A DNA stretch of 32,269 nt from Chloroflexota bacterium (GTDB taxonomy: Bacteria > Chloroflexota > Anaerolineae > UBA4142). The stretch spans positions 1 to 32,269 of the forward strand of contig JACRBM010000089.1 of NCBI GenBank assembly GCA_016219275.1. Reading direction: 5' to 3'. Position numbers and translations under genes: made by a program. Under the pieces are notes generated by a model that saw only the letters and a list, made by a program, of their open reading frames with translations, searched no databases and was not told the DNA's origin. Below are positions 1 through 32,269 of this stretch, piece after piece (the first letter of the stretch is position 1; each line of letters opens with the position of its first letter).

Positions 1-218
1 CCAACGATGATCTCCAATTTCCCATCGCCATTCAAATCGGCGAGCGTGGGCGAGGAATGCCGCACATAGCCCGCATTCCCGCCACCCAGTTGGCGCGTAA
101 ACACCGGCGTCACTGCATTCACCGCGAGGGCAGGTTCGGCATTGACAAAGATAAGCACGGAGATAAAGATGCTGGCTCCAATTATCAAAATGTATTTTGT
201 GAGCTGCTTGTGGAACAT
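1..218 (-). CDS. Secreted FG-GAP/VCBS repeat protein, N-terminal part only
   Basis: The gene runs off the left edge; only about 72 residues are visible. Translation starts at the ATG at 218 (MFHKQLTKY), with GGGAG five bases upstream; an in-frame ATG at 230 lies upstream of that ribosome site and is less likely. Residues 9-26 form a hydrophobic signal segment ending near a possible signal peptidase site (PALA, residues 29-32). Residues 56-72 (SPTLADLNGDGKLEIIVG) are a classic FG-GAP/VCBS repeat with a DLNGDG calcium-binding loop, the beta-propeller blade type found in surface adhesins and secreted proteins. It follows a c-di-GMP riboswitch and is therefore probably a c-di-GMP-controlled surface or matrix protein. 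The length and total repeat number cannot be seen. Confidence 0.85.
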   Translation of the reverse strand, partial: MFHKQLTKYILIIGASIFISVLIFVNAEPALAVNAVTPVFTRQLGGGNAGYVRHSSPTLADLNGDGKLEIIV

Positions 219-301
219 ATCTACTCCCATGAGTTTACTCACTTACAATCATGGCAAACCGGAAATCATCAAAACAAGATCTCCTGGGATGACAAACGAA
301 A

Positions 302-337
302 AGGTCTGTCATGCCGCGATAGCAGAATGACAGACCT
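302..337 (-). terminator. Terminator hairpin of the riboswitch expression platform
   Basis: On the minus strand an 11-bp perfect stem (AGGTCTGTCAT pairing with ATGACAGACCT; arms 327-337 and 302-312) with a 14-nt loop is followed by TTTTCGTTT. It lies between the c-di-GMP aptamer and the ribosome site of the FG-GAP gene, the usual place for a transcription on/off hairpin. Whether ligand binding promotes or prevents it cannot be read without folding the alternatives. Confidence 0.8.
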
Positions 338-356
338 GGACGTCTTCCTATTCCAC

Positions 357-446
357 TTCGGCGGCTCGGCGATCATCGTGTTAGAGCGCGACACTTTAGA
401 CCCGTAGCTTTGCGTCCCCGCCTTTCGACGGGTTTGCCATTATCGG
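357..446 (-). ncRNA. c-di-GMP-I (GEMM-I) riboswitch aptamer
   Basis: The minus strand carries the GEMM-I core in order: GGCAAACC (438-431), a P2 stem capped by a GAAA tetraloop (426-423), GGGGACGCAAAGC (down to 407), the tetraloop receptor side GGGTCTAA (403-396), and the 3' P3 strand ending GCCGAGCCGCCGAA (down to 357). These are the most conserved nucleotides of the family, which binds cyclic di-GMP. It sits about 140 nt upstream of the FG-GAP gene start, with a terminator hairpin in between. Confidence 0.92.
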
Positions 447-474
447 TGTTTTTAAACTAGTACTTTCTAACCAA

Positions 475-502
475 ATTATGTCACCAATTACAAAGATTTC
501 AA
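475..502 (-). promoter_or_regulatory. Candidate sigma-70-type promoter for the riboswitch transcript
   Basis: On the minus strand TTGAAA (502-497) is separated by 16 bp from CATAAT (480-475), about 30 bp upstream of the aptamer. The position is right for a riboswitch transcript, but the match is imperfect and the region is AT-rich, so this is tentative. Confidence 0.4.
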
Positions 503-520
503 TAGGACATGGGTATATGA

Positions 521-558
521 AAAAAACCGGGACATCGTGGGTAATGTCCCGGTTTTTT
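521..558 (-). terminator. Intrinsic terminator after the radical SAM gene
   Basis: ACCGGGACAT and ATGTCCCGGT pair around an 8-nt loop (536-543), flanked by six A on one side and six T on the other. In the minus direction it lies about 25 bp after the radical SAM stop codon at 584, closing the long glycan gene run. The symmetric A and T tracts mean it could work in both directions. Confidence 0.92.
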
Positions 559-583
559 CAACTGGTCTGGCAACGATGAAACT

Positions 584-2206
584 CTAGTATTGCTGTACGA
601 TTGCTTTTCGTATCGTACGCCGGTACAACCGCGCCAACCACGGTGCACGTCTGGAAACATAATGCCTTCCCGCGTACCACAAACCCTGCACGTATTTCAT
701 CGGCAACGATCCATTCGCGCGCTCCCACCAAACACGCTGATCAACTTGCTGCAAGCGCGCGGCGCGAATCAGCACCTGTGCCGGCACAATGCTCTCTACT
801 TTTACCTTGAGGAAATCATTTTTTCCGAGATCGGGCAATCGCAAGTAATAATGATTCCAGCCGGCATGAACTTGGAAGCGCGCCAAGTCTACATTGTTGA
901 CGGATATCTGGCATGGAGTACCTACTGGCGCATACGTGCCCAGTTCGACATCCAAATAAGGTTGCCCAGCATAGCGTAAAAACAATGTACTCGCCCGATC
1001 AATCTGGCGGTACGCGCGTCCGGTCGTATCTGTTTGAATGGAAGTCCATCCTTGCCCATGCACTTCGTGCTGACCCACCACCATGGCATCGCTCACATCG
1101 GCGAGCCGATGCGAACCAGTCCAATTTGCACGCCGACAGCTGCGACATTCGACGGGCGCATGAGTCCCTTTCAATGTCGCTCTGAACGCGCGATATTCCG
1201 ATCCCCACCAGATTTCTTCAAACGATTTATCATATACGTTTCCGAGGATGCGTCCGGACACACAGCACGGATGCACATCGCCATTGTAACCGATCACAGT
1301 GTCTAACCACGCCACGCCACAGCCCTTGCGAAAACCCAGGTCGGTCGTTTGCTCTGGCGTGTAATCCGTGCGAAAGAAGCGATCCGCGATGACGAATTCT
1401 GGCGGCGGATTGCCCATCTCGTGATAGAAACGCGCGGGCGATTCCAAGCCAATCACGATCCCCAACTTTTGCGCCAGCTCGCGCGCTTCACGATACGCTT
1501 GGCGCGTCCGTTCTTTGGATCCCACCGGTTCTTTGCTTGCCAGACTAAATTCCTTGGTTAAGGCAAAATCATCCAAGGGACCAATCGTAAAATTGCGAAT
1601 ATCCAATTCGTCCACCATGCGAACCATATCCGGCAACTGCAGCACATTCTCCGGCATCGCGACAAACGCGACCTGCAAATGCGGCGTCGCCGATCCCAGG
1701 CGTCGCTTGACGCGATTCAAGTTAAGAATGTTTTGCTTCACCACCTCCAACTCCGCGCCTTCGCGCAAGCGTCGAAACGTTTCCGGGTCAGCCCCATCCA
1801 TCGAGATCGCCATGTGGTCTAGACCGGCGCGCACGAGTTCCTCCGCCGCGCGTTCGGTGAGCAACATTCCATTCGTCGTGATGTGAACGCTCAAGTTATA
1901 TGTTTTGATGCGCCGCACGATATCGGGCAATTGTTTATTGATGAGCGGCTCGCCAAACCAGGAGAGCACGACGCTCCGTGTATTGCGGAAAAGACCGTCC
2001 AATCGGTCGAGCAGGTCCATTTTCAAGTTGCCGAATTCTTGACCGCTCGTCCCCGCGCTGGGACTCTTGCCAATGGTGCGCGGACACATGGGACAACGCA
2101 AATTACAGAACGAACTGGTCTCCAGCATCACCAGTTTCGGATAAGGGATCTCCTCCAAGTAATGCGCCTGGTAGATATCTGTATCTTCAAAGAACTCAAT
2201 GGTCAT
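584..2206 (-). CDS. Radical SAM/SPASM protein with C-terminal beta-rich domain
   Basis: The predicted protein has 540 residues. CNLRCPMC (Cys34, 38, 41) is the CX3CX2C motif that binds the 4Fe-4S cluster cleaving S-adenosylmethionine. A SPASM-like auxiliary cluster region follows: Cys296, the CC pair at 314-315, and CRSC at 354-357, with the typical YNGDVHPCC and LGNVYDKSFEEIW context. Residues about 390-490 resemble a small beta-sandwich, possibly carbohydrate-binding (inference). I chose the ATG at 2206 because AGAGG lies five bases upstream; a GTG at 2263 in the same frame has no such site. It is the last gene of the glycan run, separated from the GT4 gene by an inverted-repeat element and closed by a terminator. 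The substrate is unknown: a glycan, lipid or peptide is possible. Confidence 0.85.
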   Translation of the reverse strand: MTIEFFEDTDIYQAHYLEEIPYPKLVMLETSSFCNLRCPMCPRTIGKSPSAGTSGQEFGNLKMDLLDRLDGLFRNTRSVVLSWFGEPLINKQLPDIVRRIKTYNLSVHITTNGMLLTERAAEELVRAGLDHMAISMDGADPETFRRLREGAELEVVKQNILNLNRVKRRLGSATPHLQVAFVAMPENVLQLPDMVRMVDELDIRNFTIGPLDDFALTKEFSLASKEPVGSKERTRQAYREARELAQKLGIVIGLESPARFYHEMGNPPPEFVIADRFFRTDYTPEQTTDLGFRKGCGVAWLDTVIGYNGDVHPCCVSGRILGNVYDKSFEEIWWGSEYRAFRATLKGTHAPVECRSCRRANWTGSHRLADVSDAMVVGQHEVHGQGWTSIQTDTTGRAYRQIDRASTLFLRYAGQPYLDVELGTYAPVGTPCQISVNNVDLARFQVHAGWNHYYLRLPDLGKNDFLKVKVESIVPAQVLIRAARLQQVDQRVWWERANGSLPMKYVQGLWYAGRHYVSRRAPWLARLYRRTIRKAIVQQY

Positions 2207-2276
2207 TTCATCCTCTGATGTATCTAGACAGTCCTCGCGCACGATGCGCCGGGCTGAAAACACGAACGGATAGAAT

Positions 2277-2380
2277 ATTGGAGTTTAGACTAACTGCAGA
2301 AAACAGGCGATTTCCCGCTATTTTTCGGCTCTTGTAAGCTAAAAATATAGCTAGAATCGAAGATTAGTCTAAACTCCAAT
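2277..2380. mobile_element. MITE-like element: 17-bp inverted repeats, AGAAT direct repeats
   Basis: ATTGGAGTTTAGACTAA at 2277-2293 is perfectly inverted at 2364-2380. Immediately outside lie direct copies of AGAAT (2272-2276 and 2381-2385), as expected for a 5-bp target duplication. The 70-bp interior is AT-rich, has no reading frame, and contains a smaller hairpin (AGCTA...TAGCT). It lies between the GT4 gene and the radical SAM gene. If the repeats are extended by one T/A pair the flanking duplication becomes ambiguous, so a simple long hairpin is the alternative. Confidence 0.55.
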
Positions 2381-2416
2381 AGAATAGTTTTCCAACTCGA
2401 AATCACCGTTCGCTAT

Positions 2417-3478
2417 TTACTCGAATAAATCGCCGAGAAAGGTCTGCCACGTTTGCCGGACTTGCGGTTCGAGAAATGATTTGACGCGCACGCGTTGGTG
2501 CGCGGTGATGCGATGGCGCAGTGTGTCGTCGCGCACCAGGACATCTAGCACCTCTGCCAGTGCTTCGTAATCCTTGCAATGAAACTGGACACCCGCATCG
2601 CCGAGCGTCCCTGGCACTGCCGCGGCGGCATACGCCAGCACCGGTAGACCCAGGTACATGCTCTCGATGAGCGGCTTGCCAAATCCTTCGTGCTCGCTCA
2701 TCGAAACATAGACATCCGCCAACTGGTAATAGGTGACCAGGTCTTGTTGCGAGGTTTTGCCGACAAAGACAACCGCGTCATCCAAATCCAGATCAATCGT
2801 CAAATTGCGCAGCCAATGTGCGTATGCCGGCATCCATGCATCGCCTACGAGAAACAGTCGCGCGCGCGGTTCGACCCGCCGATAGAAATACAACAACTTG
2901 AGCAGGTCTTCTTGCTTTTTGTTGGGCACTTGGCGACCGACAAAAAGTAAACTGGGACGCTGATGCCCATAGCGCGCCAAAAGATCCTGATTTGCCGGCA
3001 AATTGATGCTACCCTCATCGAGCGCGATGGGCAAGACACCGGTCTTGCAAAAGCCAGCCGCGACCAAATCGGTTTCGTTGAATGCCGAATCGGCTAACGC
3101 CAACCTGGTATGCGAACGCAATGCCAGCAGTTGTTCGCGTCCTTGAATCATCTCGCGATTCAGCGCGGGATTGATCGTCGTGAAAAATTCGGGCGGCGTG
3201 ACATTATGATAAATCAAGATCAACTTGAGTGATGCCGCCATCAATAGATCGGCAACGGAAGAACCGATGCTGTGGTGATAGATCAACCATTCGTCACTCG
3301 ATTGGGGTCGCCAGGTCGTTACCGGTCGAACCTGATCCTCCAGCGCCGGGTCAATGTACTGCGCGAAAATCTCGGACGCGAAACCCATCTCCCGCACCCA
3401 ACGGCGTACTATGAATGCTTCATCCGTGATCGCATCACCGCGGGTTGCGCCGATAATCACCTGGTTTAGCGCGGTCAC
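2417..3478 (-). CDS. Glycosyltransferase family 4 (type 2 of the duplicated module)
   Basis: The 353-residue protein is a GT-B fold retaining glycosyltransferase. The C-terminal half has SLLFVGRQVPNKKQEDLL, ADVYVSMSEHEGFGKPLIES with the EX7E catalytic and donor-binding motif, and LAYAAAAVPGTLGDAG. I start it at the GTG at 3478, which overlaps the upstream stop as GTGA (translational coupling); the open frame extends further upstream but only inside the previous gene, and VTALNQVIIG aligns with the start of its paralogue at 5118-6215. The two share DSAFNETDL/DSPFNQHDL and EHEGF signatures. It probably adds a sugar to the lipid-linked surface glycan in the cytoplasm. Donor and acceptor cannot be read from sequence. 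Confidence 0.88.
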   Translation of the reverse strand: MTALNQVIIGATRGDAITDEAFIVRRWVREMGFASEIFAQYIDPALEDQVRPVTTWRPQSSDEWLIYHHSIGSSVADLLMAASLKLILIYHNVTPPEFFTTINPALNREMIQGREQLLALRSHTRLALADSAFNETDLVAAGFCKTGVLPIALDEGSINLPANQDLLARYGHQRPSLLFVGRQVPNKKQEDLLKLLYFYRRVEPRARLFLVGDAWMPAYAHWLRNLTIDLDLDDAVVFVGKTSQQDLVTYYQLADVYVSMSEHEGFGKPLIESMYLGLPVLAYAAAAVPGTLGDAGVQFHCKDYEALAEVLDVLVRDDTLRHRITAHQRVRVKSFLEPQVRQTWQTFLGDLFE

Positions 3479-4644
3479 GTTTTTACATTCTCCGCGGTCC
3501 ACGTCGCCATAATCCGCTCGAACCGATCCACGACCGTTTCCCAGGTATAGTTTTTCTGAACGTACTCCCTGCCCAGCTTGCCCATTCGATTCGCCAACCC
3601 AGGATTGTGTTTGAGCCACTCGACCGCGCCGACAAACTCATCATAGTCGCGGTACCATAATCCACCATCGCACCGACGAACATGCCCCAGGGTTACGGGA
3701 CATTCCTCATTCACCAGAACTGGACGACCATTCGCCCACGATTCCATGATCGTAAATGAAAAACTCTCGTTTGCCGATGGCTGGCACAGCGCCAAGGCCG
3801 ACGCGCACGCAATTGCTTTATCTTGCTCCGAAACAAATCCACGAAAATCGAACGCCGGATGAACCGGCGGTTTCACCGGTCCATCGCCTAGCACGACAAG
3901 TCGAATTTCACCACCGTTGTCAACATATCGTTGAACAAACTGATAAAGCAGATGAACATTCTTCCCATGTTCTAATCGTCCAATGTACAAAAGATCACAG
4001 CGCGGATGATCGCTTGCGTTATCTACTAACGGAGTCAACGCAACGCCGGCTCCCAAGACCGCATGATGTTGCGGTAGGATTCCTAAAACCTGCATGGCAA
4101 GCGCGCTTTCTTCCGGCGAGTTGAATATAACACCGCTCACGCTTTCCATCAAGAGGCGAGAAAACTCCAAATAGGCATACGGTTCATCGTGCAGACAGGG
4201 TACCAGTACGGTTCGCTCCGGCGCAGACCACGCCGCGTAATGCGAAAGCGGCAGCGCGTAAGGTAAAACAATCACCGCATCGAATTCTTTTGCATGTTTA
4301 GCGATATATTTATAAAGTGGAGTACTGTGCGCGCCGGTTTCTAACCAAGCATGTTGATCGGCGATTGGGAGAGTCCCCAAAATATTGAGACAAAATTCCA
4401 ACGGGGACCGATGAGCGTGGTCCCACCAGGTGATTGGAAATCGCCGGACCAGAACGCCAGTGATGGTTTCTGCGCCGGCGGGGTAAACATTCTCCCAGGT
4501 GTAATGACTGCGCGCACAGGTTGTCCAAACCTCGACCATCCAACCGCGCCGCGCCGATTCCTCGGCAAAACCCATTGCCAGTTTCTCTGCGCCGCCGGCG
4601 ACATCCTGACCGTAACGTAGAACGACAACTGCAATCCGCATCAC
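3475..4644 (-). CDS. Glycosyltransferase family 4 (type 1 of the duplicated module)
   Basis: The protein has 389 residues. The N-terminal Rossmann half begins MRIAVVVLRYGQDVAGGAEKL, with the glycine-rich GGAE loop of GT4 enzymes; the C-terminal half has LLYIGRLEHGKNVHLL and SANESFSFTIMESWANGRPVL (EX7E). It is clearly paralogous to the gene at 6225-7418 (shared TTCARSHYTWEN/TTCARDHLTWQN and GGLWYRDYDEF/GGLYFRDEDEF). GTG at 4644 is followed directly by an in-frame ATG; AAGGA lies about eight bases before the GTG. It starts five bases after the small upstream gene and overlaps the next gene by four, so all three are co-translated. Confidence 0.88.
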   Translation of the reverse strand: MMRIAVVVLRYGQDVAGGAEKLAMGFAEESARRGWMVEVWTTCARSHYTWENVYPAGAETITGVLVRRFPITWWDHAHRSPLEFCLNILGTLPIADQHAWLETGAHSTPLYKYIAKHAKEFDAVIVLPYALPLSHYAAWSAPERTVLVPCLHDEPYAYLEFSRLLMESVSGVIFNSPEESALAMQVLGILPQHHAVLGAGVALTPLVDNASDHPRCDLLYIGRLEHGKNVHLLYQFVQRYVDNGGEIRLVVLGDGPVKPPVHPAFDFRGFVSEQDKAIACASALALCQPSANESFSFTIMESWANGRPVLVNEECPVTLGHVRRCDGGLWYRDYDEFVGAVEWLKHNPGLANRMGKLGREYVQKNYTWETVVDRFERIMATWTAENVKT

Positions 4645-4648
4645 GCGC

Positions 4649-5137
4649 TCAATCCTTTTGCGAACGCAACTGTTTCAACTCGGCTTCGAGCGCCATGATT
4701 TGCCGTTGTTGGGTTTGGCTCAACGCGGTCAATTGATTCAGCGCGCTAATCAAATGCCGGTTCACGTTGACCTGATGTTCAATCGAACGATTGACATAGA
4801 ATAGGACGATCCGATGCAAATACGCGCGGGCACGCTGCCACACGGATCCAAAAATCGGGATGCGCGTCGCGCGCGTCGCGGGCAATTGCGCGCCGGTTTC
4901 TACGTTCGCAAAAGTCTCGTTGGCTAACCGAAGATGATGGTAGAGATTCGGATCATAACCAATATCGTCCGGCTCGCCGGGAAAAGCCGTACCGCCGAAC
5001 GATGGAAAGACGCGCTTTTCATACCCAAGTTCTTTGCGCCGCCGGCGAATTCGTTCGCGAATCTGTTCCATAATTTCGGCGGTATTGATTTCTGGGTCGT
5101 GTATCTCGATCAAGTTGTCAGCCAGTTCTTGGTTCAT
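4649..5137 (-). CDS. Small coiled-coil protein of the glycosyltransferase module, copy 1
   Basis: The 162-residue protein is of unknown function. Residues about 11-37 (IHDPEINTAEIMEQIRERIRRRRK) form a highly charged amphipathic helix. Residues about 95-160 (PIFGSVWQRARAYLHRIVLFYVN, then a glutamine- and leucine-rich helix) look like a membrane-apposed helix and a coiled coil. It is paralogous to 7424-7921: both have an EIN..EIM helix, an IP.F segment, an LHR.V..YVN motif and a C-terminal coiled coil. TAGGAGAAAGAAATG gives a strong ribosome site inside the last codons of the preceding GT4 gene (20-bp overlap). The position before each GT4 pair suggests a scaffold or partner of the transferases, which is inference. 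Confidence 0.8.
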   Translation of the reverse strand: MNQELADNLIEIHDPEINTAEIMEQIRERIRRRRKELGYEKRVFPSFGGTAFPGEPDDIGYDPNLYHHLRLANETFANVETGAQLPATRATRIPIFGSVWQRARAYLHRIVLFYVNRSIEHQVNVNRHLISALNQLTALSQTQQRQIMALEAELKQLRSQKD

Positions 5138-6215
5138 TTCTTTCTCCTAAATTGCAAGCCCGATCCAAGCACCCACGAAATAGTGCGCGCACCACCTCCG
5201 GCGCAAACGCGGCAAGGCGCTCACGTTGGCGACTGACTAGACGCGTTCGCAACGAATCGTTCGCGATTACTTCGTGCGCGATTTCGGCGATGACCGGATA
5301 TTCTTTTCGCCGAATCAAGACACCGGCGTCTCCCAACGTGGACGGCACACCGGTCGAAGCATACGCAAGGACAGGAACATCACAGCGCATCGCTTCGATC
5401 AGAGGAATACAGAAACCTTCGTGCTCGCTCATCGAAATGTACACGTCCGCCATTTGATAGTAGTGTTTCACAGTCTCGACGCGTCCCGTGAAAACGACCG
5501 CATCATCCAAGCCCAATCGCGCCACGAGGCGATGGAGCGCATCCACGTACTTCTGCATTCCCTCTATCGTGCCGACCAACCAGAGGCGCGAACGCGGAGT
5601 AATCCAGGTATGATAAAAATAAAACGCCTTGACGATATCGTGAATACATTTGTTGGGAGCTAATCGTCCAACGTGCAACCACCTTGTTTCGGAGTTGCCC
5701 CAGGTTAAATCAATCTGGGTCAAGCGCGACGACGGTATGTGCTCCAACGAGAAAATCGGCGGCACGACGCCGAGCACGCGGAAACCCATCTGCTCCAAAT
5801 CATGTTGGTTAAAGGGCGAATCCGCAATCGCAAATGCTTTCTCAACAAAGAACGGCAGATCGCGACGCGCCTCTTCCAAACGCCGCGCCAGGTCGCCGTT
5901 CACCGCGTAGAAATAATGCGCGGGCGTGATGTTGTGATAATAGAGCACGACGCGATCCGGCAGATTCAAGACGAAGTGATTGACTTGTCCGCCGACCGAG
6001 TAGTGAAGGATCAACAGATTGTCGGAATGGCTAAACTGACGATAGGCGTAATGCGGACGACATTCCTTTGCCAGGCGCGGCTCCCAAACCTCCGCGAAAA
6101 TTTCGGACGGATAACCCCACTCGCGCGACACGCGACGAAGCATCAAAGCAAGGTTGCCAATCGCATCGGCATAACCAAAGAATGGAAGAATCTGATGAAT
6201 CGCGCGCGGTTGCAT
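5118..6215 (-). CDS. Glycosyltransferase family 4 (type 2), second copy
   Basis: The 365-residue GT-B protein has RWLHVGRLAPNKCIHDIV, ADVYISMSEHEGFCIPLIEA (EX7E) and LAYASTGVPSTLGDAG. It is paralogous to the protein at 2417-3478, including SIGSSVADL/SVGGQVNHF-type and YHNVTP/YHNITP segments. The ATG at 6215 is used here; a TTG two codons upstream is possible. It begins nine bases after the type 1 GT4 stop and overlaps the following small gene by 20 bp. The putative role is addition of a sugar during cytoplasmic assembly of the exported glycan. Confidence 0.87.
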   Translation of the reverse strand: MQPRAIHQILPFFGYADAIGNLALMLRRVSREWGYPSEIFAEVWEPRLAKECRPHYAYRQFSHSDNLLILHYSVGGQVNHFVLNLPDRVVLYYHNITPAHYFYAVNGDLARRLEEARRDLPFFVEKAFAIADSPFNQHDLEQMGFRVLGVVPPIFSLEHIPSSRLTQIDLTWGNSETRWLHVGRLAPNKCIHDIVKAFYFYHTWITPRSRLWLVGTIEGMQKYVDALHRLVARLGLDDAVVFTGRVETVKHYYQMADVYISMSEHEGFCIPLIEAMRCDVPVLAYASTGVPSTLGDAGVLIRRKEYPVIAEIAHEVIANDSLRTRLVSRQRERLAAFAPEVVRALFRGCLDRACNLGERNEPRTG

Positions 6216-6224
6216 TCCCAAACT

Positions 6225-7418
6225 CTATTGTAACGCGCGCCAATGTGTGAGCGCCATTTCAAATCGTTCCAGCACCGCGTTCGCGCTGTATTCAGATTGC
6301 GCGTATCGCTTGCCATTTTCAGCCAATCGGCGACACAGCGCATCGTCCGTCAAAAGCAAATCGAGCGCGGCTTGGAATTCATCCTCATCGCGGAAATACA
6401 ATCCACCGTTACTTTGGATCACATTGTACCGCGTCACGTCACAATCCGCGTGGATCAGCGCCGGCGTACCGCTCTGCCATGCTTCCATCATCACAATCGA
6501 GAAACTTTCGTTGAGCGAGGGCTGACAGAGCAAGGTCGCCGCCGCATACGCGTCCCATTTGGTTTGCTCGTCCACAAAACCCAAACGCACAATGTCCGGA
6601 TGGCGCGGAATGTGTGCAGGTCCCCAACCCATGAATACTAACTTGGTCGCGCCGCCGCGCCGGCGTTTGTACTCCAAGAAATAATCGGCGAGTAGCGCGA
6701 TATTTTTGCCGCGCTCAAAACGACCCGCGTAAAGAATGAATGGCTCGCGCAAATGATAGCGCGCGCTGAATCGTTCCGCATTCGGTTGCGCCGATTCAAG
6801 ATTCGCGATGACGCCGACCACTCGACCACCAGGATGCGCTCCGTACAGGCGTTGAGCCAAGCGCGATTCGGGGTACGCATTGAACATCACGCCCAGGCAG
6901 GCGCGATACATGTCGCGCAGAGGAATCAGACGCGCGTAGATTTCGTCGTGGAGAAACGTCCAGAGGATCGAACGCTCCGGGTAGATCGCTGATCCGTAGC
7001 AGGTCGTGCCAAAGAGATAAGGTCCAAAGATCAGAAAATCAAACGACCGTCCGCGCGCTTCAAGATACGCGTACAGTTCTGGACTGTGCGCGCTCTGGCT
7101 GACCCATTCATACTGTTCGTCCGGCGAAAGTGTTTGCTGGTGCATCAAACGCAAATGCACCGCTTCGTAACGCGCCGCATCGCGTAGTTCGTGCGCAATG
7201 GGAAATCGGTTGACCGGCACGTTGTTGATGATCGTTTCACCGGCGGGCAATTCATTCTGCCAGGTCAAATGATCGCGCGCACACGTCGTCAGGATTTCTA
7301 CATCCGCCAAGCCCGACGCGATCAACTGTTCTGCAAGGATACGAAACGATCTTTCTGCGCCTCCCAAAATATCCCGTCCGTACCGCGGTACGACCAAACC
7401 GATTCGCCAGCGCGCCAT
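6225..7418 (-). CDS. Glycosyltransferase family 4 (type 1), second copy
   Basis: The 397-residue protein starts MARWRIGLVVPRYGRDILGG, again with the GGAE loop, and carries FILYAGRFERGKNIALLA and SLNESFSIVMMEAWQSGTP (EX7E). It pairs with 3475-4644 as a paralogue. The ATG at 7418, with AGG nine bases upstream, is preferred over the TTG at 7427 that overlaps the previous stop. It is the second gene of the first small-protein/GT4/GT4 module. Confidence 0.88.
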   Translation of the reverse strand: MARWRIGLVVPRYGRDILGGAERSFRILAEQLIASGLADVEILTTCARDHLTWQNELPAGETIINNVPVNRFPIAHELRDAARYEAVHLRLMHQQTLSPDEQYEWVSQSAHSPELYAYLEARGRSFDFLIFGPYLFGTTCYGSAIYPERSILWTFLHDEIYARLIPLRDMYRACLGVMFNAYPESRLAQRLYGAHPGGRVVGVIANLESAQPNAERFSARYHLREPFILYAGRFERGKNIALLADYFLEYKRRRGGATKLVFMGWGPAHIPRHPDIVRLGFVDEQTKWDAYAAATLLCQPSLNESFSIVMMEAWQSGTPALIHADCDVTRYNVIQSNGGLYFRDEDEFQAALDLLLTDDALCRRLAENGKRYAQSEYSANAVLERFEMALTHWRALQ

Positions 7419-7423
7419 CGCGT

Positions 7424-7921
7424 TCAACCTGCCTCACGCGAGTGTTCCAGTTCAGCCACGCGCTCGCGTAACGCGCTCACCTCGTTTTCTAGTTTCTGCG
7501 CGCGGGTGTGCGCCAGCTCCAGTCGTTGGACGAGCACGGAGATGACATTCGCTGCCGCTGTGTTATAGACCACCTGTCGCCCTGCCATCTGATTCACGTA
7601 CTTGACCACGAGGCGATGCAACAAATTTTCCAGACGATAGAAAACAAAGTTGAAAAACGGTATCTGCCGATCGCGCATCGCCAGCGATACCAGGATCGCG
7701 TCCGCGCTGGTCTGCAATTGACGCAAATCATAACTGAGATCGGCATCCGATTGATCTGTGGCAACGCGTGGCGCGCGCGCGTCCACCAACGCATCATACT
7801 CCAATCCCTGCGCGTTCGCTTGTGCGCGCCGCTCACGAATACGGGCACGTACGCGCTGCATAATCTCTTCGACGTTGATCTCGGCATCGCGAATCTCAAT
7901 GCCGCGCTGATCATCTGTCAT
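7424..7921 (-). CDS. Small coiled-coil protein of the glycosyltransferase module, copy 2
   Basis: The 165-residue protein is of unknown function. The N-terminal helix (IRDAEINVEEIMQRVRARIRERR, residues about 9-31) and the IPFFNFVFYRLENLLHRLVVKYVN segment match its paralogue at 4649-5137. The C-terminal 45 residues (QRLELAHTRAQKLENEVSAL and onward) are a clear heptad coiled coil. The ATG overlaps the GT2 stop upstream as ATGA (7918-7921). The repeated position ahead of a GT4 pair argues for a structural role with those enzymes. Confidence 0.8.
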   Translation of the reverse strand: MTDDQRGIEIRDAEINVEEIMQRVRARIRERRAQANAQGLEYDALVDARAPRVATDQSDADLSYDLRQLQTSADAILVSLAMRDRQIPFFNFVFYRLENLLHRLVVKYVNQMAGRQVVYNTAAANVISVLVQRLELAHTRAQKLENEVSALRERVAELEHSREAG

Positions 7922-9309
7922 TTGGCGCTCCGTTCCGCGCTGGTTTCCGCATGATCTAGCATCGCGAGCATCGCATCCGCTACGCTTGCCTCATCCATGC
8001 TGTCCAATTGCTGAAGACGTGACAAGGCATCAGTTGCGCGCATTAAAGTCGCCAGCCCGCGAAACGTCCGCAAATTGAAAATCGTTTGTTGCCGCAGCAC
8101 CGGTTCGAGATAGTAGCGCATCACTTGCCTTGCCCAAAAATCCAGGCACGCATCAATCACTCGCCCAACCACCGGGACGTGCGAATTCGAGCGGGGCAAT
8201 TTCAGCGCAGATTGATTTTCCAAATCTTCGATGTGCGTGTACAACCCGGCGAGATCAATCGTTTCCGGCAACGCGCTTTGCAAAACCGGCAAATACTCCG
8301 GCGCAGAAACTTTTTGTTGTGCCAACGCCGACTGTCGCATAATCAGCGCCGCAACGCGCGAATGCGCTAGTTGCCGGAGCGACTGGAGCGATTCGATCAC
8401 ATGCCGGCTCTCGCCGCGCGTGAGCCGCGCGCCCAACGTCGAATCATTTTTGCGCTGGGACGCGATGAGCGGATAAGCGAGCAGATTATCCCAGTACGCG
8501 CGTGAGTACGCCACCATATCGTCAATCAGACCGGCGATTTCGATTGCCCTGTGCTCGGCGCTGAAAAATTCTGCCAACTCGCGCGCATTCCAATGCCGAA
8601 GCACAAAGCGTACGCGGTTGCGATGATAGGCAAGCACGCGCGCGTGGCTGGCGGCTGGCAACGTCGCGGTCTCGTAGTGATCCAGGACCGCACGCGGTTG
8701 ATAGACGACGCGAAATCCCGCGCGCCGCGCGCGGTAACAGCAATCAACCTCTTCATAAAACGCGGGATGGAATTTTTCATCCAACCCGCCGAGGCGTTCC
8801 AAAACTTGCCGCCGAATTCCAAACGCCGCGCCGGTAACGTAATCCGGCTCGGTCAATGTATCGTACTGACCCTGGTCTTGCTCGCCCCAACCGATGTGAT
8901 GCGTCCATGCCGTCGCGGGTTGAACAACGCCGCCCGCATGTTGGATCCCGCGCCCATCCGGGTATAGTGCCTTACATCCGACAATTCCAATCCCAGGATC
9001 GGCAAATGTATCGGCAATCGCGCGCAACCATCCTGGCTTGACTGCCGTGTCTTGATTCAGGAGAACAACGATTTCCCCAGTCGTCGCGCGAATGCCGATA
9101 TTATTTCCGCCGGCGAAACCCAAATTGTGATCGTTCCGCACCAAGCACACGCGCGGAACGAATTTTTGGACAATCGAAACCGAGTCGTCGGTCGAAGCAT
9201 TGTCCACGACGACAATCTCGGCACTCGCGTCTTGATCGAGCAACGCGCGCAAACACGCGTCGAGAAAACGCGCGCCATTCCACACCAAGACGACAACCGA
9301 AAACCGCAT
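7918..9309 (-). CDS. Glycosyltransferase family 2 (rhamnosyltransferase-like)
   Basis: The protein has 463 residues. The N-terminal GT-A domain (about 1-230) begins MRFSVVVLVWNGARFLDACL, with VVDNASTDDS for nucleotide binding, LNQDTAVKPGW in the DXD position and EEVDCCYRARRAGFRVVYQP near the acceptor side, a pattern common to WbbL-type rhamnosyltransferases. The remaining 230 residues are helical and unrecognised, about twice the usual tail length. It starts four bases after the exporter ATPase stop and overlaps the next gene by four bases. The sugar specificity is not readable. Confidence 0.88.
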   Translation of the reverse strand: MRFSVVVLVWNGARFLDACLRALLDQDASAEIVVVDNASTDDSVSIVQKFVPRVCLVRNDHNLGFAGGNNIGIRATTGEIVVLLNQDTAVKPGWLRAIADTFADPGIGIVGCKALYPDGRGIQHAGGVVQPATAWTHHIGWGEQDQGQYDTLTEPDYVTGAAFGIRRQVLERLGGLDEKFHPAFYEEVDCCYRARRAGFRVVYQPRAVLDHYETATLPAASHARVLAYHRNRVRFVLRHWNARELAEFFSAEHRAIEIAGLIDDMVAYSRAYWDNLLAYPLIASQRKNDSTLGARLTRGESRHVIESLQSLRQLAHSRVAALIMRQSALAQQKVSAPEYLPVLQSALPETIDLAGLYTHIEDLENQSALKLPRSNSHVPVVGRVIDACLDFWARQVMRYYLEPVLRQQTIFNLRTFRGLATLMRATDALSRLQQLDSMDEASVADAMLAMLDHAETSAERSAK

Positions 9310-9313
9310 TGGC

Positions 9314-10552
9314 TCAACGTTCCTGTTTGATGTGAGACCAGTTGCCGCGCACCGTCACCAAACCGTACCGCTCGCGACATCCATCCGCGTTCACAATTCG
9401 AAACGGATATGCGCGGTCGTGATAATCGTACATTTCCGGATTATCCGTCGCGTGCGCCGAAACCGAAATGTGATACAATCCTTCCAACATCGGTAAATGC
9501 GGAATCGTAAACGCGACAGTGCCGCGTCCTTCGAGCATCGGCAAAGGAAAACCGGCGAACGATGTGTTTGGACCCGTAATATGCATCCCATCGTGGCGAT
9601 GAATCGCTATGCCGAACGTCGGTGCGGCGGTCGGTTGGTGCGCACAATAATCTATCTCCAACTTCAACGAATCGCTGGTCGCGAACATGGCTTGCTCTTC
9701 GCCGTTGTCTCCTTTGATTCGTACGTCCGTGATTTCAATTCGCCGCGTGCCCCAGCGTTGTTCCGGCGCGATCGATCCGCGCGCGCGCGGTTTCATTCCC
9801 TCGCCAAATTGATATTGATCCACGACCGCGCCGGCTTGACCATCGGAGACGACGCGCCCATGTTCCAACCAAATCGCGCGTTCGCACAACGATTTCACCG
9901 CGTCGAGATTGTGCGATACGAAAAGAATCGTCGCGCCCGCTGCGCGGAAAGACAGAATGCGCTCGAACGATTTGCGTTGAAATTCGGCATCGCCCACCGA
10001 GAGCACTTCGTCGAGAATCAAAATCTCCGGTTCCACATCGGTCGCCACCGCAAACCCGAGGCGCGCCACCATCCCGCTCGAAAATGTGCGGAGGGGCGCA
10101 TCAATAAACTCCCACAATTCCGCAAAGTCCACGATCCGATCAAATTTTTCGCGCATCTGGGCGCGCGAAAAGCCGAGCAACGCGCCATTCAAAAAAACGT
10201 TTTCGCGCCCGGTCAACTCGGGATGAAAACCCGCGCCGAATTCCAACAACGGTGCGACCGCGCCGGCAATGCGAACGCGCCCGGTGGTTGGACGCAACAC
10301 GCGCGCGATGACTTTGAGCAGGGTGCTTTTGCCCGCGCCATTTCTGCCGATGATGCCGATCATCTCGCCGCGGCGCGCGTCGAGTGTCACCTCGCGCAAC
10401 GCCAAAAACTGTTCGGTTTGTGTGCGTCTTTGCAGCCAACGGATCGTGTGTTCTTTCAGCGAGGCAATGCGTTCATGCGGCACGCGATAGCACACCGAAA
10501 TATCGTCGAGGCGAATCGCCGTGTCGCGCTCAGATTCGGTACGCCAGTCCAT
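9314..10552 (-). CDS. ABC transporter ATP-binding protein, Wzt/TagH type
   Basis: The protein has 412 residues. The nucleotide-binding domain has Walker A GRNGAGKST (69-77), signature TFSSGMVARL (about 156-165), Walker B EILILDE (176-182) and a switch histidine in FVSHN. The ELTGRENVFLNG segment is typical of polysaccharide and teichoic-acid exporters. Residues about 250-412 form a C-terminal extension like the Wzt carbohydrate-binding domain, which in Wzt proteins recognises the finished glycan. I chose the ATG at 10552 because AAGGA sits six bases upstream; it overlaps the permease gene by 23 bp. It works with the permease at 10530-11354 to move a lipid-linked glycan across the cytoplasmic membrane. 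Confidence 0.92.
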   Translation of the reverse strand: MDWRTESERDTAIRLDDISVCYRVPHERIASLKEHTIRWLQRRTQTEQFLALREVTLDARRGEMIGIIGRNGAGKSTLLKVIARVLRPTTGRVRIAGAVAPLLEFGAGFHPELTGRENVFLNGALLGFSRAQMREKFDRIVDFAELWEFIDAPLRTFSSGMVARLGFAVATDVEPEILILDEVLSVGDAEFQRKSFERILSFRAAGATILFVSHNLDAVKSLCERAIWLEHGRVVSDGQAGAVVDQYQFGEGMKPRARGSIAPEQRWGTRRIEITDVRIKGDNGEEQAMFATSDSLKLEIDYCAHQPTAAPTFGIAIHRHDGMHITGPNTSFAGFPLPMLEGRGTVAFTIPHLPMLEGLYHISVSAHATDNPEMYDYHDRAYPFRIVNADGCRERYGLVTVRGNWSHIKQER

Positions 10553-11354
10553 CCGCATTCCTTGCAAAGAACCACCAGCCAATCACGAACGCGCCCACCG
10601 CGATCGCGCTCGCGACGGCGATCATTTCGAACGAGGGCAACACGCCGGCATAAATGGGCTGGCGAAAAATTTCGAGGAGGTAGTAAATCGGATTGAGCAA
10701 AAAGAACCATTGCAGGTTCGCGGGAATAATTTCCTTGGGATAAATGATCGGCGTGAGGTACAACCACGCGGTCAGCGCGACCTGATAAATGTCAACGACA
10801 TCGGCGAACGACACCGCCAATATGGACAGGACGAGTCCCACACCGAGCGCGAACAGCGCCGTGAGCAAAATTGGAATGGGCAAGAAAACGAGCGCGGGAC
10901 GCAACGGTACGCCAGACACGAGGACGATCAACCCGAGCGGGACCAATGCCAACACCAGGTTGACCATGCCGGTGCCAACCGCCGCGAGCGCAAAGATGGT
11001 GCGCGGCACGTAGATGCGCTGAAGCAATCCACTGCCCCACACCAACTCGGACATGGCAGTCAACGTCGCATGTGAGAAAAAATTCCACAACACGAGCGCG
11101 GACAAGACGTAGACGGGATAATGCTCGAGTGCGATGCGAAACACATTCGAAAAGACGATAGTGAGGATCGTCATCATCAAGAGCGGGTTGAGCATTGTCC
11201 ATGCTAAACCCAGGACGGATCGTTTGTAGCGCACCGTCAAATTACGCACGACGAGTTGCGCGAGCAAATCGCGATAGCGCACGACCTCGCGCAATTCCTC
11301 GAGCATCGCCGGCGGACGATGCGCCGAATCGTAGAAATCGGACACGGTTCGCAT
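10530..11354 (-). CDS. ABC-2 type polysaccharide export permease, Wzm/TagG type
   Basis: The 274-residue membrane protein has about six transmembrane segments. The N-terminal amphipathic region (LLAQLVVRNLTVRYKRSVLGLAWTMLNPLL) is the hallmark of the Wzm/TagG/KpsM group, and WLYLTPIIYP with LLNPIYYLLEIFR are further family signatures. It is the partner of the ATPase encoded immediately downstream with a 23-bp overlap. The start at 11354 is nine bases after the preceding gene and has no evident ribosome site, so translation is probably coupled. Confidence 0.93.
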   Translation of the reverse strand: MRTVSDFYDSAHRPPAMLEELREVVRYRDLLAQLVVRNLTVRYKRSVLGLAWTMLNPLLMMTILTIVFSNVFRIALEHYPVYVLSALVLWNFFSHATLTAMSELVWGSGLLQRIYVPRTIFALAAVGTGMVNLVLALVPLGLIVLVSGVPLRPALVFLPIPILLTALFALGVGLVLSILAVSFADVVDIYQVALTAWLYLTPIIYPKEIIPANLQWFFLLNPIYYLLEIFRQPIYAGVLPSFEMIAVASAIAVGAFVIGWWFFARNADGLAYRI

Positions 11355-11363
11355 GACGATTTA

Positions 11364-12887
11364 TTACGGCGCGCAGATGCGCGTGCCGGGCGTTAACTTG
11401 GAAAGCGCTGACACCCACGCTTGCTGACCGGCTGGCGTCGCGCGACTGGGCAACGCTTGCAACAAGCGCGCACGGGCTTGGGAACTCGCAAAGCATTGCG
11501 CCGATTCGGGCGCAACGTTCAAAACCGGCGTAGACGCGACGACTTGGGGTGCCGCGACCGGCGGTTGCACTGGCGCGTACGGTTTCGCTGCGCCCGCCGG
11601 TAACGCGCCGACATATTGCGTCCAATAAGCCCCCAAGGGCGAAATTCCCTGAGCTGGATACGGACAATTCGTCGGCGGCGAGCCGGGTCCCATGCCGGAA
11701 TAGAACAAATTACCATTGTTATCCGGATAGAACAAACCATCGGTTGGATCGCACGTGCCATCGTCATAATCCATGCTCCACCACGCCCACCGTTGCACGA
11801 GGCGATTTCCATCCGCCGGGTAACCCAGACTCGCGTTCGTTTGATTCAAGAAATAATTGAACGAGGGATACATGAAACTATCGCGAACCTGGATTGGCGA
11901 AAACTGGGTCACCCCCGGCGGATCCTGAACCCATTCGGGAAGCACAACACCATACTCTGGCGTGATCAGCGGTTTGTTCTGTTGACCATGATTCTTCATC
12001 CAGGTCCGCCATCCTTCGATCATGGTCGCGGCTTTCGTGAAATCCTTGTGATCGCGAATCTGGTAGACCGTACCGACCGTTTCCGTTAACCCGGCGGGTA
12101 TATCCGCGCCCCAACTTCCTTTCTGTTCGTTGTACACATAGACGTGGATATTCCACACATCCACTGGCATATTCACGGTATAACTGATCGCGTACTGCGC
12201 CCACACGCGATCCAAGTACTTGAGCCGCAAGGGCGAGGGTTGCACCAACGCGCCGATCGCAACCTGCGCGGTCGCGTCGGCATTTTTGATCGTCGTGTAC
12301 ACATCGTGATATGCCTGGGCGTACACTTCGGGAAGCATTTCATCTTGTCCCGCGCAAGTACCGTTCAGTCCGCTCCAATCAATCCGCTCCATTTCATTGC
12401 CGATCATCCACGTCATCCCCGGACGACTTGCCGCGAGCGATTGAATTTGGCTCGTGCTAAGAGAGACGGTGTAGGAATAGGGCGTTAAATAGGCGCAATC
12501 CACGCAACACAGGGTCGGCGTTCCATTCGCTAGCTTTTTCCACTGCTTGACGCGCACCATGGGCAAATAATCAATACCCAGCGCGGTGATCGGCGCGCCT
12601 GCCGCGCCAAAATCCACATACCAACTTAACCGCAGCGCCGCCAAGTCTTGTGTATCGTAATCCGTGAGCGCGCGACGAAGTTTATCAATGCCGAAACGCC
12701 ATAGCGGCGCGGGAGTGGTTGTATACGTTTGCGAAACGAACGGCAAAAAGATCGTTGATGCGGCGTTGGGTTTAGCGACCGGCGCGTGGGCGAAGACAGG
12801 TTCCTCCGTATCCCAACGCGTCAGCACGAGCAACGCAAGCCCAACGATCAATAATCCAAGAACGAAACCAATTCGCCGTGTCCACAT
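11364..12887 (-). CDS. Membrane-anchored clan GH-A-like glycoside hydrolase, paralogue 1
   Basis: The protein has 507 residues. Residues 8-23 are a single N-terminal membrane anchor. Residues about 60-420 look like a TIM barrel of the GH-A superfamily: WMIGNEMER places a candidate acid/base at Glu165, DVWNIHVY follows strand six, and PLITPEYGV places a candidate nucleophile at Glu311. The C-terminal part is Pro/Ala-rich. AGGGG lies five bases before the ATG. It is paralogous to the next entry. Sitting directly before the exporter, it may trim or regulate the exported glycan outside the membrane. I cannot assign a GH family, and a non-catalytic role is possible. Confidence 0.75.
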   Translation of the reverse strand: MWTRRIGFVLGLLIVGLALLVLTRWDTEEPVFAHAPVAKPNAASTIFLPFVSQTYTTTPAPLWRFGIDKLRRALTDYDTQDLAALRLSWYVDFGAAGAPITALGIDYLPMVRVKQWKKLANGTPTLCCVDCAYLTPYSYTVSLSTSQIQSLAASRPGMTWMIGNEMERIDWSGLNGTCAGQDEMLPEVYAQAYHDVYTTIKNADATAQVAIGALVQPSPLRLKYLDRVWAQYAISYTVNMPVDVWNIHVYVYNEQKGSWGADIPAGLTETVGTVYQIRDHKDFTKAATMIEGWRTWMKNHGQQNKPLITPEYGVVLPEWVQDPPGVTQFSPIQVRDSFMYPSFNYFLNQTNASLGYPADGNRLVQRWAWWSMDYDDGTCDPTDGLFYPDNNGNLFYSGMGPGSPPTNCPYPAQGISPLGAYWTQYVGALPAGAAKPYAPVQPPVAAPQVVASTPVLNVAPESAQCFASSQARARLLQALPSRATPAGQQAWVSALSKLTPGTRICAP

Positions 12888-12923
12888 GTGTACCCCTTAG
12901 CTTTCTAGAAACTTGCGCGGCAG

Positions 12924-14075
12924 TTATTTTCCCAACCGTCGAGCGATATAGTCGGCTAACATTTGCCCAAATTCCGTTTGTTTACCAGTTTGCGGATCGA
13001 ACAACCTGCCGGTTGGGTAATTGATATCATCGAGACTGTACCAACACCAGCGTTGCACCAGTTTGTAATCATCGCCGGCAAAACCGATGGCGGGATCCGT
13101 CGCGCTCAAAAAAAAATCGAACGTGCCGGCGACAAAATTCAACACGCGCGCGTTTGGAAAGCCGTAATCGTCCGGCATCGGAATACCGTACTCGGAAACG
13201 ATCAGCGCGCGATTCTGAAACCCACGTGACGCCATCCACTTGCGAAAATCTATGATCTGCTGGCGGAACAAGTCGAGATTGCCGCTGTCGTCCACCTCGT
13301 ACAACACCCCGCGCGCGTCGCTAAATCCCGGTGGAATTTCCACGCCCCAGGAATCGCGCTCCTCGCGCAGAATGAAATTATGGACGTTCCACACATCAAT
13401 CGGCATCACCGCACCGAACTGGTCGCGATACGCGGCGAGCACCGCATCGAGATAGCGCAATCGCAGAGGCGTCGGTTGTGTGACGCCGCCAATCGCCACT
13501 TGCGCGGTCACGTCGGCATCCTTGATCGCGGTGTACGCATCGTGATACAATCGCGCATACCGCGCGGGTTCGACATTGTCCTGCCACTTGACATCCGGCT
13601 CGTTGCCAATCATCCACAACGACCCAGGATGGGTGCGCGCGATCTCGACGATCACGGCAGACGCGGGCGCGAGGACGCCGCCCTTGACGCGCACCATTTG
13701 CACGTACTCCACCCCCGCCGGTTTTTGCGGTGCGCGCTGCGCGTTCCAATCGAGAAACCAGCCGAACGAAAAAGCCGAGACATCATAACGCGTAAGCGGA
13801 CCGACCGCGACGCCAATTGCCCAACGCGGTTTGCCTTGCCAATAGATGCTCGCGCGATCCCAGGTCGCACTCGTCGAAATCACGCGCGACGGCGGCGCAA
13901 CACGCGTCGCCTGCGCGATGGCGGGTGATCGCGTCGGAATCAACACGTCCGGCGTCGCGCTCGGTGTGGCGCGTGCGACCGGCGGCGCGGGACGCGCTAA
14001 CGCAAACGCGATGATCGCGATGCCCAGCGCGACAAACAACGCGCCCATCCACCACTGCGCGCTAACTCGTCGCAA
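12924..14075 (-). CDS. Membrane-anchored clan GH-A-like glycoside hydrolase, paralogue 2
   Basis: The 383-residue protein shares the layout of the previous one: an N-terminal anchor (residues 11-27), a Pro/Thr linker, then a barrel with WMIGNEPDV (Glu159), DAYTAIKDADVTAQVAIGG, DVWNVHNF and IVSEYGIPM (Glu295). Both candidate catalytic glutamates are retained. The TTG at 14075 has AGGA just upstream and overlaps the previous gene by 14 bp; an ATG at 14048 is the alternative. The 36-bp gap to the next gene is the largest within this part of the run. Confidence 0.75.
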   Translation of the reverse strand: MRRVSAQWWMGALFVALGIAIIAFALARPAPPVARATPSATPDVLIPTRSPAIAQATRVAPPSRVISTSATWDRASIYWQGKPRWAIGVAVGPLTRYDVSAFSFGWFLDWNAQRAPQKPAGVEYVQMVRVKGGVLAPASAVIVEIARTHPGSLWMIGNEPDVKWQDNVEPARYARLYHDAYTAIKDADVTAQVAIGGVTQPTPLRLRYLDAVLAAYRDQFGAVMPIDVWNVHNFILREERDSWGVEIPPGFSDARGVLYEVDDSGNLDLFRQQIIDFRKWMASRGFQNRALIVSEYGIPMPDDYGFPNARVLNFVAGTFDFFLSATDPAIGFAGDDYKLVQRWCWYSLDDINYPTGRLFDPQTGKQTEFGQMLADYIARRLGK

Positions 14076-14628
14076 CGCGTCCTCGCACGAACATCATCAC
14101 CAAACCCAGTACGATCAAGCCAGCGCCGCCGCACAATAACAACGGCGCGCTAAACGATTCTTCTACCACGCCACTCATGAGCACGCGGGTCGCCGTCGCG
14201 CTGGCTAACGCGCTCACACGCGACGAGGCGGGTGTTTCCGGGGTCAGCGTACCCGTCGGCGTCTCCGTCGGCGTTTGAGTGCGCGATTGCGTTACGCCGG
14301 ACGGCGTACGCGTCGGCGTATTCGCCAATGCGGTAGCCGTCGCGCGCGGCGTATCCGTTGGACGCGCCACCGTATCGCTGGGACGCGGCGATGCCGTTGC
14401 TTGCGCGATGCCGGGTTGCGATGGCGATGTCGGGACTGAAACCGGTCCGGGCGAGGCGGGTCGTTGCGTGGGTGCGGGTGGTTGCGTCGGTTGGGTCGTG
14501 CGAACGCGTGTCGGCACCGTTTGGCGATCGGGAATCTGCGCGGGCGTTGCCCACACCGTCGGCGCGACACTCAACAGCATTACACTTGCCAACAACAGCA
14601 TCCACCGGACAAAACGCCAGTTCATCAT
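14062..14628 (-). CDS. Thr/Pro-rich surface protein with signal peptide and C-terminal anchor
   Basis: The 188-residue protein has a signal peptide (residues 8-28, ending WATPA), a low-complexity stalk rich in Thr, Pro, Ala and Arg (about 30-140), and a C-terminal transmembrane helix (about 163-180) with a short basic tail. No enzymatic motif is visible. Such stalks are often glycosylated and place proteins or glycans outside the wall. The ATG overlaps the preceding stop (ATGA), so it belongs to the glycan run. Confidence 0.75.
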   Translation of the reverse strand: MMNWRFVRWMLLLASVMLLSVAPTVWATPAQIPDRQTVPTRVRTTQPTQPPAPTQRPASPGPVSVPTSPSQPGIAQATASPRPSDTVARPTDTPRATATALANTPTRTPSGVTQSRTQTPTETPTGTLTPETPASSRVSALASATATRVLMSGVVEESFSAPLLLCGGAGLIVLGLVMMFVRGRVATS

Positions 14629-16520
14629 TGCCTCTTCCAGCGCAAGAGAATATCCACGTCGCGATTCAACGCGAACTTGAAGGTGACGCGATCCCCTTCT
14701 ACCGCGACCGGCGATGGTTGCGCTTGAATGAACACGCCCGCATTGGGTAATCGCACCTGCACCGTCACCGGAAAATCGGGCGCGCCGGGTTGTTTTTGAA
14801 TTCGCAACGCATAACGCCCCTCAGCGTCGACCCATTGTACTACGTCATCGGATTGTGTCAAGGCGAAATGGCGCGTCTGCGTCGTCGCAGTCGGGAGCAC
14901 CATCAATGCTTCGAGCGATAGCCAGTCGCCCTCATCGGCGCGGCGCGCGATCACCGTGCCCGCATCGGCATGACGATCCCACGTTGCCGACGCCGGGATC
15001 GGCACGCGCGTCGCATCATCCAGACGCGCGTCTGCCGGCACGTACACGCGCACGTAATCCCAATAACACCGATTCGTCATCTGATCGTACACCGGATCAT
15101 ACCGCGTTTCAGGTCGGCAGGGATAATTCGCCGGCGCGGTGTTCGTGTACGTCAGCGCCACCTGGGCGCGCGGCGGCTGCGCACTCAAATCAATCTGATA
15201 GTTCAGCGATTGCTTCATCCGCGCGTTGACCTTGTTGTAACCCAGGTTCGCATCCACGACCATCAAGTAATCGCCCCCCGATGCGCGGAGCGAGCCATCC
15301 CAGCCCTGTTCGCGCAGAGCCGCCTGCGCTTCGGGTTGCTCAACAAAAATTTGCAGATGCTTGCCTTCGATGATCCGCCACACGGCTTGCGCGAGCAAGA
15401 GTTTGTCGTAATCGCCGGCTTCGATGCGCGCGCGCGCGGCATCGGCGAGCGGACCCATAAACGATTTGCGTTTGAGCCACCACGCGCCGGTGAAACTGCC
15501 ATCGCTTGGCGCCCACGCGCGGCGCATGTACGCGGCAACGTTCGCGCCCGTGATCGGCTCGGCGTTATCCGGCACACGCAACGACCCCAACCCGGCGACC
15601 AATTCTTGCGCGCCGCGTTGATCCAACGCGATCAAACCATCCGGCGTGAAATTTTTCGCGCGATACAACGTCATCGCTTGGCGCGCCCACGTCGGCATAT
15701 CCGGCGACCAGTTCGCGTCGCGGAAAACCCACTGTTCGATTCCCAGGTACCAGCGCAACGGCTCCGGCGGATCGGGATACGGCGCGCTGAAATCATCCGC
15801 CGCGTAACTATCGCGAAACGTGATCGCGACGATGTGTCCCTTGTCCACACGCACTTCGCCAACACCGGTGATGAATCCACCGCCGGGACGCAGTTCATCC
15901 TCGTTGAGCGCGAGCACCAGATAATTGCGCGGGCGATCAAACCCGGCGAGCGTCGGCGCGAACGACGCGGCGGCAAGCCCGGCGCGACCGAGCGGCACCA
16001 CGCGTTGAATCTGCGCGACGCGCGCCGACAACAACCACGAGAGCGCGGCGGCATCCACATTCACCAGCGCCTGCTCCGCGCGGGTGAATTGCGTGTGCGC
16101 TTGCTGTAGGAGCGCCGGGTTTTCCGCGAGCACGCGCACGCCCTCCGACAGCGACACATCGCGCACGCCCGACCGCGCGAACGCTTCACACACGCGCGCG
16201 CCGGCTTCGGTCAATGCGTCGGCGGCGTCGAGCAAAGCGGGCGCGGCGCGCGCATCGTTTCCAAAAATCGGCAACCAACCAAACGACGGCGCCAGCGCGA
16301 CCAAACCACCCACCTCGCGACGCAGCGCCGTCACATCGTCGCGTGTGGACCACATCGTTTCGCACAATGGCGCGAGATCGGACTGGCGCGCCATGCCTTC
16401 CATCTGAGCGAGATGCGCGCGCAACGACTGGGCGGCGAACGCGACCCGCGCCACCCACACGACGATCAACAGAAAGCCCAGCACAATGAGCGCGATGCTC
16501 ACGCGTCGAAGCGCTTCCAT
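14625..16520 (-). CDS. DUF4012 domain membrane-anchored protein
   Basis: The 631-residue protein has one N-terminal transmembrane helix (9-29), an extracytoplasmic helical region, then the DUF4012 hallmark NYLVLALNEDELRPGGGFITGVGEV (about 199-223). The family is found next to glycan genes in Chloroflexota and Actinobacteria, and its biochemical role is not established; relation to LytR-CpsA-Psr ligases has been suggested on context. The C-terminal 170 residues look beta-rich. GGAGG lies upstream and the ATG overlaps the previous stop by one base (TGATG). Confidence 0.85.
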   Translation of the reverse strand: MEALRRVSIALIVLGFLLIVVWVARVAFAAQSLRAHLAQMEGMARQSDLAPLCETMWSTRDDVTALRREVGGLVALAPSFGWLPIFGNDARAAPALLDAADALTEAGARVCEAFARSGVRDVSLSEGVRVLAENPALLQQAHTQFTRAEQALVNVDAAALSWLLSARVAQIQRVVPLGRAGLAAASFAPTLAGFDRPRNYLVLALNEDELRPGGGFITGVGEVRVDKGHIVAITFRDSYAADDFSAPYPDPPEPLRWYLGIEQWVFRDANWSPDMPTWARQAMTLYRAKNFTPDGLIALDQRGAQELVAGLGSLRVPDNAEPITGANVAAYMRRAWAPSDGSFTGAWWLKRKSFMGPLADAARARIEAGDYDKLLLAQAVWRIIEGKHLQIFVEQPEAQAALREQGWDGSLRASGGDYLMVVDANLGYNKVNARMKQSLNYQIDLSAQPPRAQVALTYTNTAPANYPCRPETRYDPVYDQMTNRCYWDYVRVYVPADARLDDATRVPIPASATWDRHADAGTVIARRADEGDWLSLEALMVLPTATTQTRHFALTQSDDVVQWVDAEGRYALRIQKQPGAPDFPVTVQVRLPNAGVFIQAQPSPVAVEGDRVTFKFALNRDVDILLRWKRQ

Positions 16521-17908
16521 CAGCGGTCCTCCGAATCCGGCACATTCACCAGCGGACGCGCGGCAACCCGCGCAACCTGGTCGAGCGACAAATCATCCGT
16601 CAATCCAAACTCGCGCGTCATCATCGCGCGATACGGCGCGTACATCCACAAATCCCGGTCGAGCACGATGACATCGGAACGCGCGCGCCACACATCACGC
16701 GCGTACCACAACGTAAACGTATGCGCGTCGCGTCCGGTCACCAATATCGCGCGAGGCGGCGCAGCCGCGAGCGCGCGCTCCGCCCATTCCACCGCGGTAC
16801 GATCCTCGCGCTGGTTCATCGCGCCGAAATTGAAAACGAGTTGCGCGAGCGGTAGGAGTAGGATGAGTAGCGCGAAATGCGAATTGCGAATTACGTGATG
16901 CGTAATGCGTGCTGTGTAATGCGTGCTGCGTGATAAACCGGCGGCAAGCCAGAGCGCGGCGAGTGGCAACGCGACGATGAGATACACGAACGAGTCGGCG
17001 GTATTGTATGTGATTGCGAACAAACTGACAAGTCCGAACGCGAGCATGGAGGATAGCGCGAACGTTGGTTGGGTGTGCCGCAACGTGACCAAGCCAAGAA
17101 TTGCGATCATCGCTCCAACCGGCGTAAATTGTTGCGCGAGCAACGCGAGGAACGCGATCACGCGCGACGGCACATCCCCAAGTGGAAGCGCAAACACAAA
17201 ACCGCGATACAGTTCGCCGCTCACAAACGACCACCACGCATCGAACGTCGCGATCTCGCCCCACGGCGACGGCGCGCGGTTCTGAGCGATCAGCGCGACG
17301 CCGTACATCGCGAGCCAACCAAAAAGAAACCCGCCGATTGTCTGTAACGCAGGCGGCTTGCCCGCCGGCGGGCGAGTCGCTTGCCTCACAAACGGCGCGA
17401 GAAAAAACAGAATCGGATGCGCCCCCATTCCGATTCCCAGAACTAGACCGCGCACCCACATCGGCGCATCATACATCGCGAGAAAAAATAAAAATGCCGC
17501 GCCCAATGCGGCAGGCGCGTACACTTCGACGATGATTGCCTGCGACCAGAACAGCGGCGCACACGCGAGCATCAAGCCCGCAACCATCGCGGCAACGGCA
17601 TTCGCACCGATGCGTCGCGCGGTGGCGACCGTCAAACCGACCGCGCTCGCCGCGCAGAATGCGGACAGTACGTTGAGCCGCCACGCGAGTTCGCCGAACG
17701 GGATTTGCGCGACCAGATTGCCGAGGAGCAGATAAAACGGAAAGCCCGGCGGATGCGGCAACGCGCCACGCGCAATCGCGCTCGCCAGATCGCCACCATC
17801 CGCGCCGTGGTGCGCCCAGGTCAGCGAAGGTGGCATCGTCGCGAGATAAAGCAACAGCGCGCACGCGCTCGCGAGGAGCGCGCCCCACCTTAACGCGATT
17901 TTTTCCAC
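16520..17908 (-). CDS. DUF2723 (TMEM260-like) polytopic membrane protein
   Basis: The 462-residue protein has about nine transmembrane segments. The N-terminus PPSLTWAHHGADGGDLASAIARGALPHPPGFPFY is the DUF2723 signature (acidic pair in the first loop, GxPHPPGxP). DUF2723 proteins are GT-C-like; eukaryotic TMEM260 is an O-mannosyltransferase, so a lipid-linked sugar transfer outside the membrane is plausible. I chose the GTG at 17908, giving a normal family N-terminus and a 19-bp overlap with the upstream gene; longer starts only read into that gene. Residues encoded near 16873-16933 (THYTARITHHVIRNSH) derive from an intergenic-type repeat and are not family sequence. Confidence 0.85.
   Translation of the reverse strand: MEKIALRWGALLASACALLLYLATMPPSLTWAHHGADGGDLASAIARGALPHPPGFPFYLLLGNLVAQIPFGELAWRLNVLSAFCAASAVGLTVATARRIGANAVAAMVAGLMLACAPLFWSQAIIVEVYAPAALGAAFLFFLAMYDAPMWVRGLVLGIGMGAHPILFFLAPFVRQATRPPAGKPPALQTIGGFLFGWLAMYGVALIAQNRAPSPWGEIATFDAWWSFVSGELYRGFVFALPLGDVPSRVIAFLALLAQQFTPVGAMIAILGLVTLRHTQPTFALSSMLAFGLVSLFAITYNTADSFVYLIVALPLAALWLAAGLSRSTHYTARITHHVIRNSHFALLILLLPLAQLVFNFGAMNQREDRTAVEWAERALAAAPPRAILVTGRDAHTFTLWYARDVWRARSDVIVLDRDLWMYAPYRAMMTREFGLTDDLSLDQVARVAARPLVNVPDSEDR
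16873..16933. repeat. Degenerate ACGCATTACGC-type repeat inside a coding region
   Basis: On the minus strand the segment reads as imperfect units of ACGCATTACGC, CACGTAATTCGC and AATTCGCATTTCGC. It lacks the GC-rich codon pattern of its surroundings and keeps the DUF2723 frame open. Translation gives a THYTARITHHV-like string, a known product of dispersed repeats in Chloroflexota genomes. Confidence 0.7.
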
Positions 17909-19041
17909 GTCACCGGTTGCGTACGCGTGGCAAAGCGCACAAACCCCGCCAGACTCGTCGCGTTCGCGAAACAAAAATAGAACGGCATCTGGAACAACCC
18001 CACGCGCATTCCCGCGCGTTGCAACACATAACCGAACAAGGCGAGCGCATAAAACACACTCTGCGCGAGCAATGTCACGCGGTAAAAATCGAACTGCGCC
18101 AGACCCAGGTTCGCGCCAAACGCGGCAAGCATAAAGAACGGCGCAACCCAACGCGCAATTTTGTGCGACCAGTACTGCCACACGACCAACCCGCGCCGCG
18201 GATCGAGCATTTCCGGCAAACGTCCCATCGCCTGAAATCCGCCCGCCGATGTCCGCACGCGCCGTCGCCACTCGCCGCGCAGCGATGGCGTTGCCTCTTC
18301 CCAGGTCACCGCGCGCGGTTCGTACACGATGCGCCACCCGCGCGCGGCGAGCCGCATCGTCAACACAAAATCTTCGATGAGCAAATCGGTATCGAGCGGC
18401 TGAAATAAATCGCGGCGAATCGCAAACAATTCGCCGACCGCGCCAATCGCCGTGTTGACCTCCGAATCGAGTCGTTTCAAATATGCTTCGTACCGCCAGT
18501 ACGCGCCTTCGCCTTGCGCTTGCAAACTCGCCGCGCGGCGAATGCGTTTCTCACCGCCGACGCACGCGACGCGCGGATCGGCAAAACTCGCGACGAGCGC
18601 GCACAACGCCGGCGGCTCCATCATCGCGTTGGCGTCGGAGAAGACGAGAATATCTCCCGTTGCAAATGGCGCGGCGCGATTCATCGCCGCGAGTTTACCG
18701 CGGCGCGGCGGTTCGTGCAACACACGCACACCGCGTGACGCGAACGCGCGCGCGATCTCGCACGTGCGATCCGTCGAGCCATCCGCGGCGATGAGAATGT
18801 CGAGCCGCGCGCGCGGATAATCGAGCGCGAGCGCGTTCTCGATTTTTGCCGCGATCACCGCCTCTTCATTATACGCGGCGATGATGAGCGACACGGGCGG
18901 CGTGATCGGTTGACGCTGCAATGGACGGCGACGAACCCGCGCGAGAAGCGTGAGCAAAATCGGATAGCCGGCGTAGGCGTACACCACTTCGCCAACCGAC
19001 AACCACAAAACGAACGCGAGCGCCCCGTCGAGCGCGCTCAC
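17890..19041 (-). CDS. Glycosyltransferase family 2, membrane-bound processive type
   Basis: The 383-residue protein has an N-terminal helix (about 6-27), a GT-A domain with VSLIIAAYNEE, ADGSTD, FSDANAMM in the DXD position, LIEDFVLTMRLAARGWRIVYEP (the ED acid/base pair) and EWRRRVR in the place of the QXXRW motif, then three C-terminal transmembrane helices. This is the layout of cellulose-synthase or hyaluronan-type GT2 enzymes. The GTG at 19041 overlaps the preceding stop (GTGA) and has GGAG eight bases upstream. It may build or extend a backbone, or act as a dolichol-phosphate-type transferase. Confidence 0.87.
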   Translation of the reverse strand: MSALDGALAFVLWLSVGEVVYAYAGYPILLTLLARVRRRPLQRQPITPPVSLIIAAYNEEAVIAAKIENALALDYPRARLDILIAADGSTDRTCEIARAFASRGVRVLHEPPRRGKLAAMNRAAPFATGDILVFSDANAMMEPPALCALVASFADPRVACVGGEKRIRRAASLQAQGEGAYWRYEAYLKRLDSEVNTAIGAVGELFAIRRDLFQPLDTDLLIEDFVLTMRLAARGWRIVYEPRAVTWEEATPSLRGEWRRRVRTSAGGFQAMGRLPEMLDPRRGLVVWQYWSHKIARWVAPFFMLAAFGANLGLAQFDFYRVTLLAQSVFYALALFGYVLQRAGMRVGLFQMPFYFCFANATSLAGFVRFATRTQPVTWKKSR

Positions 19042-19802
19042 GCGGCGTACTCCACGAGGATGTAACGACACCACGCGCGCACCGCCGGCACGCGCGCGAT
19101 CAAAAATTCGTCGAGGCGAGACAAGAGGGGAAACGACGTTTCATTACCCAGCGCGCGCGTAATCATCGAGAACAGATAAAACTCGCGCGTGCGCATCGCG
19201 CGAAAAATCGCGCCGAACGTGTTCACATCCGTATAACGGAGTGGGTGTTCGTTTTGCGAGTGATGCTTGTCGCGATACGGCAAGTGATGCCGCGCGAATT
19301 CCAAGACAGGATTGGTGCCGAGCGGTTCGAAGAAAAGCGCGCGCCCGTCGCACCGGAGCACGCGTTTCACTTCGCGGGCGAGCGGCGCGAGGTCCGCGTG
19401 ATGCAACAAGCCAAAGCCGACCGCCCAATCGAAAGTCTCGTTCTCGAACGCGAGCGTTTCGGCGAGCATCACGCTCGCGCTCAACGCGGTGTCGAGACGA
19501 TTCACGCGCGCGCGTTCGCGCGTGATGGCGACCGCCGATGGGGCGAGATCGCACGCGGCGACGCGCGCGCCGCGACGCGCGAGCAAAACGGTATTATCGC
19601 CGGAACCGCAACCCAGTTCGAGGACGCGTTTGCCGCGCAAATCACCCAGCCACTCGAACGCGACGCGACGCGCGTAACCCAAATCGCGCCGCCAGATTTC
19701 TTCATCGGGCGCCACGCGCAGATCGCGTTTGCCGGCTTGGAATTCGTCGCGCCAGTAGCGATCAAAGTGCTCGACATCCTGGCGCTGGGCAGGAGTCATC
19801 AT
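19038..19802 (-). CDS. Class I SAM-dependent methyltransferase
   Basis: The 254-residue protein has motif I VLELGCGSGDN (60-70), an acidic strand-2 end (VAACDLAPSAVAIT) and motif FDWAVGFGLLHHADL, the Rossmann fold of small-molecule methyltransferases. Its place ahead of glycosyltransferases suggests methylation of a glycan or lipid carrier, perhaps end-capping (inference). I start it at the ATG at 19802 with GGAG nine bases upstream. An ATG at 19841 in frame lies inside one arm of an inverted repeat and has no ribosome site. It is the first gene of the 17-gene run. Confidence 0.85.
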   Translation of the reverse strand: MMTPAQRQDVEHFDRYWRDEFQAGKRDLRVAPDEEIWRRDLGYARRVAFEWLGDLRGKRVLELGCGSGDNTVLLARRGARVAACDLAPSAVAITRERARVNRLDTALSASVMLAETLAFENETFDWAVGFGLLHHADLAPLAREVKRVLRCDGRALFFEPLGTNPVLEFARHHLPYRDKHHSQNEHPLRYTDVNTFGAIFRAMRTREFYLFSMITRALGNETSFPLLSRLDEFLIARVPAVRAWCRYILVEYAA

Positions 19803-19838
19803 CGGAATTTGCTCCGCTCGGAAAAAGTATCTCTCATC

Positions 19839-19935
19839 CATCCGTGCGAAGGTTGTTAATCATTTTTCCAAGGGATTGAGCGACGACAGCAAATTCGATT
19901 CCTAGGAATTGCGTCTTCAAACCTTCGCACGGATG
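19839..19935. repeat. 16-bp perfect inverted repeat around the start of the methyltransferase gene
   Basis: CATCCGTGCGAAGGTT (19839-19854) is inverted at 19920-19935, 65 bp apart. The spacer also contains a 12-bp palindrome (ATTCCTAGGAAT, 19898-19909). There is no T-run, so it is not a standard intrinsic terminator. It lies between the C25 lipoprotein stop and the methyltransferase start; operator, small mobile element or long-range hairpin are all possible. Confidence 0.75.
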
Positions 19936-19953
19936 AGCCGTCACCGAAAAATG

Positions 19954-22137
19954 TTATTTGTTCAAGATCACGCGCAACGCGGGATCGCCGAGAAACACGA
20001 ATGTGTCAATCACCTCGCGCATCTCGGGCAAGTCGCCGCGCATTTTTTGTTTGGCACGCATCAACGCTTCGCCCCAGGTCGCGGTATTGTGCTTGAACAA
20101 CTCGGCGTACAGCTTTTCCATCAATTCGTGTTGCGCGTCCGGAAATGACAAACCGGTCGGTACGATGCCGGCGATGATGCCGCCGTCATTTTTGAACAAC
20201 GCGTCTTCCGTCAGCGAATCTTTTTGTGGATGATAGAAATAGCCGTCGAGGCACGTCGGCGTGATAAGCAACGGGAGGCGTTCGCCGTTCTTGATCTCTT
20301 TGAGATTTTCGGAGCTGAACAGCGGGCCCGCCGCCCAGGTGTCCACCGAACCGTGCCCGATGTAACTGAGCATCCACGCGCCCTGATTCCACTGCGCGAT
20401 AATGTCGCGCCGCGCCGCGGCGAGATCGCCTTTGCGTTCGGCGAGATGAACTTTCTGCGCTTGGAAGTTGCTCGGTATGGTCTCGGCTAATTCATTCGCG
20501 ATGTCAGCGAAACTCAACTCTTTGTCGTCCGTCACGTACAACGCGCGGCGTTGCCAATCCGCTGGTTTGCTGTTCTCGTATGCGATGATCTTGTCCACGA
20601 CGCGTGTCACTTGCTCGGATGTTTTCGCCGGGATGCGCCCCAGCGCGAGCGCGGGCGCGCCGGTTTTTTCATCGCCGACGACGAACCAGTTGTCGCTCGC
20701 GGCTTCGTTGAGATTAGGCGTATCGAGGACGAAGGTCGGCACGAGATTTTTATTCGCGCCGTTCGAGTAATCGCGATAATCATAACTCGCTTTGCCGACG
20801 AGCAAGGCAAAGCGCGGCGCGGGGCGCGCCCAATCGCTCTGCGTCAAGCGGAGAAAATCGCGTATCGCGTACGGCGTTTCGTTGCCGCCCGCAAAATTAT
20901 CGTACACGTCGCCGACGGTGACGAGCATCGTCGCCAAGCCGCGCTCGGCGCGATACTTGACGAGCGGCTGAAGTGCGGCGACGAAATCGCGCGAAGCGTG
21001 CGTGATGATGACGTAATCCGCGCGTTGTTGCGGCGCGCGTAAATTCACATTCGACATCGGCGCGAGACGCGCGGGCGTTTGCCGTCCGTTCGGTCCCACC
21101 GCGAGATAGCGTCGCGCCGCGGTTGCGCCAAACGTCAACGCGCGCGCGGCGAGCGTTGGATTCGTCACGCGCACCGGATCGTTCGGATCGGTGATGTCGA
21201 GCAGCTCCACCACATCGCCGCTAAAACCATCCACGCGAAACGCGCCTGCGCCGGGTTCGAACGCGAGCGCGTCCGCTTGCGCGGTCAGCCGGCGCGTATA
21301 CGTCACATCCACACCGCGCAAGAGTACGATATCGGCTTGGGCGCGTGTGTCGCCGGGCGCGGTGAGACGCAAGGTGTTCTCGCCAGGTTTCACTGCGTTC
21401 GCGGGAATCGTCGCGGTGATCGTGTGCGCGCCTTGCCCGTCCCATTTGTCGTCGGCGACACGTGTGTTATTCCAAAAGAGCGCGATGTGATGATCGGGCG
21501 TCGCACCATCCTGGGTCGTGCCCCACAAGTTGACCTGGGCGCGCGCCGATACGGCAAGCGCGTTCGGCAGTGTAATCGCGACGGTGGTGGTCAACGGCGC
21601 AACGAGCGTTTGCCAAAACCAACGGTCGTTCAACGCGCCGGCTTGAATCGCGTAGAGATTCGGTTTTGTAACACGCAACGCGTCCGTGAAAGCATCCTTG
21701 GGCGCGACGCTCGACGCCGGCGCGACGCTTTCGCGCATTCGTTTGCCGGCATGCGCGCCCCACGTCAACCAGTAAACATTGAACGCCGAGTACGGCGAAC
21801 GACTCGCCACGCCGTACCAGTCGAGCGTGAAATTCGTCTTGTCACCCAGCACGCGAATCGGAATTTCGCGGTCGCCGGAAAAAACTTGGAGCGTCGCGGG
21901 ATCGAGGGTATCGAGGTTCGCGCCCGCGTCGCGTAGCGCGCTCGCGGTCACGCGATACAAGCCGTCCGTCGTGACGAACATTTTATAGCGCGGCGTAGTG
22001 AGCGGCGCAACCGTCGGGAGGACGGGTGCGGGTGCGGACGTAGTACCGGGTGCAGACGTGGCAGAGTCCGGCGCGATGGTTGGCGCACACGCAACGAGGA
22101 AAAGCGCCAGCCACGCGCAACAAAGGAGGATCTTCAT
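19954..22137 (-). CDS. Lipoprotein peptidase of family C25 (gingipain-like)
   Basis: The 727-residue protein starts MKILLCCAWLALFLVACAPT: a lipoprotein signal with lipobox LVAC. Residues about 40-390 are beta-rich. The C25 domain (about 395-727) begins with the RADYVIITHASRDF motif, followed by YRAERGLATMLVTVGDVYDNFA, LLVGKASYDYRDY, and the catalytic pair YIGHGS (His595) and TPTCLDGYF (Cys629). It ends FLGDPALRVILNK, as family members do. The ATG at 22137 shares its first base with the preceding stop; longer starts only read into that gene. It probably processes proteins at the outer face of the membrane. There is no C-terminal sorting domain. Confidence 0.9.
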   Translation of the reverse strand: MKILLCCAWLALFLVACAPTIAPDSATSAPGTTSAPAPVLPTVAPLTTPRYKMFVTTDGLYRVTASALRDAGANLDTLDPATLQVFSGDREIPIRVLGDKTNFTLDWYGVASRSPYSAFNVYWLTWGAHAGKRMRESVAPASSVAPKDAFTDALRVTKPNLYAIQAGALNDRWFWQTLVAPLTTTVAITLPNALAVSARAQVNLWGTTQDGATPDHHIALFWNNTRVADDKWDGQGAHTITATIPANAVKPGENTLRLTAPGDTRAQADIVLLRGVDVTYTRRLTAQADALAFEPGAGAFRVDGFSGDVVELLDITDPNDPVRVTNPTLAARALTFGATAARRYLAVGPNGRQTPARLAPMSNVNLRAPQQRADYVIITHASRDFVAALQPLVKYRAERGLATMLVTVGDVYDNFAGGNETPYAIRDFLRLTQSDWARPAPRFALLVGKASYDYRDYSNGANKNLVPTFVLDTPNLNEAASDNWFVVGDEKTGAPALALGRIPAKTSEQVTRVVDKIIAYENSKPADWQRRALYVTDDKELSFADIANELAETIPSNFQAQKVHLAERKGDLAAARRDIIAQWNQGAWMLSYIGHGSVDTWAAGPLFSSENLKEIKNGERLPLLITPTCLDGYFYHPQKDSLTEDALFKNDGGIIAGIVPTGLSFPDAQHELMEKLYAELFKHNTATWGEALMRAKQKMRGDLPEMREVIDTFVFLGDPALRVILNK

Positions 22138-23036
22138 CAACGCAAATGCGCGCGGAGGAAAACGAGCGCCGCGATGCCAAACAGGATGATACCGCCAAAT
22201 CCTAATGCTCCGGACGCGAGGACCATTCCCACTGTCGCGAGCGGTTTCCACGCTGGCGAAGTAATTGTCTCGGTCGCGATCTCTTCTTCCTCTTCCTCGA
22301 CCAGCTCGCTCGCAGGGTTGGGCACGATCACGACCGGCGCAGGGTCGGATGCCGGCGCGGAATTGTTGGCAACCGCCGGTGGAACGCTGGGCGCGGGCGA
22401 AGCGCCGGGTTTGGGTGCGACGGCAACGCGCGGCGCGGTCGGCGTGGCTTGGATTTTGGGCGCGGGTGTAAAGGTCGGCGCGTTCGGCGCGAGCGTGTTC
22501 GTCGCGGTGGGAATGGGCGTGGGCGTGTTCGTCGGCGCGGGCGTATAGGTTGGCGCGTTCGGCGCGAGCGTGTTCGTTTTCGTCGCAGTGGGTAGCGGCG
22601 TGCTCGTCTTGGTCGCGGTCGGCGCGGGTGTATTAGTTGGCGCGGTGATCTTGGCTTGCACAACATCTGATTGTTGGGTGCCGCCCGAACTCACCGCTTC
22701 AATCTTGTAATAGTACGTTTTGCCGGGAACCACAGTCGTATCTTCGTAAGAATAACTACCGCCGGTAATGCAGCCAAGTGGACACCCCGAAATCGCTTTG
22801 GTACCATTAAGTTTCGTGAACGTGCCATTCTGAGAGTCCGCGCGCAACACATTGAATACATTCGTGTTGGTTTCAGATGCCGTCGTCCAATTCAGTTGAA
22901 TCTTGGTGCTGGTAGCGGTCGCCGTAAATTTTTGCAACGTGACATTTGCCGAGACGCGCGCGAACGTAGCCGTAAAAAGAATCGCGACGAGACCGACCCA
23001 GCACAGGAATAAAAATTTTTGCCGAATGATTTCCAT
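22137..23036 (-). CDS. FnIII-like, Thr/Pro-rich surface protein with C-terminal anchor
   Basis: The 299-residue protein has a signal segment (residues 8-25), a single FnIII-like domain (about 31-130; LNWTTASETNTNVFNVLRA and YYYKIEAVSSGG), a Thr/Pro stalk with an internal duplication, an acidic patch of six glutamates, and a C-terminal membrane helix ending LRAHLR. Its FnIII domain matches that of 26704-27159. The ATG at 23036 begins ten bases after the signal peptidase gene; longer frames upstream lie inside that gene. It precedes a C25 peptidase gene exactly as its paralogue does. Confidence 0.85.
   Translation of the reverse strand: MEIIRQKFLFLCWVGLVAILFTATFARVSANVTLQKFTATATSTKIQLNWTTASETNTNVFNVLRADSQNGTFTKLNGTKAISGCPLGCITGGSYSYEDTTVVPGKTYYYKIEAVSSGGTQQSDVVQAKITAPTNTPAPTATKTSTPLPTATKTNTLAPNAPTYTPAPTNTPTPIPTATNTLAPNAPTFTPAPKIQATPTAPRVAVAPKPGASPAPSVPPAVANNSAPASDPAPVVIVPNPASELVEEEEEEIATETITSPAWKPLATVGMVLASGALGFGGIILFGIAALVFLRAHLR
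22459..22586. repeat. 76-bp-period direct repeat in the Thr/Pro stalk
   Basis: Two copies of about 52 bp (from 22459 and from 22535) encode the NTLAPNAPTYTPAP and NTLAPNAPTFTPAP segments of the stalk. The 22-bp identical core GCGCGTTCGGCG... recurs exactly, which suggests recent duplication by slippage within a low-complexity region. Confidence 0.75.
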
Positions 23037-23046
23037 AGACCCGAAC

Positions 23047-23577
23047 CTACCCTGCCATCCACCACGCCAGGGACGCGATGGCGAAAACAAGTATGCGACA
23101 TGCTCGACGCATGATGCGCCGAACCAAATTACGCGAGACACCGGCGGATTGCGCTTGCCACCGTGAACATTGCGCGATGACCTGGAACAGGATCCGAATC
23201 CGCGTCGAACGCAAATGCTTGATGCGTCCATCGCGCGCGCGCGCGCCGACCACGCCTTCATACGACCCAGGTTGCCACGCGCGATCTTCCACCGGTTGAT
23301 TATCGCCTTTGGTAACGAACCAATCTTCTCCCGCGATAACGCGACGTTCGATCAAGCGATGCGCCAACCACACATGGTTAACGGGATGCACGATAATGTC
23401 GCCGACGCGCACCGCTCGCGCGGCGAGCGGTTGAACGATAACCGCATCGCCCGGCGCGAGCAAGGGCAACATGCTCGCGGTTGGAATGGTAAAGCGCACA
23501 TCACGCCCCGCGCGTAAATGTTCGCCGATCAAATCGTTTGTCGCCAGAACGCGCGCTGACACTTGAGCTACCTTCAT
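23047..23577 (-). CDS. S26 signal peptidase, SipW/ER-like (Ser-His type)
   Basis: The 176-residue protein has FTIPTASMLPLLAPGDAVIV (Ser35 nucleophile), VGDIIVHP, LAHRLIER (His73 in place of the bacterial lysine) and VTKGDNQPVED (GDN 91-93). Ser-His active sites define archaeal, ER and SipW-type signal peptidases. Unusually there is no N-terminal transmembrane segment; instead a hydrophobic helix lies at the C-terminus (about 161-175). The ATG at 23577 is five bases from a TATAAT, so the mRNA is probably leaderless. It heads a three-gene unit with the FnIII protein and the C25 lipoprotein, which may be among its substrates or partners. Confidence 0.85.
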   Translation of the reverse strand: MKVAQVSARVLATNDLIGEHLRAGRDVRFTIPTASMLPLLAPGDAVIVQPLAARAVRVGDIIVHPVNHVWLAHRLIERRVIAGEDWFVTKGDNQPVEDRAWQPGSYEGVVGARARDGRIKHLRSTRIRILFQVIAQCSRWQAQSAGVSRNLVRRIMRRACRILVFAIASLAWWMAG

Positions 23578-23582
23578 TTCAG

Positions 23583-23611
23583 ATTATACGCGCCAATCGA
23601 ATGAAAATCAA
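23583..23611 (-). promoter_or_regulatory. Promoter of the signal peptidase gene, predicted leaderless
   Basis: TTGATT (23611-23606), a 17-bp spacer and a perfect TATAAT (23588-23583) lie five bases before the ATG at 23577. Transcription would begin at or within a base or two of the start codon. Confidence 0.7.
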
Positions 23612-23623
23612 TAGTCCGTGTAG

Positions 23624-23667
23624 GGCAAGTTTCTAACTTGCCACTAATCGCAAATTGGGAATTTGCG
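23624..23667. repeat. Two adjacent 19-bp hairpins of identical architecture
   Basis: GGCAAGTT-TCT-AACTTGCC (23624-23642) and CGCAAATT-GGG-AATTTGCG (23649-23667) each have an 8-bp stem and 3-nt loop. They lie between the end of the large C25 gene and the signal peptidase promoter. There is no T tract. They look like a dispersed intergenic repeat. Confidence 0.7.
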
Positions 23668-23680
23668 CCACTGGATCGTG

Positions 23681-26600
23681 TTACTTGCTAATCTGCGGGA
23701 GAAACATGTTCGGTTGAAACGCGAGACGCGCGGCGGGATCGCCCAACAAGTTGAACGTGTCGAGCAAATCGAGTGCGCCGCCGCCGCCATTCGTGTACAA
23801 GAATTGCTTGCCGGCAACCGTCGCGGGACCGATCTGATGCAAGCCCGGCGACATGATGGACAAGAAGAAACCGCGGTTGATATAGTCGTGCCCCGTCGCG
23901 ACACCCAACCCGCTCGCCGCCCAACTCGCCAGCGCGCCCTTGCTCGTCGCACGCACATTCGTCTCGGCAAGACTGGAAAAACTCTGATTGTTGTGATGAA
24001 AATAGCCCGTGTAGCACGTCATTTCCAAGACCACCATCGGCTTGCCGCTATTCGTCAACCCTGCCACATCGCTCGCCGCGAAAAAAGTCTCGTGCGCCCA
24101 TGCCATGATCGAACCATGTCCGACATAATTGAGAATCAAGCGACCATCATTGACGCTCGAGTTCAACGCCGATTTGAGGGCGGCGGTCGTCGTGTACGGC
24201 GTGTACGGCGGATTCGCCAGCGCGCAGTACGCGTACGTGTTCGGATCGCACGGATTGTAATAGATGCGATCGGCGATGAACGAGAATGGCATCAGTTGCG
24301 AACTGCTCGCGACCTCGTCGGAGTACGCCCAGAAATCGCCCGCTCCATCCATCGCGCCGCTCGTGCTGAACGTATTGTCGGACAAGAACGCGATGGTGCC
24401 ACGCCAACCGCCAAACGTCGGGCTTTGTTCGTTCGCGATGATCTTGTTCACCATCGCGTCCGCTTCGGTCGTGTTGTTCACCGGCAAGCGCCCGATCGCG
24501 AGACTGGGAAGCGTGTTCGTCGGCGAAAAAGTGACAAGCCGATTGTCGCTCGCAGTTTCGCCAATCCAGGGATCAACGAATTTAAAGTACGGCGGAATGA
24601 AGGTTCTATTCGGCGTCGTCGCGCCTTCGGTGGGACACGAACCGATGATGCAATAGCCGAGCGGATCGGTGTGCCCATCGCCGACGAGCAACACGTACGC
24701 CGGCGCGGGCGCTTGCCAATTCGCAAACGCGTACGCGAGAAAATCGCGAATCGCTTGCGGGTCTGCCAACCCGTCGGCAAATTCGTCATAGACATCTTGG
24801 ACATCAATCAACTTGGTGCTGAGTCCTTGCGCCGCGCGCAGATTCACGAGCGGTTGGACGTTCGTCAGAAACGCGTTGTGCGAAATCGCGATGTAATCCG
24901 CGCCGTTGCTTGGCGACACCAGGTTCGCCGACGCGTCGAGCGTGATGCTCGCCGGCGATTTGCGCTGCGCGTTCGCCAGCGCCAAGTACTCGCGCGCGGA
25001 CGCGATGGTGTCGCCGAACGTGAGCGTGTAGGACGGTCCGCCAGTGATGCTCGTGTTGATAAAACGCGTCACGCTGTACGGATCGGTGATGTCGAAAACT
25101 TGGAGCGCGTTCGACGTAAAACTCGTGATTGGATATTGCCATGTGCCACTCGCGACTTGGCGAAAACGCAACGTGTCGGTCACAGCAGTTAACGTTGCGT
25201 TGTAACTCACATCGAACGAGTTGAACACAATAAATTTTCCAGCAGCGCTGTTGTTCTGAACGCGCAATGTATTGTTGCCTGCCAACATAAATGCTTGCGA
25301 AAAAGGCACGGTCGCGGTGTAAGCCAGGTCGTGCGTCCACGTCACGTTCGAAATCACATTTCCGTTGACCAAGACCTGCGCGGTGTAAGGAAGTCCACCC
25401 GACCCAACCAAGCGAAGCGTTGCCGTCCCGGTGTAGGTTCCCCCCGCAAGACGATTCGCCTGGAAAGGATAATCGGCAAACGCGCCGGACGCGATAAAAT
25501 TCCAGAACCAGTGATCCGTATCCTGGTATGGAATCGCAGACCGATAGTAATGGTTCTCTTCGGTGTGCAGCGTATCGGTGAACACACCGGGCGACACACC
25601 CGCGACACTCCCATCGCGCGTGGGCATGCGCTTGCCATTCGTCGCGCCGAAGGTGAGCCAGTAGATATTCGTGATCGAATACCTGGACGTCGCGGCTTGA
25701 CCCAAAAATTCGAAATAGTTGCTCGCGCCGCATGTCGTCGTCCACGTCGTTCCCACGACATTGATCGCGAGTTCCGTCGCGGCGTCGAACAATTGCAGCG
25801 TCGCCGTGTTGAGCGTCGCGGGGTTCACACCCGCGTTTTGTAAATCCTGGCACGTGACCTGATACAGTCCGTCCGCGTTGACCGCGATTTTGTACCACGG
25901 TCCACCAGAGTAACGCGGCGCGCGCGCGGGCTGGGTCGTGGCGGGACGCGCGCGCCAATTACGCGCGGATGCATAGTTCGCGAACGATCCTTGGAACACA
26001 GATTCGAACGCGCCTTCATTCACCGCGCCGCCCAACGCTTGCGCGGTGCGCCCCTGCGGATAACTGAGTGCAAGTTCGACGCGCACGCGGCGATGAAATG
26101 TTGCCTGGCGCGTGACGGGGTTGTATTGCAGAAGATTGAACTCGACGACGACGTAACGTTGACTGCGCCACGCGCCGGTCGTCGCGACGCGCGCAACGGA
26201 CGCGGGATACGCGCGGTTCGTGGAGTAGGTCGCGGCATCCGGCACGTAGGACGCGCCGGCATAACTCGGCAGACTCTGACGCGGGTCGGCGTTGACGCGT
26301 TGAGTGGGAACCGGCAACGGCGGATTCGCGAGCGCGTCGGTGCGCGCGTCGTCGGCGGTAATCGTCAACGCGACTTGCGCGCCGGGTGGAATCGCGATCA
26401 TCGCGGATTGCGTGGGGAGTTGCGGCTTGCCCGGCTCGATGGTGTGACCCAAGCCGGGTATCGCGAGCACGCTGAACGTGCCGGACTCGACGCGTTGAGT
26501 ACGCACGGAATACGCGTCCACATTCAGTTCGAGCACGATACGGTTCGTATCGGATTGTAGCACGCGCACACCGACTTGCGCGGACTGGGCATCCAGCGTG

Positions 26601-26683
26601 GGCGCATCGAACGACACGATTATCGCGCCCAGCAGACCAGCGAACAAACTAACAACAAGCCAATGAATCCACTTGCGAGGCAT
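23681..26683 (-). CDS. Large secreted C25 (gingipain-like) cysteine peptidase
   Basis: The 1000-residue protein has a signal peptide (about 6-33), an N-terminal propeptide-like region (about 35-210; IEPGKPQLPTQSAMIAIPPG is typical of gingipain-family prodomains), a beta-rich middle domain, and a C25 domain from about residue 600 (NGADYIAISHNAFL). The catalytic pair is in YVGHGS (His856) and EMTCYTGYF (Cys890), and the protein ends FNLLGDPAARLAF followed by a short tail. The ATG at 26683 is preferred; a GTG four codons upstream is possible. It lies 20 bp after an FnIII-anchored protein gene. It is a homologue of the lipoprotein at 19954-22137 but has its own prodomain and no lipobox. The role is probably extracellular proteolysis or maturation of surface proteins. 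Confidence 0.9.
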   Translation of the reverse strand: MPRKWIHWLVVSLFAGLLGAIIVSFDAPTLDAQSAQVGVRVLQSDTNRIVLELNVDAYSVRTQRVESGTFSVLAIPGLGHTIEPGKPQLPTQSAMIAIPPGAQVALTITADDARTDALANPPLPVPTQRVNADPRQSLPSYAGASYVPDAATYSTNRAYPASVARVATTGAWRSQRYVVVEFNLLQYNPVTRQATFHRRVRVELALSYPQGRTAQALGGAVNEGAFESVFQGSFANYASARNWRARPATTQPARAPRYSGGPWYKIAVNADGLYQVTCQDLQNAGVNPATLNTATLQLFDAATELAINVVGTTWTTTCGASNYFEFLGQAATSRYSITNIYWLTFGATNGKRMPTRDGSVAGVSPGVFTDTLHTEENHYYRSAIPYQDTDHWFWNFIASGAFADYPFQANRLAGGTYTGTATLRLVGSGGLPYTAQVLVNGNVISNVTWTHDLAYTATVPFSQAFMLAGNNTLRVQNNSAAGKFIVFNSFDVSYNATLTAVTDTLRFRQVASGTWQYPITSFTSNALQVFDITDPYSVTRFINTSITGGPSYTLTFGDTIASAREYLALANAQRKSPASITLDASANLVSPSNGADYIAISHNAFLTNVQPLVNLRAAQGLSTKLIDVQDVYDEFADGLADPQAIRDFLAYAFANWQAPAPAYVLLVGDGHTDPLGYCIIGSCPTEGATTPNRTFIPPYFKFVDPWIGETASDNRLVTFSPTNTLPSLAIGRLPVNNTTEADAMVNKIIANEQSPTFGGWRGTIAFLSDNTFSTSGAMDGAGDFWAYSDEVASSSQLMPFSFIADRIYYNPCDPNTYAYCALANPPYTPYTTTAALKSALNSSVNDGRLILNYVGHGSIMAWAHETFFAASDVAGLTNSGKPMVVLEMTCYTGYFHHNNQSFSSLAETNVRATSKGALASWAASGLGVATGHDYINRGFFLSIMSPGLHQIGPATVAGKQFLYTNGGGGALDLLDTFNLLGDPAARLAFQPNMFLPQISK

Positions 26684-26703
26684 AAGTCCATACACCTTTG
26701 AGA

Positions 26704-27159
26704 TTAAGCCAATTTTGAAAATTTGTCTCCGACATGCCCGACGCGTTTGCGCCGCATGCCGATCAGAACAAGCGCGGCGAGTACGAGCAAGCCCGCGCCG
26801 AGCGCGATTTCGATTGCCCCAATGCCGCCCGGCGCGGTGATGACGATCGGTCCGTGCCGCGCAGTCCGACCGCTGAACTCGACATCTTCGAGTTGATAAT
26901 AATACGTTTGTCCCGGCACAACGGTCGCATCTTCAAACCGATACTTGCCGCCGGTCACTGGGTCGGGCGACGCGGCGATGAGTTGGTCGTTCACCTTGGC
27001 GAACGGACCATCCGCGCTCGCACCGCGATACAGATTGAACCCGGCAGTATTGATCTCGGTCGCCGTCGTCCACTCGACGACGATACGCGCGGGGGCAATG
27101 GAACACGCCGACAAGCCCAAGAGCATTAACAAGCCCAATCGAATCAGCATCGTTTTCAA
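26704..27159 (-). CDS. Small FnIII-like lipoprotein with C-terminal membrane helix
   Basis: The 151-residue protein has a lipoprotein signal (LLMLLGLSAC, lipobox near residues 16-19), one FnIII-like domain (VEWTTATEINTAGFNLYRG to TYYYQLEDVEFSGR, about 28-110), and a C-terminal hydrophobic helix (about 117-135) followed by a basic tail (MRRKRVGH). A TTG at 27159 has AAGG seven bases upstream; the first ATG is at 27150. Its FnIII domain is shared with 22137-23036 and each precedes a C25 peptidase gene. It may be an anchor or partner of the peptidase. Confidence 0.8.
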   Translation of the reverse strand: MKTMLIRLGLLMLLGLSACSIAPARIVVEWTTATEINTAGFNLYRGASADGPFAKVNDQLIAASPDPVTGGKYRFEDATVVPGQTYYYQLEDVEFSGRTARHGPIVITAPGGIGAIEIALGAGLLVLAALVLIGMRRKRVGHVGDKFSKLA

Positions 27160-27240
27160 TCGTCAACCTTGCCCGTTTAGAAAGAGAATAATTCGCGCGC
27201 GAGTGATACGCGCTACACGCACACAGTCAGTTTGACATGA

Positions 27241-27277
27241 AACGAGCAAACGGGCAACGCACTCCCGTTTGCTCGTT
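27241..27277. terminator. 14-bp perfect hairpin downstream of the GEVED surface protein
   Basis: AACGAGCAAACGGG (27241-27254) and its inverse (27264-27277) flank a 9-nt loop, about 40 bp after the stop of the surface protein gene (27316). The following T tract on the minus strand is only TTTC, so termination is plausible but not certain. The rest of the 156-bp gap shows nothing else clear. Confidence 0.55.
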
Positions 27278-27315
27278 GACGTTAAAGCAAACGCACCCAG
27301 CACCTACCGCCGAAC

Positions 27316-28710
27316 TTAATTGCGACGCAAAACGACGACCACAACGCCGGCGAGCAAAACGCCCAACGCGCTGAACTGCAACCAGCGATTCGAGTCCGTT
27401 TGCGCGGTCAAATCGCTCAATGTTACCGCAGTCGGATCATTGAAACCGAGGCGATGGTCTTCAACTTCACCATTGCCATAGCGTCCCGAGAATGCACTGG
27501 TGGTATTGAAACTCGGGTAAGTGCAAGTGCCATTATCTGGACCGACACCATCGTTCCTCTCGAACAAACGCCAGCGCGAGTAGAACACGCCGGTCGGCGA
27601 AGTGCCACCTGGGACATTGAAACTGATGGTATTGTTTCCCGGCACCACTGGTACATTTTGGACAATGTAATCTCCCGGATCAGTGAAACCAGTACCACTA
27701 AAATCCATCCAGGCAACGAGACAACCATTGCCACCCGAGACAACAACGTTTACTGAATTAGTGCCACCCGCGTTCCATTGGGTTTGTCCAGCAGAAAGGG
27801 CAACACCGTCTTCATCATTCGGTGTGAGGGTCGTATTGTCACGCTTGGCGTCGCTGGCATTTTGTTGTCCATTGTCTTCGCCGTCAATCTGTGACCCAAG
27901 ACGAATCGAACCAATTACATGACCGCCGGAAGTGAGGCTACCAACCGTCATCGCATTGTAAACAACTGGGCCCGACGGCAAATCGCCATAATCCAACCGC
28001 GTCGTCTCAAAAAGTTCGAGCGCGATATCATTGTCTTCCTGACCACCGGTCAGTTGAATTTGAATCACGTTCACACTTGTAAAGTTCGCCGCCGACGCAA
28101 AACCCGAACACTGGGAAAACTGATTCGTGTTCACATAACGGAAAACCATCGCAACAGCAGGGTCGCCAGAAATAACTGGCGGACTAGGTAACTGGAGTAC
28201 CCTATATGAGCAAGACGTTGCGTTGCTATAGACCGTAACTGTTATTTGGTCTCTAGCTGTGCTAAAGTTATTCGAGTGGATAATAGCCACGAATGCATTG
28301 TCGCCGTTTGCGGTCAAGTCAACATTGCCCAAGCCAGAATAGTTGATGTTTTGGCTGTTGTCATTGCCATCGTACGTGAAGATGGAGTAAGCAACAACGT
28401 TTGTGCCTTGGCTCTGCGCCATACGCCCCAAACCACCACCATTGGTATCGATACTGGCTACACTACTACTACCAACATTCAATACGGTGAGCGTCACTTC
28501 GCGCTCTGCACCAATAATGTCCGCGCCGCCTACCACGCGTTGCCATGTCGAACCAAGACCATTTTGAGTCACCGTTTGCGCGGTATCAAAGAGATCAACC
28601 GTACGATCAGGATTCGCAAACGTCTGGATCGGCTGTTGGAGCATCAATCCCGCAGCAAGCACGAGCAGAACGAAACAAAGTGCAAACAGACGAGCATGTC
28701 GAGTACTCAT
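27316..28710 (-). CDS. Secreted GEVED-domain surface protein with C-terminal anchor
   Basis: The 464-residue protein has a signal peptide (about 7-32), an N-terminal beta-rich region with Asn-rich loops (about 35-230), a linker LDYGDLPSG, and a GEVED domain ending GRYGNGEVEDHRLGF (about 413-428). Residues about 443-461 are a membrane helix ending LRRN. DYGDLP/GEVED domains occur in bacterial surface proteins of unknown ligand. A strong ribosome site (AAAGGAGG) lies six bases before the ATG. Codon use is more AT-tolerant than in the glycan genes. The gene sits 191 bp after the peptide gene, with no clear terminator between, and could be co-transcribed with it. Confidence 0.82.
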   Translation of the reverse strand: MSTRHARLFALCFVLLVLAAGLMLQQPIQTFANPDRTVDLFDTAQTVTQNGLGSTWQRVVGGADIIGAEREVTLTVLNVGSSSVASIDTNGGGLGRMAQSQGTNVVAYSIFTYDGNDNSQNINYSGLGNVDLTANGDNAFVAIIHSNNFSTARDQITVTVYSNATSCSYRVLQLPSPPVISGDPAVAMVFRYVNTNQFSQCSGFASAANFTSVNVIQIQLTGGQEDNDIALELFETTRLDYGDLPSGPVVYNAMTVGSLTSGGHVIGSIRLGSQIDGEDNGQQNASDAKRDNTTLTPNDEDGVALSAGQTQWNAGGTNSVNVVVSGGNGCLVAWMDFSGTGFTDPGDYIVQNVPVVPGNNTISFNVPGGTSPTGVFYSRWRLFERNDGVGPDNGTCTYPSFNTTSAFSGRYGNGEVEDHRLGFNDPTAVTLSDLTAQTDSNRWLQFSALGVLLAGVVVVVLRRN

Positions 28711-28776
28711 TCATTTCCTCCTTTGGAAATAGCGAATCGGCAAGGCGATTTCTTTGAACCGCATTGCCAAAAGTTT

Positions 28777-28896
28777 CTACCGCGATGGAGGCACTACGCG
28801 GGACTGCCCCTCACTGTCCCCGACTAGTCCGGTAGCATCGCGCAAGTACATTGAATTCGGATCAGTAAGCGGGCTGGCGTTCGACCCACAGTCCAT
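28777..28896 (-). CDS. Possible 39-codon small reading frame after the precursor peptide
   Basis: ATG at 28896 opens a 39-codon frame beginning MDCGSNASPLTDPNS and ending VVPPSR. Its first residues recall the DCGASPGKAD of the peptide just upstream. The GGAG upstream is 14 bases away, too far to be convincing. It may be chance or a relic of a duplicated core. Confidence 0.2.
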   Translation of the reverse strand: MDCGSNASPLTDPNSMYLRDATGLVGDSEGQSRVVPPSR

Positions 28897-28901
28897 ACAG
28901 A

Positions 28902-29069
28902 TCAACTAAACTCCGTGCCGCAAGAAACATCCGCTTTGCCCGGGGACGCGCCACAATCAGTCGCCATGGCTTCGAGCGGCGCTTGATATACCACATCGGG
29001 CGTTTCGTACGGCTTCTTCTCTTCCACCGGCGTGGCTTGGGACATTCTGCGTTCTTCTGGCTTGTTCAT
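28902..29069 (-). CDS. Candidate RiPP precursor peptide with lasso-type leader
   Basis: The 55-residue peptide has a perfect ribosome site (AAGGAGG, six bases from the ATG at 29069); a longer in-frame start at 29111 lacks one. The charged leader (residues 1-37) contains KKPYETPDVVYQAPLEAMAT: Tyr21, Pro24, Val26, Ala30 and Leu32 fall at the spacing of the YxxPxLxxxGxL motif that lasso-peptide leaders present to their PqqD-like RRE protein. Thr37 would be the conserved Thr at position -2. The core would be CGASPGKADVSCGTEFS: Cys1, an acidic residue at 9, a second Cys at 12 and a C-terminal Ser. It lies 67 bp after a radical SAM/SPASM gene. A thioether (sactipeptide-like) product is an equal alternative. 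Expression and modification are inferred. Confidence 0.75.
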   Translation of the reverse strand: MNKPEERRMSQATPVEEKKPYETPDVVYQAPLEAMATDCGASPGKADVSCGTEFS

Positions 29070-29136
29070 ACTTTTCCTCCTTACAGGATGACTGGATACA
29101 ACTTGAGTCAAGGATAACGTTACTGACTATACACGA

Positions 29137-30351
29137 TCAAGCAACGTCCGCCCGAGAATTTGGGGGCATAACCTCGGACAATAAAATAAAATTCGTCGGC
29201 AGAGATTCACTCAACGCAATCGGCGCGGACTGAACCTGGGTCGCATACTCTCGCAAATGCGCCGGAATCGCATAGTCCGGCGGTAACGCGCCTTTTTCGA
29301 TCAATGCCTGTCGCCGCGCGAGCGCCTCGCGGCAATTGACGAGCGCCGGAGCGCGCAAACTGCCATCCTCCATTTGCGCCAACCCGTGACAGCGCACACA
29401 CAACGTATTCAGCTCGCACGTACGGCACACCGGCAATTCACCCAGTTTCAACTGTCCCAGGTCTTGCCACAGCGGCGCCTGTTCCCAAATATCACGCACC
29501 GATTTTTCCCGCACATTCCCAGCGGCAGAGCGCACTTGGAGACACGGATACACATTCCCGTACGGATCAAGCGCGAGCGCTTTGGACGCGATGCCACACG
29601 TCCGTGTTTCGGGCGTCACCTGGCGATTGACCCACAACGCGGGATCAATTTCATCGCGCATCAACGCGACCAACTGATCGTAGGTCATCCGATGCTTGAG
29701 CGGATCCTTGCCGCCGGTATCTTTCGGCGTGATCGTAATGTCGTACTTGAAGCGCGCACCCAGTTCCTGCGCCAATGCCTTGAGCGCCGGCAAGTCCGCC
29801 ACAGTCTCGCGCATCAACGGCGTTTTCATGATCGTCCGTATGCCGCGTTCGTGCAGCAAACGCAACGCGCGCGTCGTCAATTCGAGCGAGCGCGGCACAC
29901 GCGTGATGCCATCGTGAACCTCGGGGCGCGTGCTATAGACGCTCAACTCGACTGCGTACGGATGCAGCGCGGCAATCCGATCGGCGACGTGGTCTTTGAT
30001 GAGAATGCCATTCGTGAACAACCGCAGGAGAAAACGCTTGGAACGCGCATACTCGGCGATGTCGAAAAAATCGCGTCGCACCAAAATCTCGCCGCCGGAT
30101 AAGGTGAGGTTCAACGCACCCAGTTCCGCGAGTTGGTCAATGACCTGAAAACATTCTTGGGTTGTTAATTCGCCGGGTACCGGCGCGTTCGGCGCAAACA
30201 CATCGAGATAACAATGCGTACAGCGTTCGTTGCACCGATAGGTCAGTTCCCAGTGCGCCGAGAGCAAACGATGTGTCTTGCCCGATCGCGCGACAATTTG
30301 TTCGTATGCGTTCGTGCTTTCTGGTTGCCCAGAAGGACCATCAACAGACAT
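29137..30351 (-). CDS. Radical SAM/SPASM peptide-modifying enzyme (PqqE-like)
   Basis: The 404-residue protein has CNERCTHC (Cys40, 44, 47) for the SAM-cleaving cluster, LSGGE (85-88) for SAM binding, and a full seven-cysteine SPASM pattern: Cys252, 270, 309, 312, 318, 321 and 340, with LDPYGNVYPC. Such enzymes cross-link or rearrange RiPP precursors. The ATG at 30351 has GGGAG seven bases upstream. A PqqD-like gene lies upstream and the small Cys-containing peptide downstream, so the peptide is the natural substrate candidate. There is no RRE-like N-terminal domain, which fits a separate PqqD-like carrier. The C-terminal 50 residues after the clusters are unassigned. Confidence 0.9.
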   Translation of the reverse strand: MSVDGPSGQPESTNAYEQIVARSGKTHRLLSAHWELTYRCNERCTHCYLDVFAPNAPVPGELTTQECFQVIDQLAELGALNLTLSGGEILVRRDFFDIAEYARSKRFLLRLFTNGILIKDHVADRIAALHPYAVELSVYSTRPEVHDGITRVPRSLELTTRALRLLHERGIRTIMKTPLMRETVADLPALKALAQELGARFKYDITITPKDTGGKDPLKHRMTYDQLVALMRDEIDPALWVNRQVTPETRTCGIASKALALDPYGNVYPCLQVRSAAGNVREKSVRDIWEQAPLWQDLGQLKLGELPVCRTCELNTLCVRCHGLAQMEDGSLRAPALVNCREALARRQALIEKGALPPDYAIPAHLREYATQVQSAPIALSESLPTNFILLSEVMPPNSRADVA

Positions 30352-30417
30352 TCGATGACTCCCTGTCCGTCATGAACAATGGAGATGTGAACGGCATCGT
30401 CACCGTCCGTATATGAT

Positions 30418-30442
30418 AAAAAACCGACCACAAAACGGTCGG
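30418..30442 (-). terminator. Intrinsic terminator inside the radical SAM leader
   Basis: CCGACC (30442-30437), a 7-nt loop and GGTCGG (30429-30424) are followed on the minus strand by TTTTTT (30423-30418). It lies 66 bp before the radical SAM start codon and about 120 bp after the predicted transcription start, an attenuator-like position. It could instead end transcripts from the kinase and PqqD-like genes. Confidence 0.85.
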
Positions 30443-30564
30443 ATACGCCACCCGCTCCTCCCGGTCCCGTACTAGGCGTCCAAATTCCGTCGCGTGACGA
30501 AAGACCAGGGATCAATGCTTCCGTTTGAACGAATTACTCGCAGAGTTGAATCAACTATGGGGCG

Positions 30565-30593
30565 ATTATCGCATACTATTTTGAGAAAATCAA
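30565..30593 (-). promoter_or_regulatory. Candidate promoter for the radical SAM and peptide genes
   Basis: TTGATT (30593-30588), a 17-bp spacer and GATAAT (30570-30565) on the minus strand. The start would be near 30558, giving a leader of about 205 nt before the radical SAM ATG. Confidence 0.55.
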
Positions 30594-30699
30594 GTGCTTT
30601 GACATGGGGCAATTGTGCCTACTTTTGTAATCGCCTCGTCTATGTTAGAATTCTTTTTGTGCTACGGAATCACACGGACACACACACACACAGCCCATT

Positions 30700-30987
30700 C
30701 TATTCGGTAGTTGGGTCGTTCAATAACAGCGCATTCGCCTTGAGCAATTTATTCACGAACGCTTCGACATCTGTTTGCGCCTGTTCGAGCGACACGGTGT
30801 ACTCGGCTTGAATCGTCGTTACAATCTCGCCAAGCGTGCGCGTACCATCGGCGAGTTGCCACACCCGCGTGCCGACCGCGTTGAGTACGATCACCTCGCC
30901 GGAATCCGCCAACACGATGACTGCCGAGCCATCCACGATCCGCGTCGCGACTTGGGCGTGCGGTTGCGGACGTTTATTCCAATCCAT
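30700..30987 (-). CDS. PqqD-like RRE-family peptide chaperone
   Basis: The 95-residue protein matches the PqqD family in length and pattern: strands in TRIVDGSAVIVLADSGEVIVLN, then VGTRVWQLADGTRTLGEIVTTI and a C-terminal helix (VEAFVNKLLKANAL). PqqD proteins bind the leader of a precursor peptide and present it to the radical SAM enzyme; B1 proteins of lasso systems are of the same fold. The ATG at 30987 has GGAGG seven bases upstream and overlaps the end of the kinase gene by 14 bp. PqqD-related proteins beside HprK-related kinases are also described in exosortase-associated HPr-rel-A systems, so peptide binding is likely but not proven. Confidence 0.88.
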   Translation of the reverse strand: MDWNKRPQPHAQVATRIVDGSAVIVLADSGEVIVLNAVGTRVWQLADGTRTLGEIVTTIQAEYTVSLEQAQTDVEAFVNKLLKANALLLNDPTTE

Positions 30988-31789
30988 CCAATATCCTCCA
31001 GAATTCGGCGTCCCGGCGAAAATGCAACGCGCGCACCGGCACTGTCGCGACAATATCCTGACAAATTTCCATGACGCGTCGCGTGTGCGCCGGCACGGTC
31101 ATCACGAACGGCACACAGCGCGCCATCTGAGCGACGGCTTGCGACGCCGCCAACGGTTCGAGGCGATGCTCCGCCGCTTTGACGAGCGTGAACGCGCCGC
31201 ATAACTCGGCGGACGCATTCGTGCGCGGCGCTTCGGGCATATCGCCGCGAAACGGCACACCGTACAAATAATAACGGTCGTCGCGTTTTTTGAGAATCAC
31301 CATGTCATCGCTCAACACGGTGCGATCCATCGAAAACGTCGTGACCGTCGTCTTGCCGTTCCCCGAGGGACCGAAGAACACAAAACCGCGTCCGTGCGAA
31401 ATGATGCCGGCGGCGTGCAACAAGAGCAAGTTCTCTTCCATGCACCGCCAGGCGTACAACACGCGCAGAAAATTCTCGGTTGTGCCTTGGGGACGCAGAA
31501 TCAATTCGCCTTGGCAAGTGGCGAGGTCTGCCCACCCTTTTTCATAGTACGATTCAAAATCAATGCGGTCGCCGTGTCGCTCAGTGTGAATTTGCCATGT
31601 CGGCGAAATATCGAGCGGGATATACGGAGGACCTGGTTCAACGTGCAGGCGAACCGCGAGGGCATCGGATCGAGGAGGCACGACGAACGCGCTGTAATGC
31701 TCAACGATATGTTTTTCGATGTCAGCGTCGAATTCATCGCGCACGAGCGTCGTCGGGATGTCGGCGATATTGATTGTGGTTGCATCCAT
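30974..31789 (-). CDS. HPr kinase-like (HprK-related) P-loop kinase
   Basis: The 271-residue protein has LLLLHAAGI (122-129), Walker A GPSGNGKTT (140-148) and LSDDMVILKK (159-168), the core of HprK-related kinases. It lacks the N-terminal domain of true HPr kinases. Homologues in lasso-peptide clusters phosphorylate the C-terminal Ser of the precursor; homologues elsewhere have unknown substrates. The peptide downstream ends in Ser. The ATG at 31789 lies eight bases from a perfect TATAAT, with no ribosome site, so translation is probably leaderless. It is the first gene of the locus, overlapping the PqqD-like gene by 14 bp. Confidence 0.88.
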   Translation of the reverse strand: MDATTINIADIPTTLVRDEFDADIEKHIVEHYSAFVVPPRSDALAVRLHVEPGPPYIPLDISPTWQIHTERHGDRIDFESYYEKGWADLATCQGELILRPQGTTENFLRVLYAWRCMEENLLLLHAAGIISHGRGFVFFGPSGNGKTTVTTFSMDRTVLSDDMVILKKRDDRYYLYGVPFRGDMPEAPRTNASAELCGAFTLVKAAEHRLEPLAASQAVAQMARCVPFVMTVPAHTRRVMEICQDIVATVPVRALHFRRDAEFWRILDGLE

Positions 31790-31797
31790 CGTGCGCG

Positions 31798-31826
31798 ATT
31801 ATATTGTACTCGGACTGATCTGTCAA
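31798..31826 (-). promoter_or_regulatory. Perfect-consensus promoter of the kinase gene, predicted leaderless
   Basis: TTGACA (31826-31821), exactly 17 bp, then TATAAT (31803-31798). Only eight bases separate the -10 box from the ATG at 31789, so the start site would coincide with the initiation codon. Confidence 0.85.
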
Positions 31827-31829
31827 AGG

Positions 31830-32204
31830 TTTCCATAAACGGCAATCGCATCTTTTTTCGTCAAGAGTTTCGCAAGGAAAGCCACGTCTCAGTCGGCGCG
31901 CAAGCGTATCGTCTTGATGCTTACCATGTCTTTGCCATGCCGGAAATCGCGAATAGTGTGCCCCATTTTTCTTTGGCACGTCACAAGGTCTTAACGGCGA
32001 CCAGCTGCCGGCGCTAGCGATCACATTCCCGCCGGCGTCTCCTCAACCTGCCAGATCTCTTTTTGTTACGATATTGTAACTTGGGTTGTTACTGATCTGC
32101 AAGAAGATAGGCGCTTACTAAAATTAGCGTAACTGCTCAGGCATAACCAAACTTGGACGACTCTTGTATTGCAAAGCATACATGCATCAGGCATACTGTA
32201 GACA
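31830..32204. other. Intergenic region, no supported gene
   Basis: This 375-bp stretch between the kinase promoter and the rightward gene is AT-richer than the rest. I see a short hairpin (GTTAC-GATATT-GTAAC, 32066-32081) and nothing that can be called a gene. GTAACTGCTCAGGCATAACC from 32129 could be the left end of a transposon if the next gene is a transposase, but the other end is outside the window. Confidence 0.4.
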
Positions 32205-32269
32205 ATGACACCGTCCCCATTACCTACTGACGAACAAATCCGTGCGGCATACCAGCAAGGCGAAGAAAC
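32205..32269 (+). CDS. Start of a rightward gene, possibly an IS66-like transposase
   Basis: ATG at 32205 opens a frame that runs off the right edge: MTPSPLPTDEQIRAAYQQGEE, 21 residues plus one or two bases. The LPTDEQIRAAYQQGEE pattern recalls the N-termini of some IS66-family transposases, but this is from memory on very little sequence. There is no clear ribosome site. It is the only likely plus-strand gene in the window. Confidence 0.45.
   Translation, partial: MTPSPLPTDEQIRAAYQQGEE

Follow-up and report, generated by a model that had tools for sequence, protein, structure and literature searches.

Towards one end of a contig from a Chloroflexota bacterium (JACRBM010000089.1; "the window" denotes the whole stretch of 32,269 nucleotides that was analysed), genes for an HprK-like kinase, a PqqD-like protein, a radical SAM/SPASM enzyme and a small Cys-containing peptide lie in a row. 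The first two are of the kind that accompanies lasso peptides, and the question that the locus raises is whether such a set constitutes a RiPP system in its own right, or a variant of one that has already been named. We consider it likely that the locus serves RiPP biosynthesis and forms a kind of its own, working by the mechanism proposed at the end of this text. The features, all on the minus strand, are as follows.

31798..31826, minus strand: kinase promoter, TTGACA-17-TATAAT, matching the consensus at 12/12 positions
30974..31789, minus strand: kinase of predicted HprK/PEPCK fold, 271 aa, with P-loop GPSGNGKTT, and LSDD
30700..30987, minus strand: PqqD-like RRE protein, 95 aa, over the Pfam cut-off (PF05402, 63.4 bits); its ATG at 30987 overlaps the kinase stop codon
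30565..30593, minus strand: promoter-like site (TTGATT, TG, GATAAT) of the radical SAM-peptide unit; the boxes recur at the orthologous site in locus L016
30428..30531, minus strand: putative riboswitch aptamer of c-di-GMP-II-GAG type, 38.5 bits against a gathering score of 40, E 3.3e-4 for the whole window
30424..30442, minus strand: intrinsic terminator, CCGACC-GUUUUGU-GGUCGG followed by U6, overlapping the 3' end of the aptamer (candidate expression platform)
29137..30351, minus strand: radical SAM/SPASM enzyme, 404 aa, with CxxxCxxC and the SPASM Cys set
28902..29069, minus strand: precursor peptide, 55 aa, leader KKPYETPDVVYQAPLEAMA, core region TDCGASPGKADVSCGTEFS
27316..28710, minus strand: GEVED-domain surface protein (PF20009) with a C-terminal TM segment
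26704..27159, minus strand: FN3-like protein with a C-terminal TM segment, conserved by many cassettes
23681..26695, minus strand: C25 (gingipain family) peptidase, 1004 aa, with a C25 propeptide (PF01364, 5.6e-81), a conserved neighbour
23047..23577, minus strand: S26 signal-peptidase-like protein with Ser-Met and His-Arg boxes, without an N-terminal TM segment
19954..22251, minus strand: second C25 peptidase, 765 aa, of a kind that also adjoins the paralogous cassette on contig C58

The preliminary description had reported a compact locus of four genes in one direction, the kinase having a promoter of its own. The genes and the promoter (31826-31798) are where it had placed them, but the extent was drawn too narrowly: the S26 and C25 peptidases and the riboswitch belong to the locus as well. 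The contig ends at position 32269; in relatives, the genes upstream of the cassette look like housekeeping or surface genes, judging from their translations.

Precursor peptide and its enzymes

A scan of species genomes with the radical SAM protein as query yielded 29 loci, and around the related ones the kinase, the PqqD-like protein and the peptide recur. Relatives of the cassette are found in Chloroflexota, Acidobacteriota, Bdellovibrionota and a deltaproteobacterial MAG, i.e. in three or four phyla. The same genome carries a paralogous cassette on C58, whose radical SAM enzyme is 57% identical to that of the window, while matches above 500 bits are rare in the Chloroflexota sampled (1 of 399 other genomes). 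Genes of the NTP_transf_5 family recur beside the cassettes, and we take them to belong to the same Pfam family as the nucleotidyltransferase PsmN of pseudomycoidin-type lasso peptides; in locus L049 the operon runs NTP_transf_5-kinase-PqqD-rSAM-peptide-C25. In a related clade of Acidobacteriota the radical SAM enzyme, the PqqD-like protein, the peptide and C25 are all present, whereas the 14-15 kb examined contain no kinase gene.

The peptide is a real gene. Its start codon (ATG at 29069) is preceded by the Shine-Dalgarno sequence AAGGAGG, and relatives adjoin nearly all homologous cassettes whose ends lie in the available sequence. A profile built from 16 peptides and run against nine whole genomes retrieved only the known cassette copies and a single new one, itself in a cassette (L099). 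Purifying selection is evident in the closest testable pair, two Acidobacteriota peptides (pN 0.062 vs pS 0.468). The preliminary description had named two results that would refute its reading, lack of conservation of the peptide next to homologous enzymes and lasso cyclase and protease genes close by; neither appeared, the peptide does travel with its enzymes, and a RiPP-like locus in which accessory parts of lasso type are combined with a radical SAM/SPASM enzyme is supported.

The leaders share a plan, namely a K/R-rich stretch followed by Y or W-x2-P-x-I/V/L. They had been called lasso-type, which is right as regards the YxxPxI motif and wrong as regards the penultimate Thr of lasso leaders, which is missing. 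From the Tyr/Trp to the first Cys there are 18 residues in the main group and 17 in Bdellovibrionota, and a small-x-small motif, mostly LEAxA, occupies a fixed place before that Cys. Only two Cys are invariant in the core, and no Asp or Glu that could close a ring is conserved there. The spacing of the two Cys in the main set is 10 to 21 residues, and GK frequently stands between them; the intervening residues are free to vary, and overall their number ranges from 6 to 21. The last residue is Ser in 15 of the 16 main-set peptides (binomial test with a Ser frequency of 0.068, p about 5e-17, kinship among the peptides being ignored). A strict linkage between this Ser and the kinase is ruled out, since peptides of the kinase-less Acidobacteriota clade still end in Ser or Thr, and three of the four FAASC-type peptides that do have a kinase lack the terminal Ser.

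The kinase gives weak matches to HprK-related profile models. Its AF2 model (pLDDT 92.9) has the PEPCK/HPr-kinase fold and superimposes on 1ii2 with VIA Z 15.4 (rmsd 4.2, 236 residues aligned); the P-loop residues and the Asp are invariant. The model thus predicts a PadeK-type HprK fold with a P-loop. The radical SAM enzyme exceeds the Pfam cut-offs for both of its domains (PF04055, 76 bits; SPASM, PF13186, 37.8 bits), and a profile search of the PDB returned SkfB, at the top, and PqqE as its best matches.

Control of the radical SAM-peptide unit

The gap of 348 bases between the PqqD and radical SAM genes contains the promoter-like site, the riboswitch match and the terminator, which shares bases with the 3' end of the aptamer. 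We suggest that the unit carries an element resembling the c-di-GMP-II riboswitch (RF01786, GAG variant RF03169), with c-di-GMP as the putative ligand. As in that class, P1-P3 and a pseudoknot can be recognized, with a promoter before and a terminator behind; unlike it, the window site falls slightly under the Rfam cut-off of the GAG variant, and what is controlled is a RiPP unit. Locus L016 has a weaker c-di-GMP-II match at the orthologous site (5886-5986), and its GEVED gene has a c-di-GMP-II riboswitch of its own that is over the RF01786 cut-off, as are both of the tandem c-di-GMP-II sites which precede the whole operon in L049. Covariation over the five sites supports P1-P3 and the pseudoknot: 97.7% of cells are paired, double changes occur in 12 of 18 pairs, and none of 500 shuffles reaches this. 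Rfam matches to sX6 (window) and let-7 (L016) were below cut-off and were taken as chance.

Folding of the single strand, without ligand or pseudoknot, favours the terminator form (-40.3) over the P1 form (-32.7), as would be expected of a switch kept off in the absence of ligand. Elsewhere in the genome there are seven further c-di-GMP-II matches, of which two exceed the cut-off. At the more distant cassettes no riboswitch was found, several of their contigs starting too near the cassette to tell. That c-di-GMP control characterizes the family in general was therefore rejected: the element was seen only in the window and, in two related genomes, at L016 and L049, and such control appears to be a local trait.

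Comparison with known systems and alternative readings

The nearest named system is SynChlorMet (NCBIfam TIGR04248-TIGR04251), which likewise has a P-loop kinase-like protein (ScmC), a PqqD-like protein (ScmD), radical SAM/SPASM enzymes, a small Cys peptide and an NTP_transf_5 gene nearby, but which has two radical SAM enzymes where the cassette has one, and an unrelated precursor. The preliminary description knew of no RiPP class with exactly this set; this was put too strongly, the combination of kinase, PqqD and radical SAM/SPASM enzyme being already present in SynChlorMet. Moreover, RRE-Finder has already counted about 300 RREs that match the lasso model beside radical SAM genes and without lasso enzymes (PMC7470986). 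The cassette, with its discrete lasso-type RRE, its radical SAM gene and no lasso enzymes, probably belongs to the same broad group, although those RREs were only counted, without a precursor, kinase, peptidases or regulation. Paeninodin- and pseudomycoidin-type lasso peptides (PadeK, PsmN) share with it the HprK-like kinase, a discrete PqqD-like B1 protein, the YxxP leader, the C-terminal Ser of nearly all main-set peptides and, in some loci, a nucleotidyltransferase; in the cassette a radical SAM/SPASM enzyme stands in place of the lasso protease and cyclase, and the leader has no Thr at -2. With sactipeptides and ranthipeptides (SkfB, AlbA, SCIFF) it shares the radical SAM/SPASM enzyme, SkfB being the closest solved structure, and a Cys-bearing core, but here the RRE is a separate protein, the core Cys number only two, and a kinase and S26/C25 peptidases are present. 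In the open literature, subscription papers lying outside the search, we found no paper in which PqqD, HPr kinase, radical SAM and a precursor peptide come together, which is weak evidence of novelty; within the same scope there was no mention of SynChlorMet and, among the papers listed, no C25 peptidase paired with radical SAM RiPPs.

Several other readings have to be weighed. That the locus is a SynChlorMet cassette minus one radical SAM gene is suggested by the same kinds of parts, by weak matches of the kinase relatives to ScmC and of the PqqD-like protein to ScmD (between the two systems, both the kinases and the PqqD proteins are related, below cut-off), and by a SynChlorMet copy on C58 of the same genome. 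However, the window proteins pass none of the SynChlorMet cut-offs (ScmE 99.4 of 400, ScmF 65.9 of 400, ScmD 40.1 of 100, ScmC 12.6 of 125), whereas the genome's own copy scores 404 bits for ScmE (cut-off 400) and 372 against 400 for ScmF; both Scm enzymes branch outside all cassette enzymes in the radical SAM tree, on long branches, and the precursors differ. Plain SynChlorMet membership was rejected on these scores, and the reduced version is in our view distinctly unlikely. A redox-cofactor pathway like that of PQQ or mycofactocin, in which the peptide would be dismantled to a small cofactor, would account for the mycofactocin maturase being the top NCBIfam match of the radical SAM enzyme, albeit far below cut-off (130.7 vs 265), and for a PqqD score close to that of the PqqD equivalog (39.9 vs a cut-off of 46); yet the sequence and length between the Cys vary freely, unlike in cofactor precursors, and typical cofactor-handling genes were not noticed nearby, so we hold this reading to be very unlikely. 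An ordinary lasso cluster with its protease and cyclase elsewhere would explain leader, RRE and kinase, and the genome does contain a PqqD and Transglut_core3 pair (C43) and Asn-synthase genes (PF00733; C20, C40 and C47). None of the latter is on C89 or C58, the lasso protease family (PF13471) is absent near all ten cassettes checked, as the preliminary description had supposed for this locus, and of nine relatives' genomes seven lack PF13471 altogether while two have it on other contigs. As a radical SAM gene is always in the cassette, and the peptides have neither the leader Thr nor a conserved ring-closing residue, the ordinary lasso cluster was rejected as extremely improbable.

The remaining alternative concerns the peptidases. 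S26 signal-peptidase-like proteins, large C25 peptidases and FN3-like proteins recur beside the cassettes; the S26-like proteins have a conserved Ser and, in nearly all, the His, and the closest structural matches of the model are signal peptidases and LexA-type peptidases. The genome has six C25 genes: four are in its two cassettes, a fifth follows a kinase-PqqD pair without radical SAM gene (C16), and for five of the six the distance to a PqqD gene is about 12 kb at most. The modified peptide could be a maturation or regulatory partner of the C25 surface proteases (e.g. a cross-linked inhibitor, propeptide or anchor) instead of a free natural product. In favour of this, C25 directly adjoins the peptide in Chloroflexota, Acidobacteriota, the deltaproteobacterial MAG and a Bdellovibrionota genome, even in the clade without kinase, and none of the genes near the cassette was recognized as a peptide exporter. 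Against it, no C25 was found in the sequence around L026, L028 and several Acidobacteriota cassettes, where contigs are short, and the sixth C25 gene (C52), which is behind a c-di-GMP-I riboswitch, has no cassette within the 14 kb examined. We regard this role as unlikely, if less so than the readings above.

Proposed pathway and its meaning

For a RiPP locus of its own kind we propose the following course. The PqqD-like protein would bind the YxxPxI leader and present the core to the radical SAM/SPASM enzyme, which would cross-link one or both conserved Cys, probably through a thioether. The HprK-like kinase would phosphorylate the C-terminal Ser; from the analogy with paeninodin and the conservation of that residue, we put the chances of this at about even. 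PadeK phosphorylates the C-terminal Ser of a lasso precursor, and the nucleotidyltransferase PsmN then adds a hexose (PMC9266682). Where its gene is present, the NTP_transf_5 product may extend the phospho-Ser in turn. The S26-like protease might cut after AxA, two residues before the first Cys, a step that we propose tentatively: substrates of S26 enzymes are usually hydrophobic, and the leader regions of the peptides are not, which counts against it. More doubtful still is the possibility that the exported C25 peptidase trims or releases the product; it may alternatively be the product's target. The radical SAM-peptide unit would be transcribed from its own promoter through the c-di-GMP-type riboswitch, where binding of the ligand would block the overlapping terminator, so that high c-di-GMP, i.e. 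surface-attached life, would be the condition under which the peptide is produced. The fold and the overlap with the terminator suggest that such ON logic is probable.

It is possible, and we suggest it with reserve, that the cassette stands for a separate RiPP class with members in several phyla, which places a radical SAM cross-link and C-terminal Ser phosphorylation on one peptide, with S26/C25 processing and, in some Chloroflexota, control by a c-di-GMP riboswitch. What the coordinates above delimit is a recurrent, previously undescribed RiPP architecture, in which the logic of the lasso-type kinase and that of radical SAM cross-linking would meet on a single precursor. Gingipain-like surface peptidases accompany it, and three of its loci have riboswitches of c-di-GMP type. 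Some of the lasso-like RREs counted by RRE-Finder beside radical SAM genes may also find their explanation in this cassette. For the organism itself, it makes testable the hypothesis that the peptide is produced on entry into attached life.

Related loci elsewhere in the genome

The same genome carries a paralogous cassette on contig C58, which is preceded, at a distance of approximately 5 kb, by a cassette of SynChlorMet, the nearest named system:

L047 795-6737 (C58:70.8-76.7 kb): SynChlorMet cassette

This locus comprises NTP_transf_5, ScmD-like, ScmE and ScmF genes, a Cys peptide and a ScmC-like kinase. PqqD genes were also found on two other contigs:

L045 6038-6716 (C43): PqqD and Transglut_core3 pair
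L057 (C16, ~20–24 kb), reverse strand: HprK-like kinase, PqqD and C25 (gingipain-family) peptidase in a row

The pair on C43 has the same arrangement as lasso B1-B2; our search of the genome revealed no Asn synthase (the lasso cyclase family) on this contig. The pair adjoins a sulfotransferase-like gene. The row on C16 includes no radical SAM gene, and its PqqD bears a C-terminal extension, ITRREFIKRAGL.

Acidobacteriota variants of the cassette

One Acidobacteriota clade (L113, L114, L116, L118 and L119) groups together loci with PqqD, a radical SAM enzyme, a C25 protein of ~1450 aa and a short precursor of the pattern YERPAIIHTEKLEARAVxC...GPIQS; no kinase was found within the 14–15 kb of DNA covered. 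Other Acidobacteriota loci (L108-L110 and L081) possess a different precursor type, PAIEWEEPYEPVVFAASC-x6-C, mostly lacking the terminal Ser, together with the kinase and a radical SAM enzyme.

Far side of the window and predicted riboswitches

Downstream of the cassette, and co-directional with it, lie genes identified from their translations:

584-11354, (-): glycosyltransferases, ABC polysaccharide exporter pair and an additional radical SAM/SPASM protein

Riboswitches of the c-di-GMP-I type were predicted in the window and on contig C52:

window 356-447, (-): c-di-GMP-I-GGC aptamer (73.7 bits, cut-off 59)
L058 9713-9797 (C52): c-di-GMP-I riboswitch (82.6 bits)

The former occupies the contig end remote from the cassette, and the gene it serves lies past that end; the latter immediately precedes a C25 peptidase gene that stands alone.
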